NCBI RefSeq assembly: GCF_900454025.1
Contig: NZ_UGQM01000005.1
Location: forward strand, 1 to 63,690
Length of the DNA stretch: 63,690 nucleotides
Direction of reading: 5' to 3'
Source: Mycolicibacterium gilvum
GTDB taxonomy: Bacteria; Actinomycetota; Actinomycetes; Mycobacteriales; Mycobacteriaceae
Position numbers and translations under genes: made by a program. Below, piece by piece: positions 1 through 63,690 of the stretch. Numbering within the stretch: position 1 is the first letter of the stretch; the number at the start of each line of letters is the position of its first letter. The notes under the pieces are model-generated. The model was not told where the DNA came from. It made no database searches and saw nothing but the letters and a program-made list of their open reading frames with translations.

Positions 1-2
1 AG

Positions 3-110
3 TCCGGCCAGGACGCCGCCGACAAGTACCGGGCTGTGGCGCAGCGCTATCTCGACGCGTTGGGCCAGTTCGTGACCCCGGGCCATCTCGGCGACCTCAC
101 CGATGTATAG
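3..110 (+). CDS. C-terminal end of an unidentified protein (partial)
   Basis: An open frame enters from the left edge and ends at a TAG at 108-110. The visible 35 residues include ADKYRAVAQRYLDALGQF and look like an amphipathic helical tail. The stop lies three bases from the stop of the converging parB gene, which supports a real compact gene end. No function can be assigned from this fragment. Confidence 0.5.
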   Translation, partial: SGQDAADKYRAVAQRYLDALGQFVTPGHLGDLTDV

Positions 111-113
111 ACC

Positions 114-950
114 CTAGTTTCCGAGGCCGCGCAGCAGCACCATCAGCTTGTCGACGCCGTCGGCGCCGAGGTAGGTACGCAGCGCGTGGGCGAGTTGGTC
201 GGGCTCGGTGTCGAAGTCGGCGAGCGCGGAGGCGATGACGCGGGACCGGCTGGGCGGACGCTGACGGTTTTCCGTCCCGCCGTCGTTGTTGCGGTCGAGG
301 GTGGCTTGCCACCGCGCCACTTGTTCGGCCAGCGGTACCCGCGCGAGTTGTCGTGCGTCGCGGATGGCCAGTTCACCGCGCCGCAAGGCGGTTTGCAGTT
401 CGGGTGCCAGCTTCAACAGTGCCCGCCGCTGCGAGACCCATGCTTCGGTTTTGTGCAGCCGGTTGGCGGCATCGACGGCACGGCCGCACTCGGCGATGAG
501 CGCTTCGACTGCTCGGGCTTCCTCGATGACGTCGAAGTCTTGGCGGTCGACGTTCTCGGCGATGCACGCGGAGATCAGGGTGATGCGATCGCGTGCGACG
601 CCGTCGTTGACGACGATGGCAAGATCACTGCGCCCGTATTTGTGGGCCGCGGCCAAGCGACGGCATCCGTTGATGACGACGTAGCGGGTGGTGATCGGAT
701 CGTCTGGATAGAGCTTGAGATAGGCGGCCTTGCTGACCACCAGGGCCGGCTGGAGCTGGATGTCGGTGATCGAGGCGAGGTCGGCGAGGTCGCCGACGTC
801 GTCGCGGGGGTTGCGCGGGTTGGCGGTGAGGTCGGTCAGTGGCACGCTGCGGCCTGCCTCGTCGGGTTTTGGGTGGCTGGTGTCGACCGGCGACTTGTCC
901 CCGACGGCGCCGGCGAGATCGGCGAGGTTGGTGCGTTGCCCCCGGGCCAT
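114..950 (-). CDS. parB: ParB-like plasmid partition protein
   Basis: A 278-residue ParB/Spo0J-type protein expected to bind a centromere-like site and work with the adjacent ParA in plasmid segregation. After a charged N-terminus comes the ParB nuclease-like fold: PLTDLTANPRNPR near residues 41-53, then VINGCRRLAAAHKYG, which corresponds to the usual GERR box but reads GCRR. A helix-turn-helix region follows (ECGRAVDAANRLHKTEAWVSQRRALL), then a C-terminal dimerisation-type tail. The ATG at 950 was chosen because it overlaps the stop of parA (TAATG), which implies translational coupling. The upstream extension of this frame runs through parA and is only its shadow. Two TTAACCGCGGTTAA palindromes lie upstream of the operon and are candidate binding sites. 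Confidence 0.88.
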   Translation of the reverse strand: MARGQRTNLADLAGAVGDKSPVDTSHPKPDEAGRSVPLTDLTANPRNPRDDVGDLADLASITDIQLQPALVVSKAAYLKLYPDDPITTRYVVINGCRRLAAAHKYGRSDLAIVVNDGVARDRITLISACIAENVDRQDFDVIEEARAVEALIAECGRAVDAANRLHKTEAWVSQRRALLKLAPELQTALRRGELAIRDARQLARVPLAEQVARWQATLDRNNDGGTENRQRPPSRSRVIASALADFDTEPDQLAHALRTYLGADGVDKLMVLLRGLGN

Positions 951-1663
951 TAGCGCGCTCCCCCGACGTTGAGTTCCAGGGCGAATTTGTAGAAGTCTTC
1001 GCGGGCTTGTAGGGCCACTCGGTTGAGTGGGTATTCGGTGACGACCTGGCCTTCGGCGCTGGCTCGGGCGTGGAGCTTGTAGTGTCGAATCACGGTGTTG
1101 GCCAGCGGCCAGCCGTTGGCTTTGACGAAGTTCCTGGTCTGGTTGAGGTCGTAGGTGCCGTCGCGGGGGTCCCAGTTGTTGATGACCACGAGGTAGCGCA
1201 GCCCGCGTGGTTCGAGGACCTTGGTGATGGTTCGCGCGGTCGGGTCGAAGCTCAGAGGTTCTGTCTCGATCGGCACAATGACTTGGTCGGCCATGTCCAG
1301 TACTGCGCGCAGCACATCGGCGGCGGGCCCGCTGCCCAGCGGGTCGGCGCCGTCGCCGTTGGTGTTCAGGTCGATCCAGCCGGGAGTGTCGACGTAGACA
1401 TGCTCGATTCCCGGCAGGTTCTTCAGTGCGGCCAGCCCCGCCAGGTCGTCGTGGGCTTGGGCGATGTGAAACGGCAGAGCGTTGATGCGCGACGCCCACC
1501 ACACTGCCGATCCCTGGGGGTCGACCGACAGCGCGAGGACGGGTGAACTGGCCTCGGGGTCGTCGCCGCGGTTGAGGACATCGGCGGTGACGGCGGCGAG
1601 GTTGACCGCGATGGTGCTTTTACCGACGCCGCCCTTTTGATTGAGCACGACATGAATCGCCAT
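950..1663 (-). CDS. parA: ParA-family partition ATPase
   Basis: A 237-residue ParA/Soj-type ATPase without an N-terminal DNA-binding extension. The deviant Walker A motif NQKGGVGKST spans residues 8-17, followed by an SVDPQGSAVWWA segment (Walker A') and an HVYVDTPGWID segment (Walker B). ATP-dependent nucleoid binding and ParB-stimulated hydrolysis are expected from the family. The ATG at 1663 puts the P-loop at the usual distance from the N-terminus. A longer upstream frame has no family similarity and crosses the promoter region. The stop codon overlaps the parB start. Being small and preceded by palindromes, it may be repressed by ParB rather than by ParA, but that is inference. Confidence 0.92.
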   Translation of the reverse strand: MAIHVVLNQKGGVGKSTIAVNLAAVTADVLNRGDDPEASSPVLALSVDPQGSAVWWASRINALPFHIAQAHDDLAGLAALKNLPGIEHVYVDTPGWIDLNTNGDGADPLGSGPAADVLRAVLDMADQVIVPIETEPLSFDPTARTITKVLEPRGLRYLVVINNWDPRDGTYDLNQTRNFVKANGWPLANTVIRHYKLHARASAEGQVVTEYPLNRVALQAREDFYKFALELNVGGAR

Positions 1664-1882
1664 GGAATGGCCTTCCGTATGCTTCCCCGGCTGTGCGGAG
1701 TACTTCGGATCGGACCCGCCCACCTTACGGCCGCTGGGGTGGCGCCGCCGTCCCGACACGCGGCACCGTGGCGGCACTGACACCGAATCGGCTGGGCGAC
1801 GGACTCGCAGATGCCACTCCGGGTGGCTGGCGGTCGAGCCCGGCGTGGGGCCCCGGTCCACGGTGCGGCCGGATACGTGGAG

Positions 1883-1896
1883 TTAACCGCGGTTAA
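1883..1896. promoter_or_regulatory. Palindrome TTAACCGCGGTTAA, copy 1 (candidate parS/operator)
   Basis: A perfect 14-bp palindrome about 220 bp upstream of parA. An identical copy starts 97 bp further on and a third lies beyond the second partition module. Recurrence at both partition loci suggests binding by a partition or regulatory protein. Confidence 0.6.
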
Positions 1897-1979
1897 GCTT
1901 CCGGCTGTGCGCCCGGCGGCGTCTATCCGGGCGGATGGGTGGCGTGTCCCCGTCGGCATGTCACATCACGCGAACAGAC

Positions 1980-1993
1980 TTAACCGCGGTTAA
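1980..1993. promoter_or_regulatory. Palindrome TTAACCGCGGTTAA, copy 2 (candidate parS/operator)
   Basis: Exact second copy of the 14-bp palindrome. The centre-to-centre distance to copy 1 is 97 bp, roughly nine helical turns, so both could be contacted from one DNA face. Confidence 0.6.
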
Positions 1994-2389
1994 GTCGGCC
2001 GCGGTGTGGCTCCGAGGGCGCCCCTCCCCAACGCCGGGTTGCCGTTCTCGCGGCGCAGTGGCGGCGCGCTCAGCGTGTCAACGGTGGTGCTCGTTCGTCA
2101 GTGCTGATGAACCTGGGTGGCGCAGCATGGCCGCGTCGGACTTGATCGGTCGGGCGGCTCGGCCGATCCGAAGCGCGGTTCAGCCCCATCGGGCGGCACC
2201 GACCGATTTCGTCACGTGATGGTTCACGACGCTGACGGTGAGCGTCGTTCGGCACTGCCTCGGGGATGATCGCCCACCATTCAAGCGTGCACCGCCGACC
2301 GGTACCGGGTGGCTACGGCGTCTCTGCTCGGCGGTGTCGCGCAGCGTCTGTCGGCGTGTCCCCTGGGTATGAAAGGCGCCGCGGGTATC

Positions 2390-2408
2390 TGTCAGTGAAA
2401 TACTGACA
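2390..2408. promoter_or_regulatory. Inverted repeat abutting the start of the 2411 gene
   Basis: TGTCAGT and ACTGACA are separated by five bases and end two bases before the ATG. An operator here would block transcription of the downstream HTH gene, so autoregulation is likely. No Shine-Dalgarno sequence is visible, so the transcript may be leaderless. Confidence 0.5.
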
Positions 2409-2410
2409 CC

Positions 2411-3163
2411 ATGGCCGCCCGCCCCATGGTCCACCGCGTCGAGGTGGTGCGGGCGATCACCACGATCGCGAAGCGGCGAACGAAAGTCGACGATCGCCAT
2501 CGTGATCGGTTGCCGGATTCCGAGGACTCCGATCCGCGTGAGGTGCTCGATTACCTGCGCAAATACAGCGCTCCGCCCATTCCGCTGTGGGTGCTACAGG
2601 CCGATGTATGTGACGCTCTGACGCTGAACAACTGGCTGTGGTGGGAAGACCGCCGCCGCGAACTGCACTTCCTCAAAGCTGGGCGTGAGCGCGGTCTGTT
2701 CCTGTCTCAGCTCGGAGCTCAGGTCGGCGTCGGCAAGCAGGGCGTGATCGACCGCATCGACCGGCTGGAAGCCCTGTTGCGTTATGACCGCCCTGACGAG
2801 AAGCTCTCCCGCGCGGCGCGCCAGGCAGCCCGGATGGCCCAGGAGCGTCGGCCGGCTCAGATCCGGTGGATCGAGGAGCATCGCTGCACGCTGATGGGGC
2901 TGGCCGCGGCGATCGTGGCGCAGGCCGAGCACTACCAGCTGCCCGACGAGGGCCGGGAATGGATCGATGAGCTGGCTGTCGACGCTGGCGACGCGGCGTG
3001 GACGCCGGCGACGATGGCGGTGCTGAGCCTGGCCGCGGCTGAATTGCGCACCGCACCCGCCATCGTTGGTCTCGACAGCCGTCGACCGCACGATGTGCAC
3101 GTGCTACTCCAGAGGATCGACGAGCTTCGGAGCCGCTTCGCCGCGCTGGGCAACGGCAGCTAG
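2411..3163 (+). CDS. Helix-turn-helix protein of unknown function
   Basis: A 250-residue soluble, charged protein that I do not recognise as a named family. Residues about 95-122 (GLFLSQLGAQVGVGKQGVIDRIDRL) resemble a helix-turn-helix in which a sensor-like helix is followed by a GVGKQGV turn. The C-terminal half is helical and alanine-rich with no membrane segment. The ATG at 2411 directly follows an inverted repeat, which points to self-repression. It lies next to partition genes, so a role in plasmid regulation, copy control or maintenance is plausible but not shown. Confidence 0.7.
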   Translation: MAARPMVHRVEVVRAITTIAKRRTKVDDRHRDRLPDSEDSDPREVLDYLRKYSAPPIPLWVLQADVCDALTLNNWLWWEDRRRELHFLKAGRERGLFLSQLGAQVGVGKQGVIDRIDRLEALLRYDRPDEKLSRAARQAARMAQERRPAQIRWIEEHRCTLMGLAAAIVAQAEHYQLPDEGREWIDELAVDAGDAAWTPATMAVLSLAAAELRTAPAIVGLDSRRPHDVHVLLQRIDELRSRFAALGNGS

Positions 3164-4193
3164 CCCGGACGTTTCCCCGATTTGGCGGTCCCAGCTCCTG
3201 GATTCGGCACGTCGCTGCCAGCGTGCCGGGATCCTCCGGTCTGCTCGGGTAGCGCGCGCCGGTTCCGACGTCGCTCCCCCACCTTCGCTGACCGAACCCA
3301 TCGTCAGCGAGCCCGCGACCGGCCACCCCGCGCCGGCGGCCGCGGGCTCGCCGCGTCTCCGGCGGTCAAGCTGCAGAGCGGTGCGCTGACGCTCGACGCC
3401 TCCTCTCGCTGAACCCCGCCGGCTCATGCCTGAACTTGGGTCCAGGTCCGTGCGTCACAGCCGCCGTAGTGTCGGGGTCCTTTAAGGTTGCCGCCGCGGT
3501 ATCCACCACGGCGGCTTGTCGGTCTTTGACCACGTGAAACGAACCCCCACCCGTGGCCGTGCACCCCGGTGGCCCCACAGCGGACCCGGACAACGGTAAC
3601 CGGATTCGCGTCGATGGCTGCGGCGACGGCTCGCCATTCGTCACTCCCCCCGTCGGAAAAAAATACGCAGTGACCTGCGATATCCGGGCAACTGACGGAT
3701 GACCGCACGGCTGGCGGCACGTGCATCTGCCGGCAGTTACTCGGTCGACCTACGGATGACGGACGGGCAGTTACCGCCTGATCGAACGGGCCTGCACCCT
3801 GGTGATCGCCGTCCAGACCACGGGTCTTCCCCTGGGACAACAACCGGCTCTCGAACGCACCATCACACGTGGAACGATCCGTCAGTGGGCACCTCCGTGT
3901 GCCCGGATGATCTCCCGGGCTCGCATTCGGCTGATTCCTCGCCGGACCGAACGCAGCGCTGCTCGCACGTGAAGTCGATCCGTGCCACGTCCCGGTGTGT
4001 GCACCGGCATTGGGGCAGACGATCGGCGGGACTGCCGGAGGTGGCCACGGCCGTGCTGCCGGGCGGTCACCGACACAGGCGCACGTACGTACGCACAACG
4101 TCACATTCGTCCCAACAGTCACGCAGGTAACAGTTCGGACTCTTTGGCGTGTGGCGCGTCGGGGGACTGCGCGCACACCCTTACGTTGCACGT
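3164..4193. other. 1-kb stretch without a convincing gene
   Basis: Open frames here, including a 255-codon one on the minus strand, are rich in Arg, Pro and Cys and look like GC-driven shadows. Short repeats are visible: GGCAGTTAC at 3732-3740 and 3766-3774, and ACGGATGAC at 3695-3703 and 3752-3760. They could be iteron-like or incidental. The promoter of the second parA must lie near the right end. Confidence 0.5.
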
Positions 4194-5123
4194 ATGACGA
4201 TGAGTGGGGTGGCCCGGGCGATCCTGGTGGCCAATCAAAAGGGTGGGGTGGGAAAGTCGACGACTGTCGCCGCGGTCGCCGAGATGATCGCTGCCGCAGG
4301 CAAGCGGGGCCGCCGGGTGCTGGTGGTCGACGGCGACCCGCAAGCCAATGTCACGGTCGAAGACCTCGGCATCGAGGGCGACCGCGGCCAGTCGCTGGCT
4401 CAGACGCTGCAGTTCGGTTCTGCGTTGGTGCCGGTGCGCAACGTTCGTCCGAATCTGGACGTGATCGCCGGCGGCCCCCAGTTGGCAGTGGTGGGCGCGG
4501 GCGCGCATCTGATGGCCGAGAACGGCATCGACATGGCCGTCAATCTCGAATCGGCGTTGACCGCCCTGTGTGAGGCGCAGGGATACGACCTGGTGCTGAT
4601 TGATTCGGGACCGGGCGACGTTCCGCTTCTCGACACCTATCTTGCGGTGGCCAACTATCTGCTCATTCCCACCCGTGACGATCAGGCCAGCCTTGGCGGT
4701 GTCGAACGGCTGGCGCGGCGATTCGGGCGGGCGCGCAAACTAGGGGCATCCATCCAGCTGCTGGGCGTGTTGCTCTTCGACGTGAACACTCGCGCTGTCA
4801 AGCGTAACGAGGAAGTGTTCGCCCAGGTCAGCGAGATGCTTGAGGGGAGCGGCACGACACCGTTTGACATCACGATCCGCTCGGCGCCGGCCGCCGCGGT
4901 CGACATGCGCACGCTGCACAGAACGGCCGGCGAGCTGGTGGCGCTGGCCAACGACGACCGCAGGGTGCGGCTGGCGAGTTTGCGGGACAAGCAGAGTCCG
5001 ACGCGGGCGATGTGGACCAGTGACCCTAGCGGTCTGGCTGCCGATTACCAGGAGCTGGTCCGCCAGATCGTGGCCCGGCTTCGCCGCTACGAGTCCTCGC
5101 CGGTAGGGGAGCGAGTCGGATGA
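4194..5123 (+). CDS. Second ParA/MinD-type ATPase
   Basis: A 309-residue ParA-family ATPase. NQKGGVGKST lies at residues 14-23, LVVDGDPQANVT follows as Walker A', and LVLIDSGPGDVPLLD as the Walker B region. The sequence is clearly different from the ParA at 950-1663 and longer at the C-terminus, so this is a separate module and not a duplication. The ATG at 4194 or the next one at 4200 could be used. An upstream in-frame GTG at 4149 lacks support. The stop overlaps the start of the next gene (ATGA), so the two are probably cotranslated and act together in segregation or positioning of DNA or a complex. Confidence 0.85.
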   Translation: MTMSGVARAILVANQKGGVGKSTTVAAVAEMIAAAGKRGRRVLVVDGDPQANVTVEDLGIEGDRGQSLAQTLQFGSALVPVRNVRPNLDVIAGGPQLAVVGAGAHLMAENGIDMAVNLESALTALCEAQGYDLVLIDSGPGDVPLLDTYLAVANYLLIPTRDDQASLGGVERLARRFGRARKLGASIQLLGVLLFDVNTRAVKRNEEVFAQVSEMLEGSGTTPFDITIRSAPAAAVDMRTLHRTAGELVALANDDRRVRLASLRDKQSPTRAMWTSDPSGLAADYQELVRQIVARLRRYESSPVGERVG

Positions 5124-5812
5124 GTTCGTCGCGGCAGAAGGCCAAGCCGGTGTTTGACCCCCACGCTCTCGATCAGGATCTCGAGGAACTGTGGCCGCTG
5201 CCGCAGTCGCGCACGCCACCACCGGTCGCGGGAACCGACGCGGTGACCGAACCAGCGGCGCCCCCGCCAGCGGATTCGGCGCCGCCGATTGAGCATGCCC
5301 CCGCGCGGTCGGCGACCGCGCCGACCGCGTCGCCGACGCCGTCCACCAGCGGTGGACAGGTTGATCGTCGGCGACGCCTGGCGTCGGTGAGCGCCTCATC
5401 GAGCCCGGCCCGGAAACGGTTCCGTCCACCTGAGGTGCTGTTGTCGGCCGAGGTCTATGACGAGCTGTACCGGGTGCAGATCGCCGAGAAGAAGGTGCGT
5501 CGCGGATTGGCCAGGACCATGGGTGCCATCGTGCTTGACGCGATCGAGGCGCACGCGACCCGGTTGGCGACCACCTGGGCCGACCAGCGGTTCGCCGTGG
5601 GGGAGGGGCAGCTCTTTGAGCGCCCGTCGTCCAATGCGGTGCCGCGCCGCCGGCGGCATGCGACTGCCCCGCGCACCGTGGTGCTCTCCGGTGTCAGTGC
5701 CGCCAACGGCAAGCGGCTCGACGATTTGGTGCAGGCGTGGAATGCGGGAACGCGAAGCGCGCTTGTCGAGCAGGCGCTGCGTTACGAGTTCGCCGTGCTG
5801 CCAGAACATTGA
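5120..5812 (+). CDS. Putative DNA-binding partner of the second ParA
   Basis: A 230-residue protein translationally coupled to the preceding ATPase by ATGA. Residues 1-95 are Pro/Ala/Ser-rich and probably disordered. Residues about 100-150 (KRFRPPEVLLSAEVYDELYRVQIAEKKVRRGLARTMG, shown by its main features) and a second segment near 190-225 (VVLSGVSAANGKRLDDLVQAW) each look like small ribbon-helix-helix-type folds. By analogy with small CopG-like partners of plasmid ParA proteins, it probably binds the centromere and stimulates the ATPase. The family is inferred from context and I do not recognise a specific name. Confidence 0.65.
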   Translation: MSSSRQKAKPVFDPHALDQDLEELWPLPQSRTPPPVAGTDAVTEPAAPPPADSAPPIEHAPARSATAPTASPTPSTSGGQVDRRRRLASVSASSSPARKRFRPPEVLLSAEVYDELYRVQIAEKKVRRGLARTMGAIVLDAIEAHATRLATTWADQRFAVGEGQLFERPSSNAVPRRRRHATAPRTVVLSGVSAANGKRLDDLVQAWNAGTRSALVEQALRYEFAVLPEH

Positions 5813-5827
5813 CGTGGGCACCCTGTC

Positions 5828-5857
5828 GTGGCCACTTAACCGCGGTTAAGTGGCCAC
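5828..5857. promoter_or_regulatory. Perfect 30-bp palindrome containing TTAACCGCGGTTAA
   Basis: The 14-bp core at 5836-5849 is identical to the two copies upstream of parA. Here it is extended by GTGGCCAC arms into an uninterrupted 30-bp palindrome with its centre between 5842 and 5843. It lies between convergent stops (5812 plus, 5846 minus) and overlaps the whiB-like stop. A perfect palindrome without a loop fits a dimeric protein site better than a terminator, though cruciform or terminator use is possible. Confidence 0.65.
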
Positions 5858-6550
5858 CGCATGCGGTTCCTGATCCGGGCGGGCGGTGTCGTGGAGTGCG
5901 CCGTCAGCGCTGAGCACCATCCGATATCTCTGGCGCCAGAAGAAGGGCGTCACCTCGGTGTCCGCGGGGTTGTCGACCCGATAGCCGAGCCGCCGGGCGA
6001 TGTGGGGGTCCAGGTCCTGCAGCGTGTCGGCGCAGGGGGCGCACACCGCGAACAACGCGGAGGTGTTCTGTTCTTCGTCGCGATCCGGAATTCGCGAAGA
6101 AACAGTGCTGGCAGCCAATCGGCACCCTGTGGACATGATCTCGCAATGCCCGCTGGCACGCGCCCATACCAGCGCAGCGGGCGCTATCGGATCACTCGGC
6201 GCGCCGGGCACTCCGCGCGGAATCCCCAGATTTCGTTGCCGAGCAGGCGCTGCCGGTGCAGGTCGGGCGGCGGCGTTAGGCGGGTGGGGGAGTGCGGTGT
6301 CAGCGGCGACCGCATCGAAAAAATGCTTGACTGCATCGAATCTGCCCGGGATCCAGATCCCGGCCCACATCCCCCAGCGGGGTTGATATTTCAGTGCACG
6401 CTGTGCGCACCACCGCCGGTGCGGGCAGGCGAGGCACTCGGCAAGTGCTGCGGTGCGGGCACCGGAGTCGAACCACTGGTCGGGATCGGTGTGGCAGGCC
6501 AGTGGCACCTCGCCGCCGGGCGCCGCTACCGTGTGTGCCGCGGCGCTCAC
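5846..6550 (-). CDS. WhiB-like protein with a C-terminal extension
   Basis: A 234-residue protein, much longer than the usual WhiB length of about 80-120. The four iron-sulfur cluster cysteines are C19, C39, C42 and C48, in CX19CX2CX5C spacing, followed by a GMWAG turn corresponding to the G(I/V)WGG motif. These are hallmarks of the [4Fe-4S] WhiB regulators that bind sigma-A. A linker rich in Pro/Ala and a second domain of about 120 residues follow, with further cysteines (SGHCEIMSTGC and CAPCADTL) that could form a second metal site. The GTG start at 6550 overlaps the stop of the upstream Rep-like gene, so it is cotranscribed with it. It may regulate plasmid genes in response to redox state. 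Confidence 0.85.
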   Translation of the reverse strand: MSAAAHTVAAPGGEVPLACHTDPDQWFDSGARTAALAECLACPHRRWCAQRALKYQPRWGMWAGIWIPGRFDAVKHFFDAVAADTALPHPPNAAARPAPAAPARQRNLGIPRGVPGAPSDPIAPAALVWARASGHCEIMSTGCRLAASTVSSRIPDRDEEQNTSALFAVCAPCADTLQDLDPHIARRLGYRVDNPADTEVTPFFWRQRYRMVLSADGALHDTARPDQEPHAVAT

Positions 6551-7743
6551 GGCCGACCACCTCCGCGCTGGCGCCGCCGACGGGTGATCTCGTCGAGCAC
6601 CTCTCGCGCGGCGCGCCGCCCAGGACCCTCGAGCGCGGCACGCCCGGCATCGCGTGCGCGCCGATTGACGTCACGTTCGGCGAGCTGCTCGGCGACGCGT
6701 TGGCGGGCGGCGGCCAGCTCGGCCTGTTCACGTGCTTCGTCAAGGGCCGCGGGCCGTTCGGCGGGGTTGCCGTGGGCGGCCAGAATGGCCCCTAGCAGAC
6801 CGACGGGTCTGTGTGGGGTCTCCGGCACCCAGTGACCGGTACCGACCCAGTCGGTGATCAGTTGATTGATGTCACGAGGTGTCCATCCGTAGTGAGCAAC
6901 CTGCCCCAACACCCTGGCCCAGGGCGTGGCGGTGCGGTAGCGGCGTGCCCAGGGCGGGCTTTGCTGGTCGTGCATCCAACGGTTTGCCAGGACGAGGGCT
7001 CTTGTGTCCGGGCCTGTGCGGCGCGCAGCGCCGCTGCGACCGGCGTTTCGCCGGGTTGGGGTAGTAACAACTGATTTAGGTGAGTTTTTAAGTATTAAGT
7101 GAGACCCTTCGGGATGGGGTGACAGTGACTGGATCCGACTGTCGTGCAGTGCCCATACCGATGCCCAGCCGCGGCCGCGGTCTCCGACGCGCCAACTCGC
7201 GAAGCGCTCGTCGCGGGTGCGTTGGCGTCCGCGCATCACCTCGGTGGCGACGCCTAACAGTCGCAGGGCGGTGGAGGCACGCTGCACCGTGCGGACCGAC
7301 AGCTTCGTCATTGCGGCCAGCGTTTCGTTGGTGGGCCGGCAGTCGCGGCCGGTCCGGTGATCTGCGAACGAGGCACGCGCCGCGGCTACCGCGACCACAG
7401 ATTTGAGGCTGACCGGGTTGCCCGGCATGGCCGGGCGCACATGGGTGTCGTATCGCTGGTGGTAGGCGGTAGGGACGGTGGTCTCTATCCAGCGGGCCGC
7501 TCGCCCGCTCCAGCAGGGGATCGCGCCCCAGCTGACCTCGACGTCCAGGGCGATGCGGGGCTGGCGATCAAAGCAGTGCCCGCCCGCGCGGCGTATCCAC
7601 ACCGGGGCGGTGTGGGCGGTGCCGCGTCGGCGGGCACGCGGGCTGGACCCGTGGTAGGGGCGGCTCAGGACGGTGGCGGTATCACGGTGCGCCGCCGGTA
7701 GACCGTAAGGCAGGCGTGCGCTACCGTGGAAAGCGTCTTTCAT
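6547..7743 (-). CDS. Candidate plasmid replication protein with HTH domain
   Basis: A 398-residue basic protein. Residues about 110-170 (NPVSLKSVVAVAAARASFADHRTG, then TNETLAAMTKLSVRTVQRASTAL) form a winged-helix-like segment seen in actinobacterial plasmid replication or helix-turn-helix proteins. The C-terminus is a long charged helix (ARQRVAEQLAERDVNRRARDAGR). The ATG at 7743 is preferred because GAAGGGA lies seven bases upstream. A TTG thirteen codons earlier is possible. It is followed with overlap by a WhiB-like gene and preceded by a non-coding region with two GCGACGGATATCCGTCGC palindromes, a layout typical of a rep gene and origin. The Rep assignment rests on context and partial resemblance. 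Confidence 0.55.
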   Translation of the reverse strand: MKDAFHGSARLPYGLPAAHRDTATVLSRPYHGSSPRARRRGTAHTAPVWIRRAGGHCFDRQPRIALDVEVSWGAIPCWSGRAARWIETTVPTAYHQRYDTHVRPAMPGNPVSLKSVVAVAAARASFADHRTGRDCRPTNETLAAMTKLSVRTVQRASTALRLLGVATEVMRGRQRTRDERFASWRVGDRGRGWASVWALHDSRIQSLSPHPEGSHLILKNSPKSVVTTPTRRNAGRSGAARRTGPDTRALVLANRWMHDQQSPPWARRYRTATPWARVLGQVAHYGWTPRDINQLITDWVGTGHWVPETPHRPVGLLGAILAAHGNPAERPAALDEAREQAELAAARQRVAEQLAERDVNRRARDAGRAALEGPGRRAAREVLDEITRRRRQRGGGRP

Positions 7744-7987
7744 GACGATTCCCTTCAGCAAGGGGGAGAAGCGAGAAAGCAAGCGGGTTCGAGGTGCAAC
7801 TCGACCCCGACGACCCTCGGCCCTAGGGGCCGGGGGTTTCGCCGTTGGTGCTGCTTCTGAAATGGTTATGTAGTTGTGTCACTTGCGATACGGCAAGCAG
7901 TGGTCGGGAGCGGCTATCTCCTCTCGGTCCTCGTCACCTATCCGGTTCGCGGCCTGTGGCGTTCGCCGCGGCTACCGGCCCTGCGTG

Positions 7988-8013
7988 TGAAGCGACGGAT
8001 ATCCGTCGCTTCA
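7988..8013. repeat. 26-bp perfect palindrome with GCGACGGATATCCGTCGC core, copy 1
   Basis: The core at 7992-8009 is extended on both sides (TGAA and TTCA) to a 26-bp perfect palindrome centred between 8000 and 8001. The identical core recurs 90 bp downstream. Probable binding site for a dimeric initiator or repressor. Confidence 0.6.
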
Positions 8014-8081
8014 GTCGTCGCCTAGCCTGGGCCCGCGCGACCTAGGGCGTTCGCGACGGGTACCGGATACTGCTATGCGAA

Positions 8082-8099
8082 GCGACGGATATCCGTCGC
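8082..8099. repeat. 18-bp palindrome GCGACGGATATCCGTCGC, copy 2
   Basis: Exact copy of the core of the 7988-8013 palindrome, 90 bp away. Only the left flank (GAA) is conserved, so the extended symmetry is lost here. Confidence 0.6.
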
Positions 8100-8397
8100 C
8101 GGGTTTGAGCATGCCCCATGACACAGTTCTACTGGGGATGACACGCCGCACCATCTTTCACAGGAGCCACAGCGGTTCGCGACCAGCATCTATGGCCATG
8201 TCGAGAAAGTGGGGTGGCACGTCGGCAGCCCGACGGATGACGTCACCGCGCATCTCGCGTGCGAGAGGGATGTGCAATCCGGCTCACCTCGATGCAGGCA
8301 AGGAGCGGTCGGTCCACTCCCTGCACGCGTGACATCAGGTAGTTCAGCTTGCTCTTGTTCCTGCAGAGGCCCGACAGTCCGTTGTCGGCGTACTCTC

Positions 8398-8688
8398 TCA
8401 ATCATCGGCCTCGGCGCCGACGTTGAGGCCACCATTGGCGGCTAGTGATCGCAGTTGGCGAAGCGCGAACTTTCGGCCGCGGCCTTCTTTGGGGATGTGC
8501 ACCCCTGACCACATGCCTTCGGCGCCGGGGGTGTCGAGGGCATCCTTGGCGCACTGCCAGCGCCGCGGGCAACCACGGCACAGTGCCTTCAGCTCCGGAT
8601 CTTGACCGCCGGCGGCCCACCGATCCGGATCGGAAATGCACGGCTGGGTGCTGTTGCGCACCACTGGTCGTTCGAGTGTCACTGTCAC
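8398..8688 (-). CDS. WhiB-like iron-sulfur regulator
   Basis: A compact WhiB-family protein of 96 residues from the preferred GTG at 8688. The cluster cysteines are in a PCISDPDRW context followed by LCRGCPRRWQC, that is CX19CX2CX5C, and GMWSG stands for the conserved G(I/V)WGG turn. The GTG at 8688 was preferred over an in-frame GTG at 8703 because GGGAGGAG lies just upstream of it. The C-terminus (KEGRGRKFALRQLR) is basic and suits DNA contact. It is one of two WhiB proteins within 3 kb, as is common on mycobacterial plasmids and phages. Confidence 0.85.
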   Translation of the reverse strand: MTVTLERPVVRNSTQPCISDPDRWAAGGQDPELKALCRGCPRRWQCAKDALDTPGAEGMWSGVHIPKEGRGRKFALRQLRSLAANGGLNVGAEADD

Positions 8689-8872
8689 CGTCGCTCCTCC
8701 CACTGCGCCATCGAATCACTTGAACTTTAGCACTTGCCTTTAGCGGCGCAATACTTAGGGATGAATTCCGGCGCTGAAGTTTTGCGCGATTGTCTGTTGA
8801 GCGCAGCCGATCAGTGTTAGCGCGTACTTCACTGGCATCGGGCCAGGATGTGCCTCGTGATGTTCCGAAACG

Positions 8873-9613
8873 GTGATAACCGCTGGTTACACTGGCGCGG
8901 TGGAGGTCGGTGGTGTAGACGACGGGATTGCCCGTGCGGGTGCCGCTGTCGCAGCTCGCCGACGTGAATTAGGGATTTCCCAGCGTGAGCTGGCACGCCA
9001 GAAGATCATCACAGCCCCGGCGCTGATCCACTTTGAGAAAGGCCGGTCCTGGCCCAGGGAGCGCACCAGACACACCCTGGAGGAACTTTTGCAGTGGCCG
9101 GCGGGAACGATAGCGCGCATTCGAGCCGGGGGCACGGCTGATGAAGTGGCCGCCCCGCCACCGGATGGGTCCGAGAGCGCTGTGCTGGTGGTGGATGCGC
9201 TCAAGTTGGCCCTGGCCCGCTTCGACACTGCGATCGACGATCTGCCTCCGGCTTCGTCGCCGGACTTCACAAAACGCGCGTCGACGATCCTGGCCGACCT
9301 GCGCAAGTTAGAGGCTCTTGCCGCGCGGGCGATGCGCCACAGCCAAGGCTCGCCGGCTGAGGTGGTCAAGTCGCTGGGGCTGATTCGGGGCCGCTATGAC
9401 GACCTCATGCTCAAGACCGCAGCCCATCCGGACGCCTCGTTAGGCCAGCGGCTCTACGCAGCACGACGCCGAGCGAACTTGAGCGCCGGTGAGGCGGCCG
9501 CGGTGGGCGGGCTCTCAGCGGAGCTAGTGGAATCTGCCGAAGGGGGAAAGCTGCTGGATCCGGGGAGCGCCGCACGGGTGGAAGCGTTGATCGCCGAACT
9601 CGTCGGTTCGTGA
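8873..9613 (+). CDS. XRE-like helix-turn-helix regulator with two HTH segments
   Basis: A 246-residue protein. The N-terminal HTH is clear at about residues 26-60 (AAVAARRRELGISQRELARQKIITAPALIHFEKG). A C-terminal segment (LGQRLYAARRRANLSAGEAAAVGGLSAELVESAEGGK) looks like a second HTH of the same kind. The middle (residues about 95-185) is predicted to be helical. The two-HTH plan is reminiscent of nucleoid-associated regulators such as EspR, but I see no close identity. The start is uncertain: GTG at 8873, or GTG at 8900 which follows a GGCGCG stretch. It lies next to secreted-enzyme genes and may act on the ESX locus or on plasmid transfer, which is inference. Confidence 0.7.
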   Translation: MITAGYTGAVEVGGVDDGIARAGAAVAARRRELGISQRELARQKIITAPALIHFEKGRSWPRERTRHTLEELLQWPAGTIARIRAGGTADEVAAPPPDGSESAVLVVDALKLALARFDTAIDDLPPASSPDFTKRASTILADLRKLEALAARAMRHSQGSPAEVVKSLGLIRGRYDDLMLKTAAHPDASLGQRLYAARRRANLSAGEAAAVGGLSAELVESAEGGKLLDPGSAARVEALIAELVGS

Positions 9614-9683
9614 CGCCACCCAGTTCGAAATTCGTGCAGTTGGGTTTCGGCGTGGGCATGAAAATGGGTGCATAAGAACGCGT

Positions 9684-10183
9684 TTGGAGACTGCGTTGAC
9701 GATGGCTGCAGCTGTGGCGGTGCCGCCTGCTTCGGTGTGCGCTGCTCCGGTTGAGGCCGCACCAGCTACGGCGACGGTGCGGCGGGTCATCGACAGTGAC
9801 ACCGTGGACGCCGTCGACGATGTGCGCGGCCGACTGCGAGTGCGTGTTTTGGGCATCGACACCTCGGAGACGAAGCGACCCGGGTTACGCCGAGGCGTGC
9901 TGGGGTGGCCAGGCCACCGCGTTCGCCACGACGACCCTGATTAACCATCGGGTCGCAGTGATCGCTGATGCCAGCCAGGATGCGCACGATCGCTACGGCC
10001 GCAACGCTGGCCTACATCCAGACTGCGAAGGGAGGTTTCTCGGTGTTGGGCGCGGCCGCGGGTGCCGGGCGCAGCCACATCTTCGACTCATCCGACCCGC
10101 GGCGAGCACGCGAGGTCGCCGTTCGCGGAGGACTCAGCCCGCGGGGCCGGTCGCGGCTTGTGGGGTCCACCCTGCTTCGGGGA
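9684..10183 (+). pseudogene. Secreted thermonuclease (SNase-like) gene broken by frameshifts
   Basis: Pieces of one staphylococcal-nuclease-type protein lie in order in three frames. A signal-peptide-like start (METALTMAAAVAVPPASVCA) leads to TATVRRVIDSDTVDAVDD and LRVRVLGIDTSETKRP in the first frame. GYAEACWGGQATAFATTTL and RVAVIADASQDAHDRYGR follow in the second frame, TLAYIQTAKGGFSVLGAAAG and RSHIFDSSDPRRAREVA in the third, and AGRGLWGPPCFG in yet another. The family landmarks D-G/S-D-T, the GIDTPE-type loop (here GIDTSE), DRYGR-LAY and GLWG-PC are all recognisable. At least three frame changes make this a relic. It would have been an exported, calcium-dependent nuclease. Confidence 0.75.
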
Positions 10184-10321
10184 ACAAAGGCGCCCAGCCG
10201 CGCTAGCGAGAGTGCAGAATTCGGGTGTTCTCGGGCTGCTCCGGGCCGTGCAGTCCGAGAGCGCCTGTTCGCGCGCCGTCGCGGCAACCGACGCGGAGCC
10301 GGCCTGCCGCCAGCAGATTTT

Positions 10322-11452
10322 GTGTCTGGGTGGTGGGTCTGGGTCGCTGATACTGGTTTCGTGTCGGTTGGCGCGGTGGTGGCTCAGGTCGGTGAGGTGC
10401 TGGGCCGCGCGTATTCGCTGTTCGGTGATCCACCGGCCTCCGGGCAAGGCCCGGCTGCGGGCTCGGTCATCAAGCTCTCCGGCGCCAGGGAACTGGTGGG
10501 CACGTCGCAGGCGCAGATGGCGCCGTTGTCGGGGCAGCTGGCCACCAACTACTCCACCTTCGCCGGCGGCGCGGGCCCGGCCTTGGACACCCTGGCCGGC
10601 AACGACCGGGCACTGAGCACCCAGCTCGACGACGCCGCCCGCTCCGATCGCACCGGCCGCACCAGCTCCGGCGGCGTGGTCAACGGCGCCGCCGCAGACA
10701 CCAACGGTCTCGCCCCGTTCACCAACACCCCCGCCGGCCAGAAAGCACTACTGGTCGCCCTGCGCCAGCGCGTCGCCCAACAACAACAAGTCGTCCAGGC
10801 ATACAAAACCCGCGACGCGCGCATGGCGGCCATTCTGCGATCGATGCGGTACGCCGGTGGCGCGGCTGTAGGCGGGGGCTCACCATTTGGCGCCGGCGGA
10901 GCCGGGATCGGTACGCCGATGGGCTCCTCGCGAGGCGGTGGCTTTCCGAGCTTCAACCTTCCGCAGCTGGCCAGGGCCGCCAATCTGACCGGGCAGCTTC
11001 ACTCGGGGCGGCGCCCGCTGGGCGACCGCCATGCCGGGATGCGGCTGCGCCGCAGCGACATTGCCTCGTCGCCAGTTGCGAGCGGGATTGATGCCGCGAT
11101 TAGCAGAGCGCTCGACATAAAAGGCATTACCGACCCGCGGGCTCGCCGCAATTGGGCAACCGGCATGAAAGTCGTGACAACCCGGGAGTCCGGAAACGAC
11201 ATCAACGCCGTAAATAACTGGGATTCCAACGCTGTTAAGGGAACTCCGTCCCAGGGCGCCTTCCAGTTTATCGAGCCGACCTTTCGGGCCTACCACGAGC
11301 CAGGCACCTCGCCGTTCTTGCGTGACCCGGTGGCTCAGGGCGCAGCGTTCGTCAACTACGCAATGGGCCGGTACAACGTCTCGGCCGACGGATCGGATCT
11401 CGCGCAGAAAATTCAACAGGCCGACCCAACAAGGCCGCCGAGGGGATACTGA
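10322..11452 (+). CDS. Modular peptidoglycan hydrolase 1: shared N-module plus SLT-type transglycosylase
   Basis: A 376-residue protein. Residues 1-170 are the N-terminal module shared almost unchanged with the genes at 35350 and 36521. It is predominantly helical and ends in TPAGQKALLVALRQRVAQQ and QQVVQAYKTRDARMAA. A Gly/Ser/Pro-rich linker follows. The C-terminal part from about residue 250 has the layout of a transglycosylase SLT domain: VTTRESGND with E289 as the likely catalytic acid, then INAVNNWDSNAVKG, GAFQFIEPTFRAYH and FVNYAMGRYNVSADG. The GTG at 10322 was chosen because the same GTG-TCT-GGG start occurs in the third copy. It probably opens the cell wall during assembly of a secretion or conjugation apparatus. 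No classical signal peptide is seen. Confidence 0.82.
   Translation: MSGWWVWVADTGFVSVGAVVAQVGEVLGRAYSLFGDPPASGQGPAAGSVIKLSGARELVGTSQAQMAPLSGQLATNYSTFAGGAGPALDTLAGNDRALSTQLDDAARSDRTGRTSSGGVVNGAAADTNGLAPFTNTPAGQKALLVALRQRVAQQQQVVQAYKTRDARMAAILRSMRYAGGAAVGGGSPFGAGGAGIGTPMGSSRGGGFPSFNLPQLARAANLTGQLHSGRRPLGDRHAGMRLRRSDIASSPVASGIDAAISRALDIKGITDPRARRNWATGMKVVTTRESGNDINAVNNWDSNAVKGTPSQGAFQFIEPTFRAYHEPGTSPFLRDPVAQGAAFVNYAMGRYNVSADGSDLAQKIQQADPTRPPRGY
10343..10819 (+). repeat. 477-bp near-identical module, copy 1
   Basis: Aligns without gaps to 36542-37018 (offset 26,199 bp). By eye I see only two substitutions, in the GGTCTCGCC versus GGACTGGCC segment. Both copies have the same orientation, so recombination between them would excise the DNA in between. 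Confidence 0.85.
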
Positions 11453-11774
11453 GCGGCTGCCGAAATCAGGGCGGCGGCGGCGCGCGCGGCGTTGCCGAAC
11501 ACGGACTCGTCCCTTCGTGACGACGAAACGGGTTCGGCGGCCGCCGGCGCGAGAGAGTTGCTTAACGCAAAGCCGGAACACACGGAGATTCGACGGTACC
11601 ATCGGCGAAAACGCCCGTACGGCAACGAATCACCCATCGCAGGGCTAGAGACAGCCCGGCGCCGGCGTCATCCGGGCGGAACCGAGGACAGTCCCGCCGC
11701 ATCCGTCGATCATGAAACCCCTTCGGCTGTGCCGCCTGATCCGCGAAATCCGCATACTTGCGGTCTTCGATGTG
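11453..11774. other. 322-bp gap at the left end of the accessory island
   Basis: No convincing gene, repeat or insertion sequence is visible. The change from ESX-associated enzymes to island genes takes place here, but I see no obvious attachment site or target duplication. Confidence 0.5.
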
Positions 11775-12086
11775 TCAGCTTGTCGGGATTTGTGCGTCGG
11801 CGTGTGGATGTTTTTTCACGTATTCGATTTCAATCCGTCGGACGCGGCGTCGTTCTCGACGGAGCCACCCTAGTCCGCCAATGAGAAGTGCCGCGGAGAT
11901 GGCTGCTGCGGCGATTCCTGTGGTCGGGTAGCCGGTGGCGAAGGCGTAAAGAGAGGTGAAGATTGTGGCTGCTGCCATGCCGATCGCGATGAGGGCGGGC
12001 AGCGCCCGGGTGTTTTTCCAGTTTTGGCCCGCATGCTTTCGCGTGGTTCGGGCGTGGTCAACCGGATCGTTGGCTCTATCTCCCAT
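11775..12086 (-). CDS. UsfY-like small membrane protein
   Basis: A 103-residue protein beginning MGDRANDPVDHARTTRKHAG, which resembles the N-terminal signature of the mycobacterial UsfY family. Two hydrophobic segments follow (ALPALIAIGMAAATIFTSLYAF and GIAAAAISAALLIGGLGWL), then a basic C-terminus with RRERRRVRRIE. Function is unknown; usfY lies next to sigF in M. tuberculosis. The gene stands alone at the left edge of the island. The family call comes from memory of the N-terminal pattern. Confidence 0.6.
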   Translation of the reverse strand: MGDRANDPVDHARTTRKHAGQNWKNTRALPALIAIGMAAATIFTSLYAFATGYPTTGIAAAAISAALLIGGLGWLRRERRRVRRIEIEYVKKHPHADAQIPTS

Positions 12087-12329
12087 GTTGCCGTTTACCC
12101 CTTTCGTAGTAAAACAATTCGTCGGCGCGTCGCTGCCTTGCGGTAGGACGGCTACTCACCTGGTGAGTGGTTAAGTGATTGTGAGGGTGATCCGGGCTCA
12201 GGACTTGTTCGTATAACCCTTCGAATTCCACATGGCTGCAGCGGTTTCGGGGAGTGGGCAGCGGTGTCCTTGAACGCTCGAAAGGTCAGGGCTCCAGGGG
12301 TATCCGCTGTCGGTGGAGTTGGCGTCACT

Positions 12330-12668
12330 TCAGGCCACCGTGCCGGGCGTTCCGTCGTCGCGGACGAGTGGGTGGCCGGCTTGGGCCCAGGCCTTCATCC
12401 CGCCGTCGAGGTTGACCGCATCAACTCCGGCCTCGACCAAGGTGGCCGCGGCCTTGCTGGATCGGTTCCCTGACCGGCATGTCACGACGACGGTGCCGGC
12501 ATCGGTGAAGGCGCGCGGATCCAGCTGGCTCAATTGCATATGTTCAGCGGCGGGGGCATGTCCGGCTGCCCATTCGTCGTCCTCGCGGACGTCAAGCAAC
12601 CTGACGTTCTCGCGGCCCAACATGTCGACCGCGCGGGTGACGTCGACGTTCGGAGCGGCAGTGCTCAT
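12330..12668 (-). CDS. Single-domain rhodanese sulfurtransferase
   Basis: A 112-residue cytosolic rhodanese. The conserved start of the fold is LLDVREDDEWAAGHAPAAEHMQL, and the active-site loop is CRSGNRSS with the persulfide-forming Cys at residue 64. The DGGMKAW motif that closes the domain is present. Single-domain rhodaneses transfer sulfane sulfur between thiosulfate, persulfides and thiols. The promoter region carries the ATGTACGTACAT element also found upstream of the second rhodanese and of the sulfide:quinone oxidoreductase, which places it in the same likely regulon. Confidence 0.9.
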   Translation of the reverse strand: MSTAAPNVDVTRAVDMLGRENVRLLDVREDDEWAAGHAPAAEHMQLSQLDPRAFTDAGTVVVTCRSGNRSSKAAATLVEAGVDAVNLDGGMKAWAQAGHPLVRDDGTPGTVA

Positions 12669-12728
12669 GTGGCTTCCTCTCTCAAGATGTCCGGCTCGTG
12701 CGCCTCAGCATTCAGCGCAGGTCTTCAA

Positions 12729-12748
12729 ATGTACGTACATCCGGATAG
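12729..12748. promoter_or_regulatory. GntR-type operator, copy 1
   Basis: ATGTACGTACATCCGGATAG. The first 12 bases are a perfect palindrome with the GT-N-TAC-type layout of GntR/HutC operators. The whole 20-mer recurs at 22764-22783. It lies about 60 bp upstream of the minus-strand rhodanese and about 50 bp from the plus-strand gene at 12800. Confidence 0.7.
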
Positions 12749-12777
12749 GCGGGCAAGGAGTTCTCGACATTTGCCGA

Positions 12778-12798
12778 TCTACGTAGTAGATACGTAGA
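12778..12798. promoter_or_regulatory. BlaI-type operator, copy 1
   Basis: CTACGTAG followed by TAGATACGTAGA ends two bases before the ATG of the membrane protein gene. Related CTACGTAG/TAGTAG boxes precede blaI, dsbA, the antigen 85 gene and the NlpC gene. TAGATA at 12787-12792 is at -10 distance for a leaderless transcript, so repressor binding would cover the promoter. Confidence 0.6.
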
Positions 12799-12799
12799 C

Positions 12800-13288
12800 A
12801 TGGATAGTTTGTTCGCTGCCCCTGCGACCGCTCGCCGCTGCGGAAGACGGTCGCTCGGCGGTGTGGGTCGATGGACCCGCGGGGTGGCCCTCGGCTTGCT
12901 CACGATGATCGTGATGGCGGTTCCGACCGACGTCATCGATACGCCGTGGTTCAGTCGTGAAGTGCCGGTGCGCTGGTGGGAGTATCCGACGCTCATCGCA
13001 ATCGGCGCCTTGACGGCCCTGTGTTTCGTGCTCCCGGCTCCCCAGCGCGGCGCGGGAACCGCAGTTGGTGGCGTTACCTTGGCGACGTTCGCGATCGGCT
13101 GTCCGGTGTGTAACAAGCTGGTGCTGGCCGCTGTCGGAACGACAGGGGCGCTGGGTCTGTGGGCGCCGGTGCAGCCGTTGTTGGCGGCACTCTCGGTCGC
13201 GCTGATGATGGGCTTGGTGCTGTGGCGGTGGCGCAATCGGCCGTGTCGTTCAGAGAGCTGTGAGCCGCTGACGAGCGCCGGAAAATGA
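12800..13288 (+). CDS. Four-helix membrane protein with a CPVCN motif
   Basis: A 162-residue integral membrane protein with about four hydrophobic segments: near residues 29-45, 64-80, 88-117 and 122-142. The third contains IGCPVCNKLVLAAVG, a CxxC pair in or next to the membrane as in thiol-disulfide or quinone-coupled redox proteins. The C-terminus adds CRSESC. I do not recognise a named family. It lies beside DsbA/CcdA genes and has its own BlaI-type operator, so it may belong to the same thiol-redox system. The ATG at 12800 has no ribosome-binding site and probably starts a leaderless mRNA. Confidence 0.75.
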   Translation: MDSLFAAPATARRCGRRSLGGVGRWTRGVALGLLTMIVMAVPTDVIDTPWFSREVPVRWWEYPTLIAIGALTALCFVLPAPQRGAGTAVGGVTLATFAIGCPVCNKLVLAAVGTTGALGLWAPVQPLLAALSVALMMGLVLWRWRNRPCRSESCEPLTSAGK

Positions 13289-13328
13289 GCAACTGCTCAC
13301 CCTGGCAACGGGAACCGGCGCGCGACCT

Positions 13329-14252
13329 CTAACTGCAGAGGAGGAGGGCAATCATCGGGCCCGCGCACGTCGCAGCGGCGGCGCTCAGGTAACTGTATGC
13401 GCGCCAGGTGGGAGCGGGGATGGGCTGAGTCAGGCGCAGGACTCGCTCGACCACGGCGCTCCCTGCGGCCGCGAGGGACCCCTGAGGGAGGCGGTGACCG
13501 GTGCTGAGAAGAACCAAGCTCGCGACCAGTGGTGTGCGGCCGTGGTCACGAATGGCGGCGTCGTCGGCGCACATTTCCAGCAGGGGCGGGACGCACTGCG
13601 CGGCGGCGCGCATCAGGGGGAGCCGCGGCAGCGCCGCGGCCAGCGCACTTAGCGCCCCGACGATGAGATGGTGTCGGCCGCGCAGGTGGGCCCGTTCGTG
13701 GGCCAGTACTGCGTCCAAGCCGTCGTGGTCGAGTAGTCGTAAGGCCGCCGTGGTCGCGACGATGGCACGTGTACCGCCGCCGGAGACGCAGTACACGGCC
13801 GCCTTGTCGGCCTCGATCGACAGCACTCCATGGTGCTGTGTGCGGCGGCCGACCATGTGTACGGCTTCGGCGTGGCGCTGATTGCTCTGCTGGGTGCGCA
13901 GCGTGGCACTCACGACACGTCGTGCGGTGTGCGCCGCAACCACGATCGTCAGACTGAGCAACGCGATGGTTAACGTGGTGGCCACCGAGGTCGGCAGGTG
14001 GATGGCATCGGTGATGCCGAGGGTTTCGACGCAGAACGTCAACGCCGTACTGGTGATCAACGCATGACCGGCGCCGATTGTCAGTATCACGATGGCCCCG
14101 ACCCAGGCGCAGATTGCCGTGCCGACGGCAGCCAGCCAGCCGCCTACGGCGAGGCGAGGAGGCACGACAGGCGCTGCGGCCGCGGTCAGGACGGCGGGGG
14201 CAAGCCAGCTCAGTGTGACCGCATAGAGCATCAGGAAGGTCACTGCGTTCAT
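13329..14252 (-). CDS. M56-family membrane metallopeptidase (BlaR1-like sensor protease)
   Basis: A 307-residue membrane protease. N-terminal hydrophobic helices lie at residues 5-30, 36-63 and 90-110. The zinc motif HERAH is at residues 185-189, with a third ligand candidate E226 in LLEMCADDAAI. A C-terminal hydrophobic segment closes the protein. It lacks the penicillin-binding sensor domain of true BlaR1, as mycobacterial BlaR-type proteases do. The gene overlaps blaI by four bases (ATGA). The family role is to relieve BlaI repression through a membrane signal. Whether it cleaves BlaI directly is not known from sequence. Confidence 0.88.
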   Translation of the reverse strand: MNAVTFLMLYAVTLSWLAPAVLTAAAAPVVPPRLAVGGWLAAVGTAICAWVGAIVILTIGAGHALITSTALTFCVETLGITDAIHLPTSVATTLTIALLSLTIVVAAHTARRVVSATLRTQQSNQRHAEAVHMVGRRTQHHGVLSIEADKAAVYCVSGGGTRAIVATTAALRLLDHDGLDAVLAHERAHLRGRHHLIVGALSALAAALPRLPLMRAAAQCVPPLLEMCADDAAIRDHGRTPLVASLVLLSTGHRLPQGSLAAAGSAVVERVLRLTQPIPAPTWRAYSYLSAAAATCAGPMIALLLCS

Positions 14253-14665
14253 GGCGAGCCACCGGCGGTAAGGCGGGCGATGACTTTGCGTAGTTCTGCC
14301 GATTCGGTGTTGTCGATCTGTTCGAGAAAAAAGTTGAGGATCAGCGCGCTGTCGCCGCCGGATTCGAAGACGGTGCGCATCAGGTTGGCGGAGTGCTCTT
14401 CGCGACTCATCATGGGGCGGTAGTGGTAGGCCAAGCCGACTTTGTCGCGCAGCAGCCAGCCTTTGCGAAATAGGTTGTCCATCGTTGACATCGCGGTGGT
14501 GTAGGCGATCTGTCGTGTCGAGATCAGTTCATCGTGCACGCTGCGCACTGTCGCCGGTTCGTCGCGTGACCACAGCACGTCCATGATGACGGCTTCGAGC
14601 TCGCCGAACTGCCGGAGCGGTCTGGCCGCAGGCCCGGGGGGCGAATCTTGGCTCTTGTCGGCCAC
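14249..14665 (-). CDS. blaI: BlaI/MecI-family transcriptional repressor
   Basis: A 138-residue winged-helix repressor. GELEAVIMDVLWSRDEPATVRSVHDELI is the N-terminal helical part, TTAMSTMDNLFRKGWL the recognition helix and turn, and AYHYRPMMSREEHSANLMRTVF the start of the dimerisation helices. The family binds paired TAC/GTA half-sites and is controlled with an M56 protease, here encoded downstream with overlap. A CTACGTAG/TAGTAG element lies 38-56 bp upstream of the start, consistent with autoregulation. Similar boxes precede four other genes or operons of the island. Confidence 0.9.
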   Translation of the reverse strand: MADKSQDSPPGPAARPLRQFGELEAVIMDVLWSRDEPATVRSVHDELISTRQIAYTTAMSTMDNLFRKGWLLRDKVGLAYHYRPMMSREEHSANLMRTVFESGGDSALILNFFLEQIDNTESAELRKVIARLTAGGSP

Positions 14666-14702
14666 GGCTTTTAACCCTTCCTAGTCCCTGCGGCGGTGAC
14701 GC

Positions 14703-14721
14703 CTACGTAGAGCGATAGTAG
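14703..14721. promoter_or_regulatory. BlaI-type operator upstream of blaI
   Basis: CTACGTAG, four bases, then ATAGTAG. This has the same parts as the operators at 12778 and 16356 and is placed in the blaI promoter region between blaI and the ccdA-like gene. Confidence 0.6.
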
Positions 14722-14727
14722 CTCGAT

Positions 14728-15609
14728 TCACGAGATGCGCTGTGCGTCGGTGCTCTGCGGATTCGCGCGCCGGCTGTCTCCACCGTGGTCGGTCCGGGTT
14801 CGCCGCCAAAGGCGATGACCACGCCAGGCCAGCAGCGCCAGCGCGACGGCCAGGGCAATTGCGGGTGCGCTCATTGCGGACGCGAAGCGTTCCAGCCAGA
14901 TTTGCACGTCGTACGCCGCGCCGACCCCGAAGATCCCGCCCAGGTTGGCGGTGCCGTCGGTGAGCAGGAACAACACGCCGATCGCGATCATGATCATCCC
15001 GGACAGCAGCGCCGAGGTGTGCGTGTGCAGGGGTCCCAGGCGCACCGGGCGGCCCCGTAGCCATCCTCGGTGTGCAAGGTCGAAGCGCTCCCAGCAGATG
15101 GCGAGGACAAACAGCGGTGCTGCCATGCCGAGGGCGAAGATCGACATCAGCAGTGCCCCATAGAGCGGATTGGCGCCCATCGCGGAGGTGGTGAGTACGG
15201 CACCGAGCAGGGGGCCCGCGCAGAATCCGGCCAGTCCGTACACCGCGCCCAGGGCAATCACCGAGAGGGTGCTTGAGATGTTGATGCGCGCTGTCAGCCG
15301 TTGTGCGCCAGGGACGCCGAAGCCCTTGCCGAGCAGCGTCATTACGCCGAAGGCAATGATCACCGCCCCGCCAATCATGGTGACTTCGCTGCGATACCGG
15401 GTGATGGCGCTGCCCACTGCCCCGACCCCCGCGCCCAACGGCACCAAGACCAGGCACAGTCCCAGCCAGAATGCGACGGTGCGACCGACCAACCGGTGAA
15501 GGCGGTCGAATGCGTAGGCGAAGAACGACGGCAGCAGCAGCGCTGAGCACGGACTCAGCAGCGACGCCACGCCGGCCAGGAAGGCGCCGACGAATCCGAC
15601 GCTGGTCAC
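14728..15609 (-). CDS. CcdA/DsbD-type transmembrane thiol-disulfide carrier
   Basis: A 293-residue membrane protein with six or more helices. The hallmark LLSPCSALLLPSF lies at residues 17-29 with the first redox cysteine (C21). A second one lies in GLAGFCAGPLLGA near residue 128. Family members carry electrons from cytosolic thioredoxin to exported thiol proteins. The start overlaps the stop of the DsbA-like gene by four bases, so the two form an operon in which this protein would keep the partner reduced. The C-terminal tail is basic and cytosolic. Confidence 0.9.
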   Translation of the reverse strand: MTSVGFVGAFLAGVASLLSPCSALLLPSFFAYAFDRLHRLVGRTVAFWLGLCLVLVPLGAGVGAVGSAITRYRSEVTMIGGAVIIAFGVMTLLGKGFGVPGAQRLTARINISSTLSVIALGAVYGLAGFCAGPLLGAVLTTSAMGANPLYGALLMSIFALGMAAPLFVLAICWERFDLAHRGWLRGRPVRLGPLHTHTSALLSGMIMIAIGVLFLLTDGTANLGGIFGVGAAYDVQIWLERFASAMSAPAIALAVALALLAWRGHRLWRRTRTDHGGDSRRANPQSTDAQRIS

Positions 15610-16334
15610 GACTGCTCGGCCGCAGCTTCGATGGCGCGCTCGAAGTCTTCGGTGGGCTGAGCGCCGAGGATCGGATCGCCGTTGACGATGAACGCCGGTG
15701 TGCTCGGGACGCCGAGACTGGTGGCCTGGGTCAGATCGGCGTTGATGGCAGCGTCAAAGGTGGGTCCTCGCATACCGGCGGTGAACTTGTCGAGATCGGG
15801 CACTCCGGCCTGCTCGGCGAAACCGATCAGCGCGTCCTCGGTGAGGTCTGCGTGGCCGCGGTCCGGGGCGACAGCGAAGACGGCGTGGTTGAAGTCCCAG
15901 AATTTCCCTTGCTCGGCGGCTGCTCGGCCTGCGCGGGCCGCCAGCATCGATTGGTCCCCGAAGATGGGGAAGTCACGCCACTCTAGGCGCAATGTTCCAT
16001 TGCTGACAAAGCGTTCGACCAGTTGCGGTTCGGTGTCGCGGCTGAACTTCGCGCAGAAAGGGCATCGATAATCGGCGAACATGACCATGACAACCGGCGC
16101 ATCCACCTCGCCCAGTGCGAGTGGATCGTTGATGGCGCGCCGCTCTACAGACAGCAATGTTGTGTCGCTCGGCGTCGAAGGCGTCAGTTGCGTTGATATT
16201 GATGGTGATTCGGCAGTCGGTGCGCCATTGTCGGGGGAGTCCATGATCAGGTACACGATCAGCGCCACGGCGATGACCAGAAGCCCGCCGATGAACGCGA
16301 CATCTTTGCCGACATTGTTGCGCTGACTCGCCAT
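15606..16334 (-). CDS. Membrane-anchored DsbA-like thioredoxin
   Basis: A 242-residue protein with an N-terminal anchor (VAFIGGLLVIAVALIVYLIM, residues 12-31), a Ser/Thr/Pro linker and a DsbA/thioredoxin-4-type domain. The redox motif is YRCPFC (C91, C94), and GVPSTPAFIVNG gives the cis-proline loop. It is expected to act outside the membrane on disulfides of exported proteins, paired with the overlapping CcdA-like carrier. A BlaI-type box starts 22 bp upstream of the ATG, so it is probably expressed when BlaI is inactivated. Confidence 0.9.
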   Translation of the reverse strand: MASQRNNVGKDVAFIGGLLVIAVALIVYLIMDSPDNGAPTAESPSISTQLTPSTPSDTTLLSVERRAINDPLALGEVDAPVVMVMFADYRCPFCAKFSRDTEPQLVERFVSNGTLRLEWRDFPIFGDQSMLAARAGRAAAEQGKFWDFNHAVFAVAPDRGHADLTEDALIGFAEQAGVPDLDKFTAGMRGPTFDAAINADLTQATSLGVPSTPAFIVNGDPILGAQPTEDFERAIEAAAEQS

Positions 16335-16355
16335 GAAAAAGCCTCCACCCTGAGA

Positions 16356-16384
16356 TCTACGTATCTGCGTAGTAGGTACGTAGA
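16356..16384. promoter_or_regulatory. BlaI-type operator upstream of the dsbA-ccdA operon
   Basis: TCTACGTA, then GCGTAGTAGGTACGTAGA. Several overlapping CTACGTAG/TAGTAG half-sites lie 22-50 bp upstream of the DsbA-like start. It closely resembles the element at 12778-12798 and the one at 20698-20722 on the opposite strand. Confidence 0.6.
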
Positions 16385-16385
16385 C

Positions 16386-16792
16386 ATGTGTATCACAGCT
16401 GGGGAGGCCCTCGCGATAGGCGATCCCGGAGTGAGCGACTCGCGTGGCGGGCGGAGACGTGCCTCCGGCGCATCGCTACGCAGTGCCTCCACGACAGGGT
16501 ACGGTTCGATCGAAGTTTCCCTTTGTCGAGACCGCGCCGAGTCTCTCGCCGGTTCGCTGTCAGCACCTTCATTTCGTGTTCAGCAAGATCGTTCGGCGAG
16601 CTGGGATAGTCGAATCCGGAGAGACAGCGCTGCACAACTCCGCGAAAAGTTAGACGCGCGATTCGTCCAATTAAGTGCCGAGGCCTCCCCAGTTTGGCCT
16701 CAAAGGTCTGCCCCCCAAAACATTTCTCCTGGTCTACGGTGGTCAGCCGGGTGGCCGCCGACCGGCATCCGACCAGACTGCTGGCAATGCGC
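16386..16792. other. Gap of about 400 bp without a recognisable gene
   Basis: Between the dsbA promoter and the broken rhodanese. Only short, low-quality frames are present, and no transposase or RNA gene is seen. It may be decayed sequence, since both neighbours on the right are relics. Confidence 0.5.
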
Positions 16793-17244
16793 TTACTCTG
16801 TCGCTTCAGTCGGCATGGCTAACGTCACCCAGTCGTGCAGTCCTCCCCGATAATAAGCCAATGCTGATGCGGGATAACCACTTTCCAGAAGCTGCCGAAT
16901 CGCGTCGGCCGATTGTCGGCATTGCGGACCGTTGCAGAACACGATGGTCAATCGATCTGAGTCGAACTCATTGCGATGTTCTTCGATCGCGTCGTGCGGG
17001 ATGTTAACAGCACCTGGGATGGTAACCCCGTTCCTTGAATCGGGTACCCGAGTGTCGACGAGTGCGGCGCCACCGCGCACCTTCTCGAGTAGTTCGAGCT
17101 CACCCACGGTAACGACATTCGGGGCACAGTGCAGTGGCTGCAGTTTTCCCACGTCGTATCGACCGCAACCAGATCGGGCTGTCCATCCACCGGACAAGGC
17201 ACACCGACGGGATCCTGGGATCGCGTTCTAGTCCGACGCGTCAT
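16793..17244 (-). pseudogene. Rhodanese-like gene with a single-base frameshift
   Basis: The body (VTVGELELLEKVRGGAALVDTRVPDS and the active loop FCNGPQCRQSADAI) is a rhodanese domain running to the stop at 16793. Its natural N-terminus (MTRRTRTRSQDPVGVPCPVD, then QPDLVAVDTTW) lies in another frame starting at the ATG 17244 (or 17268). The two join if one G is added to the TGG-GAAAA tract near 17144-17150, which would give TTWGKLQPLH. The loss of one base in a homopolymer could be a real mutation or a sequencing error. If corrected, the protein would be about 150 residues. The family transfers sulfane sulfur. Confidence 0.75.
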
Positions 17245-17264
17245 GGCTTTTGAAAGTTCTGGTG

Positions 17265-17612
17265 TCACTCCACATATCGTACCCGGCGGATCAGGCGTCC
17301 AGTTCGGCGAAAATTAACGCCCACGTGCCGACCTTCGTATTCACTTGACATGCAATACACTTCGGCTTGCGCCCGGAATGTTGGGATCAGATCCAGCGCG
17401 ACCTCAAACGGATCCAAGCCCAAGGGGCAACGCCTGGTGGTTTCATTGCGGTTTCTGGACATGACTGGCAGATCCGCCCTCGTCGGCACACGCGATTCGC
17501 TGTGCTCGCGGTGCGATAGATAGCAGAGCCACACGATGGAGGACGCCAGGATCACCACTCCGACCCCAAGCGGGATGAGGGTCACTGTCAGCGTCTGGAC
17601 GATTGTCAGCAC
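17265..17612 (-). CDS. Unidentified 115-residue protein with one membrane segment
   Basis: Residues 2-33 form a hydrophobic helix (MLTIVQTLTVTLIPLGVGVV, then ILASSIVWLCYLSHRE), and the rest is basic and soluble (CPLGLDPFEVALDLIPTFRAQ). I do not recognise a family. The start overlaps the end of the cydA relic by seven bases, so it may be the surviving end of a fused or deleted neighbour rather than an independent gene. Confidence 0.35.
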   Translation of the reverse strand: MLTIVQTLTVTLIPLGVGVVILASSIVWLCYLSHREHSESRVPTRADLPVMSRNRNETTRRCPLGLDPFEVALDLIPTFRAQAEVYCMSSEYEGRHVGVNFRRTGRLIRRVRYVE

Positions 17613-18236
17613 CGCGACGAGGGGATCAAAGAACCCAGCCGGTGATAGCGGTCCCGGCGTCCGCGCAGCACGGCGACTGCATACACACTGGCGACGGCGA
17701 ACCCGCCACCAGAAACGTGGCGATGATCATGTGCACGGTCTGCGGCGGCGTGGCGGGATTTAACGTCGCCGCGCACACGTCGACGATGGTGACCCCACCG
17801 TTGACGAGGTCGAACCCGCGCGGCCGGGTCGTCCACGCGTTCGCCATCACGACGAAGAACACCGAGGCGATCCCGGCCACCGCGCCGGGGCTTCCGGAGA
17901 GCAGGTGGTCGTCGGCGAGAAGCCGGTCCCAGCCGTAGAATAGATTCCCAGAACGAGCCCCCTATTGCCTTGGCCCAGCGGCGCGCCAGCAGCTGGCAAT
18001 GCACGTCGCCGGTGCGGAAGCCTCGCCACTCGGCGAACAGCACCAACACCGGCATCCGACGCTGAAGCAGGCCAGAGTGACGGCGCGGGAGCCGGCGGAA
18101 GCGGCGGCGTGCGCCAACCCAACGACAGCGCCATCTGGTCGTGCGCGGCTACCAGATCCCACGCTGCGGCCAACTCGGTCACCATCGCGAGGAGACAGGC
18201 GGCGGCTACGGCGTCGTCATGCGACCGCGGTGACAC
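17606..18236 (-). pseudogene. Wreck of a cytochrome bd oxidase subunit I gene
   Basis: CydA-type segments occur in order but in different frames: AAWDLVAAHDQMALSLGW (quinol oxidase start, with the usual QMALSLGWH context), MPVLVLFAEWRGFRTGD and ARRWAKAIG, then GIASVFFVVMANAWTTRPRGFDL, ATPPQTVHMIIATF and VASVYAVAVLRGRRDRYHRLG. A large part of the helical core and the whole C-terminal half are absent. Several frameshifts rule out function. It differs clearly from the intact cydA at 32014, so it is a separate relic. Confidence 0.8.
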
Positions 18237-18242
18237 GTCTAC

Positions 18243-18911
18243 TCAATGAGCATCGGCAGGAACGTCGGCATGAACCCTGGCTGGCTGCGGCTGCTCCGTC
18301 AGACGCAGATAGGGCTTGACCGCGCGGTAGCCGGGAAAGCGCGCCGCGGCGTCGTCGTCAGAGACCCCCAGGCCGATGATGACGTCCTGACCGGGCTGCC
18401 AGTCCGCGGGCGTCGCGACGGGGTGTGCGGCGGTGAGTTGCAGGCTGTCGATGGCCCGCAGGATCTCGTCGAAGTTGCGTCCCGTCGACATCGGATAGGT
18501 CAGGATCAACTGCACGGTTTTGTCGGGAGCGATCACGAACACCGAGCGGACCGTGGCCGCGGCACTGGCATTCGGGTGGATCATCTCGTAGAGCTCGGAC
18601 ACCTTGCGGTCCGCGTCGGCAACCATCGGGAAGTTCACCGCACAGCCTTGGGTTTCGCCGACATCGCCCTCCCACGCCAGATGGGACTCGACCGAGTCCA
18701 CCGACAGCCCAAGCAACTTGACGTTGCGCTTGTCGAACTCCCCCTTGAGCCGGGCGACCGCGCCCAACTCGGTGGTGCACACCGGGGTGAAGTCGCCGGG
18801 GTGGGAGAACAGCATCCCCCACGAGTCGCCCAGCCACTCGTGAAACGAGATGGGGCCTGCGGTGGTGTCAGCGGTGAAGTCAGGGGCGGTATCGCCCAGC
18901 TGCAGACTCAT
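18243..18911 (-). CDS. 1-Cys peroxiredoxin (Prx6-type)
   Basis: A 222-residue peroxiredoxin. The peroxidatic motif is HPGDFTPVCTTE with C45, and a C-terminal extension of the Prx6/1-Cys group is present (YRAVKPYLRLTEQP). It reduces hydrogen peroxide, organic peroxides or peroxynitrite; some peroxiredoxins also handle persulfides. The ATG at 18911 has AAAGGA seven bases upstream and starts the conserved LQLGDTAPDFTADT, so the longer reading from 18947 is rejected. It is divergent from a GntR/FCD regulator, with an inverted repeat between them. Confidence 0.92.
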   Translation of the reverse strand: MSLQLGDTAPDFTADTTAGPISFHEWLGDSWGMLFSHPGDFTPVCTTELGAVARLKGEFDKRNVKLLGLSVDSVESHLAWEGDVGETQGCAVNFPMVADADRKVSELYEMIHPNASAAATVRSVFVIAPDKTVQLILTYPMSTGRNFDEILRAIDSLQLTAAHPVATPADWQPGQDVIIGLGVSDDDAAARFPGYRAVKPYLRLTEQPQPARVHADVPADAH

Positions 18912-18941
18912 GGCGTGTCCTTTCATCGAAGAAATATAATC

Positions 18942-18955
18942 GATCATCTATGATC
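18942..18955. promoter_or_regulatory. Inverted repeat GATCATCTATGATC between peroxiredoxin and GntR genes
   Basis: GATCAT and ATGATC are separated by two bases in the 49-bp divergent promoter region. Size and place fit an operator for the adjacent FCD-type GntR protein, acting on both promoters. Confidence 0.55.
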
Positions 18956-18960
18956 CTAGC

Positions 18961-19659
18961 GTGGAACCCTCGCCCAGTGTTGTGACACTCACCACGCCGT
19001 CACCCGCCGCTGACCCGGGGATGCTTCGCATCTCGCTGCCCGATCAGATCAAGGACCTGCTGCTGGGGCAGATTGTGGATGGCTCCTATCCGCCCGGACA
19101 TCGCTTGGTCGAGACGGCCATCGCCCGCCAGATCGGTGTCAGCCAGGGTCCCGTCCGTGAAGCGCTGCGCCAGCTTGCCGGGATGGGCCTGATCCAGTTC
19201 GAAGCCAACCGAGGTTGCCGGGTCAGGCAAGTCGACCAAACAGAGATCGACGAAGTGTCGGAGGTGCGCGCGGCCCTGGAGGAAACCGCCGCCCGACTGG
19301 CCGCTGGCAGCCGCCCCGACCTCGTCCCTCTTACCGCCGAGGTGGACGGCATGGCCGCCGCAGCAGCAACTGAGGATCGCCAGGCCTACGTCCGCCATGC
19401 GATGCGCTTCCACCGGCTCATCGTGGTGGCGTCCGGTAACCGGGTGCTGCTATCGACCTGGGACTCGCTGGCCATCGAGGGCCGCACCGCTCAACTCGTC
19501 CTCGTGCCAGGGTTCGACATGGTCGGTGGCGCCGAGGAACACCGCCAGATCCTCGACGCTGTCGCCGCCGCCGACCCTGCCGCCGCCGCCCAGCTCTCCC
19601 GTGAGCACGAAGAGGCTTTTATCCGGAAGGATCCCGGCGGCACCGCTTCCCCCGGATAG
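18961..19659 (+). CDS. GntR-family regulator, FadR/FCD subgroup
   Basis: A 232-residue regulator with the N-terminal winged helix at about residues 24-90 (YPPGHRLVETAIARQIGVSQ, then GPVREALRQLAGMGLI). An FCD ligand-binding domain follows with the metal-site-type residues in EVRAALEETAARLA, MRFHRLIVVASGN and EEHRQILDAVAAAD. It starts with GTG at 18961 and is divergent from the peroxiredoxin gene, which is its probable target. The effector is unknown. FCD proteins often bind small carboxylic acids with a metal ion. Confidence 0.88.
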   Translation: MEPSPSVVTLTTPSPAADPGMLRISLPDQIKDLLLGQIVDGSYPPGHRLVETAIARQIGVSQGPVREALRQLAGMGLIQFEANRGCRVRQVDQTEIDEVSEVRAALEETAARLAAGSRPDLVPLTAEVDGMAAAAATEDRQAYVRHAMRFHRLIVVASGNRVLLSTWDSLAIEGRTAQLVLVPGFDMVGGAEEHRQILDAVAAADPAAAAQLSREHEEAFIRKDPGGTASPG

Positions 19660-20016
19660 CACGACGATCTCTACGGGCGCCACCGGCTCCACTACCGAAC
19701 GACTTAGTCGCCTGAATCCATGGACAATTGACGAATGAGTGTGGATCTTGATACGAGCGGAAGTGCCGTTTGAGCTGGGACGATTGGATATGCTACCCAA
19801 CAATTCGGTCCGGTGTAGAAATGGCTTCGCCAGTGATGACAGCCTCCTATTCTATTGGGGCGACAACGCCAACTGATCTTCCGGCTTGGCCGATCTCTGC
19901 TTGCCGAGAAGGCGCACATCGCCAATAGAAACCCGTCCGCGATCTCGGGAAGCGCGTGATGCGCCGAAGGGAAGCGTGCGGTAAATCCAGGGTGGCTCAG
20001 CAGTGTCGTTTACCGT
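19660..20016. other. 357-bp gap without a gene
   Basis: Composition is less GC-rich than the surroundings. Open frames are short and match nothing I recognise. It lies next to a truncated transpeptidase gene, so it may contain the eroded remainder of a deletion. Confidence 0.5.
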
Positions 20017-20553
20017 TCAAGGCCGAGGGTGCCAGATGGCCGCGACCCGAAACCGCACACCGTAGGTCGTGCCGTCGCGAGGCGACGCGCCAGAGGTGGT
20101 ATGCAGACTGACCGCCGCCTGCGCCTGCGGACTCAGGGTGGTGAACGTCGATCTCCGCTGCACCGCAGTCTTATTCGTCCCAACGCCCGTCGCAGTAAGG
20201 GTGTAGGTTTCGCCGTAGTCCAGCGGCACGGCAGGCGTCCACGACTGCCCATCTGAGGCCACAGCACCTGGAATCGGCGCACCCCGGTGATTGACCAGCG
20301 ATACCTCTCGGAGTACAACTGCGGTGACTGTCGCCGAGACGCCTTCGGTGGGATGCACGCCGGTCGCTCCCGCAGGTGGCGTGATCACCACGGTCGCCGG
20401 CGTGGCTGGCATCGTCGCTGTGCTCACGGGTGCAGCACCCTCGCCGACATCGCTGGGCCAAAACATGAATGCGGCCGCAGCGATGGCCGCGACGGCCACT
20501 GCTGCGCTTGAAATGTGGCGCCACGTCAAGTGTCGTCGGCGAACGAGAACCAC
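20017..20553 (-). pseudogene. L,D-transpeptidase lacking its catalytic domain
   Basis: The 178-residue frame starts at a GTG (20553) with a good AGGAGGG site, has a membrane anchor (ISSAAVAVAAIAAAAFMFW) and an immunoglobulin-like domain of the LdtB type (VVITPPAGATGVHPTEGVSA, VPLDYGETYTLTATGVG, TFTTLSPQAQAAVSLHTTSG). The same order is seen in the intact paralogue at 30694. The sequence stops after TTYGVRFRVAAIWHPRP, before the second Ig-like part and the YkuD domain with the HGC motif. It is therefore a remnant without cross-linking activity. Confidence 0.8.
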
Positions 20554-20689
20554 GGGACCCTCCTGAGCGGTCTAGCTGTATCGGCCCGACACCCACAAGC
20601 GAATGAGCGCCGTGAGTGCAGGTTTGCGGCGTGTAGCGCGGTCCGACTCCCCGCTTGCGTTAGCGAGTGCGCTCGCGTAGGAATGCTAA

Positions 20690-21739
<1,050 letters not shown>

Positions 21740-21836
21740 TACGCCGGCCCTCTCGACGTCCAGCATTTATGGGCATGCGCCCGACTGCGCACAGCCGCAC
21801 GCGGTCAACCAGCGCCGCGGCAGCCCAATGCCGGCG

Positions 21837-22532
21837 TCAGACATCGATGACGCGGGTTACGTTTGGGGTCATTCCGCCGAGGCGGACCGGGGACACCTTC
21901 ACCGGAACACCGGATTGTTGAGCTTCGACCATCTGACCGTTGCCGAGGTAGAGCGCCTCGTGTTGGCTGCCGCCAGGCCCCCAGAAGAGCAGATCGCCGC
22001 GCCGTGCCTGGGCACGGGGCACCTGACGCCCGGCGGTGTACTGGTCGCCCGACCACCGAGGAAGCAGAATTCCGACCCCCGCGAAGGCGAAGCGAGTCAA
22101 GCCTGAGCAGTCGAAGCCGACGGTGCCTGCGCCGCTGTCCACACCCGCGCTTGGCCCGTTGACGTCTCCGCCTCCCCAGGAATACGGCACTCCGAGCTGT
22201 GAACCTGCCCGTCGCACAACGTATTCGATCGCCATCGGCCCCTTTGCGCGGACGCTTCGCGGTGCGCCCACTGTCGGCAAGGCGGCGCCCATGAGGAAGC
22301 TGCGGCCCAATTCGAGCGTGGTCTCGGTGGCGATCCGGGCGGCCTCCAACGACGCGTTGGCGATAGCCACGGGATCCCCGGGCGCACCCGCGCTGGCCCG
22401 GCGCGGCAACGTAGGGTCCCACTGCTCAGGCTGTGCCACTGCATGTACCGGAAAAGCGGCCATCGCCCACGGCGTACCGACCACGCATGCCAGGCGGAGA
22501 GCATCACGGCGCCGCACAACGGCAACCTCCAC
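21837..22532 (-). CDS. Secreted NlpC/P60 peptidoglycan endopeptidase (Rip-like)
   Basis: A 231-residue protein with an N-terminal export signal (RLACVVGTPWAMAAFPVHAVA). The C-terminal NlpC/P60 domain starts near residue 98 (MAIEYVVRRAGSQLGVPYSWGG). The catalytic Cys142 is in GFDCSGL and His191 in GSQHEALYLG. It cleaves peptide stems within the wall. The size and single catalytic domain are close to mycobacterial RipD/RipB. It is convergent with the antigen 85 gene and has a BlaI-like box about 30 bp upstream of its start. Confidence 0.9.
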   Translation of the reverse strand: MEVAVVRRRDALRLACVVGTPWAMAAFPVHAVAQPEQWDPTLPRRASAGAPGDPVAIANASLEAARIATETTLELGRSFLMGAALPTVGAPRSVRAKGPMAIEYVVRRAGSQLGVPYSWGGGDVNGPSAGVDSGAGTVGFDCSGLTRFAFAGVGILLPRWSGDQYTAGRQVPRAQARRGDLLFWGPGGSQHEALYLGNGQMVEAQQSGVPVKVSPVRLGGMTPNVTRVIDV

Positions 22533-22562
22533 GTCGTTATCGAAGTCGAGTTACTGAATTAA

Positions 22563-22585
22563 TACGTACGTAGCTAGACAGTAGG
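22563..22585. promoter_or_regulatory. BlaI-like box upstream of the NlpC gene
   Basis: TACGTACGTAG followed by CTAGACAGTAGG, with half-sites similar to the other BlaI-type elements but less regular. It is the weakest of the five. Confidence 0.4.
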
Positions 22586-22763
22586 TTTGGTGCGTCACGG
22601 ATTGGGTTACGGGGCGCCTCATTTCGGCAACTTGCGCCTCCGCCCTGGCTGTCAGGTCTCGGCCGCATGCGGGCGCGAACGCCTGCACTGGGTAAGGCCT
22701 CGCGCCGGGGCTGGCGGGTTCAGCGCTTCCCGGAGCCGCCCGATCGCAGAGCGGAAGGGGGCA

Positions 22764-22783
22764 ATGTACGTACATCCGGATAG
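22764..22783. promoter_or_regulatory. GntR-type operator, copy 2
   Basis: ATGTACGTACATCCGGATAG, identical to 12729-12748 over 20 bases. It is 69 bp upstream of the rhodanese start. Confidence 0.7.
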
Positions 22784-22807
22784 GCCGTCCGCTGTGTTAC
22801 CGTGGCG

Positions 22808-22823
22808 ATACCCTACGGGGTAT
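22808..22823. promoter_or_regulatory. CstR/CsoR-type inverted repeat
   Basis: ATACCC-TACG-GGGTAT. CsoR-family repressors bind G/C-tract inverted repeats of this form. It is 28 bp upstream of the rhodanese start, and a very similar repeat precedes the CstR-like gene itself. Confidence 0.65.
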
Positions 22824-22851
22824 TGAGAGATCCGTTTGAGAAGGGAAATCC

Positions 22852-23442
22852 ATGACAACTCCGAGTGCCGCCTTCCTGATCGACCCGTCCGAGCTTGAGG
22901 AGATGTTGGGGTCGCCGACGCCTCCGCGTGTCCTCGATGTGCGCACACCGGGGGAGTTCGAGACCGTTCACATCGGTGGCGCCTACAACGTGCCCTTAGA
23001 TCTGCTGCGTGAGCATCGAGAGGACATCTCCCGCCACCTCGACCAGGACGTGGTGCTGGTGTGTCGGTCGGGTCAGCGGGCTGCGCAGGCCGAGGAAGCG
23101 TTGCGCGGTGTGGGTCTGCCGAATGTGCATGTCCTGGATGGGGGCATGGCGGCGTGGGAGAGCCGCGGCCTGGCGGTCAATAAGGGCCGGACGCGCTGGG
23201 ATCTTGAGCGCCAGGTGCGGTTGGTGGCCGGTTCTCTTGTGTTGAGCAGTGTGCTCGCCAGCGTGGTTGCCCCCAAGGTCAAGTGGCTTGCTGCCGGGAT
23301 TGGTGGCGGTTTGACGTTCGCCGCAGTGTCGGACACCTGTGCGATGGGCATGCTGTTGGCCAAGCTTCCTTATAACCGCGGGACCTCGTGTGACGCACAA
23401 TCGATCGTCGCCGAGTTATCCGCGACGGCGACTCCGCGTTGA
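22852..23442 (+). CDS. Membrane-bound rhodanese (YgaP-like, rhodanese plus DUF2892)
   Basis: A 196-residue protein. The rhodanese domain spans residues 5-110, with LDVRTPGEFETVHIGGAYNV and the active loop CRSGQRA (Cys71), and closes with LDGGMAAW. From about residue 123 two hydrophobic helices follow (LVAGSLVLSSVLASVV and WLAAGIGGGLTFAAVSDTCA), matching the DUF2892 membrane part of YgaP-type proteins. It handles sulfane sulfur at the inner face of the membrane. Both a GntR-type and a CstR-type operator precede it, so it seems to be under double control. The ATG follows GAGAAGGGAAATCC. Confidence 0.92.
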   Translation: MTTPSAAFLIDPSELEEMLGSPTPPRVLDVRTPGEFETVHIGGAYNVPLDLLREHREDISRHLDQDVVLVCRSGQRAAQAEEALRGVGLPNVHVLDGGMAAWESRGLAVNKGRTRWDLERQVRLVAGSLVLSSVLASVVAPKVKWLAAGIGGGLTFAAVSDTCAMGMLLAKLPYNRGTSCDAQSIVAELSATATPR

Positions 23443-23472
23443 CGCGGAACACGGCACAGACGCCGCAGTCCG

Positions 23473-24264
23473 TCAGCTGCTCGGCGACAGGGCGCCCTCG
23501 GTGAGGAATCGGTAGCCCTCGGTCGGGGAGAAGCGGGCGCTGACGGTGAAGCGGTCTGCGCGAATTAGCGTGTGGCGCAGTTCGATTGGCTTCTGTTCTA
23601 CGCAACTGAGCCTGCGGATGGCCAGGGCGGCGCAGCGCTCGTCGAGCGCGAGCAGCTCGGCTTCCGGCGGTTCGGGAACGACTGCGGTGATGTCTTCGCG
23701 CCCGCCGGTCAATCGAACGCCGCAACGGGTCTCGAGTTCGATGTAGAGCGCGGTATGGGTGAAGTCCGCCTCCAGGAGCGGTCGGGCGACTTCGGCGGGC
23801 AACCAGGCGAAGTCTAGGGCGAGGGGATGATCGCCGGCCATGCGAAGACGCTCCAGGTAGACCAACGACGCGTCGGGTGGCAGTTCCAGTGTTGTGGCCA
23901 CGGTGGGGTCTGTTCGGACGTCGAGGACGCGTACCACACTGTGCTGGGGCACCCCGGTGGCCTCGACTGCGGCGAACAGGCTGTAGAGCGCACCAAGGGG
24001 CTGCTCGATCACCGGCACTTCGGCAAGTCTGGTCGCTCGTCCCCGCTCGGCGATCAATACGCCCGCGTGGCGCAGATGGCGCAGCGCTTCGCGCACAGTG
24101 TGACGGCTCACGCCATAGCCGCTGGTCAAGGCATGCTCTCCGGGAAAGCCGGAGGTGAATTCACCGGCCTGGATGCGTGCCAGGAGGTCAGCATGCACTT
24201 GCGCCCATAACGGGAGCGCGCTGCTGCGATCGATGCGCGATGCGAGGTCTCCCTGCTGGGCCAC
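23473..24264 (-). CDS. GntR-family regulator, HutC/UTRA subgroup
   Basis: A 263-residue regulator. A winged helix occupies residues about 12-75 (LPLWAQVHADLLARIQAGEF, then GVSRHTVREALRHLRHAGVL), and a UTRA effector domain follows with YLERLRMAGDHPLALDFAWLP and ELETRCGVRLTGGREDI. The GTG at 24264 has AGGAGGT just upstream, so the longer reading from 24438 is not used. Palindromes ATGTACGTACAT lie in its own promoter region (24349-24364) and before two rhodanese genes. These fit a HutC-type operator, so this protein is the likely regulator of the sulfur genes. The ligand is unknown. Confidence 0.88.
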   Translation of the reverse strand: MAQQGDLASRIDRSSALPLWAQVHADLLARIQAGEFTSGFPGEHALTSGYGVSRHTVREALRHLRHAGVLIAERGRATRLAEVPVIEQPLGALYSLFAAVEATGVPQHSVVRVLDVRTDPTVATTLELPPDASLVYLERLRMAGDHPLALDFAWLPAEVARPLLEADFTHTALYIELETRCGVRLTGGREDITAVVPEPPEAELLALDERCAALAIRRLSCVEQKPIELRHTLIRADRFTVSARFSPTEGYRFLTEGALSPSS

Positions 24265-24348
24265 GATTACCTCCTCGTCCCTCGGTTTGCTTGGCACCCA
24301 GTGTCGCGTGCAGTAGTGCATTTCCGGGACTGACACGCTAGCGTAGTC

Positions 24349-24364
24349 GGATGTACGTACATCC
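24349..24364. promoter_or_regulatory. GntR-type operator, copy 3 (GGATGTACGTACATCC)
   Basis: A perfect 16-bp palindrome centred between the divergent gntR and sulfide:quinone oxidoreductase genes, 85 bp and 103 bp from their starts. It shares the ATGTACGTACATCC core with the other two copies. Confidence 0.75.
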
Positions 24365-24466
24365 CTACATCTTGGCGTGGATCTGTTCCGCCGCTGGAGC
24401 GCGCTCGGTGAGCAGCGGCTTCGTGCAGGGACGGGCATCCGCCACCAGACTTCAGGAGGTTGAGCA

Positions 24467-25666
24467 GTGAATGCAGTAGGACATCAGGTCGTCGTCATTG
24501 GGGGCGGTAACGCGGGAGTGTCGCTGGCGGCACGCCTTCGGCATGCGGGCATGAACGACGTCGGGATCATCGAGCCCTCGGACACGCACTACTACCAGCC
24601 GTTGTGGACGCTGGTCGGCGGGGGCTGTGTGAAGGCGGACGCCAGCGCTCGGCCGCAGGCGTCGGTGATGCCGCAGGGTGTGGGATGGGTCAAGGATCGG
24701 GCTTGTGAGATCGATCCGGAGAAGCAGCGCGTCAGCACCGAAGGTGGGGTCACTGTCGGTTACGACCACCTCGTGGTGTGTCCGGGTATCCAGCTCGACT
24801 GGACTGCGGTGCCCGGTATGGCCGAATCCTTGGACTCGGCAGCGGTGTCGAGTAACTATCGCTACGACTTGGCGCCCAAGACATGGGAGTTGATCAGGTC
24901 GATGCGGTCGGGAACGGCGATTTTCACGATGCCGTCGGGGCCGATCAAGTGTGCGGGTGCGCCGCAGAAGATCGCTTACCTGGCTGCCGATTACTGGCGG
25001 CGCCAGGGGGTGCTGTCCAAGATTCGGATCGTCATGGTGTTGCCGACCCCGGGCATGTTCGGTGTGAAGGAGTTCTCCGACGAACTTGAACGCGTCGTGG
25101 CCCGCTATGGCATCGAGGTGCGCTTCAACAGTGAAGTCACCACCGTCAATCCCGACACCCGCACGGTGACGATCACAGACAACGCCGCCGACAGCACCTC
25201 CGAGGTCGGCTATGACCTGCTGCATGTCGTCCCCCGCCAGTCGGCGCCGGACTGGATCAAATCCAGCCCGCTGCGCGCTGACGACAATCCCGGCGGCTAC
25301 GTCGATGTGGACAAGAACACTATGCGGCACAATTCCTTTGACAACATCTTTGCTCTCGGCGATGCCGGATCGACACCGAACTCCAAAACCGGTGCCGCGA
25401 TCCGCAAGCAGGCCCCAGTGGTGGCGGCCAACCTGGCTGACAGCATCGCCGGCCGCCCACTGTCGGCGTCCTACGGCGGATACGCGTCGTGTCCGTTGAC
25501 CACCGCGCGCGACAAGATGCTGCTCGCCGAGTTCGACTACACGATGCGCCCGGCACCCTCGATCCCGTTCATCGACACTACCCACGAACGGCGCGACATG
25601 TGGCTGCTCAAGCGCTACGGGCTTCCCGCGATGTACTGGAACCTGATTCTCAAGGGCCGGGCGTGA
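24467..25666 (+). CDS. sqr: Sulfide:quinone oxidoreductase
   Basis: A 399-residue flavoprotein. The FAD-binding N-terminus is VVVIGGGNAGVSLAARLR (residues 8-25), and the distal FAD motif is NIFALGDAGSTPNSKTGAAI. Redox cysteines are C162 (GPIKCAGAPQK) and C342 (GGYASCPLTT), the pair expected for an SQR that oxidises sulfide and passes sulfane sulfur to a thiol acceptor while reducing quinone. It resembles the type II, mitochondria-like group. The C-terminal amphipathic part (WLLKRYGLPAMYWNLILKGRA) suits membrane association. It starts with GTG after AGGAGGTTGAGCA. It is divergent from a GntR regulator with an operator between them and is followed by the ctaD-CstR-PDO cluster. Confidence 0.93.
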   Translation: MNAVGHQVVVIGGGNAGVSLAARLRHAGMNDVGIIEPSDTHYYQPLWTLVGGGCVKADASARPQASVMPQGVGWVKDRACEIDPEKQRVSTEGGVTVGYDHLVVCPGIQLDWTAVPGMAESLDSAAVSSNYRYDLAPKTWELIRSMRSGTAIFTMPSGPIKCAGAPQKIAYLAADYWRRQGVLSKIRIVMVLPTPGMFGVKEFSDELERVVARYGIEVRFNSEVTTVNPDTRTVTITDNAADSTSEVGYDLLHVVPRQSAPDWIKSSPLRADDNPGGYVDVDKNTMRHNSFDNIFALGDAGSTPNSKTGAAIRKQAPVVAANLADSIAGRPLSASYGGYASCPLTTARDKMLLAEFDYTMRPAPSIPFIDTTHERRDMWLLKRYGLPAMYWNLILKGRA

Positions 25667-25736
25667 CTGCGGTAAGAGTGCTGCATGATCGACCCTGATG
25701 AGCGACGATTGAATGACGCCGAAGCGGGGTTTGGTT

Positions 25737-25752
25737 TATACCGGAGGGGGTA
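25737..25752. promoter_or_regulatory. Imperfect CstR-type repeat upstream of ctaD
   Basis: TATACCGGAGGGGGTA contains ATACC and GGGTA half-sites as at 22808 and 27654, but with an imperfect centre. It lies about 110 bp before the ctaD start. Confidence 0.4.
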
Positions 25753-25862
25753 CGTCATGATCGGCTCCGGTGTGAGGCAAATAAGAGGGTCTAGCGACAG
25801 GCCTCATCGCTGGCGACGGAGAAGCTGAGCGGCGCGAGAGTGCCCTGTCGTAGGGGAGACGC

Positions 25863-27975
<2,113 letters not shown>

Positions 27976-28009
27976 CCCGACGACCCATTAGAGAGAACAG
28001 GGGAACATC

Positions 28010-28426
28010 ATGACGTTGGCCATATCAACCACACTGCAAACGGGGTTCGATGAGGCCGTGCGCCGAACCCGAGAAGCATTGTCCGAACAGGGTTTCGGCG
28101 TGCTGACCGAGATCGACGTGAAAGCGACGTTGAAGAAGAAGCTCGATCAGGACATGGAGGACTACTTGATCCTGGGTGCCTGCAACCCGCCGCTGGCACA
28201 CCAGGCCATCGACGTCGATCGCCAGATCGGCCTGCTGCTGCCCTGCAACGTCGTCGTACGCGCAGACCGTGACGAACCCGGGACGGTGATTGTCGACGCG
28301 ATGGACCCGCAGATCATGGTTCAGGTCGCTGATCAGGTCGGGCTGCAACCTGTCGCCGACAGCGCGGCCGCCAAATTGCGTGCCGCCATCGAATCGCTGA
28401 CGTCCGCCGCCGACTCTTCCCGTTAG
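28010..28426 (+). CDS. DUF302 protein
   Basis: A 138-residue cytosolic DUF302 protein. Conserved elements are FDEAVRRTREALSEQGFGVLTEIDVKATLKKK (shown as landmarks), the YLILGACNPPLAHQAI core and the LLPCNVVVRAD strand. The family function is not established. The protein often accompanies rhodanese, SQR, CsoR-type or thiol-redox genes. The conserved Cys in GACNPP and LPCNV could bind a sulfur species or metal, which is speculation. It is preceded by GAACAGGGGAAC and lies in line with the CstR-like gene, 34 bp downstream of it. Confidence 0.88.
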   Translation: MTLAISTTLQTGFDEAVRRTREALSEQGFGVLTEIDVKATLKKKLDQDMEDYLILGACNPPLAHQAIDVDRQIGLLLPCNVVVRADRDEPGTVIVDAMDPQIMVQVADQVGLQPVADSAAAKLRAAIESLTSAADSSR

Positions 28427-28462
28427 ACGTTCGTCGGTGTCTACGTGTAGTGACGACTCAGC

Positions 28463-29239
28463 ATGACCGTGTCCATCGCTCTGGCCCTGGCGTTCGGCGC
28501 CCTCATCGGAGTGCTGCTCGGATTGTTGGGCGGCGGGGGCTCGATCCTGGCGGTACCGGCGCTGGTGTACGCCGTCGGGCTGGACATGCAACAAGCAATC
28601 CCGGTGTCACTTCTGGTGATCGGCGTGGCCTCGGCGGTCGGTGCGCTTCCCAAGATCCGGGCCAAGCAGGTGCAATGGCGTCTGGCAGGTGTGTTCGCCG
28701 CGGCGGGCATACCCGCGACCTTTGCCGGCGCCGCGATCGGGTCGCACCTTCCGCAGTCGGTGTTGTTACTGGGCTTCGCCGCGGTGATGGTGCTGGCCGG
28801 CGCCCGGATGCTCAGCAGCAACGACCACACCGGCACCGCCTGCGACGCCGAGGGCGGCATCGACTGGCGGCGCTGCGCTCCGCGATCCATCCCCGCCGGG
28901 TTGGCGGTCGGGCTCCTGACGGGACTGTTCGGCGTCGGCGGCGGATTTCTGATCATCCCCGCCCTGGTGCTGATGCTCGGAGTGGAGATGCCGATCGCGA
29001 TCGGCACGTCGTTGCTGATCATCGTCGCGAACTCAGTCGCCGGCTTCTTGTCCCACCTGCACGGATTGAGCGTCGACTGGGCCCTCGCGGGGGCATTCGC
29101 GGCCACCGCGACCGTCGCCTCGCTCGTCGCGGGCCAGCTGGGCACCCGCCTCAACACCGACCGGCTGCAGCGCTGGTTCGCCTACCTGGTCTTCGTGGTC
29201 GCGGCGTTCGTCGTCGTCGACACCATCTTCTTGCGCTGA
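28463..29239 (+). CDS. TauE/SafE-type sulfur anion exporter
   Basis: A 258-residue membrane protein with eight hydrophobic helices in two halves. The family repeats are visible as GALIGVLLGLLGGGGSILAVP near the N-terminus and GLLTGLFGVGGGFLIIPALV in the second half. TauE/SafE proteins in cst-type operons are thought to export sulfite or related sulfur anions. It lies between DUF302 and the persulfide dioxygenase, whose product sulfite would be a natural substrate. All these genes run in one direction with short gaps, so they form one operon. Confidence 0.9.
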   Translation: MTVSIALALAFGALIGVLLGLLGGGGSILAVPALVYAVGLDMQQAIPVSLLVIGVASAVGALPKIRAKQVQWRLAGVFAAAGIPATFAGAAIGSHLPQSVLLLGFAAVMVLAGARMLSSNDHTGTACDAEGGIDWRRCAPRSIPAGLAVGLLTGLFGVGGGFLIIPALVLMLGVEMPIAIGTSLLIIVANSVAGFLSHLHGLSVDWALAGAFAATATVASLVAGQLGTRLNTDRLQRWFAYLVFVVAAFVVVDTIFLR

Positions 29240-29284
29240 CACAACCTCATACCGCACGACAATCTCGAACAAAGGAGCAAAGCC

Positions 29285-30637
29285 ATGAACGTGACCATCA
29301 TCGAAACCTCGGGTCTCGGAGACCGTAGCTACCTGGTCAGCGACGGCGACGTCGCCACCGTCATCGACCCGCAGCGCGATATCGACCGGGTCCTCGACCT
29401 CGCGCAGGAGAAGAACGTCAGCATCACCCACGTGCTGGAGACCCACATCCACAACGACTACGTCACCGGCGGGCTGGAACTGGCCCGCACCGTGGGAGCG
29501 GAATACGTCGTCTCAGCCGAAGACGACGTGGCCTTCGACCGTCGCCCGGTCGCTGACGGCGACATCATCGACGCCGGCCCGTTCCGTTTCCAGGTGCTGC
29601 ACACCCCAGGCCACACCCACACCCATGTGAGCTATGTCCTACAGAACACTGGCGGCGAGCCGGTCGGCGTTTTCACCGGCGGGTCGATGTTGCACGGCAC
29701 CACCGGACGCACCGACCTGCTCGGCGATGACCACACCAAGGAGTTGACGCACGCACAGTTCCACTCCGTGCGCCGGCTGGCCGCCGAACTGCCCGACGAC
29801 GTGCAGGTCTATCCCACCCACGGATTCGGCAGCTTCTGCTCGGCCACCCCATCCAGCGGTGACTCGTCGACCATCGCCGAGCAACGGTCCAACAACCCGG
29901 CACTGACCAACGACGAACAGACCTTCGTCGACGAACTCATTGCAGGCTTGTCGGCATACCCCGCCTACTACGCGCACATGGGCGTCATCAACGCCGAAGG
30001 CCCACAACCGGTCGACCTGTCCATGCCCGCACCGGTCGACGCCGGCGAGATCCGCCGGCGGATCGATTCGGGTGAATGGGTGGTCGACCTGCGCAACCGA
30101 ACGGCATTCGCCGCGGGCCACCTCTCAGGCAGCATGGGATTCGAACTGTCCGGCCAGTTCGTCACCTACCTCGGCTGGCTCTACGCCTGGGGTACGCCGC
30201 TGACCCTGATCGCTGAGCGGCCCGAGGACATCCTCGAAGCGCGCCGCGAACTGGCCAGGATCGGTGTCGACAACCTCACCGGATCAGCGGTGGGCGACGT
30301 GGACACCCTCGCCGACGGTACGGCGCTGAACTCCTACCGGGTCGCCGACTTCGCCGACCTGCGCGAGACGATCGGGGCAGACGGTCTCACGGTCCTCGAC
30401 GTGCGGCAGACCAACGAATTCGACGAAGCCCACATCCCCGGCGCGCTCAACATCCCCCTGCACGAGCTGCTGTCGCGCCGCGGCGAGGTCCCTGACGGAC
30501 AGGTGTGGGTCCACTGCGGGTCCGGGTATCGCGCCTCGATCGCCGCCTCGATGCTCGACAAGCCCAGCCGCACAGTCGTGCTCATTGATGATGCGTTCGA
30601 CAACGCCAAAGAGCAGGAACTGGTCGGCGCCGCATAG
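29285..30637 (+). CDS. Persulfide dioxygenase-rhodanese fusion (CstB-like)
   Basis: A 450-residue fusion. Residues 1-235 are a metallo-beta-lactamase-fold persulfide dioxygenase of ETHE1 type, with H54, H56 and D58 in ETHIHNDYVTGG, HTPGHTHTHV with H110, and YPTHGFGSFC with H179 and Cys185. Residues about 248-340 are a rhodanese-like domain without an active Cys. Residues about 350-450 are an active rhodanese with VHCGSGYRAS (Cys411). This three-part order is that of CstB. It converts low-molecular-weight persulfide to sulfite and, with the rhodanese, to thiosulfate, which completes the pathway begun by SQR. It uses an ATG after AAGGAGCAAAGCC. Confidence 0.93.
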   Translation: MNVTIIETSGLGDRSYLVSDGDVATVIDPQRDIDRVLDLAQEKNVSITHVLETHIHNDYVTGGLELARTVGAEYVVSAEDDVAFDRRPVADGDIIDAGPFRFQVLHTPGHTHTHVSYVLQNTGGEPVGVFTGGSMLHGTTGRTDLLGDDHTKELTHAQFHSVRRLAAELPDDVQVYPTHGFGSFCSATPSSGDSSTIAEQRSNNPALTNDEQTFVDELIAGLSAYPAYYAHMGVINAEGPQPVDLSMPAPVDAGEIRRRIDSGEWVVDLRNRTAFAAGHLSGSMGFELSGQFVTYLGWLYAWGTPLTLIAERPEDILEARRELARIGVDNLTGSAVGDVDTLADGTALNSYRVADFADLRETIGADGLTVLDVRQTNEFDEAHIPGALNIPLHELLSRRGEVPDGQVWVHCGSGYRASIAASMLDKPSRTVVLIDDAFDNAKEQELVGAA

Positions 30638-30693
30638 GCGGCGCCGCGTCGTCCCGACCGTTGCTCCATCGAACTCTTGTGAGGAACCCCGTC

Positions 30694-31938
30694 GTGTCAG
30701 TCACTCGCCGCTCGCGCGCGCTCCTGGCGGCCGCGGTTGCCATCGTCATAATCGCCGCCGGAGGTGTCGGGGTCTGGGCGTGGACACGCAGCGACACCCC
30801 GGTGCCGGTCGCCACTCCGTCTCCGCCGTCGACCACACCGGCGACGGTCACGTTCCGTCCGGCGGCCAACGCCGCCGATGTCGACCCCCTCGGCGACGTC
30901 AGGGTCCAGGCCAGCGACGGCACGCTTGCCAGTGTGTCGATGGTCAACGACAGCAACGTCGCGGTTCCTGGCGTGATCACCCCCGATGACCTGCTGTGGA
31001 AACCCACCGTTGCGCTCGGTTACGGCCGCACCTACACGGTGACTGTTCAGGCCCGCGGCGTCGGCGGCACACCGGTGACTCGCACGTCGAGATTCACCAC
31101 GTTGACGCCGAGCAACCAGACCAAGGTGTCCCTGACGACCACCTCCGGGGCGGCGATCACCGCCGGGGGCACGTACGGGGTCGGTACCGTCGTGGTCGCG
31201 CACTTCGACGAGCCGATCGCCGATCGCGCCGCGGCGCAGCGCCGCTTGTCTGTCACGACCGCGCCGACGGTTCAGGGCTCGTGGTACTGGATTGACGACC
31301 AGAACGCCCATTGGCGCCCGGAGCGTTACTACACCCCCGGCACCACCGTGGGGGTCGCGGCGAACGTGTACGGAGCAGCTCTCGGTGATGGCCTCTACGG
31401 CCAGGAAGACACGCGGGTGTCGTTCCGGATTGGTGACTCCCACGTCTCCGTCGCCGATGATGCCACCAAACAGATCAGCGTCTACCAGAACGGTCAGCTG
31501 GTCCGCACCATCCCGACCTCGATGGGCATGGGCGGCACTGAATCGGTGGCAGGACAGGAGTTTTCGTTCTGGACCCAACCCGGGGTTTACACCGTGATGG
31601 ACAAGGCCAATCCCGTGATCATGGACTCCTCCACCTACGGGCTGCCGATCAATTCGCGCCTCGGTTACAAGGAAACCATCCCGTATGCCGTGCGGCTGTC
31701 CAACGACGGCATCTACGTCCACCAACTGGAGAGCACGGTGTGGGCACAGGGCAACACCAACGTCTCCCACGGCTGCCTCAACGTCAACGCCGACAACGCT
31801 CAGTGGTTCTACGACTTCGCCCAACCCGGAGATGTCTTCGAGGTGCGCAACACCGGCGGGCAACCGTTGCAGGTATGGCAGAACGGGGACTGGAGCCTGC
31901 CCTGGGACCAGTGGCTTGCCGGCAGTGCATTGACCTGA
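30694..31938 (+). CDS. L,D-transpeptidase (LdtB-like), membrane-anchored
   Basis: A 414-residue exported enzyme. An N-terminal anchor (ALLAAAVAIVIIAAGGVGVWAW) is followed by two Ig-like domains and the YkuD catalytic domain. The catalytic motif IYVHQLESTVWAQGNTNVSH is followed by GCLN, giving the HX17-SHGC arrangement with the nucleophilic Cys, and the C-terminal subdomain (WQNGDWSLPWDQW) is present. It makes 3-3 cross-links in peptidoglycan and resists most beta-lactams except carbapenems. The GTG at 30694, with GAGGAA upstream, is preferred to the TTG at 30661. It follows the persulfide dioxygenase by 57 bp and may be cotranscribed. A truncated paralogue lies at 20017-20553. Confidence 0.92.
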   Translation: MSVTRRSRALLAAAVAIVIIAAGGVGVWAWTRSDTPVPVATPSPPSTTPATVTFRPAANAADVDPLGDVRVQASDGTLASVSMVNDSNVAVPGVITPDDLLWKPTVALGYGRTYTVTVQARGVGGTPVTRTSRFTTLTPSNQTKVSLTTTSGAAITAGGTYGVGTVVVAHFDEPIADRAAAQRRLSVTTAPTVQGSWYWIDDQNAHWRPERYYTPGTTVGVAANVYGAALGDGLYGQEDTRVSFRIGDSHVSVADDATKQISVYQNGQLVRTIPTSMGMGGTESVAGQEFSFWTQPGVYTVMDKANPVIMDSSTYGLPINSRLGYKETIPYAVRLSNDGIYVHQLESTVWAQGNTNVSHGCLNVNADNAQWFYDFAQPGDVFEVRNTGGQPLQVWQNGDWSLPWDQWLAGSALT

Positions 31939-32013
31939 CACGCGATAGCGATGAAGCGATGGGAAGTGATCGGATGGGCGCGATAACTGTGGGGATCATC
32001 CAGGCGGGCCGTC

Positions 32014-33405
32014 GTGTGGGGTAGTGAGGCGACGCTGCTGCTGTGGGCCGCCGCAGGCGAGCCACCCGGTCTGCTGCCCGCACGCCAACAGATGGCCGTA
32101 TCACTGGGCTGGCACATTGTGCTGGCCAGCTTCGGGGTGGCATTTCCCACCATCATCTATGTGATGCATCGGCGCGGCATCGTCCGCAACGATCCGGTCG
32201 CGCTGGGCTTGGCGCGGCGCTGGGCCAAGGTGTCCGCCGTCCTCTTCGCGATCGGAGCGGTATCGGGCACCGTGCTGAGCTTCGAGATGGGCCTGCTGTG
32301 GCCCGGCCTGATGGGCCGTTTCGGCGACGTCCTCGGCCTGCCCTTCGCCTTCGAGGGGTTGTCCTTCTTCGTCGAAGCGATCTTCCTGGGGATCTACCTC
32401 TACGGTTGGGATCGCATGCCACCGCGGCGCCACCTGGCCATGCTCATCCCGATGGGCATCTCGGGGGTGGTCGGCACCTTCTGCGTCATCTCGGTCAACG
32501 CGTGGATGAACCACCCCGCCGGATTCACCATCCGCGACGGCCACGTCGTCGACGTCAACCCCTGGGCGGCGATGTTCAACAGCGGAGTGTGGCTGCAGTT
32601 CCTGCACATGTGGGTGGCGGCCTTCATGGTCGTCGGCCTCACAGTATCCGGGGTGTACGCGTTCGGGCTGCTGCGCGGCCGGACCGATACCCATCACAAG
32701 CTCGGATTCACCGTGCCGTTTTCGTTCGCCGCGGTCGCCGCGGTCGCCCAACCGTTCATTGGGCACGTGCTCGGCATGCGGATCCATGACACCCAGCCGG
32801 CCAAGCTCGCGGCGTTCGAACTGGCTCAGACCACTGAGGGACCCGCGCCGCTGCGCCTGGGGGGTGTGCTCATCGACGGCGAGGTGCGTTGGGCGCTGAC
32901 CATCCCCAGACTGGGGTCCCTCATTGCTCGCAACTCCTGGGACGCACCCGTCCCGGGCCTGGAGGACATCCCTCGATCGGAGTGGCCGCCGGTCAACATC
33001 ACGCACCTGGCGTTCCAGTCGATGGTGGGCATTGGCACCCTCCTGGCCGCTGTGGCGGTGGTGTACTGGCTGGCCCGTTGGCGCGGATACGACTTGCTCG
33101 GCAACCGGTGGTTCCTCCGCGTGTCGGTCCTCACCGGGCCGCTGGCCATCGTGGCTGTCGAATCCGGGTGGATCGCCACCGAGGTCGGCCGCCAGCCCTG
33201 GACGGTGTGGCAGGTGCTGCGCACCGTCGATGCCGCCAGCCAGAGCAGCGGTCTGTGGTGGAGTTACATCACGGTTTTGGTCGTCTACCTGGGGATGACG
33301 GTCGGTGCGGTCGTGGTACTGCGGTCGATGGCCCAACGGTGGCGGGCCGGTGAAGTCGACCTACCCAGCCCGTACGGACCTCCGCGCACGGAGACGGTGC
33401 CGTGA
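32014..33405 (+). CDS. cydA: Cytochrome bd-type quinol oxidase subunit I
   Basis: A 463-residue membrane subunit with about nine helices. H34 lies in QQMAVSLGWHIVLASFG, the second haem His in LHMWVAAFMVVG and the GRQPW motif in EVGRQPWTVWQVL. The quinol loop is short, as in the CIO/AppC-like branch. Bd oxidases reduce oxygen with quinol, do not pump protons and resist cyanide, nitric oxide and sulfide, which fits the neighbouring sulfide-oxidising genes. GTG at 32014 is the apparent start. It overlaps cydB by four bases. No cydDC genes are seen. Confidence 0.93.
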   Translation: MWGSEATLLLWAAAGEPPGLLPARQQMAVSLGWHIVLASFGVAFPTIIYVMHRRGIVRNDPVALGLARRWAKVSAVLFAIGAVSGTVLSFEMGLLWPGLMGRFGDVLGLPFAFEGLSFFVEAIFLGIYLYGWDRMPPRRHLAMLIPMGISGVVGTFCVISVNAWMNHPAGFTIRDGHVVDVNPWAAMFNSGVWLQFLHMWVAAFMVVGLTVSGVYAFGLLRGRTDTHHKLGFTVPFSFAAVAAVAQPFIGHVLGMRIHDTQPAKLAAFELAQTTEGPAPLRLGGVLIDGEVRWALTIPRLGSLIARNSWDAPVPGLEDIPRSEWPPVNITHLAFQSMVGIGTLLAAVAVVYWLARWRGYDLLGNRWFLRVSVLTGPLAIVAVESGWIATEVGRQPWTVWQVLRTVDAASQSSGLWWSYITVLVVYLGMTVGAVVVLRSMAQRWRAGEVDLPSPYGPPRTETVP

Positions 33406-34403
33406 CGCTGGCCACCGTGGTCGCGATGGCGATGTTCCTCGGCGTGATCATCTACGCGCTGCTGGGGGGTGCTGACTTCGGTTCCGGCTTCTACGACCTG
33501 ACCGCCGGCAACGCGCGCAGCGGCGCAGAAATTCGCACCCTCGTCGACCACAGCATCGGACCGGTGTGGGAAGCCAACCACGTGTGGCTGATCTACATCT
33601 TGGTGATCTGGTGGACGGGGTTTCCCGCGACTTTCGCTGCCGCCACTACCACGTTGTTTATCCCGTTGGCGTTGGCGCTGGCTGGAATCGTGTTGCGAGG
33701 GGCTAGTTTTGCGTTCCGGAAGTACTCGGCGACAATGTCGCAGGCCCGGTTGTTCGGTGCGATCTTCGCCGGTTCGTCGCTGATCGCTCCCTTTTTCCTC
33801 GGTACGGTCGCCGGGGCGATCGCCTCGGGTCGCGTCCCGGCAGACGGTTACGGCGACCGCGTCGGCTCGTGGCTTAACCCGACGTCGTTGGTTGGGGGGT
33901 GTCTGGCCGTCGCCACTTGCGTGTTCCTCGCCGGGGTGTTCCTGACCGCCGACGCCGACCGCGCCGGCCACAGCGATCTGGCCGACAGTCTGCGACTGCG
34001 GACCCTCGCCGTGGCCGCTCTCACCGGCGTGATCGTCTTCGCTGGGCTCTACCCCGTCACGCACGACGCTCCCACTCTCGCCGCCGGGCTGCGTAGCCAC
34101 GCCTTCCCGTTGCTCGTGCTCGCACTTGTCGCAGGGGTGAGCGCGGTGATCCTCGTTTTCCGCCGTCGCTACGCGATCGCCCGGGTAGCCAGCGCAGCGG
34201 CAGTCGGGTCAGTGATCACCGGGTGGGGCGTTGGTCAATACCCGTGGCTGCTCGTCGACGAAGTCACGATCGGCGACGCCGCTGGAGCTGACGCCACGCT
34301 GGCCGGGTTGCTGGTGGTCGTTGCCCTCGCCGCCGTCATCGTGCTGCCGGCCCTGGGCTACTTGCTCTACCTCACCCAAACCGAAGAGTGGTCGCGCAGC
34401 TAA
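33402..34403 (+). CDS. cydB: Cytochrome bd-type quinol oxidase subunit II
   Basis: A 333-residue membrane subunit with about eight helices. The opening YALLGGADFGSGFYDL is the family N-terminus, and PVWEANHVWLIYILVIWWTGFP is the diagnostic second block. The GTG start overlaps the cydA stop. With cydA it completes the oxidase. This intact pair stands beside a separate, decayed cydA at 17606, so the oxidase module has been gained more than once or replaced. Confidence 0.93.
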   Translation: MTLATVVAMAMFLGVIIYALLGGADFGSGFYDLTAGNARSGAEIRTLVDHSIGPVWEANHVWLIYILVIWWTGFPATFAAATTTLFIPLALALAGIVLRGASFAFRKYSATMSQARLFGAIFAGSSLIAPFFLGTVAGAIASGRVPADGYGDRVGSWLNPTSLVGGCLAVATCVFLAGVFLTADADRAGHSDLADSLRLRTLAVAALTGVIVFAGLYPVTHDAPTLAAGLRSHAFPLLVLALVAGVSAVILVFRRRYAIARVASAAAVGSVITGWGVGQYPWLLVDEVTIGDAAGADATLAGLLVVVALAAVIVLPALGYLLYLTQTEEWSRS

Positions 34404-34438
34404 GGCTTTAGAGAGCTCTCCAGCGAGAGCGAAACTGA

Positions 34439-34735
34439 TTACAGCGCCGAACCCGCTACGGGAAGGGTGACGAGGAACAAAGCGAACAGAAACCAGCCCG
34501 CACCCTGCCAGATCGGCCACGTTCCTTCAGCACGCCACACCTGATACGTGCGAATGAACGCCCCAAGGCCGCCCACGAACAACACGGCCGGCACCAGGAC
34601 GCCAGCCGTCACTACCTTGGTAAAGGCGTAGACCATCAGTGCCAAGCCCGCCACAGCGATCACCGAGACGGCGTAGCGGACAGCGGCGCGGAACACGACG
34701 GGATCGCGCCAGCGTTTCTCAACGTCGTTGGTCAT
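34439..34735 (-). CDS. Small three-helix membrane protein
   Basis: A 98-residue protein with three hydrophobic segments: AVSVIAVAGLALMVYAF, VLVPAVLFVGGLGAF and GAGWFLFALFLVTLPVAG. The ATG at 34735 is the natural start, beginning MTNDVEKRWRDPVVF. I do not recognise a family. It is convergent with cydB with a 35-bp gap and could be an accessory of the oxidase or an unrelated small protein. Confidence 0.6.
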   Translation of the reverse strand: MTNDVEKRWRDPVVFRAAVRYAVSVIAVAGLALMVYAFTKVVTAGVLVPAVLFVGGLGAFIRTYQVWRAEGTWPIWQGAGWFLFALFLVTLPVAGSAL

Positions 34736-35349
34736 GCTCTCTGAATGCCCGCATATCGGGAGACGAAAACGGACAGTCCCCTCAGCTACAGCGATTAAGA
34801 GAAGCGATGTCGCGCCGCACTCGACCCATTCATCGTCGTGGTCACCCCGTTCGCATTCATTGGACACTCACGAAAACATGTCGCCGCCGACGAAGGGCAA
34901 CCGGCGTAGCAGCTCACCAACGCCCCGCGCCCACAGAGGTAGGGGCATTGCGTTGACGATTCTTCCGATATCCACTGGTAAACGGGTTTCACGCAGAAAC
35001 GGTCGAAAATGAAAGCAAGGGCAGATGTTTCGCATCGCAAACGACGAAGCCGTCCAAACACTTAGAAAGGAGTGAATGTGCCGACGTCGAGTACCCGGGC
35101 GCCGCGTGGGCACCCGGGGTCGTCAGCGACTAGATTTGCCGTCCCGCCGCCGGGCCCGGAAGTTCGGATAGCCGCCGGGGGCGCACACAGCCAGCGGACA
35201 GGCGCCCAACTCGGCCGGGACTCGCACAACCGTCTGGTTCTAGGATTCGACATTTAGATGGCAACACCCGGCCGATATTTCAATGGCAATGCCGCGTCGC
35301 ACCTGGTCGATGCACGGACAAATGACACGCAATTTGGCAACCTACAGCC
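34736..35349. other. Right edge of the accessory island, no gene seen
   Basis: About 610 bp of mixed composition between the small membrane protein and the second hydrolase gene. Short frames are not convincing. I see no insertion sequence, tRNA or direct repeat that would mark an integration site. Confidence 0.5.
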
Positions 35350-36480
35350 GTGTCCGGACGGCCCGGCGAGGTCGCTGATACTGGTTTCGTGTCGGTTGGC
35401 GCGGTGGTGGCTCAGGTCGGTGAGGTGCTGGGCCGCGCGCACTCACTGTTCGGCGACCCGCCGGCCTCCGGGCAAGGACCCGCCGCGGGCTCGGTGATGA
35501 AGCTCTCGGGCGCCGGGGACCTGGTGCGCTCCGGGCAGGCCCAGATGGCACCACTGTCGGGGCAGCTGGCCACCAACTACTCCACCTTCGCCGGCGGCGC
35601 GGGCCCGGCCTTGGACACCCTGGCCGGCAACGACCGGGCACTGAGCACCCAGCTCGACGACGCCGCCCGCTCCGATCGCACCGGCCGCACCAGCTCCGGC
35701 GGCGTGGTCAACGGCGCCGCCGCAGACACCAACGGACTGGCCCCGTTCACCAACACCCCCGCCGGCCAGAAAGCACTACTGGTCGCCCTGCGCCAGCGCG
35801 TCGCCCAACAACAACAAGTCGTCCAGGCATACAAAACCCGCGACGCGCAGATGGCGGCGATGCTGCGGTCGATGGCCTACGGCGGTGGGGGCGCAGGAAG
35901 CGGCTCACCATTCGGCGGCGGCTCAGGCCTGTCGATGCCACAAATGGGGTCGCCGCTGAGTGGACTTCAGGGGCTCTCTGGGTTGTCTGGACTTGGCGGC
36001 AGCGGCACCCGCCTGCTGTCGAGCACGCGACCGGGGGGCCGCGGCCCGCTGGGAGCCTTGGATGCCGGAAGCATTGTCGCCAGAGCTATCCAGGGCCAGC
36101 TGCCACCAGGCAAGGCTCCCGAGAACGGGCTGCAGAAGTTCTCCGTGCTCACCAATCGCGCTGTCTCGGCGGCGTTTCCGCAGATCCGGGAAATAGGCGG
36201 CGTGCGCGCCGACTCGTTGAAGTGGCACCCCAACGGGCTCGCTCTGGATGTGATGATTCCCAATTGGAATACCCCGCAGGGAAAGGCCCTGGGGGATGAA
36301 GTGCTGTCGTTTGTGATGGCCAACAAAGAGGCACTCGGCGTCGACCACGCGATCTGGCGGCAAGCGACGTATTACGGCCCCGGGGGCGGTGAACCGATGG
36401 GAGGCCGCGGCGGCGCCACCGCGAACCATTTCGATCACGTGCACATCGCGACCAAGGGCGGCGGCTACGTGCGCACGTAA
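35350..36480 (+). CDS. Modular peptidoglycan hydrolase 2: shared N-module plus M15-like peptidase
   Basis: A 376-residue protein. Residues 1-175 are the N-terminal module common to the three hydrolases, followed by a Gly/Ser-rich linker. The C-terminal part from about residue 255 has the zinc-peptidase landmarks of the M15/VanY-like fold: WHPNGLALDVM with H293 and D300, and NHFDHVHIA with H360, H363 and H365. It resembles the C-terminal domain of secreted mycobacterial D-alanyl-D-alanine carboxypeptidase-like proteins. It probably trims or cuts peptide stems. The GTG at 35350 is analogous to the starts of the other two copies. The first 60 residues differ at several positions, and the remainder of the module is identical to copy 3. 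Confidence 0.8.
   Translation: MSGRPGEVADTGFVSVGAVVAQVGEVLGRAHSLFGDPPASGQGPAAGSVMKLSGAGDLVRSGQAQMAPLSGQLATNYSTFAGGAGPALDTLAGNDRALSTQLDDAARSDRTGRTSSGGVVNGAAADTNGLAPFTNTPAGQKALLVALRQRVAQQQQVVQAYKTRDAQMAAMLRSMAYGGGGAGSGSPFGGGSGLSMPQMGSPLSGLQGLSGLSGLGGSGTRLLSSTRPGGRGPLGALDAGSIVARAIQGQLPPGKAPENGLQKFSVLTNRAVSAAFPQIREIGGVRADSLKWHPNGLALDVMIPNWNTPQGKALGDEVLSFVMANKEALGVDHAIWRQATYYGPGGGEPMGGRGGATANHFDHVHIATKGGGYVRT
35371..35944 (+). repeat. Shared hydrolase module, copy 2 (mosaic)
   Basis: Aligned to copy 3 with an offset of 1,171 bp. Divergent at about 35437-35550, then virtually identical from 35559 to the linker. Copy 3 carries nine extra bases (CCGCGGCGG) in the Gly-rich part. The mosaic pattern suggests gene conversion. 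Confidence 0.8.
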
Positions 36481-36520
36481 CGGGTAGCAGCCTGCGCGGT
36501 GCCACCAGCTTCCGGATTTT

Positions 36521-37609
36521 GTGTCTGGGGGGTTGGTCTGGGTCGCTGATACTGGTTTCGTGTCGGTTGGCGCGGTGGTGGCTCAGGTCGGTGAGGTGCT
36601 GGGCCGCGCGTATTCGCTGTTCGGTGATCCACCGGCCTCCGGGCAAGGCCCGGCTGCGGGCTCGGTCATCAAGCTCTCCGGCGCCAGGGAACTGGTGGGC
36701 ACGTCGCAGGCGCAGATGGCGCCGTTGTCGGGGCAGCTGGCCACCAACTACTCCACCTTCGCCGGCGGCGCGGGCCCGGCCTTGGACACCCTGGCCGGCA
36801 ACGACCGGGCACTGAGCACCCAGCTCGACGACGCCGCCCGCTCCGATCGCACCGGCCGCACCAGCTCCGGCGGCGTGGTCAACGGCGCCGCCGCAGACAC
36901 CAACGGACTGGCCCCGTTCACCAACACCCCCGCCGGCCAGAAAGCACTACTGGTCGCCCTGCGCCAGCGCGTCGCCCAACAACAACAAGTCGTCCAGGCA
37001 TACAAAACCCGCGACGCGCAGATGGCGGCGATGCTGCGGTCGATGGCCTACGGCGGCCGCGGCGGTGGGGGCGCAGGAAGCGGCTCACCATTCGGCGGCG
37101 GCTCAGGCCTGTCGATGCCACAAAGCGGTGGTGGATTCGGGGGAATCCCTATGGGCGGGGGCGGGTTTGGTGGTAGCTCCAGAGGTGGCGGATCTGGTGG
37201 GCGACGACCGTCGCCCAGGATCGACACGGGCCGCGATATCCCTCCTGGTAGGGGTGGGCAGGCTGTGCAGGCGGCGTTGTCGAAGCTGGGCCGCCCGTAT
37301 GTGTGGGGAGCCAAGGGCCCTTCAGTCTTTGACTGCTCGGGGCTCACGGGGTGGGCGTGGCGTCAAGCCGGCGTGCAGCTGGGGCCCGACACCTATACGC
37401 AAGTGAATCAGGGGGTGGCCGTGCCTCCTGGTGAGGTCCGCGCCGGTGATCTGATCTTTCCCAAGGCGTCCTATGACGGCCGCGGCCCGGGTCATGTCAT
37501 GTTGGCGATCTCGTCGACACAGGTAGTGCACGCCCCTCAGACCGGTGATGTGGTGCGTATCGCGCCGATGCCGCCAGGGTTTATCGCGCGCCGCCCGGTG
37601 GCCACCTAG
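36521..37609 (+). CDS. Modular peptidoglycan hydrolase 3: shared N-module plus NlpC/P60
   Basis: A 362-residue protein. The N-terminal module (1-165) is almost identical at DNA level to those at 10343 and 35559 onward. A Gly-rich linker leads to an NlpC/P60 domain from about residue 243 (GQAVQAALSKLGRPYVWGAK). Cys272 lies in FDCSGL and the His in GPGHVMLAIS. It cleaves peptide cross-links or stems. The gene lies 40 bp downstream of hydrolase 2 in the same direction. Three enzymes with one targeting module and three different catalytic parts suggest a wall-remodelling set, presumably recruited by the secretion or conjugation machinery. Confidence 0.85.
   Translation: MSGGLVWVADTGFVSVGAVVAQVGEVLGRAYSLFGDPPASGQGPAAGSVIKLSGARELVGTSQAQMAPLSGQLATNYSTFAGGAGPALDTLAGNDRALSTQLDDAARSDRTGRTSSGGVVNGAAADTNGLAPFTNTPAGQKALLVALRQRVAQQQQVVQAYKTRDAQMAAMLRSMAYGGRGGGGAGSGSPFGGGSGLSMPQSGGGFGGIPMGGGGFGGSSRGGGSGGRRPSPRIDTGRDIPPGRGGQAVQAALSKLGRPYVWGAKGPSVFDCSGLTGWAWRQAGVQLGPDTYTQVNQGVAVPPGEVRAGDLIFPKASYDGRGPGHVMLAISSTQVVHAPQTGDVVRIAPMPPGFIARRPVAT
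36542..37124 (+). repeat. Near-identical hydrolase module, copy 3
   Basis: 36542-37018 matches 10343-10819 without gaps, and the downstream part (to about 37124) matches copy 2. Direct orientation relative to copy 1 allows excision of about 26.2 kb. Confidence 0.85.
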
Positions 37610-37680
37610 CCCGGAAAATCGTGCACGGAGGGGGATCGGCGCGGCTTTAGGCTCGTAGTTGTTCCGCCCGAGGAAAGGAT

Positions 37681-37839
37681 GTGGCCGTGGAGTCTGGGTT
37701 GCAGCAACAAGCCAGTCAAATCTTGGATCTCGCTACGCGGGCGAAGAAAGTCTTCGGCGGTGACTCCACCCCGCAGCGGCCACCGGAGTTCGCAGCGCCG
37801 CGCGATCTCGAAGAGACGATCTCCCGTGATCACTTCTGA
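37681..37839 (+). CDS. 52-residue hypothetical protein at the head of the ESX-associated genes
   Basis: A short gene with GTG at 37681 directly after a good GAGGAAAGGAT site and TGA at 37837-37839. The product has a helical N-terminus (VESGLQQQASQILDLATRAK), then PQRPPEF and an acidic end (RDLEETISRDHF). I do not recognise it. It runs in the same direction as the next gene, 75 bp away, and may be its small partner or chaperone. Confidence 0.6.
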   Translation: MAVESGLQQQASQILDLATRAKKVFGGDSTPQRPPEFAAPRDLEETISRDHF

Positions 37840-37869
37840 TTTCAGTACCGCGCCAGGCACGCCATCGTC

Positions 37870-37901
37870 AATGCTGTTAATGCTGTTAATGCTGTTAATG
37901 C
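37870..37901 (+). repeat. Tandem 9-bp repeat (AATGCTGTT, about 3.5 units)
   Basis: Three full units and a partial one lie 14 bp before the ATG of the 639-residue protein. The unit is AT-rich for this genome. It may alter promoter or leader spacing by slippage. Confidence 0.7.
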
Positions 37902-37914
37902 AGAAGAGGTTACG

Positions 37915-39834
37915 ATGACCGACGCTCGCAAGTTCGATGAGCTGGTGTCCTGGCATGCCAAGCCGGTCGCAGGGGTCGGTATGGGCTGGGATCCGGGTTG
38001 GCGTGCCGACGGGGGAGCGTTTGCCCCCAACATCAGCCCCTCGGACCCGTACTGGAACACGGTGTTGGACAAGGCCCAAGCCGCCTATGGCGATCCTGGT
38101 ATGCGGTTCAACACCTCTGACCCGAGCGCCGACCGCTATCTCGTCTTCAGCGACGGCACGCGGGTACCGACCGATGGCTCGTTGGCCTATCGCGACAACG
38201 GCAACACTTACGTGATGAACAGCGATGGCTCGGTGTCGCTCCTCGGTGGCGACGGCAAGGCCGGTCAGCCGTTCTTCCCGGAGTTCCGGCGCAACGAGGC
38301 CGGCCAGTATGTGCCGGTCAACGCTCAAGGCCAGCAGGTCGCCCCGCTGGCCTCCTCCTACGTGGACGATCCAGCAACAGGCAAGCGCACCTACTACAAC
38401 GCCAACGGAGACGTCGTGGGATCTGAGCGGCGGCCCGCCACACCGCCTCCGGGCAGCCAGCCCGGCGTGGCGACCGATGAGCAGCAGTCGGGGCGCACCG
38501 CTGACGCGGTACGCAAGCTGCACGACGAGATGAAGGACCGCTACAGCCAACTCAGCGAGGCTGAGGGCAAGTTGACCGAGGCGATGCTGAGCGCCCGGAC
38601 CACGACCGCTGAGGGCCAGCAGAAGCTCAACGACATCCAGCAGAAGATCGTCGAGGCGGTCAACAACCCGGCGATGTCTCTGGACACTCCGGCGGGCGAG
38701 CAGGCGTTCTTGAAGTTCCTGCGCAGTCAGGTCGCCGCGATCGGCGAGGTACTGCAGTCGGGGACTTTGACTGCCGAGGATCAGGCCAAGGCGGCGTCGG
38801 CGCTGGCCGCCCTCTACGACATGGACGGCGCCTCCCCGGACACCGGGAGCGAGACTCCCACTGACCCCAACGCCCAACCGGGACCTGCGACTCCGGCTCC
38901 TGCGCCCCCGGTCAGCGATCCCGCTCTTGCCGATCCCGCGCTCACGGATGCGGGGCTGGGGCCGATGGAGCCGATGCCCGATCCGATGTTGTCGGATTTG
39001 GGGATGGGCGGGCCAATGGGCGCTGACCCGCTGGCGGGGCTGGCCTCCGCGTTGCCGGCCGCGATGGGGGCTTTCCCTCCGGGAGGCGGATTAGGTGGCG
39101 GCAGCCCTCTCGATGCTCTCACCGGAGCCGCTGCGCCACTGGCCGGTCTGGCTTCCCAGCTGGGCGAGCAAGCCCGCCGTGAGGAACCCGACCCCAGCGC
39201 CGAGTCGGACAAGGAGAAGGACCAAGACGACGAGCTCGACGAGGACAAGGACGAGCACGACCACGCACCCGAGCCCGTGCCCGGGGAAACCCCGTCCACG
39301 ACGCCGCAATCGGGCACCCCGCCGGAGCCGGTGCCCGCGGGCACGCCCGGGGAGGGCGCCCCACCGGCTGCACCGGGCCCGCCCCCTCCGCCGCCGACGG
39401 CAATCACGCTGCCGGACGGCTCGACCGCCAATGCACGCACCCCAGAGCTGGCCCAGGCCGTCAAGGCCCACCTCGACGGCAAGCCACTCGAGGAGGCCTA
39501 TCGCGAACAGCACCTCGAGCTGCCCCCGCCGGGCACTCCGGTGACCGCTCCGGTCGATCCGTCGCGCCTGTCAGCCGGCATGCTCGCGGTGTTCAACGAC
39601 CATTACGCGGTCGCGCTGAGCTCGGTGAAGGCGCTCCAAGATGGCCAGGTTGTGCCGGCGTCGATGATTGCCTCCAGCCCGGGCTTCCTGGGCTGGCTCG
39701 ATCCCAGCGCAGTCGGCGCACCAGCACCCACCCCGGCTCCCACGCCAGTGCCCATCCCACCGGCCTCCCCGGCCACCGACCCGGCTAACCCCGCGCCGCT
39801 GGCCAGCGCACCGGTGCCCACCCCCATCGGATAG
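37915..39834 (+). CDS. Large ESX-associated protein with Pro-rich acidic middle
   Basis: A 639-residue protein. The N-terminal 170 residues are a soluble domain (VSWHAKPVAGVGMGWDPGW, SDGTRVPTDGSLAYRDNGN). A helical segment near 190-310 follows (LHDEMKDRYSQLSEAEGKL, TPAGEQAFLKFLRSQVAAIG), whose second half resembles TPAGQKALLVALRQRV of the three hydrolases. A long Pro/Gly/Asp-rich stretch includes an acidic DKEKDQDDELDEDKDEHDH tract near residue 428, and a last small domain lies near 500-600. No signal peptide is seen. Context among Esp-like genes suggests an ESX substrate or scaffold. I cannot name a family with confidence. Confidence 0.65.
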   Translation: MTDARKFDELVSWHAKPVAGVGMGWDPGWRADGGAFAPNISPSDPYWNTVLDKAQAAYGDPGMRFNTSDPSADRYLVFSDGTRVPTDGSLAYRDNGNTYVMNSDGSVSLLGGDGKAGQPFFPEFRRNEAGQYVPVNAQGQQVAPLASSYVDDPATGKRTYYNANGDVVGSERRPATPPPGSQPGVATDEQQSGRTADAVRKLHDEMKDRYSQLSEAEGKLTEAMLSARTTTAEGQQKLNDIQQKIVEAVNNPAMSLDTPAGEQAFLKFLRSQVAAIGEVLQSGTLTAEDQAKAASALAALYDMDGASPDTGSETPTDPNAQPGPATPAPAPPVSDPALADPALTDAGLGPMEPMPDPMLSDLGMGGPMGADPLAGLASALPAAMGAFPPGGGLGGGSPLDALTGAAAPLAGLASQLGEQARREEPDPSAESDKEKDQDDELDEDKDEHDHAPEPVPGETPSTTPQSGTPPEPVPAGTPGEGAPPAAPGPPPPPPTAITLPDGSTANARTPELAQAVKAHLDGKPLEEAYREQHLELPPPGTPVTAPVDPSRLSAGMLAVFNDHYAVALSSVKALQDGQVVPASMIASSPGFLGWLDPSAVGAPAPTPAPTPVPIPPASPATDPANPAPLASAPVPTPIG

Positions 39835-39896
39835 CGGCTGACGTATGACGCGGCGGCAAAAAATCGCGACAATATCTAGATCGAAGGAGCTATGAG

Positions 39897-40205
39897 ATGA
39901 CCGACCCGATTCATATCGACCCTCAGGTGATGCGCACCGTCGCCAACCAGCACGACGATGTCGCCGACCAGATCGCGCCCGCCCGTGAGGCCAGCGCCGA
40001 GATCCTGGCCGCGGTCAACACCTTCGGCCCGATCATGCACCAGTTCAAGTCGGCGGTGTCGGACTTGATGATCAACCGCGACGCCGCGCTGCTCCACCAC
40101 GAACACACCCACCGCAGCGCCGCGATCGGGTTGCGCCGCGAAGCGGCCAACTTCGTCACCCGCGACGAAATCAACGCAGAAAACCTCCGAGTTGACCAGC
40201 AATGA
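39897..40205 (+). CDS. EspC-like small ESX-secreted protein
   Basis: A 102-residue helical protein. It begins IHIDPQVMRTVANQHDDVAD, close to the EspC/DUF2580-type pattern of a helical hairpin in the WXG100 size range. NFVTRDE near the end could serve as a YxxxD/E-like export signal with Phe for Tyr. The ATG follows GAAGGAGCT. It overlaps the next gene by 14 bp. Probable substrate of the ESX system encoded downstream, perhaps as a partner of the following protein. Confidence 0.7.
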   Translation: MTDPIHIDPQVMRTVANQHDDVADQIAPAREASAEILAAVNTFGPIMHQFKSAVSDLMINRDAALLHHEHTHRSAAIGLRREAANFVTRDEINAENLRVDQQ

Positions 40206-40500
40206 CAACCTGCCGCTGAGCGAGCAGGCGTTCCTAGCCAGGACCCCCGACGATGCGGTCCTGGTCAGAAATGCCGTCAAGGGGCACATCCTGGGCGTTC
40301 AGCTCGAACCCAAAGCCATGCTCGACACCATGTATGAGTTATCTCAGCGAATCGTGGCCTGTGCCGACGTGGCGTATCTTCAGGGGCAGGTGGCACTGCG
40401 CGAGCAGATGGAGGACGCCAAGCTCGATCCCGTCTGCTACGCAGATTTCCCCACCCAAAGGGACCTGGCCGCCGCCCGTGACCGACTGAGGAATCTCTAG
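40192..40500 (+). CDS. Hypothetical 102-residue protein coupled to the EspC-like gene
   Basis: The TTG at 40192 gives MTSNDNLPLSEQAFLARTPD, followed by a helical region (KAMLDTMYELSQRIVACADV, LQGQVALREQMEDAKLDP). The 14-bp overlap with the upstream gene implies coupling. No homology is recognised. The size and helical pattern would suit a partner of the EspC-like protein. Confidence 0.6.
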   Translation: MTSNDNLPLSEQAFLARTPDDAVLVRNAVKGHILGVQLEPKAMLDTMYELSQRIVACADVAYLQGQVALREQMEDAKLDPVCYADFPTQRDLAAARDRLRNL

Positions 40501-40504
40501 ACCG

Positions 40505-42169
40505 ATGGTTTCTGTTGACCCGAGTGGACTGGTCTCGGCAGCACAACGGATCACCGCCGCGCTGTCGGAGCTGACAACAGCCAACCCCGAGCATCCTCCA
40601 CTGGCCGCTGATCCGGCGTCGGTCGGCGCTGCGGGCAGGCTGACCACTGCGGGCAGCACCTTGGCCAGCGTCCTGGTCGAACAGGCGGCAGGGCTAGCCG
40701 CCACCGCCGAGCAGCTGGCCAACGTCGCGGCGGGTTTCACCGCCAAAGACGCGGCCAATGCGACCAAAATCTCCAGCCTCAACACCGCCAGTGAGGGCGC
40801 CGCCGTGTCGGGTTGGGCGCCCCCGTCGCCGCCGGTCCCTCCCGACGCGCGTCCAGTGCTGGCCGCGCCACCTGCGGCGCCCGCCGAGATCATCTCCAAT
40901 GCGGTGCACTCCGGTGACCCCGCCAGCGGTGAAGCGTTCATCTCTGGATGGCGCCAGGTCGCCGGCTCGGCCCGCGACGCCTCAGCCGCGGTACGGTCGG
41001 TCGCCGATAGTCTCCCCGACAATTGGGATAGCCCGGTGGCCACCGACGTGGTGCGCGGGCACCTGATCAAATACGCCAATGCGTTGGAAACCTCCGGCCA
41101 GCGCGCCGAGACGGTCGCCGAGCAGGCCAATCGCCATGCTCAAGAGGTCGCTCAGGCCCGCAGCGACATTCCGAGTCCGGACGCGTTTCAAGCGATGAAC
41201 CACCAGCTGCAGACGTTGGCGCAGGCTAACGCGCAGACCGGCGGCATGTACGCGGTGCCGCTGGCCAACGCGGTGGAGCAGAAAGCTCAGATGGAGGCCC
41301 AAACCGCGCAAGGCTTCGGCGGCTACTACGCCACCACAGAGGCCACCACCGCCGGTGAGGTTGATCTGGACGGTGACGGTATCCCCGACGTTCCCGCCGA
41401 CGAGGCGGCTGCCGCGGCGGCAGCGGGGGAAGGAACGGGTCTGCCGGGCGAAGCGACGCCGGGAGAGCCCGGGTCACAGGATATGGCCGGTCAGCTGGCC
41501 TCGATGCTTCCCAGCATGATCCCCACGGTTCTCGGGGCGGCCGGGGGACTGTTGGGCGGCGCGATGTCATCGGTGATGAAGGCGCCCGAATCGCTGATTC
41601 AGGCCGGAACGCAGGCGATGGGTGCGGCTACTCAAGGGCTGTCGGGGTTGATGCAACCCGAGCTCGACGACATCGGCACCGAGGACCTGGGCCTAGATGA
41701 TGCGCCGCTCGATGACATGAGCGGCTTCGGCGGCGGTGGCGGCGGGATGACGTCGCCGGCCTCCGGCGGGGCACCGTCGACGCCGCCGGTGATGCCCTCC
41801 ACGGGCCCCAACCCCACCCCGCCAACCTTGCCCACCGGTGGATCGCTGCCTCCACCGGTGAGCCCCACGATGGGCCCGGGCGGCGGCATGATGCCGATGG
41901 GAGGCATGCCGATGGCCGGCATGCCAGGGGGTGCGGGCCAGGGCGGCGGGGCCGACGAACGCAATGCAAAGCCCAAACAGGTTGTGGGCAAGGATCTTCC
42001 GCACACAGAATCGGTGACCGGCAAGGTGACTGCTGACAGGATCGCAGTGTCGTCAACCGCACCGGATCGCAAGGATGATGACCCTCCGCCCAACGACGAC
42101 GCACCTCAGCGCAGTAGCGCTCCGCTGATCCGCCGTATCACGACCGTCGCACCGAAGGACGGCGCCTAG
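40505..42169 (+). CDS. EspB/PPE-like ESX substrate with Gly-Met-Pro-rich tail
   Basis: A 554-residue protein. The first 80 residues look like a PE/Esx-type helical pair (VDPSGLVSAAQRITAALSEL). Residues about 120-270 are helical and include DNWDSPVATDVVRGHLIKYA, where WDS sits in the WxG position, and SGQRAETVAEQANRHAQEVA. The rest is disordered and rich in Gly, Met and Pro (GGGMMPMGGMPMAGMPGG). The layout, a fused PE-PPE-like head and a low-complexity tail, resembles EspB. It is probably secreted and forms oligomers at the surface. It overlaps the next gene by one base (TAGTG). Confidence 0.7.
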   Translation: MVSVDPSGLVSAAQRITAALSELTTANPEHPPLAADPASVGAAGRLTTAGSTLASVLVEQAAGLAATAEQLANVAAGFTAKDAANATKISSLNTASEGAAVSGWAPPSPPVPPDARPVLAAPPAAPAEIISNAVHSGDPASGEAFISGWRQVAGSARDASAAVRSVADSLPDNWDSPVATDVVRGHLIKYANALETSGQRAETVAEQANRHAQEVAQARSDIPSPDAFQAMNHQLQTLAQANAQTGGMYAVPLANAVEQKAQMEAQTAQGFGGYYATTEATTAGEVDLDGDGIPDVPADEAAAAAAAGEGTGLPGEATPGEPGSQDMAGQLASMLPSMIPTVLGAAGGLLGGAMSSVMKAPESLIQAGTQAMGAATQGLSGLMQPELDDIGTEDLGLDDAPLDDMSGFGGGGGGMTSPASGGAPSTPPVMPSTGPNPTPPTLPTGGSLPPPVSPTMGPGGGMMPMGGMPMAGMPGGAGQGGGADERNAKPKQVVGKDLPHTESVTGKVTADRIAVSSTAPDRKDDDPPPNDDAPQRSSAPLIRRITTVAPKDGA

Positions 42170-42501
42170 TGTTGGGCGGCGGGGGGTTCGACGACCTCGG
42201 CGACGAGGAAAAGGTCAAGTTTTCCGAAGCGGAACAGGCCGCGACCCTGGAGCGTCTCGACAAGATGATCGCCCAGCTCGGGGCGTTGCGCACCGAGGTC
42301 GAAGACCCCGATGGCTATGTGCGGTTCACCCTGGGTGACGACGGCCGGCTCCTCGAACTGTTCATCCACGAGGCTGCCCGCACATCGCTGACCAACTTGG
42401 CGTTGGAAAAGAAGCTCAACGATCTGTTCGCCGCTGCTAACGAGGCAATGATGCTGTCCCGCAAAGAGTTCTGGGACCACTACAGCATTACCGACATCTG
42501 A
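42169..42501 (+). CDS. YbaB/EbfC-type protein (EspL-like)
   Basis: A 110-residue protein with a YbaB-like core: helical TLERLDKMIAQLGALRTEVE, then strands GYVRFTLGDDGRLLELFIHE and a C-terminal helix (LALEKKLNDLFAAANEAMML). ESX loci commonly include such a protein; EspL of ESX-1 is an example. The role may be DNA binding or stabilisation of a secreted partner. The GTG start overlaps the stop of the upstream EspB-like gene, so the two are translated together. Confidence 0.75.
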   Translation: MLGGGGFDDLGDEEKVKFSEAEQAATLERLDKMIAQLGALRTEVEDPDGYVRFTLGDDGRLLELFIHEAARTSLTNLALEKKLNDLFAAANEAMMLSRKEFWDHYSITDI

Positions 42502-42982
42502 TCCGCCGGTCTAGCTCCGAAAAGCGCTGAGCCAGAACCGATGTTTTCAGATCGGCCTTGGCGAGCCTATGGCCCAAAACCCCGCGCCGATTGACTAACG
42601 CACGGGGCACGGCCCGGGCAAACAGACTGACTGTGATCGCGAGAAGCGTTGGCAAGAAATGCCGTTCGAAAGTTTTAAGTGGAAGGGCCCGACCAAAGGT
42701 GGGAGGAGTCGGGCCCTTCCGGTTCCGACCTCGGGGGGCGCGATCGGACCACCACGAACGCTACCGCAGCGCCCACGCCCCTCCGTGCACAAAATTCGGC
42801 GGCGCGATGCTGCGCCATCGCTGCGGCTCGTTGAGGTGCCGCGCGGGCCCGCTACAGATCCGGGGTAGCTGTAGGCAGCCAACCTGTGAAAGGCCGCGAA
42901 CATGTGTTGACGGGGAGGTGCCGAGCGGATCGGGCCTAATTTGGCGGTGCCAGACCCCACCGGGGCCGTTTACCCTGGAGGT
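42502..42982. other. 480-bp intergenic region with a strong hairpin
   Basis: No gene is visible. A 13-bp inverted repeat at 42681-42720 probably ends transcription from the left or forms a leader structure. The promoter of the following membrane protein must lie near 42900-42980. Confidence 0.6.
42681..42720 (+). terminator. Hairpin with 13-bp stem (GGAAGGGCCCGAC)
   Basis: The arms 42681-42693 and 42708-42720 are perfectly complementary, with a 14-base loop. There is no clear run of T after it, so it may be a T-less mycobacterial terminator or another RNA structure. Confidence 0.6.
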
Positions 42983-43639
42983 ATGACAGCGGGCGGGAAA
43001 ACCCAAGCATATGTGCAGCCGCCGAACGGTGGCCCCTATGGGCCGCCTCCTGGCCCCGGCCCATCCGGCTACGGCCCGCCGGCGCCTCCGCCGGAGTTGC
43101 AGCGGCCCCCACGCCCGGGACGCCTGCGGACGGCACTCGCCGCCGCGGGCATCATCCTCGCCGTGGTTCTGGCGGCATCCGCGCTGGTAGTAGCCCTAAC
43201 GACCCGCTCCAGCAGCTCCAACACTGCCGCACCTTCGGCCGGCAACCCCGCCGCATCATCCAACCCGGCGTCCACTGAACAGGCCGACCGCGCACTCTGC
43301 ACCGCAATCGCTCCCTTGATGGTTGAACAGAACAAAGTCTCCAACGATTGGTTTCGCCTGGGGGAACCCGGCTCGACGGCGAGGGACGCTGGGCTACCAA
43401 AGTTTATTGACGACACAGAAAATTGGGTCGGTCGAGCCGAAGCTGTGCTCGCGGAGCACCCCGGCGTCCAGCCGCGACTGGAACGAACAATGAACCGTTA
43501 TGTCGATGACTTATGGCTTTTCGTGAATAACATCGCGCCCGGCCCTTCGGAGGACTACGACAAGGCAGCTTGGATTGACAGCATGATCGCCTACGGCGGG
43601 CCCCAAACAATTTGCGACGACCTCGGCGCCGGCTGGTAG
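42983..43639 (+). CDS. Membrane-anchored hypothetical protein with Pro-rich N-terminus
   Basis: A 218-residue protein. The cytosolic part is Pro/Gly-rich (GGPYGPPPGPGPSGYGPPAP). A membrane helix follows at about residues 56-76 (LAAAGIILAVVLAASALVVAL), then a Ser/Ala linker and an external helical domain with two cysteines (RALCTAIAPLM and TICDDLGAGW) that could pair. The ATG at 42983 has CTGGAGGT upstream. It lies in the ESX-associated cluster. The topology resembles other small mycobacterial envelope proteins encoded near ESX loci. No function is assigned. Confidence 0.7.
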   Translation: MTAGGKTQAYVQPPNGGPYGPPPGPGPSGYGPPAPPPELQRPPRPGRLRTALAAAGIILAVVLAASALVVALTTRSSSSNTAAPSAGNPAASSNPASTEQADRALCTAIAPLMVEQNKVSNDWFRLGEPGSTARDAGLPKFIDDTENWVGRAEAVLAEHPGVQPRLERTMNRYVDDLWLFVNNIAPGPSEDYDKAAWIDSMIAYGGPQTICDDLGAGW

Positions 43640-43660
43640 TTGGATGGGGGGGACTCGCTG

Positions 43661-46189
43661 ATGCCGGCTTCAGCGGCGGTTGCCGCTGGCCAAGGGATGC
43701 CGACCCGGCCATACTCAATGCGCATTCTCGGCGGCTCCTGGCCAGCGACGTCACCGGAGTCGTGGTCGGACACCGCGAGCGCGCTGAGCAAGAAAAGTGC
43801 TGACCTGAGCACGTCGGCAGCGGCGATCCGCCGCGCAGCCGACGACCTCGGCGGATCCAATTCAGGCCAGATGATCGACGCGATGTGTGAGCGCTCGTAT
43901 CGCACGGCACAGACGGTGATCAATCACTCGGACCTCTACGGCGACATGGCCAAGGCGGTCAAGGAAACGGCTGAGCTGATCTGGCATGCCCGCGGCCGGC
44001 TCGAAGAGATCGACCGCAAAGCCCATGAGGAGATCGAACGGCTCAAGCAACAACTTCAAGCGTTGGCGGCCTCGCCGTTAGGCGCGGGTGCGGCGACGGC
44101 CGCCATCTACGCAGCAATAGAAGCCGTCATCACCGCAGCGCAAGGGGAAGCGCTGGCTGTAGGGACTGACACCGCCGCGTCTATCGCAGAGCAAGCCGCC
44201 AACATCGGCGGCACCCCCTCAAGCCAAATGCCCGGTGGCGGCCAGATCACCCCTGCCGACCACACCACCCAAACCGGCGGCAACGGAGACAACATCCAGG
44301 CACTCGACAACCCGCATGGTTCACCACCACCGTCACGTCCGACCAGCGACCTACCCAAGTGGAACGAATCAGGCCACCCTCGCGACGACCTACCTAGTGA
44401 TGGCGCAACTGATTCCGGCAGCGAAACGCCCGGTGCCTCAGAACCGGGAAAGACTCCCGGCGAAACGGGTACGGGTTCGGGTGAGCCTGGAGAAACCCCA
44501 GGCGGAAACGCGGACACCACCGACGCGCTGAAGGGTACTCCAGCTGAAGCTAACAATTTGCCTCGATGGGAGTCGAACACTCCGGCGATGACTCCGCCGA
44601 TGACGCCTGTGTCGTCTGGAGGCAGCGGTGACGCTTCGTCGCTGGGCTCGGTGGGGAGTGGGTTCAAGCCGCCGTCTGCGAGCGGGTTGTCGTCGGCGGG
44701 GACCGGTGGTCTGTCGCCTAGTTCGTTGTCTTCCAATGCGGGGCTGTCGTCGTCGCTGCCGTCTTCTGTGTCGCCGGCGGCGGGCGGTCTTCCGTCTGCA
44801 GCTGCGGGTGGTGGTGGCGCACCGGGGGCGGCTACCTCGTCTGACTTTTCCCGCGGGTTCAATGCGGGCTTAGGTACGGGCTCGGTGTTGCCGCCGCCTG
44901 TTGCTCCTCCTCCGGCGCAGCCCCTGAGTTCGACTACGGGTGCGTCGAGTACGCCGGTCTCGGCCGGTCCCGCGCCGGTGTCGGCGGCTGGCGGGCCTGC
45001 GCACGTCGCGTCGCCAGGGTCGGCGGCGAGTGTTCCGGCCGGCCACATGGGGTCGATGGGTGCGCCGATGATGCCGCCAGCGGCCGCTCCGGCTGGCCCG
45101 CTGCCTCCGTTCAACTCTGATTTGCAGCCCAGGCAGGTCGCGCCAGCTGCGGCGGGCGCACCGCCGCCCGCGCCGCCGCCAGCTCCACCTGCCAGCCCGG
45201 GCCAGGGGACAGCGCTTCCGCCGGGTGTGGTCGCCTCGGGTGTCGGCGCCACAGCGGCGGGCGCGATCGCAGGGGCGCAGTCTGGGGCGCCTGACCCGTT
45301 GCTCGATAAGGCCTCGGAGCTGGTCTACGAGCTGATGCACGCCTCGCGGGTTTATGGGTGCATCGACTGGTGCGTCGGGATGTTCAAGACGCCGTCAGGG
45401 CCGCAGGCATGGGTGTTGAGCAGTGAGGGCAGCGGGTTCATCCCGCCGGGGGTGTTTCTGCCCAGCTCCGCGCGGCTAGTTTTTTCAGATCCTGGTTTGG
45501 ACAAGGATTTTCACGCCCGCTGGTTCGGCTGGGTCAACCCAGCCCAGACGATGACCGCGTACGGGCAGATGTGCATGGCGAGCAACCCGAACGTCGAGTT
45601 GTGGGCGCTGGCGGTGTCGACGGACTATGGCGGCAACGCCGCTGTGGCGCGGGATACCGGTGTACGGCATATCGAGAATTGCGCGTTGACCACGTCACCG
45701 ATCAAGGCCGACTCAGCACCGCCGGCGCTGGATGAAACTCGTATTCATCGGCTGGAGACCATTGACCGCCCCGAGTACGCGCGCCTGACCACCGGCGGGG
45801 TGGTTGATCGTTCCCAGCTATGGGCGTTGACGGTTGCCGCAGTGCGCACGGTCCTCTCTCGCGCCTCTGAGCTGCTGGGCTTCCAGGTTCCTCCGGCCAT
45901 TCGCCAGGTCGCTATGGCGATCGAGAATGGTGAGCCGGTGATCGAAGAGTTGTGGGCCGATCTTGACGTGGCGATGCGCGCAGCGATCCTCGACAGCGCG
46001 GGCCAGCGGCCAGGTCGGGTGGCTGGCGACGTGGGCCCGTCTGCCTATGCGCGGTGTTTCCACAACGTGGCCCGCGCCGCGGAGCTGCTGTCGTGGTGGC
46101 GCAGCACGACACCGGATTATGTCGAGATCGCCTACACGGCAAGGCATATCGCGAAGGAAGCTGAACTATGGCCCACGATGGCCGCATGA
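43661..46189 (+). CDS. Large ESX-associated protein with C-terminal DUF5631/5632-like region
   Basis: An 842-residue protein. The N-terminal 130 residues are helical and Esx-like (SWSDTASALSKKSADLSTSA with WSD in a WxG-like turn). A very long disordered Ser/Pro/Gly region follows (about 190-540). The C-terminal domain starts at LLDKASELVYELMHASRVYG and continues with WVLSSEGSGFIPPGVFLPSS and DKDFHARWFGWVNPAQTM, which resembles the C-terminal region of M. tuberculosis Rv3899c-type proteins. The ATG at 43661 with GGATGGGGGGA upstream is preferred, and a TTG at 43640 is possible. It is probably a secreted or envelope-associated component of this ESX system. Confidence 0.65.
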   Translation: MPASAAVAAGQGMPTRPYSMRILGGSWPATSPESWSDTASALSKKSADLSTSAAAIRRAADDLGGSNSGQMIDAMCERSYRTAQTVINHSDLYGDMAKAVKETAELIWHARGRLEEIDRKAHEEIERLKQQLQALAASPLGAGAATAAIYAAIEAVITAAQGEALAVGTDTAASIAEQAANIGGTPSSQMPGGGQITPADHTTQTGGNGDNIQALDNPHGSPPPSRPTSDLPKWNESGHPRDDLPSDGATDSGSETPGASEPGKTPGETGTGSGEPGETPGGNADTTDALKGTPAEANNLPRWESNTPAMTPPMTPVSSGGSGDASSLGSVGSGFKPPSASGLSSAGTGGLSPSSLSSNAGLSSSLPSSVSPAAGGLPSAAAGGGGAPGAATSSDFSRGFNAGLGTGSVLPPPVAPPPAQPLSSTTGASSTPVSAGPAPVSAAGGPAHVASPGSAASVPAGHMGSMGAPMMPPAAAPAGPLPPFNSDLQPRQVAPAAAGAPPPAPPPAPPASPGQGTALPPGVVASGVGATAAGAIAGAQSGAPDPLLDKASELVYELMHASRVYGCIDWCVGMFKTPSGPQAWVLSSEGSGFIPPGVFLPSSARLVFSDPGLDKDFHARWFGWVNPAQTMTAYGQMCMASNPNVELWALAVSTDYGGNAAVARDTGVRHIENCALTTSPIKADSAPPALDETRIHRLETIDRPEYARLTTGGVVDRSQLWALTVAAVRTVLSRASELLGFQVPPAIRQVAMAIENGEPVIEELWADLDVAMRAAILDSAGQRPGRVAGDVGPSAYARCFHNVARAAELLSWWRSTTPDYVEIAYTARHIAKEAELWPTMAA

Positions 46190-46203
46190 GGGGAGTTGTG
46201 TAG

Positions 46204-46719
46204 ATGCCTGCAGTATCTGGGGGCGCGAAGCCGATCGAGGTGTTGCCCGCGGCGGTCACGGGCACTGCCCAGTCGATCGCTGGGGAGGTGAGCCGGTCGG
46301 CCCAGCCTGGCCCGGTTCCGATGCCTGCGGGGGGTATTTCGCCGATCGATGTCGCCGCCAACGCCGTGGCCGTCGCGGTGGCCGAGAATGTCGCGCACTG
46401 CTCGGCGACGCTGGCGCCGGAGCCCATCGAAGGGGTTCAGAAGGCCGAGACCGCCACGACCGAGCTTCGGGGGCAGGACACTGAGAGCGCCGCCGACATC
46501 AGGTCGGTCGCTCAGACTATGCAGCCGATGCCGCCGCCGGGGGCCAGCGGCGGCGGGGGCGCACCGAGCATCCGCCCGGTCAGCAATACCGGCGCGGATA
46601 GTTGGCATTGGGAATATGACCACAACGGGCTGATGGTCAGGGTCGATGACGTCGAGCCAATTGATCCGGGCGGCGCGGCCGGGGGTGGTTTCGGCGGGCT
46701 TGCCCCGGTGGGCCCCTGA
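46204..46719 (+). CDS. Hypothetical 171-residue ESX-associated protein
   Basis: Begins MPAVSGGAKPIEVLPAAVTG and continues as a helical, Ala-rich half (IDVAANAVAVAVAENVAHCS) of Esx/PE size. A flexible Gly/Pro part and a short end with WHWEYDHNGLMVRVDDVEP follow. It follows the large protein by 14 bp and precedes eccC. It may be a small substrate paired with its upstream neighbour. I recognise no family. Confidence 0.6.
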   Translation: MPAVSGGAKPIEVLPAAVTGTAQSIAGEVSRSAQPGPVPMPAGGISPIDVAANAVAVAVAENVAHCSATLAPEPIEGVQKAETATTELRGQDTESAADIRSVAQTMQPMPPPGASGGGGAPSIRPVSNTGADSWHWEYDHNGLMVRVDDVEPIDPGGAAGGGFGGLAPVGP

Positions 46720-46787
46720 CAGTTCGGTCACCGCTTGTTGCGTGAAGGGGGTCGCAGCATCGTGGGTTGTCTGATTATCGGGCGCTC

Positions 46788-46828
46788 TGAAATTGGCGCC
46801 GATATAGCCCCCTGGACGGGGTTAGGGT
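46788..46828 (+). promoter_or_regulatory. Shared ESX promoter element upstream of eccC
   Basis: TGAAATTGGCGCCGATATAG at 46788-46807 and TAGGGT at 46823-46828. The hexamer ends seven bases before the GTG, which fits leaderless transcription. The same pair, with the same 35-bp spacing, precedes eccB. Confidence 0.65.
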
Positions 46829-46835
46829 CGGATAC

Positions 46836-49800
46836 GTGACCACTCAACAGTTCAGGCGGCCCGGCCCGATTGCACGCCCGCCGGCGACGGCGGGCGGCAA
46901 GATCGCGATTGATCCGCCGATTCCGGCGCCGATCCCGCCGCCACGCAGCGTGTGGGGGATTGTGCTGCCGATCGTTCTGATTGTCGGTGTGATCGGGTTT
47001 ATCGTCGCGATGTACATGTCCGGAATGCGAAGCTTCGCATCGGGTTTCGGCATTTTCGGGATCATGATGCTGATCGGCATGGCGGGCATGCTGTTCCGCG
47101 GCCGCGGAGCCGCGCAGAAGATGTCCTGGGGTGAGCTGCGGCAGTACCGGGCCAACTACTTCGCCCGCCAGGACGATGTGCGCGATGAGATCGAGGTGCA
47201 GCGCCGCGCCCAGTTCGACCATCGCGAGCATTTCCATTGGGACCCAGCCAAACTCGTGGCCGCGGTCGGAACCGAACGCATGTGGGAACGCTCACCGAGT
47301 TCGGATGAATTCGGCGAGGTCCGGGTCGGGGTCGGCAAGGTCAAGCTCGCCATGACGATCGAGAAGCCGAAGATTCCCGAGGCATCACAGATCGAACCGG
47401 CCACCGGTCACGCCCTGCGCAAGTTTCTGCTGGAGCAGGAATACATCGACGACATGGCCAAGGTGATTTGGCTGCAACGCTTCGCGGGCGTCTCGTTCAT
47501 CGGGGATATGGACGAGGCACGCGCTCTGCTGCGGGCGATGGTGTGCCAGCTGGCGGCATTCCACAGCCCCGCCGACCTCCAGATTCTGGTGGTCAGCGAC
47601 GCCCCGTCGGTGTGGGACTGGACGAAGTGGCTGCCACATATGCAGCATCACAGCAAGCGCGACGGCTGCGGTGAGCGCCGGCTGCTGTTTTCCTCCCCGG
47701 CTCAGCTGGAGGAGTTTTTCGACGAGGCGGAGCTTCCGCGTAGCGAGTGGACACCCCCGGCCAGCGGATTGCACGGCGCGGGGAACACCGTTCTGCCGTT
47801 CCGGGTGATCATCGACGACAACTGCGGAACCCCCGAGGACTGGGCCGGCCTGACTGGCAGCGCCGGGTATGCCGGCACCTGCTTTGTGCGCCTGGCGCCG
47901 TCGGTGCCGCCGCCCTCGCCGCATGATGCGTTCGGGACGAAGAGTTGGATCGGGTTTTCCCCGGAGACCACGTACCGCCTCGTGGGCGGTGCGCTGCGCA
48001 AGCGACTGCCCGCCGAGGACCTCACACCGTTTAGCGGTGTGCAGCACCCGTCCTCCGACGAGCTCGACGACGCCTTCTACGCCAAGGCCGACCAGCTGTC
48101 GATCACCGCGGCGGAGCGGTTCGCTCGGGCGATGGCCCGCTTCCGCGCCTCCGGCGGGGTCACCACGGTCACCGATTCCGGCCACCAGCAGCGCACGCTG
48201 CTCGACGCGGTGGGGGTGCGCGACCCCCGCAACCTCGACGTGGACCGCCTGTGGTCCCCGCGCCGCAGCCAGGGCCCGGAGTGGATGCGCTTCCCGGTCG
48301 GTCTTGATGAGAGCGGCCAGGTCGTCGACCTGGATCTCAAAGAGGGCAGCCAGCAGGGCATGGGCATGCATTCGCTGTTCATCGGCACGACCGGCGCGGG
48401 CAAGTCCGAGGGCATCATCACCGAGGTCGCCTCGATGGCGTTGACCCATTCGCCGGAGGTCGCCAATGTGGTGTTCTTCGATTTCAAGCTGAAATCAGCA
48501 GCCGGCGTGCTCGAACAGTTCCCGCATGTGGTGGCCAGTGTCAGCAACCTCGGCGATGAGCGCCACCTTGTCGGCCGCATGTATGAGGCGCTGGAAGGCG
48601 AGCTTGATCGTCGCGGCGCGCTGTGCAACGCCGCCGGCCCGGACGTGGTGGATCTGACGGTCTACAACCAGCGGCGGCTCACTGATCCCTCGCTGCCGCC
48701 GGTGCCGGTGCTGTGGGTCATCGCCGACGAGTATCAGGAGCTGCTCAGCGACCGTGACTGGGGCGATAAGTTCCGCAGCTTGTTCTGGCGGATCATGCGC
48801 CAGGGCCGCGCCTATCACATGTTTTTGCAGCTGGTCGGCCAGACCGTCGACACCCAGAAGCTGCGCGACATCCGCAAGCTGCTCGGGTTCACCATCGCCG
48901 GCCGTACCGGCACCGAGGAAGATTCCCGCGAGGCCCTCGGTGTGGGGATCGCCGCCAAGATCGACGAGAAAGGCGCGGAGGGAACTGCGTTCCTGCGGGT
49001 GGCGCAGCGCCAGCCACGCCAGTTCCGATTCTTCTACTCCTCGGCTGATTTCGTTCCGCAGACCGGGCCCGACGACAGCCGTCCACTGGAGGCCGGCACC
49101 TGGTTCGAGCCTCGTGCTTTCACGGCCGAAGAGGCCGCCGACATCGATGGCCTGCTGGCCGAGCCGGTGGAACGCGACGCTGCCCCGGCGCCGGTCCCGG
49201 AGGCCGCCAGCGTGAAGATCATCGACGCGGTGATTGGTTCCCTGCAGGCCACGGGGGCCGCCCCGCCACGCCAGCTGTGGCTGCCCCCACTGGGCGCTCC
49301 GCCGGCCGCCGATGATCTGGTGGCTCGACTGCGCGGCAAGCCGTGGGATGTCGACTACGGCCAGAACCCGGGCCTGGTGTTGCCGGTGGCGCTGGAGGAT
49401 CGCCCACGTCAGCACCGCCAGGATGTCTGCTACCTGAACATGCTGGAGAGTAGCGCGCTCATCGTCGGCGCCCCCCGTATGGGCCATACCAACGCGGTCA
49501 TGACCATGATCACCGCGGGTGCGTTGATGTACCGGCCGGAGCGGGTGCAGTTCTACTGCATTGCTGCCAGCGGCCCGCAATTGGCAGCGCTGAATGATCT
49601 TCCGCATGTGGCGGCGGTGGCGGCTTTGCACGACACCGAGGGCGTCACCCGCTTGTTGGCCACCGTGCGCGGCATCGTCGAGGAGCGTGAACGGCTTTTC
49701 GCCACCCGCGGCCTGGATATGGAGCAGGTGCGGGAGGCGAAGTTCGGCCCGAACCCGACCGATATCGGCGTCTCCGGCGGTGATGTGGTGCTGGTCATCG

Positions 49801-50993
49801 ACGGCTGGGGCAACTTCAACGACGCCAACCAGAAATGGGTTGACCAGGTGATGTCGCTGATGCGCGCGGGCAACTACGGGGTGCGCACGATCGTCACCCA
49901 CACCAGCTATCTGTCGAAGATCAACACCCAGGTCAAGAACCTGTCCACGGAGCGCATCGAGTTGCGGATGACCGATGAGCGGGAATCCGAGCTGGGCCGG
50001 CGCGACCCCACGGTCAACCGGGGCAAGGAGGTTCCGAATAAGCCAGGACACGGCCTTAGCGCCGCCGGGTTCCACATCATGATCGGCGAGCCGGTGCTGG
50101 CTAATGATCCGTCGGGCCACATCGACGCTCGCGGTGTCGGCGCAGTGGTGCGCCGGGTGGCCGGAGTGGAGAAATTCGCCGAGGTGAAGCGCCTGCCGGA
50201 GATGGTGCCGCTTTCTGATGTGTTGGCGCGGGTCAACGGCGGCGCGCAGCGCGACCTGGTTCCGTTCGGTCTGTCGGAGTCCGATCTGGGCCCGGCCTAC
50301 GTCGACTTCGCCGAGAACCCCCACGCGGTGGTCGTGGGCCGCGCGCAATCGGGACGCTCGGCGTTCCTGCGCACGATGATGCACAGCGTCATGGCCCACT
50401 ACAGTCCCGATGAGGCCACCATTGTGTTGATTGATCCGCGCCGCCGCCACATGGGCGTGGTGCCGGAGGAGACGTGGCTGTCGCGCTACGCCTACACCCT
50501 CAACGACATCAAGAAGGCTGCGGGGGAGTTGAAGGAGCTGTTCGACAAGCGCACCCCGCCGCCGGGCACCAGTCCCTCGGAGATGCTGAAACGCCAGTTC
50601 TGGACCGGCCGCAAGATCTTCGTGTTCGCCGATGACGTCACGTCGTGGAACTCGGCGCAGAATCCGCTGATGGAGTTGGCCGACTACGTGGAAACGGCCG
50701 ACCAGCTGGGCATGCACATCATCGCGGCGGCCGATATCAAGCTGTGGAGTTTTCAGGCGTCGGGCAACAGCATGCTCGGCCGACTGGCCGGCGCCCTGCA
50801 ACCGACGATCATTCTGGACGGCCGCCGAGAACACGGCCCGATCATCAGCGGTGTCTACGCCGAACCTCAGCGTCAAGGTAAGGGCATCTACGTGCATCCT
50901 GGCGGCACCACCGATGGTGTGCTGGTGGCCTGGACACCCGAACCGGTGCGCTCGACACCTCCTCGGCATTCCTCCCCGATGGGCCAGAGCTAA
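46836..50993 (+). CDS. eccC: EccC, FtsK/SpoIIIE-type ATPase of the ESX system
   Basis: A 1385-residue motor of type VII secretion in one polypeptide. A Pro-rich start is followed by two membrane helices (about 43-62 and 68-86) and the DUF-type stalk, then three ATPase domains. Domain 1 has an intact Walker A, GTTGAGKS (517-524), and Walker B-like LWVIADEYQELL. In domain 2 the motif is GAPRMGHT (878 onward), with His884 in place of Lys. In domain 3 it is GRAQSGRS (1168 onward), with Arg1174 in place of Lys. Only domain 1 therefore looks fully competent for ATP hydrolysis. It recognises Esx and PE/PPE substrates and drives export. GTG at 46836 is supported by the -10 element seven bases upstream. 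Confidence 0.95.
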   Translation: MTTQQFRRPGPIARPPATAGGKIAIDPPIPAPIPPPRSVWGIVLPIVLIVGVIGFIVAMYMSGMRSFASGFGIFGIMMLIGMAGMLFRGRGAAQKMSWGELRQYRANYFARQDDVRDEIEVQRRAQFDHREHFHWDPAKLVAAVGTERMWERSPSSDEFGEVRVGVGKVKLAMTIEKPKIPEASQIEPATGHALRKFLLEQEYIDDMAKVIWLQRFAGVSFIGDMDEARALLRAMVCQLAAFHSPADLQILVVSDAPSVWDWTKWLPHMQHHSKRDGCGERRLLFSSPAQLEEFFDEAELPRSEWTPPASGLHGAGNTVLPFRVIIDDNCGTPEDWAGLTGSAGYAGTCFVRLAPSVPPPSPHDAFGTKSWIGFSPETTYRLVGGALRKRLPAEDLTPFSGVQHPSSDELDDAFYAKADQLSITAAERFARAMARFRASGGVTTVTDSGHQQRTLLDAVGVRDPRNLDVDRLWSPRRSQGPEWMRFPVGLDESGQVVDLDLKEGSQQGMGMHSLFIGTTGAGKSEGIITEVASMALTHSPEVANVVFFDFKLKSAAGVLEQFPHVVASVSNLGDERHLVGRMYEALEGELDRRGALCNAAGPDVVDLTVYNQRRLTDPSLPPVPVLWVIADEYQELLSDRDWGDKFRSLFWRIMRQGRAYHMFLQLVGQTVDTQKLRDIRKLLGFTIAGRTGTEEDSREALGVGIAAKIDEKGAEGTAFLRVAQRQPRQFRFFYSSADFVPQTGPDDSRPLEAGTWFEPRAFTAEEAADIDGLLAEPVERDAAPAPVPEAASVKIIDAVIGSLQATGAAPPRQLWLPPLGAPPAADDLVARLRGKPWDVDYGQNPGLVLPVALEDRPRQHRQDVCYLNMLESSALIVGAPRMGHTNAVMTMITAGALMYRPERVQFYCIAASGPQLAALNDLPHVAAVAALHDTEGVTRLLATVRGIVEERERLFATRGLDMEQVREAKFGPNPTDIGVSGGDVVLVIDGWGNFNDANQKWVDQVMSLMRAGNYGVRTIVTHTSYLSKINTQVKNLSTERIELRMTDERESELGRRDPTVNRGKEVPNKPGHGLSAAGFHIMIGEPVLANDPSGHIDARGVGAVVRRVAGVEKFAEVKRLPEMVPLSDVLARVNGGAQRDLVPFGLSESDLGPAYVDFAENPHAVVVGRAQSGRSAFLRTMMHSVMAHYSPDEATIVLIDPRRRHMGVVPEETWLSRYAYTLNDIKKAAGELKELFDKRTPPPGTSPSEMLKRQFWTGRKIFVFADDVTSWNSAQNPLMELADYVETADQLGMHIIAAADIKLWSFQASGNSMLGRLAGALQPTIILDGRREHGPIISGVYAEPQRQGKGIYVHPGGTTDGVLVAWTPEPVRSTPPRHSSPMGQS

Positions 50994-51197
50994 TGCGATC
51001 ACCAATGACTCAAGCGGGCGATTGGGCTACGGAATTAGTGGCCCAAGCACCGGAATCAGAGATTTTGAGCTTTCTCAACGGCCATTCATCGAGGTCATCG
51101 GTGGTGATGCGTGCCGTGCGGAATTTAGCGCAGGTAGCCCCCTAACACTGGGCTTAAACTGAGTTCAGATCACCCCCACGAAGGGAGAGGCAAACAA

Positions 51198-51506
51198 ATG
51201 TCCGTTCCAATCATTGGTGTCGAGCCGGCGCTTGTCGGAATGCTGTCGGCTGCCGAGAGCGCGGGCGCGGCGACCATGGCCGCCGGGACGTCCGGGGCTG
51301 CCCCGGTGATGACGACGGTGCTGCCCCCGGGTAGCGATCCAGCGTCGATGGCGGTGGCGGCGGCGCTCAACGCGCGCGGCGCGGCAGCGGTCGCCGCGCT
51401 GACGCAGCTGACGATGACGCGGGCCATGTTCGCCGGCAACGTCGGGGTCAACGGCACCAGCTACGCAGCCATGGATGTGCTGCAGCAGAGCGCTCTGGCG
51501 ATCTAG
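51198..51506 (+). CDS. PE-family protein
   Basis: A 102-residue PE-type protein. The helical hairpin runs from VEPALVGMLSAAESAGAATM to the end, and SYAAMDVL supplies the YxxxD/E export signal. The classical Pro-Glu near the N-terminus is seen as VEPA rather than PE. It is made with the following PPE and secreted as a PE-PPE dimer guided by EspG. The ATG follows AAGGGAGAGG. The stop lies 15 bp before the PPE start. Confidence 0.88.
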   Translation: MSVPIIGVEPALVGMLSAAESAGAATMAAGTSGAAPVMTTVLPPGSDPASMAVAAALNARGAAAVAALTQLTMTRAMFAGNVGVNGTSYAAMDVLQQSALAI

Positions 51507-51521
51507 AACCGCTTTCGGGCA

Positions 51522-52763
51522 ATGCCAGGCTTCGGGGATTCGGCGCTCAATCCGCCGCAGGTGAACTACTACCAGTTGGTCACCGGCGATGAGGCGGCGA
51601 CCGCGGCGGCAGCCGCAGCGGCTCATCAGGCGACCGCGGCGATGCTGACCGCCGAGATTGCCACCATGACCACCAGTACGACCAGCACGGCCGCGGTCGG
51701 CTGGCAGGGCGCCGGTGGTGCGGCGATGACGATGACCGCTCAAGCGTTCGCGGGAATCTTGGGCATGGCGGTGGCCTGGTTTGAGGAAGCTGTCGTGCAG
51801 GCGACGGCCATCGTGGATGCCTATCACCTGGCCAAAACCACCATGGTGCCTGGACCGGTGTCGGATCAGAACCTCGTCGACACTGAGGCGCTGGTCGCCA
51901 CGAATTTCATCGGGCAGAACAGTCCGGCGATCGCGGCCCTGGTCGCCGAGTATGAGCGGCAGTGGATTCAGAACGCCACGATCATGTCGAGTTATCAAGG
52001 TGTGGTCACCGCGGCGCTGGGCGTGCTGGCGACGCCGCCGCCGTTCGCACCGATGGCACCCAATCCGGCCGCAGCATTGGCCGCCCTGGGCAACGCCGGG
52101 GCACAAGCCGGTGTGCAGGGCGCATTGCAGGCCAGCTCACAAAGCATGCAGCAGGCCAGCACCGCGGCCGTGCCGGCCGCTGAAGCGGTCTCGGCACCCG
52201 CCGATGCAATGTCGGCGATGGGCGGGCCGATGGGGATGATGGGGCAGCTCTCGTCGGTCACCGGCATGATGGGCCAGGCTCCGCAGATGCTGGGCCAGGC
52301 CCCGCAGATGCTCAGCCAGTTCATGCAGATGCCCATGGGCATGCTCGGCCCGCTGTCGTCGAGCATGGGCGGTCTCGGTGGCGCCCCGGGGGCCGCGTCA
52401 GCGGCTCCGCTGACCGGTACACCGGTGGCGACGCCGGGGTTGGCCAGTGCGCTCAGCGGCGGCGGCGGTGGTGGCGGCGGCATCGGTGCCGGCGGCAGCG
52501 GGGTCGTTCCCACCAGTTCCTACACCCGCCCGGTGGGGAGTTTCAGCACCCCGAATGCCCCCAAACTGCCCGGCGGATTCGGAGGTGCCATCGAACCGGT
52601 TGCCACCGGACCGAGCCCGTCAGGGGGTGCAGGCACTGGTGGTCTGTACGGCGCTCCGGCCTCGGCGATGGGGCGCGACGGCGGGGCAGCGACCGAGCAG
52701 CGGCAGGGACGCACGATGCAGGTCACGCTTGCCCGATCGGCTGCTGACAGGGGGGACAGGTAA
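51522..52763 (+). CDS. PPE-family protein
   Basis: A 413-residue PPE protein. The N-terminus GFGDSALNPPQVNYYQLVTG contains NPPQVN in place of the usual PPEVNS. VGWQGAGGAAM supplies the WxG turn near residue 60, and the helical PPE domain extends to about residue 175. The tail is rich in Met/Gly/Gln (MMGQAPQMLGQAPQMLSQFM) and ends with a PVGSFSTPNAPKLPGGFGG segment. Partner of the upstream PE. The start codon is ATG at 51522 after CTTTCGGGCA, so translation is probably coupled to the PE gene. Confidence 0.92.
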   Translation: MPGFGDSALNPPQVNYYQLVTGDEAATAAAAAAAHQATAAMLTAEIATMTTSTTSTAAVGWQGAGGAAMTMTAQAFAGILGMAVAWFEEAVVQATAIVDAYHLAKTTMVPGPVSDQNLVDTEALVATNFIGQNSPAIAALVAEYERQWIQNATIMSSYQGVVTAALGVLATPPPFAPMAPNPAAALAALGNAGAQAGVQGALQASSQSMQQASTAAVPAAEAVSAPADAMSAMGGPMGMMGQLSSVTGMMGQAPQMLGQAPQMLSQFMQMPMGMLGPLSSSMGGLGGAPGAASAAPLTGTPVATPGLASALSGGGGGGGGIGAGGSGVVPTSSYTRPVGSFSTPNAPKLPGGFGGAIEPVATGPSPSGGAGTGGLYGAPASAMGRDGGAATEQRQGRTMQVTLARSAADRGDR

Positions 52764-52844
52764 CAAAAAATTAGCGCACGGCGGGGTGTGTAGACGCCCA
52801 TAGACTTTGTCTAGAACCAAACACCTTCCAGAACAGGAGTTTCC

Positions 52845-53165
52845 ATGGCACAGCAAGTTGTTGGTGCGGCGCAGATTCAGTCCACCGCCGACCAGCTCGA
52901 CGATCTCAAGATGCGGGCCCTCGACGTGCTCAGCCGCTACCAGCAGCATTCGACCGAACTGCAGGCCTCCGGCGGCCTCGACGGCCAGGCCGGTGTCGCC
53001 AACGTGGCTACGGCAGAAGAGATCTCGCAGGCACAGCGTGAGATGAACATGCGGTGGGAGTCGCTGATCGCGGCGCTGCGTAACAGCGCACCGGACTTCA
53101 CCAACATCGACACCCAGAGCGCCCAGCAGATCCAGTCGGTCGCCGGCGGCCTGCGCTTCACCTGA
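52845..53165 (+). CDS. EsxB-like WXG100-type protein without the Trp
   Basis: A 106-residue helical hairpin protein of the CFP-10 size class, the first of an esx pair. The turn that normally reads WxG appears to be GLDGQAG. FTNID near residue 84 may replace the YxxxD/E secretion signal. It follows the PPE by about 80 bp and starts with ATG after ACAGGAGTTTCC. As the N-terminal partner it probably forms the heterodimer with the next protein that EccC recognises. Confidence 0.85.
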   Translation: MAQQVVGAAQIQSTADQLDDLKMRALDVLSRYQQHSTELQASGGLDGQAGVANVATAEEISQAQREMNMRWESLIAALRNSAPDFTNIDTQSAQQIQSVAGGLRFT

Positions 53166-53205
53166 CCCTTCCACCACCACAGACAGTCGAAAGGATTCCA
53201 CCACA

Positions 53206-53502
53206 ATGGACGGAATGATCAAGGTCAATCCCGGCGCGATCGTCGATTACAACGCCGCCCTGGGAACGTTCAGCGGCGAGCTGGACAACATCGCCTCCGA
53301 GGCGCAGAACCTGCTCGGCGGCATCGCCGAGTACTTCACCACCGATCAGGCGTCGGTCACCTACGCCCAGGCGCAGCAGATGATCATCGACGCCACCAAC
53401 GAGGGCAAGGAAGTCATCCACCGCCACGGCCAGGCCGCCGACCAGGCTGGTGTGGACTTCGTGTCCCAGGACGGGGCCTCTGCCCAGACGTTCATGGTCT
53501 AG
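53206..53502 (+). CDS. EsxA-like WXG100-type protein without the Trp
   Basis: A 98-residue ESAT-6-size protein: helix 1 (AIVDYNAALGTFSGELDNIA), a turn region IAEYFTTDQAS where WxG would be expected, and helix 2 (YAQAQQMIIDATNEGKEVIH). Partner of the upstream protein. It is followed 35 bp downstream by a perfect intrinsic terminator, which ends the PE-PPE-esx unit. Confidence 0.85.
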   Translation: MDGMIKVNPGAIVDYNAALGTFSGELDNIASEAQNLLGGIAEYFTTDQASVTYAQAQQMIIDATNEGKEVIHRHGQAADQAGVDFVSQDGASAQTFMV

Positions 53503-53537
53503 GACGGCCCACCAGGGGTGCTGTAGCGACAATGCCG

Positions 53538-53571
53538 AAAGGGGGGCCAACTGAAGTTGGCCCCCCTTTTT
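53538..53571 (+). terminator. Intrinsic terminator after the esx pair
   Basis: A 14-bp perfect stem (AAAGGGGGGCCAAC) with a TGAA loop at 53552-53555, ending in a run of five T. This is the clearest terminator in the window, and it would make esx mRNA end separately from the machinery genes. Confidence 0.92.
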
Positions 53572-53604
53572 GCTGCTCGAAAGAATAGATAGAAGGGATA
53601 GGAC

Positions 53605-54471
53605 ATGGCGCTGACGACAACCGTCGGGGGCGTATGGGTACTGCAGGCGCTGCTGGGTGTGGAATCCATGCCAACAGCGTTGCGGCTCAAGCCATTTATT
53701 CCGTCAGTGCATCACGAACTGATTGTTGAGACCACAGCAGGGCCGGTCCCGATCGCTGAAACCGCCGAGTATCTGAGCCTGGTGCAGGCCGGCGCTATTT
53801 CCCCCAGTGGCGCGGTCGACGACCCGGTGCGCGACTGGATGACCGTGCTGGGCCGCCCTGATCGTCAGGCCGTCCTGACCATACGGCGACCGTCAGGGCA
53901 GGCCGTCCACAACGGTGAGCTCCCGACGGTGGAGGAGCGGGTGGTCGTGGTGTGCCGGTACCGCCGGTGGCTGGCGATGGCTGCCCGCGACGGCAACGAG
54001 ATGGTCGTTGACGCGGTGGGGGAGACCGATGACCCCGCAGTTCAGGCGGACTTGATGTGCCAAACCTTGATGCCGGCGCTGGGTGTGGCCGCACCCGCTG
54101 ATATCGACGGCGTCAACATCCCCGCCGACCTGATGCAATCGACGCTGGAAGCCGCTGTCCCGCAAGGGCGAGACGCCACGATCGCCGCGATGAGCCGGCT
54201 GGGACTGCAACCCCAGCAGGCCGAGGTCCTGGCTGCGGCGACACGCTTGGACGACTCGGCCATGGCCGTCGCCATGGTGATTGACCACGACATCGCCCAG
54301 CATGTCCATCCCCGGGTGGTCACGGTGGCCGACACCGAGTTTGGCCGCGTGAGCATCACCACGAGCACGTCGGCAGACGGTAAGCAGTGGCTGAGCTTGT
54401 GGTCGGCCACCACCGACGCCGTGCGCGAGGACCTCTACGGGCTGCTTTCCGCGCCACGGGCGGCCGCGTAA
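53605..54471 (+). CDS. espG: EspG-type cytosolic chaperone for PE-PPE substrates
   Basis: A 288-residue protein with EspG landmarks: VGGVWVLQALLGVESMPTAL at the start, HHELIVETTAGPVPIAE, and the C-terminal half with VTVADTEFGRVSITTSTSADG and WLSLWSATTDAVREDLYGLL. EspG binds the tip of the matching PPE protein in the cytosol and keeps it soluble until EccC takes it. The ATG lies 34 bp after the terminator, with GAAGGGATAGG as its ribosome-binding site. A plasmid-encoded EspG implies specific recognition of the adjacent PE-PPE pair. Confidence 0.9.
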   Translation: MALTTTVGGVWVLQALLGVESMPTALRLKPFIPSVHHELIVETTAGPVPIAETAEYLSLVQAGAISPSGAVDDPVRDWMTVLGRPDRQAVLTIRRPSGQAVHNGELPTVEERVVVVCRYRRWLAMAARDGNEMVVDAVGETDDPAVQADLMCQTLMPALGVAAPADIDGVNIPADLMQSTLEAAVPQGRDATIAAMSRLGLQPQQAEVLAAATRLDDSAMAVAMVIDHDIAQHVHPRVVTVADTEFGRVSITTSTSADGKQWLSLWSATTDAVREDLYGLLSAPRAAA

Positions 54472-54500
54472 AACGCCATGCGTACATATGTCGGGGGGCA

Positions 54501-54541
54501 TGAAATTGGTGCCGATTTAGGGTCATTGTCCCTAGTAGGGT
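54501..54541 (+). promoter_or_regulatory. Shared ESX promoter element upstream of eccB
   Basis: TGAAATTGGTGCCGATTTAG at 54501-54520 and TAGGGT at 54536-54541, seven bases before ATG 54549. Spacing and sequence match the eccC element, with two differences in the 20-mer. Confidence 0.65.
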
Positions 54542-54548
54542 GGGCAAT

Positions 54549-56066
54549 ATGGCGCTGAATTTGACGTCGCGGCTGCAGGTGACGGCCCACTATTTCTGGA
54601 ACCGCCGCAACGCCGCGGCACTGAGCCATCACGGCGTTCGGCTCGAATACGACCCCGAACAGCGCCGCAGCGCTGCCCTCATCCTCGGGGTCATGTTCAC
54701 ACTGCTGGCCATGGCGCTGATGTTCGTGCTGTCGTGGTTCAAGCCGGCCGGCCAGGTCGGCCAGTCGGCCATTTTGGCCGACCGCGACACCGGCGCGGTC
54801 TACGTGATGGTCGACGGTCGACTACACCCGGCGCTGAACCTGATGAGCGCCCGGCTGATCGCCGGCCAGCCGAATAATCCGACGTTCGTCAAGGCCGCAG
54901 AGCTGGAGAAATACCCGCAAGGGCCGCTGGTGGGCATCGTGGGCGCTCCCGCGGCGATGCCCATCCGTACGGCGTCGTCCTCGGACTGGACCGTGTGCGA
55001 CACCGCACCGACACCGACGTCGACGACCTCGGCCGCCTCGGAACCTGTGGTCACGGCGATCGCCGGCCAGCTGACGCTAGGCCAGCGCTCAGCGCCGCTG
55101 CAGATGCCCGATGCCATCTTGGGCCGCTACGGCGATCGGACCTATGTGATCTGGGAGGGACACCGCTCCGAGATTGACCTCAGCAATAAGGCGGTCGCTT
55201 TAGCCTTGGGCGTCGATTCGACTGCGCCGGAACCGATTCCGTTGTCCCGACCGCTTTTTGACGCCCTTCCGGCGACCGACCCGCTGGTGAGCCCGGCCAT
55301 CCCGGGGGCCGGGGAACCGTCACGATGGAATGTCGCCGACGGCGCGGTGATCGGGTCAGTGCTGACCGTGCGCGACCTCGGCCAGCCCAACGCTGCCGAA
55401 TCGCTGTACGTGCTGTTACGTGATGGTGTGCAACGGGTTTCGCCGTTCGTCGCCTCACTCCTGCGATCGGCGAACTCGTTCGGTGATGTGGCCCCGATTC
55501 AGGTGGCCCCCGACAAACTCGCTCCGATACCGGTGGTGGATAAGCTGCCGGTGTCGTTCTACCCGGCCACTCGGCTGCGCCTGGTGGACACTGCCGTCAA
55601 CGCCACCACCTGCCTGGCGTGGTCGAAGGGCGCTACAGACCGCGCTGCCGAAGTCACGATCTTGTCGGGGCAAGGGTTGCCGATCCCGCTCGGCTCCGCC
55701 GATAACCGCCTGGTCAAACTCCCGAAGGGCGTGCGCGATCCCGAATCGGTGGAGGCTGACCAGGTGTACATCGGCCCCGGTGCCACGAACTTGGTCATGA
55801 CGACCAGTGCGGCCCCAGCGGCGTCCTCGCGCGAAGCGATGTGGTGGATTTCAGATCAAGGGGTCCGCTACGGCATCGAGTTGTCCGACGACGCGTTCAC
55901 GGCCCTCGGGGTGTCCCCGGATCGGTCGCAGCAGGCACCGTGGCCGCTGATCCGGGCATTTGCGCCAGGGCCAGCACTCACCCGCGCCGACGCACTGGTC
56001 CAGCACGACTCGCTCGCTCCCGTCGGGGGCGCCGAAGCGCTCCCCACCAGGTCGCCGGGAAGCTAG
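54549..56066 (+). CDS. eccB: EccB, ESX core membrane component
   Basis: A 505-residue protein with one membrane helix. It begins ALNLTSRLQVTAHYFWNRRN, typical of EccB, with the transmembrane segment near residues 49-69 (LGVMFTLLAMALMFVLSWF). A large periplasmic domain follows (GQVGQSAILADRDTGAVYVM, then two Cys in WTVCDTAP and ATTCLAW that form the conserved disulfide). EccB is part of the inner-membrane complex with EccC, EccD and EccE. ATG 54549 is chosen over the GTG at 54540 because of the -10 hexamer placed for a leaderless start at this ATG. Confidence 0.95.
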   Translation: MALNLTSRLQVTAHYFWNRRNAAALSHHGVRLEYDPEQRRSAALILGVMFTLLAMALMFVLSWFKPAGQVGQSAILADRDTGAVYVMVDGRLHPALNLMSARLIAGQPNNPTFVKAAELEKYPQGPLVGIVGAPAAMPIRTASSSDWTVCDTAPTPTSTTSAASEPVVTAIAGQLTLGQRSAPLQMPDAILGRYGDRTYVIWEGHRSEIDLSNKAVALALGVDSTAPEPIPLSRPLFDALPATDPLVSPAIPGAGEPSRWNVADGAVIGSVLTVRDLGQPNAAESLYVLLRDGVQRVSPFVASLLRSANSFGDVAPIQVAPDKLAPIPVVDKLPVSFYPATRLRLVDTAVNATTCLAWSKGATDRAAEVTILSGQGLPIPLGSADNRLVKLPKGVRDPESVEADQVYIGPGATNLVMTTSAAPAASSREAMWWISDQGVRYGIELSDDAFTALGVSPDRSQQAPWPLIRAFAPGPALTRADALVQHDSLAPVGGAEALPTRSPGS

Positions 56067-56084
56067 TTGTTAAAAATCGAGGGT

Positions 56085-56126
56085 TGAAAAACTAGTGCCG
56101 ATATACGACATACACGCTGATAGGAT
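56085..56126 (+). promoter_or_regulatory. Shared ESX promoter element upstream of the espI-like gene
   Basis: TGAAAAACTAGTGCCGATAT at 56085-56104 with TAGGAT at 56121-56126, six bases before the GTG. It is more diverged than the other two but keeps GTGCCGATATA and the hexamer. Confidence 0.55.
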
Positions 56127-56132
56127 CAGATT

Positions 56133-57740
56133 GTGACTGACCGCGATCTCCCCCCTGAGCAGACGGGCTACCCTTCGAGCGAGGGCGACACCCGCGACAC
56201 CGGTGCGCACGCCGCAGAGCCGCCGGCACCGCCGGCGGTGCCGGGCTGGCCCCCACTACCGGCGAGCGGTGGGGAATCCGCGGGCGCTCACGCCCAATCC
56301 TCAGTGCCGCCCCCACCCCCGCCGTGGCCGGGCCGCACCCCGGATGTGCCCAGTCCAGCATCGCGATCCGACGCAGCTCCGCCGTGGGGTCAGCACGCAC
56401 AACCCAGCGAGTCGGAGGTTGTGGAGTCGACCACGGAGCAACCCGCGGCGGCCCCGCAAGATCCTGACCCGGGCGCGCCGTACCGCCCGTCGGATGTTGA
56501 GACCACAACGTTTTTCGACCGCCGCGACTTCCCGCCCCCGCCGCTACGCGAAAGCCCCTCCCGCGGCGGCAGTTTCGGCGACACCGGTGCGGGCCAGCAG
56601 GCGGTGCCGCCCACCTCCTCTCAGTGGGGTGGCGAGCCTCCACGGCATCAGGCCCCACCGTTTCCGCAGCAATCCGGCCCGCAGCGTCCCCCGTCGCCCG
56701 CCCAAGGCTGGCCCGGCGAGCGTTCTGCGCCTCCTGCCGGTGACCCGCGCCAGTGGGGCGAGCCCGCCCCGGCAGCCACGGGGCCGGCGAACTACTCCTA
56801 CGTCGACTCGATTCGGCCTACTGAACTCGTGCCGACCCGCAAGATTCCCCCCGGCAAGGGGTGGCGGAAAGTGCTGTACAAGAGCACCTTCGGGCTGCTG
56901 AACTTCGGGCAGTCACCCGATGAACGGCATTTGGCGGAGCTGGAGGCCAAGATCCGCTCCCTACTGCGGGGCCGCTACAAGATCGGGGTGCTCGGCAAAG
57001 GCGGCGTCGGCAAGACCACGATTGCCGCCGGGGTGGGGTCGATCTTCGCCGAGCTCCGCCAGGATGACCGGGTAGTGGCCATCGACGCCGATACCGCGTT
57101 CGGCAAGCTGGGCCTGCGCGTGGACCCCAACGCCAAGGGTTCCTATTGGGAGCTCGCCGCCGATCAGGACTTGCGCACCTTCGCCGACGTGCGTTCCCGC
57201 GTGGGTAACAACACCGCCGGCCTGTTCGTGCTGGCCGGCGAATCTGCCACCGCCCGCCGCCGAATACTCGAGCCGAACATCTACCGTGAGGCGACCGGCC
57301 GGCTGGACAACCACTTCACGCTGTCGATCATCGACTGTGGCTCCACGATGGATTCCCCGGTGACCCGGGAGGTCCTGCGCGATCTTGACGCACTGATCGT
57401 GGTGTCCTCGATGTGGGTGGACGGGGCCTCCGCGGCGGCACAGACCATGGAGCTGCTCGCCAACACCGGCCATACCGGGCTGCTGCATCGCACGGTGGTC
57501 GTGCTCAACGACGGTGACGGGCACGCCGACAAGCGCACCCGCGAGGTGCTTCATGAGCAGTTCAGCCAGCGCGGCCAGCGCGTGGTGGAAGTGCCGTTCG
57601 ATCGACATCTGCGGCCCGGCGGTGTGATTGACGTGCAGAACGAAATCGACAAGGTGACGCGTCGACGGTTCATCGAGATCGCCGCGGCGATCGCCGAGCA
57701 CTTTCCCACAACCAGCGACAGTCTGCGGGGGCGCCGGTGA
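56133..57740 (+). CDS. EspI-like ParA/MinD-type ATPase with Pro-rich N-terminus
   Basis: A 535-residue protein. The first 230 residues are Pro-rich and disordered (SVPPPPPPWPGRTPDVPSPA). A linker with ELVPTRKIPPGKGWRKVLYK leads to a MinD/ParA-type ATPase from about 280, with GKGGVGKTT at 288-296, VVAIDADTAFGKLGLRV and LSIIDCGSTMDSPVTREVL. EspI of ESX-1 has this order and has been linked to regulation of secretion by ATP level. It overlaps eccD by four bases (GTGA). It may position or regulate the apparatus. The start is supported by the -10 hexamer just upstream. Confidence 0.85.
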   Translation: MTDRDLPPEQTGYPSSEGDTRDTGAHAAEPPAPPAVPGWPPLPASGGESAGAHAQSSVPPPPPPWPGRTPDVPSPASRSDAAPPWGQHAQPSESEVVESTTEQPAAAPQDPDPGAPYRPSDVETTTFFDRRDFPPPPLRESPSRGGSFGDTGAGQQAVPPTSSQWGGEPPRHQAPPFPQQSGPQRPPSPAQGWPGERSAPPAGDPRQWGEPAPAATGPANYSYVDSIRPTELVPTRKIPPGKGWRKVLYKSTFGLLNFGQSPDERHLAELEAKIRSLLRGRYKIGVLGKGGVGKTTIAAGVGSIFAELRQDDRVVAIDADTAFGKLGLRVDPNAKGSYWELAADQDLRTFADVRSRVGNNTAGLFVLAGESATARRRILEPNIYREATGRLDNHFTLSIIDCGSTMDSPVTREVLRDLDALIVVSSMWVDGASAAAQTMELLANTGHTGLLHRTVVVLNDGDGHADKRTREVLHEQFSQRGQRVVEVPFDRHLRPGGVIDVQNEIDKVTRRRFIEIAAAIAEHFPTTSDSLRGRR

Positions 57741-59254
57741 CCACGGTGAGCCCGTCGACTCCCACGTCAGGATCGTCAGCCCCCGGTGGGCCGCTGGTGC
57801 CCTCGTCGTGCAGGGTGTCGCTGTTGGTCGGCGACGCTCACCAGATTGACCTGGTGTTACCGGCCGCAGTCCCGCTCTCGGCGTTGACCGACTCGACTCT
57901 CGGGGCGGTCAATCGGCTGCTGCGCAGCAAGGGTGAAGACGAACTCCCTGTAGGGACATATGAATTCGCCCGCGCGGTGGGGATGACACGGCTCTCGGAG
58001 GAGGTGTCGTTGTCGGCGCAGGGTGTCGCCGACGGTGACCTGTTGGCGTTCGTGCCCGAGAAGACAGCCCGCCGGTACACGCCACTGATCGAGAATGTCT
58101 CGACTGCGCTGGCCCGCTGGGCCCATGCCCACTTTCCTCCGGTGTCGACCCACGACGCGGTGGTGGTCGCCGGGGCGCTCACCGCGGCGGCACTGATTGG
58201 GGCGGCCCTGCTGGTGTGGCGACTGCGGTGGGCGGCCCAGCCGTTCTGGCTGAGCCCCGCGATCTTCGCCGTCACCGCGGGCATCCTGTTGGCCACCGCG
58301 ATGCTGTCGGCGCGCGCTGGGGCCAGCCGCGTCATCGTCGACGGCGCCGCCTGGGCGGCGTTGGTCGGCCTCGTCCTGGCTGGCGCGAGCGCGCCGTATG
58401 GCAACCAGCCCGGGGCCCCGCATGCTTTCCTGGCCGCCGTGGTGGCCACCGTCGGGGTGCTGCTGTTGGCGCGGATGACGGGCCGCCACTGGACCGCGGC
58501 GGCGGCGATCGTCACCGTGACCACGGCCGTCATCGCCGCCGGTCTGACCCGCATGTTCTTCGACGTTCCCGCTCAACGCATCGCCATTGTCATGTTGATG
58601 GCGGTGCTCATCGCTTCTCGGGCGGCGACCGCGATCGGGCTGTGGATGTCCAAAGTTCCGCGCCAAAGCTTCGAGTCCATCACCGGGCGCGACATGTTCA
58701 CCCGCGCGCCAGGTCAGCCCGAGGACACGCTGACACCTGTGGAGTCGGCCGCCCATGACGTGACGCTGCGCGGTGAGCAGGTCGCCGAGGTGGCCCGCCG
58801 GTCCAACCGGGTGCTCACCGGCACCCTGCTCGGGATCGCCGTGGTGCAGCTGGCAGCCTCCTGGTGGGCGATCGCCCCGGGGTCGGGCTCGCAGTGGCCC
58901 TCGCTCGTCGTCGTCGTGGTGACGGCGCTGTGCCTGATTCTGCGGGCCCGCGGATTGCGGCACCGCCGTCATGCGGTGACCATCGTCAGCGGGTCGGCAC
59001 TGTCGCTGATGGCGATCCCGCTGCACTACGGCCTCAGCGCTCCGGCCTCGGCGACCGTCTCGGTGGCGGTGTCGGCGGCCGTGGTGTTGGCCGTGGCCGT
59101 GGCCGGGCTGCTGGCCGGGGCGGTCATTCCCTCCCGCAGCTTCTCTGAACCCATCCGCCAAGTCGTGGAATGGCTGGAGTACCTCGGCTATGCCCTGATC
59201 GTGCCGTTCGCCGCGTGGGCGATCGGGCTGCTGCAATACATCAGGTTGCACTGA
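57737..59254 (+). CDS. eccD: EccD, polytopic ESX membrane channel component
   Basis: A 505-residue protein. A ubiquitin-like cytosolic domain lies at about residues 15-105 (CRVSLLVGDAHQIDLVLPAA, PVGTYEFARAVGMTRLSEEV, LLAFVPEKTARRYTPLIENV). Eleven hydrophobic helices follow, the last ending at the C-terminus (ALIVPFAAWAIGLLQYIRLH). EccD forms the dimeric membrane vestibule of the ESX core complex. The GTG start overlaps espI-like, and the TGA overlaps the mycP ATG (TGATG), so the genes are translated in series. Confidence 0.95.
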   Translation: MTTVSPSTPTSGSSAPGGPLVPSSCRVSLLVGDAHQIDLVLPAAVPLSALTDSTLGAVNRLLRSKGEDELPVGTYEFARAVGMTRLSEEVSLSAQGVADGDLLAFVPEKTARRYTPLIENVSTALARWAHAHFPPVSTHDAVVVAGALTAAALIGAALLVWRLRWAAQPFWLSPAIFAVTAGILLATAMLSARAGASRVIVDGAAWAALVGLVLAGASAPYGNQPGAPHAFLAAVVATVGVLLLARMTGRHWTAAAAIVTVTTAVIAAGLTRMFFDVPAQRIAIVMLMAVLIASRAATAIGLWMSKVPRQSFESITGRDMFTRAPGQPEDTLTPVESAAHDVTLRGEQVAEVARRSNRVLTGTLLGIAVVQLAASWWAIAPGSGSQWPSLVVVVVTALCLILRARGLRHRRHAVTIVSGSALSLMAIPLHYGLSAPASATVSVAVSAAVVLAVAVAGLLAGAVIPSRSFSEPIRQVVEWLEYLGYALIVPFAAWAIGLLQYIRLH

Positions 59255-60936
59255 TGCGGGGCAAAAGTGTGGCGGCCGGCCTGGCCGCATTCGGACTGCT
59301 CAGCGCCAACGTGTTGGCGCCCCCGGCGGCGCTGGCGGTGGCCCCGCCGGTGATCGACCCGGGCGCACTGCCGCCGGACGAGACTCCGGGCCCGCCCCAG
59401 GAGATGCGCCAAACCAAAGCGTGCGTGACCCCGGTGGTGGTGGGCGATCCCAACGTGGCGCAACCCGACCCGGGCAACACCATGCTCAACATCGAACAGG
59501 CCTGGCAGTACTCGACGGGCGCTGGAGTGACGGTGGCCATCATCGACACCGGCGTCACCCCCAACCCACGGTTCCCGCGGCTGTTTCCCGGCGGCGACTT
59601 CGTGCAGGGACTACCCGACGGCGGGCTGACCGATTGCGAAAGCCACGGCACCATTGTCGCCTCGATCATCGGCGCCGCGCCGGCTAACCCGGCCGACCGC
59701 CCCACGCCGCGTCCTGCGGGAGCAGGGGCGCCCCCTCCACCCCCGGGCGTGCCGGCCAATCCCGCGCCGCCAGCGTTTCCCCCGCCGCCGACGATCACCG
59801 CGACCGCGACAGTGACCGCGCCCGCGCCGCCGCCCGAGCCGCCGCCACCTCCTGCTGAGCCGCCGCCGGGGGGACCGCCGCCCGGTGGACCGCCCCCGGC
59901 GGGACCTCCGCCCGCGCAGGGCCCGGGAGACACCGGCGCCGCGCAGCCGTTGGTACCGGGGCCGCCGCCGGCGGGACCGGACGGCGTGGTCGGCGTGGCC
60001 CCCGATGTCTCGCTGATTTCGATTCGGCAGTCCTCGACGGCGTTCACCCCGGCACGACCAGCCCCCGGCGACATCGAGGGTCAACGCAAGGCCGGCGACA
60101 TTGCGACCCTGGCCAAGGCGATTCGCCATGCCGCAGACCTGCCCGGCGTTCAGGTGATCAACGTGTCGTTGGCGTCGTGCATCAACGCCGCCGCCCCGGT
60201 CAACCAGGACGCTCTGGGCGCGGCGGTGCGCTACGCCGCGGTGGACAAGGACATCGTGATCGTGGCCGCCGCCGGCAATCAGGGCGGCGGTGACCAGGGA
60301 CAGGACTGCGGACAGAACCCCGCCTTCAATGCGCTGGACCCCAACGATCCCCGGGACTGGGCTGGGGTGCGCACGATCGTGACTCCGGCGTGGTTCTCCG
60401 ACTACGTGCTCACCGTCGGCGCGGTGACCCCCGAGGGGCTGCCGCTGCCGGATTCGATCAACGGCCCGTGGGTGTCGGTGGCCGCCCCTGGCTGGCGGAT
60501 CATGGGCCTGTCGAACACCAACGGCGCCGCGGTCAACGCCCGACCCGATGAACCCGGCTTGGGTGCCGGTTTCTGGGGGACCAGCTTCTCGGCCGCCTAC
60601 GTCAGCGGCGTGGTCGCGCTGGTGCGGGCCAAATTCCCCGATCTCACCGCGGCCCAAGTCATGCGGCGCATCACCGAGACCGCCCACAATCCGGCCCGCG
60701 GGGTCGACAACCAGGTCGGCTACGGCGTGGTCGATCCGGTAGCGGCGCTGACCTTCGATGTGCCGCTGGGCGATCCGAAACCAGTCGAGCGGCTCAGCAC
60801 CGACCTGTATGTACCTCCGCCCCCGCCGGGACCGGATCATCGCCCGCGCAACAGCGCCCTGCTCGCCGGCGCCGCGGTCCTGCTCGTCGCCGCGGTCGCC
60901 GTGGCGGTCGTCGGCATGCGACGGAGGCTGCGATGA
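59254..60936 (+). CDS. mycP: MycP, subtilisin-like mycosin protease with long Pro-rich insertion
   Basis: A 560-residue exported protease. The signal peptide spans residues 1-30. The catalytic triad is D98 (AIIDTGV), H131 (ESHGTIVASIIG) and S444 (GTSFSAAYVSG), and a C-terminal anchor follows (ALLAGAAVLLVAAVAVAVVGM). Between His and the rest of the domain lies a roughly 100-residue Pro-rich insertion (about 143-245, with PPPEPPPPPAEPPPGGPPPG). Typical mycosins are about 450-590 residues with shorter inserts at this loop. MycP is needed for stability of the ESX complex and trims some substrates. ATG 59254 overlaps the eccD stop. Confidence 0.95.
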   Translation: MRGKSVAAGLAAFGLLSANVLAPPAALAVAPPVIDPGALPPDETPGPPQEMRQTKACVTPVVVGDPNVAQPDPGNTMLNIEQAWQYSTGAGVTVAIIDTGVTPNPRFPRLFPGGDFVQGLPDGGLTDCESHGTIVASIIGAAPANPADRPTPRPAGAGAPPPPPGVPANPAPPAFPPPPTITATATVTAPAPPPEPPPPPAEPPPGGPPPGGPPPAGPPPAQGPGDTGAAQPLVPGPPPAGPDGVVGVAPDVSLISIRQSSTAFTPARPAPGDIEGQRKAGDIATLAKAIRHAADLPGVQVINVSLASCINAAAPVNQDALGAAVRYAAVDKDIVIVAAAGNQGGGDQGQDCGQNPAFNALDPNDPRDWAGVRTIVTPAWFSDYVLTVGAVTPEGLPLPDSINGPWVSVAAPGWRIMGLSNTNGAAVNARPDEPGLGAGFWGTSFSAAYVSGVVALVRAKFPDLTAAQVMRRITETAHNPARGVDNQVGYGVVDPVAALTFDVPLGDPKPVERLSTDLYVPPPPPGPDHRPRNSALLAGAAVLLVAAVAVAVVGMRRRLR

Positions 60937-62639
60937 AGGCCCGCACCGTGGGCGTGCGCGCCGGAACACCGGTGGTAGTCGCGCTCGAAGTCGTTGCCCT
61001 GGTGGCATTCATCGGTCTGCCGCCGGCGCGGTTTGGATGGTGGCCGGCCGCGGTGATCACCGCCGTGGCGCTGCTGCTGCTGGTACCCACTGTGCACCGC
61101 CGCAACGTGCCGGGCTGGCTGGCGGCCGTGCGGCGCTGGCGTCGTTCCCGGCGCGGGAAATACCCGGCGGCGGCTGCGGCCGTGGATGTGCCCCACGGCA
61201 ACATCGTGTGCGGTGTGCGCGTCGAGGCCTACGAAGCCCTCACGATGATCGAGGTGACCGGAAAGCCCTACTCGCTGACGTTCCTGCGCGGCTCCACAGT
61301 GTCGCTGACCCGCAACCTGCTGCCGCTGGAGGTGCTGACCGAGCTGCTCGACCAGCCCGGCGGGATTCAGCTGGCGGCCATTGACGTCGTGCCCGCCGGA
61401 CACCGCGTGCGCCGCGGCAACGAATACCCCCCGCTGTACAGCACTCTGCTGGCCGACCGGCCCGCGGCCGGGCAGCGCACCATGCAGTTCGTGGTGCGCC
61501 TCGACATCCGAAACTCGGTGCCCGGCTTGCAGTATCGGCAATCGGTCGGGGCTGCAGCCGCCGCCGCCACCGAGCGAATCATCAATGCCCTGTTAGAGCG
61601 CGACATCCGCGCCACCGCCCTGACCGCCGCCGAGCTCGACACCGCGCTCGACCGGTTGGGCGCACGGCTGCAGCCGGCTCCGGCGCCCCCGGTCATCGAG
61701 GGCACCGACAGCCCAGCCGACCCGGTGCCCTTTCGCTCCACCAGCCCAGCGCAGCGGCGCAGCAAGGTCAGCAACGAGGTTGGCTGGCGCACCATCAAGG
61801 GCCACCCCGGGTTTCTCACGACGTACTACTTCTCACCCGAGGACATCACCACCGCGTCACTGCATCAGATGTGGGCGCTGCGCAGCGACGAGGTGGTGTT
61901 GACGCTGAGCTTGTTCAAACGCCGCTACGTGGAGGCCCCTGACGGCGATGGCCCGGTGATGATCGCGGCCACGGTGCGCACCAACGATCCGCAGCCCCCT
62001 CAGCAGCCACCGACGCTGTATCTCAACACGTTGCCCGGTGACCAGTTTTCCGCCGCACTGCGGCCGGCCCCGACGGCGCGTCCGGGCCACCTCGACATCC
62101 CCGCGCGCCCGCTGGGGGAGCCCAGCGCGTTGGAGATCCCGATCGGCTCGACGGGCATTCTGGTGGGAGCTGCACTGCGCGATGACCGCCGCGCAGACCC
62201 GCCGGTGCAGCGCGACGATCTGGTCATGTTGTCGCTGACCGATCCGCAGCAGGCCACCCGCATCGTCATGGACACCAGCGAGTATTACGTGCGCCAGCTG
62301 CTCATCCGCGCCGCCGCGGTGGGGGAGCGGATCGCCATCTATTCCAGCCAACCCAACCGGTGGGCGAGGTTGGCCCAACCCAATATCGCCGTGGTCGACC
62401 GCCGCCGGCCCGCAGAGTTCGTGCCCTCGATCATCGTCAACGACCGGCCCCTCATTGCGCCGCCCACCGGATTGTCGGCCACCGTGATCACCCTCGGGCG
62501 TGCCCAGCCTGGCGGGCAGCAACCCGACATCCACTTTCAGCAGATCTCGCGGGAATCGGTGCGGATCAGCACCGCCCGCGACACCGTCGAGGTCGCCATC
62601 GTGGCCTTCAACCAGGAACAGGCCTGGCTTGGCCTATGA
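60933..62639 (+). CDS. eccE: EccE, ESX membrane complex component
   Basis: A 568-residue protein. It starts RTVGVRAGTPVVVALEVVAL, with two membrane helices in the first 55 residues. The cytosolic or periplasmic remainder includes NIVCGVRVEAYEALTMIEVT and YSLTFLRGSTVSLTRNLLPL, a known EccE landmark, and the C-terminal VEVAIVAFNQEQAWLGL. EccE lies at the edge of the membrane complex. It overlaps mycP at one end and the EccC-like gene at the other (ATGA at both), so it belongs to the same polycistron. Confidence 0.93.
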   Translation: MKARTVGVRAGTPVVVALEVVALVAFIGLPPARFGWWPAAVITAVALLLLVPTVHRRNVPGWLAAVRRWRRSRRGKYPAAAAAVDVPHGNIVCGVRVEAYEALTMIEVTGKPYSLTFLRGSTVSLTRNLLPLEVLTELLDQPGGIQLAAIDVVPAGHRVRRGNEYPPLYSTLLADRPAAGQRTMQFVVRLDIRNSVPGLQYRQSVGAAAAAATERIINALLERDIRATALTAAELDTALDRLGARLQPAPAPPVIEGTDSPADPVPFRSTSPAQRRSKVSNEVGWRTIKGHPGFLTTYYFSPEDITTASLHQMWALRSDEVVLTLSLFKRRYVEAPDGDGPVMIAATVRTNDPQPPQQPPTLYLNTLPGDQFSAALRPAPTARPGHLDIPARPLGEPSALEIPIGSTGILVGAALRDDRRADPPVQRDDLVMLSLTDPQQATRIVMDTSEYYVRQLLIRAAAVGERIAIYSSQPNRWARLAQPNIAVVDRRRPAEFVPSIIVNDRPLIAPPTGLSATVITLGRAQPGGQQPDIHFQQISRESVRISTARDTVEVAIVAFNQEQAWLGL

Positions 62640-63496
62640 GCGCTGCGCAGACACATTCTCCGGCCTGGCCGGGTAGGCGTCTCCTGGACGCCCTGGGCGT
62701 CACTGACCTCGACACGTTCGACCCGCGCCCGGGGTGGCGACGCCGCGCCCACGATGACGTGCTGGCGATCCCGGTCGGTGCGCCAGTGGACGCGCCCGAC
62801 TCGGTGGTGTCGATTGAGCTCGGCGATCACGCCAACGTCGCGCTCTGCGTGGGCATCGCTGGGAAAACCACAGCGCTGCAGTCGCTTGCGCTGAGCGTGT
62901 GCACCTTGTATCCGCCGACCCGCGTGCAGCTCGCGATCGCCGACACACAGAACGGCATCACCAGCGCAAACGCCACTACCGGCCCTCCTCCTCACGTTGT
63001 CGCCCACTGCGCGGGCTACCGGCGCGCAGCCGACCCTCCGGCGAACTGGGACACCTGGTGCGCCCAGGTCGAGGCCGCGCTGAATGAGCGCACAGGCCAG
63101 TCCCAGCCCGAGCTGCTCGTCGTCGTCGATGCCGTCGACGAGCTGCTGGGGTCGCACCCACAAGTGGCGGGTACGCTGCAGCGCATCGCCGACGAAGGCC
63201 GCGACAAGCGTGTCCGGCTCCTCATGTCGAGCACTGAGCAGACCTCGAAGTTCGCGGTTGGCGCCCGGTTGGGGCGGCCCGTTGCGGCAACCAGCGACGT
63301 CGTGATTGCGCTGAGGACCGCGACAGCACAAACGTCCATGGATGCCCTCGGTGGACCCCAGGCGTGGCAGCTGCCGATGTCCCCTCTGGGCCTTGGCTAT
63401 GTCCGACCACCTGACGGTGCGATCACCGGACCCGTACGGCTGTTCACCGCTGCCGATGTGGCGCCCGCGCTGTCGTCTCGACTCATGACGATCTGA
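62636..63496 (+). CDS. Orphan EccC-like ATPase domain
   Basis: A 286-residue protein with a single FtsK/EccC-type domain. It starts with a short lead (RRLLDALGVTDLDTFDPRPG), followed by DDVLAIPVGAPVDAPDSVVS typical of the strand before EccC ATPase domains. The P-loop region reads ALCVGIAGKTTALQSLAL, with K77, but is two residues shorter than the normal GxxxxGK(S/T). The Walker B-like segment is LLVVVDAVDELLG. The shortened loop makes hydrolysis doubtful. It overlaps eccE by four bases, so it is the last gene of the machinery polycistron. It could act as a regulator or as a replacement domain for the degenerate ATPase 2 or 3 of EccC. Confidence 0.75.
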   Translation: MSAAQTHSPAWPGRRLLDALGVTDLDTFDPRPGWRRRAHDDVLAIPVGAPVDAPDSVVSIELGDHANVALCVGIAGKTTALQSLALSVCTLYPPTRVQLAIADTQNGITSANATTGPPPHVVAHCAGYRRAADPPANWDTWCAQVEAALNERTGQSQPELLVVVDAVDELLGSHPQVAGTLQRIADEGRDKRVRLLMSSTEQTSKFAVGARLGRPVAATSDVVIALRTATAQTSMDALGGPQAWQLPMSPLGLGYVRPPDGAITGPVRLFTAADVAPALSSRLMTI

Positions 63497-63540
63497 TGTG
63501 CGTTCGGCATTTTGTGCCTGTCGGGCACCTCGGTCGGCCG

Positions 63541-63546
63541 TAGCCT
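63541..63546 (+). promoter_or_regulatory. -10-like hexamer TAGCCT of a leaderless gene
   Basis: Ends seven bases before the ATG at 63554, the same distance as at eccC and eccB. The conserved GCCGAT part of those promoters is not present in front of it. Confidence 0.4.
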
Positions 63547-63553
63547 TATATCC

Positions 63554-63690
63554 ATGCCCGATGAGCAGCTCGCCGCGCCGCTGTGTTTGGAGTCGTTTCG
63601 CCGCCGCAAAGTGGCGGCGCCGATCAATAGCGGGCACGCTCAGTTCACGATCGCTGATGTCGCCGCCGCGTGCGGTCTTCCACAACCTGT
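63554..63690 (+). CDS. N-terminal end of an unidentified protein (partial)
   Basis: An open frame from ATG 63554 to the right edge: PDEQLAAPLCLESFRRRKVA, then APINSGHAQFTIADVAAACG. Too short to classify, although TIADVAAACGLPQP could be the start of a helix-turn-helix. The -10 element upstream supports a real start. Confidence 0.5.
   Translation, partial: MPDEQLAAPLCLESFRRRKVAAPINSGHAQFTIADVAAACGLPQP

Follow-up and report, generated by a model that had tools for sequence, protein, structure and literature searches.

What does a second set of sulfide genes offer a bacterium whose chromosome already holds its own SQR, PDO, YgaP, TauE, CstR, DUF302 and MBL2? The question is raised by NZ_UGQM01000005.1, a 63,690-base contig of Mycolicibacterium gilvum that is separate from the 6.15-Mb contig C1 and makes up the entire stretch studied (hereafter, the window). 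The set is probably a mobile, accessory island that helps its carrier withstand sulfide and persulfide, overlaying the chromosomal copy of the same pathway.

Replicon and gene content

The preliminary description placed these genes on an ESX plasmid. ESX genes do occupy approximately 40-62 kb of the contig, where Pfam identifies PPE, WXG100 (a match below the Pfam cut-off), an FtsK/SpoIIIE ATPase, EccB, EccD, a subtilase and EccE. ParA-like genes are present, but a search for overlap between the contig ends found none, and the contig is therefore likely, not certainly, a plasmid. Pfam scans covered 50 ORFs, part of the contig's total.

Pfam and alignments locate SQR, the MBL-rhodanese, the YgaP-like rhodanese, CsoR/CstR, TauE, DUF302, CtaD and CydAB at approximately the places first reported. 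A rhodanese with a YgaP-type membrane domain (22852-23442, plus strand; PF00581, PF11127; 83% identical to pMYC1 of M. adipatum) precedes a minus-strand GntR/HutC-type regulator with a UTRA domain (23473-24264; PF00392, PF07702; 87% to pMYC1) that the preliminary description had not included. The sulfide:quinone oxidoreductase (SQR; 24467-25666, plus strand) is human SQOR-like (E 2e-100, PDB search). Its residues 6-397 align to the human enzyme, and the cysteines of KCAGAPQK and SCPL line up with the two catalytic cysteines of SQOR. Next stands an orphan ctaD for aa3 oxidase subunit I (25863-27608, plus strand; NF050116), whose product is 85% and 84% identical to two chromosomal CtaD copies.

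From CstR to CydB the genes form one plus-strand run, in which a predicted persulfide-responsive CstR-like repressor (27706-27975; PF02583; start set at TTG 27706, following the pMYC1 annotation) is followed by a DUF302 protein (28010-28426; PF03625), a predicted TauE/SafE exporter (28463-29239; PF01925), an MBL-rhodanese fusion (MBL2; 29285-30637; Pfam), an L,D-transpeptidase with an Ig-like domain (LDT; 30661-31938; PF17964, PF03734), cydA (32014-33405; PF01654) and cydB (33402-34403; PF02322), the last two encoding a bd-type quinol oxidase. Intergenic distances are 34, 36, 45, 23 and 75 bases, ending in a 4-base overlap between cydA and cydB, which lie next to each other as expected of a cytochrome bd gene pair. 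The repressor has two conserved cysteines (RDC...GMRQC) and a Gly where CsoR has a copper-ligand His. CydA is approximately 27% identical to the chromosomal CydA and 91% to that of a related locus, G002. The LDT had also gone unmentioned; its start is uncertain, the annotated pMYC1 start lying approximately 30 residues further in, and it adjoins MBL2 in pMYC1 and G002 as well. Together, the protein families and the aligned cysteines bear out the original sulfide/persulfide reading of SQR, rhodanese, TauE and CstR.

A block of minus-strand genes at 12330-16334, not counted with the island at first, belongs to it. It comprises a single-domain rhodanese (12330-12668; PF00581, E 1.7e-17; 74% to the pMYC1 gene) and, by Pfam, an M56 metallopeptidase (13329-14252), a BlaI-type repressor (14249-14665), CcdA (14728-15609; 58% to its pMYC1 counterpart) and a DsbA/thioredoxin-like protein (15606-16334; 60%). 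An M56/BlaI pair also lies near SQR/CcdA/thioredoxin in an R. antarcticus plasmid. Both rhodanese-type ORFs first noted near the island were recovered, the 12330 gene and a rhodanese-like ORF at 16793-17197 (minus strand).

Predicted operators and a proposed circuit

Two operator families, both predicted, tie the island together. The first is the GntR palindrome ATGTACGTACAT, found exactly at 12729-12740, 60 bp before the start of the single-domain rhodanese gene; at 22764-22775, upstream of the YgaP-like gene; and as the core of GGATGTACGTACATCC (24349-24364) in the GntR/SQR divergent promoter. All three exact copies on the contig thus lie in promoters of island genes. Allowing up to 2 mismatches, the contig has four matches (three exact) against 0.55 expected, a count reached in 0 of 100 shuffles, and the core recurs ahead of the GntR gene in 11 of the 13 regions compared. 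Position 22764, where the preliminary description began its interval, is the first base of a GntR-type palindrome.

The second family matches the published ScCsoR site (ATACCn6GGTAT). The contig carries two exact copies: ATACCCTACGGGGTAT (22808-22823), upstream of the YgaP-like gene, and ATACCCCCCTGGGTAT (27655-27670), 35 bp before TTG 27706 of the CstR-like gene. Across 80 MBL2 loci, 85 exact sites occur, against none in each of 5 Markov resamples, and 67 of the 85 precede one of the island genes queried by no more than 300 bp. A one-mismatch candidate upstream of ctaD, ATACCGGAGGGGGTAC (25738-25753), is weak and unconserved; the gap before ctaD in pMYC1 holds no CstR-like site at up to 1 mismatch. 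The CstR-CydB run lies behind an exact CstR-type operator, which supports the link to the bd oxidase proposed at the outset.

In the proposed mechanism, SQR would oxidize sulfide and deliver electrons to the quinone pool, and the rhodaneses (YgaP-like and 12330) would hand on the resulting persulfide. The MBL-rhodanese would then convert persulfide and O2 to sulfite, with TauE exporting the product. On sensing persulfide, the CstR-type repressor would free both the YgaP gene and the run CstR-DUF302-TauE-PDO-LDT-CydAB, presumably co-transcribed, while the GntR/UTRA regulator, presumably binding its own palindrome, would separately control SQR/GntR, YgaP and the 12330 rhodanese. CydAB would provide a sulfide-tolerant respiratory route, and it is plausible that the extra CtaD, LDT and CcdA/DsbA serve as replacements or repair factors for haem-copper enzymes and extracytoplasmic cysteine enzymes that are sensitive to sulfide. 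A review describes bd oxidase as H2S-resistant and reports that in A. baumannii sulfide induces bd oxidase along with SQR, PDO and TauE (PMC8148161).

The Gly-site MBL-rhodanese

The most novel component of the island is the MBL-rhodanese, a putative persulfide dioxygenase (PDO) first described as CstB-like. Its architecture justifies that name: an MBL domain and a C-terminal rhodanese with catalytic Cys, by Pfam, as in type III (CstB-like) PDOs, with fold matches to 3tp9 and 3r2u. Its metal site does not; both His of the 2-His-1-Asp iron site are kept, but the Asp is Gly (VFTGGSMLHG). The same Gly occurs in 120 of 120 proteins among the homologs listed, own included, all with the rhodanese Cys at WVHCGSGYRA. 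A set of 80 loci gives the same picture, with Gly at this position in all 84 of the 84 MBL2-type ORFs. By sequence, the contig protein groups in a different clade from canonical PDO. Dioxygenase activity may be expected from its likeness to Streptomyces ScPDO, which appears, judged from a printed guide sequence, to be of the Gly-site type. ScPDO is reported to use O2 to yield sulfite from GSSH, with deletion raising sulfane sulfur (PMC7533328).

An alternative that we regard as unlikely, though worth weighing, is that the Gly-site protein is a sulfurtransferase or hydrolase and no dioxygenase, the canonical chromosomal PDO oxidizing persulfide and the island only making and moving sulfane sulfur. 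The Asp-to-Gly change itself and the retention of canonical PDO on the chromosome fit this account, as do the 0.5-2% activities kept by Ala, Glu and His variants of the Asp of canonical AcPDO (no Gly variant appears in the excerpt available) and the Asp carried by the SQR-adjacent MBL in pLP1, pCP2, pTC2 and pMYCCH.01. The ScPDO results argue against it, as do the MBL2-like genes between GntR and SQR in TG-1 and genus loci G141, G153 and G254, which have Gly in TG-1, G141 and G254.

A dioxygenase role for the Gly-site protein leads to a broader proposal, on which our judgement is evenly balanced. An actinobacterial PDO-rhodanese clade would be active without a carboxylate, with Gly fixed and the site completed by His56, His114 or His179 (window numbering), water or substrate, a case of convergence with cysteine dioxygenases and halogenases, whose non-haem iron sites are of the 3-His or ligand-vacant kind. 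In the island, a persulfide sensor would wire this enzyme to a sulfide-resistant bd oxidase, and a second, GntR regulon would wire it to SQR. The clade puts directly to the test the published view that the iron ligands of PDO are "(almost) irreplaceable" (PMC6060420): one ligand has apparently been removed naturally in many actinobacteria, with activity kept in at least one tested member.

Related islands and competing functions

A mycobacterial plasmid system of this completeness had been thought undescribed, a claim that falls on comparison. The proposed search of mycobacterial plasmids for the gene order finds it in M. adipatum pMYC1 (NZ_CP015597.1), annotated as YgaP-GntR-SQR-ctaD-CstR-DUF302-TauE-MBL2-LDT with proteins 74-97% identical. 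Unlike this contig, pMYC1 has a second TauE, a sulfite oxidase and, between YgaP and GntR, a canonical PDO that was not found here; CydAB is absent from the pMYC1 stretch viewed. M. chubuense NBB4 pMYCCH.01 (NC_018022.1) shares SQR, the YgaP-like rhodanese, CstR-type regulators, DUF302, TauE, MBL2 and CstR-type sites, but has a canonical (Asp) PDO and, in the stretch viewed, no GntR palindrome, ctaD or CydAB. The Rhodococcus plasmids pLP1, pCP2 and TG-1 unnamed4 share a GntR gene accompanied by the same palindrome, SQR (76-79%), rhodanese, TauE, ctaD and a CstR-type regulator. Their set, ctaD-TauE-rhodanese-GntR-MBL-SQR-CstR, puts ctaD at the opposite island end and includes an MMPL transporter, while the annotation of the stretches viewed shows no LDT-CydAB. 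The MBL on the SQR side carries Asp in pLP1 and pCP2 and Gly in TG-1. Island and Rhodococcus plasmid CtaD proteins show no cross-genus grouping. Sulfide handling is thus plasmid cargo in Mycobacteriales that can be packaged with respiratory spare parts, and the GntR and CstR palindromes provide two testable operator codes.

One of the nearest described circuits is S. coelicolor SCO0618-0621 (PMC7533328), which likewise has a CsoR/CstR-type repressor (ScCsoR), an ATACCn6GGTAT operator, a PDO-rhodanese, TauE and a rhodanese, the four products cooperating. It is described as these four genes, without SQR, a GntR regulator or oxidase genes; the present island adds SQR, GntR, oxidase genes, LDT, DUF302 and CtaD on a plasmid-like contig. 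The S. aureus cst operon shares a CstR-type repressor, an MBL-rhodanese fusion of the same fold (3r2u) and SQR, but CstB retains the Asp ligand where MBL2 has Gly, and the present island goes beyond the cst gene content given in PMC8148161 by its oxidase, GntR and LDT genes. Of CstA-type sulfurtransferase parts, Pfam scans of the 50 ORFs showed YgaP-like and single-domain rhodaneses only, and no CstA-like protein was identified among them.

Eight genus loci with SQR at least 81% identical were compared as 20-kb stretches, pMYC1 standing for G034. G002 keeps the order, LDT and CydAB included, but lacks YgaP, DUF302 and a full CstR. No ctaD was found in four of the eight (G233, G141, G153 and G254), and CydAB was found only in this contig and G002. 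The survival-island reading gains from the conservation of both operator types in relatives, from the shared order in pMYC1 and G002, and from the ctaD genes in the SQR/GntR islands of the three Rhodococcus plasmids. It is weakened by the absence of a canonical PDO and of one metal ligand in the PDO retained, by the uneven distribution of ctaD and CydAB, by the weak site of ctaD, and by the occurrence of ctaD on metal-resistance plasmids that have no SQR in the stretches viewed. CtaD is, indeed, unspecific to sulfide islands.

Those plasmids suggest a copper- or silver-stress island in which metal would be the signal for the CsoR-family protein, with ctaD, LDT, BlaI/M56 and peptidoglycan enzymes as reserve copies of what metal damages, an explanation that we find improbable. 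In its favour, ctaD is accompanied on pJCM12603, JOB5 unnamed2 and pKB1 by BlaI/M56, peptidoglycan enzymes and P-type ATPases for heavy metals, and the authors who described the ScCsoR site liken it to CsoR and RicR sites (PMC7533328), so chromosomal copper regulators could bind CstR-type sites. However, the regulator has lost the CsoR His and retained two Cys, a heavy-metal ATPase was found in 0 of the 50 ORFs scanned with Pfam, and SQR, rhodaneses and PDO all belong to sulfur metabolism.

We give similarly little credence to a lithotrophic module, in which sulfide is an extra electron donor for CydAB and aa3 and detoxification is secondary. One island does combine SQR with two terminal-oxidase parts, but further sulfur-oxidation genes were found in 0 of the 50 scanned ORFs, nothing on this contig matches the sulfite oxidase of pMYC1, and repressor control with an exporter suits detoxification better. 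Decaying or scrambled cargo with little joint function is very improbable: a bd oxidase subunit remnant (17621-17949, minus strand), an LDT remnant (20056-20430, minus strand) and the loss of the canonical PDO point that way, but the core genes keep open frames at 74-97% identity to pMYC1, and the operator-like sites are intact.

The island and its contig

The island lies on a complete contig of 63,690 bases (C5), which makes up the entire window and is distinct from the 6.15-Mb contig C1 in a genome of 11 contigs and 6.43 Mb. C5 carries ParA-like genes and an ESX gene set at about 40-62 kb. An overlap of its two ends was looked for and none was found, so the contig is termed only plasmid-like.

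All of the island genes named in the preliminary description are present, including the rhodanese at 16793, which may be frameshifted. SQR (24467-25666) matches human SQOR over residues 6-397 at an E-value of about 2e-100, and the two active-site cysteines, which serve in catalysis, are aligned as well. For the CsoR-family gene the most likely start is TTG 27706, matching the annotation of the Mycolicibacterium adipatum plasmid pMYC1 (NZ_CP015597.1), and its product has two cysteines and lacks histidine at the copper-ligand position, as in CstR. Further members of the island are a GntR/UTRA regulator (23473-24264), an L,D-transpeptidase (LDT; 30661-31938) placed between the persulfide dioxygenase (PDO) and CydA within the gene run, and a module of rhodanese, M56, BlaI, CcdA, and DsbA-like genes (12330-16334, reverse strand). 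Genes for CcdA, thioredoxin, BlaI, and M56 also lie a few kilobases from SQR, rhodanese, and TauE on an R. antarcticus plasmid, and CcdA, thioredoxin, and rhodanese genes stand ahead of the island in pMYC1.

Decayed genes are found nearby. A remnant of bd-oxidase subunit I (17621-17949, reverse strand) is 37% identical to window CydA over 83 residues, and chromosomal CydA gives no match to it at E 1e-3. An LDT remnant comprising the Big_10 part (20056-20430, reverse strand) is 45% identical to window LDT; a second, decayed LDT so close to a decayed CydA suggests module turnover. A putative esterase and a RipB-like NlpC/P60 protein (20759-22532) adjoin the island, and both genes also occur near the island of G002, a genome of the genus sample, where the match to Rip is split in two.

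Counterparts on plasmids and in the host chromosome

A completeness unmatched among mycobacterial plasmids, as first proposed, is contradicted by deposited sequences. pMYC1 has an identical gene order, with core proteins 74-97% identical to those of the window. The M. chubuense NBB4 plasmid pMYCCH.01 (NC_018022.1) holds a similar set of SQR, canonical PDO, YgaP-like rhodanese, CstR-type regulators, DUF302, TauE, and MBL2, the MBL-rhodanese type of PDO found in the window. No published account of such a mycobacterial plasmid sulfide system was found in the literature searched, nor one of a GntR regulator tied to SQR and persulfide or of plasmid ctaD linked to sulfide in Rhodococcus, although a relevant paper may exist. 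SQR at 81% identity or more occurs in eight of 297 genomes of the genus sample, the host's own included. G002 carries GntR, SQR, ctaD, TauE, MBL2, LDT, and CydAB in one row that has no YgaP or DUF302 gene and only a 25-residue piece of CstR. pMYC1 also encodes MBL1, the canonical Asp-site PDO, between YgaP and GntR; the window contig has no counterpart of it besides MBL2. Among five islands with SQR at least 92% identical, MBL1 is present in pMYC1 and G233 and absent from the window, G286, and the G002 stretch.

The host chromosome has its own row of SQR (58% identity), YgaP (74%), TauE (42%), CstR (81%), DUF302 (76%), and MBL2 (74%), together with a canonical PDO 73% identical to that of pMYC1. 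Given this row, the island, as judged by sequence similarity, largely duplicates the chromosomal pathway. The observation of a sulfide/persulfide island is borne out, but not its uniqueness. What the contig carries is a plasmid-like duplicate of a pathway whose kind is already known, to which a predicted two-regulator wiring and a bd oxidase within the persulfide-sensor gene run are added. The best explanation, and in our estimate a fairly probable one, is a mobile accessory island for sulfide/persulfide survival over a chromosomal copy of the pathway. Confidence is trimmed slightly, since just two of the compared loci have CydAB attached to the island and the MBL proteins beside SQR are of both kinds.

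The metal site of the persulfide dioxygenase

The point most deserving of follow-up is a clade of dioxygenases with glycine in the metal site. The iron ligands of canonical PDOs are two histidines and one aspartate (PMC6060420, PMC12856154, excerpts). Window MBL2 (29285-30637) keeps both histidines, and its aspartate position reads VFTG-G-SMLHG. Among the best 120 of 8000 scored homologs, the window's own included and all at least 73% identical, glycine occupies this position in 120/120, and all 120 have a histidine four residues past the second ligand, where MBL1 has serine. A survey of 80 loci, keeping only ORFs of 380-900 residues, yields 97 ORFs: glycine is read in 84/84 best matched by MBL2, and the 13 best matched by MBL1 comprise 12 with aspartate and one with glycine. 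These counts include close homologs and near-identical plasmids, which do not represent independent cases. A mutation private to the window contig is rejected by the glycine in all 120 homologs and all 84 MBL2-type ORFs.

In a quick tree search, the Gly and Asp states are parted by one change (SH-aLRT 89) on a tree in which six of 104 rows are unlabelled though Gly and three have very long branches; a long Gly row, L132_97, sits at the base of the Asp side. MBL2 relatives at E 1e-100 or better, counted by similarity and not by metal-site residue, occur in 21 of 198 sampled actinobacterial species, own included. The AF2 model of MBL2 has a mean pLDDT of 75, with stretches below 50 that include 57-60, 138-140, 143-145, and 181-192, so only its overall fold is used and not the metal site. 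Excerpts of the literature on the PDO facial triad contain no report of a natural glycine metal site, and the residues of the window dioxygenase assign it to a Gly-site clade for which no earlier description was found. Two Streptomyces loci (L117 and L121) hold two MBL2-type genes each, one with a neighbourhood like SCO0618-0621.

Published enzymology bears on activity. In AcPDO, replacing the metal aspartate with Ala, Glu, or His leaves 0.5-2% activity, and glycine at either ligand histidine leaves the enzyme dead. ScPDO, the S. coelicolor SCO0618 product, is termed a typical type III PDO by its authors; it consumes O2 with GSSH (Vmax 1.19 μmol O2 per min per mg, Km 94 μM), and its deletion increases cellular sulfane sulfur (PMC7533328, excerpts). 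One frame of the guide sequence for the ScPDO gene, as printed in the excerpt, reads T-G-G-S-L-L. The guide is one base off an S. toyocaensis locus, where an MBL2-type gene contains it in the reading frame as FTGGSLLIGTVGRPDLV. The TauE, CstR, and rhodanese genes around that gene are similar to SCO0619-0621, except that an additional rhodanese-like segment is interposed. Judged from this guide and not from SCO0618 itself, ScPDO appears to be Gly-type. The GSSH rate of ScPDO is low beside the 111.5 U/mg of AcPDO, a value from a different assay. This may be because the thiol is the wrong one, as actinobacteria use mycothiol, or because lacking the ligand carries a real cost.

An MBL2-like gene lies between GntR and SQR in the Rhodococcus plasmid island TG-1 (unnamed4) and in genomes G141, G153, and G254, and reads Gly in TG-1, G141, and G254. 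The SQR-adjacent MBL has Asp in the Rhodococcus plasmid islands pLP1 and pCP2 and in pTC2 and pMYCCH.01. These residues indicate that a Gly-site enzyme can be an SQR partner, though not the sole kind.

Predicted operators and respiratory genes

The ScCsoR operator, ATACCn6GGTAT (PMC7533328, excerpts), has two exact matches in the window, one lying 28 bp ahead of the YgaP-like gene and the other 35 bp ahead of CstR. A further match, differing at one base, precedes ctaD; CstR control of ctaD was dropped because this site is weak and not conserved in pMYC1. At up to two mismatches the window has 17 sites vs 6.9 expected, so loose matches elsewhere carry little meaning. Across the 80 loci, a sample selected because each contains MBL2, exact sites number 85, and none arose in any of five rounds of order-1 Markov resampling. 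Of these sites, 67 are situated no more than 300 bp upstream of a queried gene, spread over 42 loci; 29 loci have no exact site.

The palindrome ATGTACGTACAT, a predicted GntR/UTRA operator, has three exact copies in the window: one ahead of the 12330 rhodanese, one ahead of YgaP, and one in the GntR-SQR intergenic region. It stands upstream of GntR in 11 of 13 Mycobacterium and Rhodococcus regions examined. In genome G063 it is absent there and present before SQR, and the R. antarcticus locus has only one-mismatch sites, away from the GntR upstream region. GntR would control entry through SQR and CstR the removal of persulfide, with YgaP under both. A conserved GntR cysteine, kept in 14/16 aligned homologs, is too little to claim a thiol sensor. 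A second GTAC-rich stretch (taatacgtacgtagct, 22560-22575) lies about 190 bp upstream of the second GntR operator.

Seven same-strand genes, CstR to CydB, follow the CstR site with gaps of 34, 36, 45, 23, and 75 bases and a 4-base overlap; these distances use the called ORF starts, of which the LDT one is uncertain. Identity between plasmid and chromosomal CydA is only about 27%, which makes the plasmid protein a distant branch of the family. Bd oxidase is termed H2S-resistant, and in A. baumannii it is sulfide-induced alongside SQR, PDO, and TauE (PMC8148161, excerpts). Among the compared genus loci, CydAB is joined to the island in the window and G002 only.

The orphan CtaD shares 85% and 84% identity with the two chromosomal copies, and no altered catalytic site was noticed in the alignment by eye. 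Three Rhodococcus plasmids viewed have ctaD inside their SQR/GntR islands, in another position than in the window. In a 14-row tree drawn up without any chromosomal copy from Rhodococcus, the island CtaDs of Rhodococcus and of mycobacteria lie on opposite sides, which suggests that ctaD may have been recruited separately in each. Two observations count against a sulfide-only role: no ctaD turned up close to SQR in R. antarcticus, pTC2, or four of eight genus loci, and three other actinobacterial plasmids (L133, L134, and L135) have an orphan ctaD alongside genes for peptidoglycan enzymes, BlaI/M56, and heavy-metal ATPases, a spare-parts pattern. In an Acidiferrimicrobium locus (L122), CydB-like segments share the locus with relatives of CstR, GntR, MBL2, and DUF302, possibly an independent link between oxidase and persulfide.
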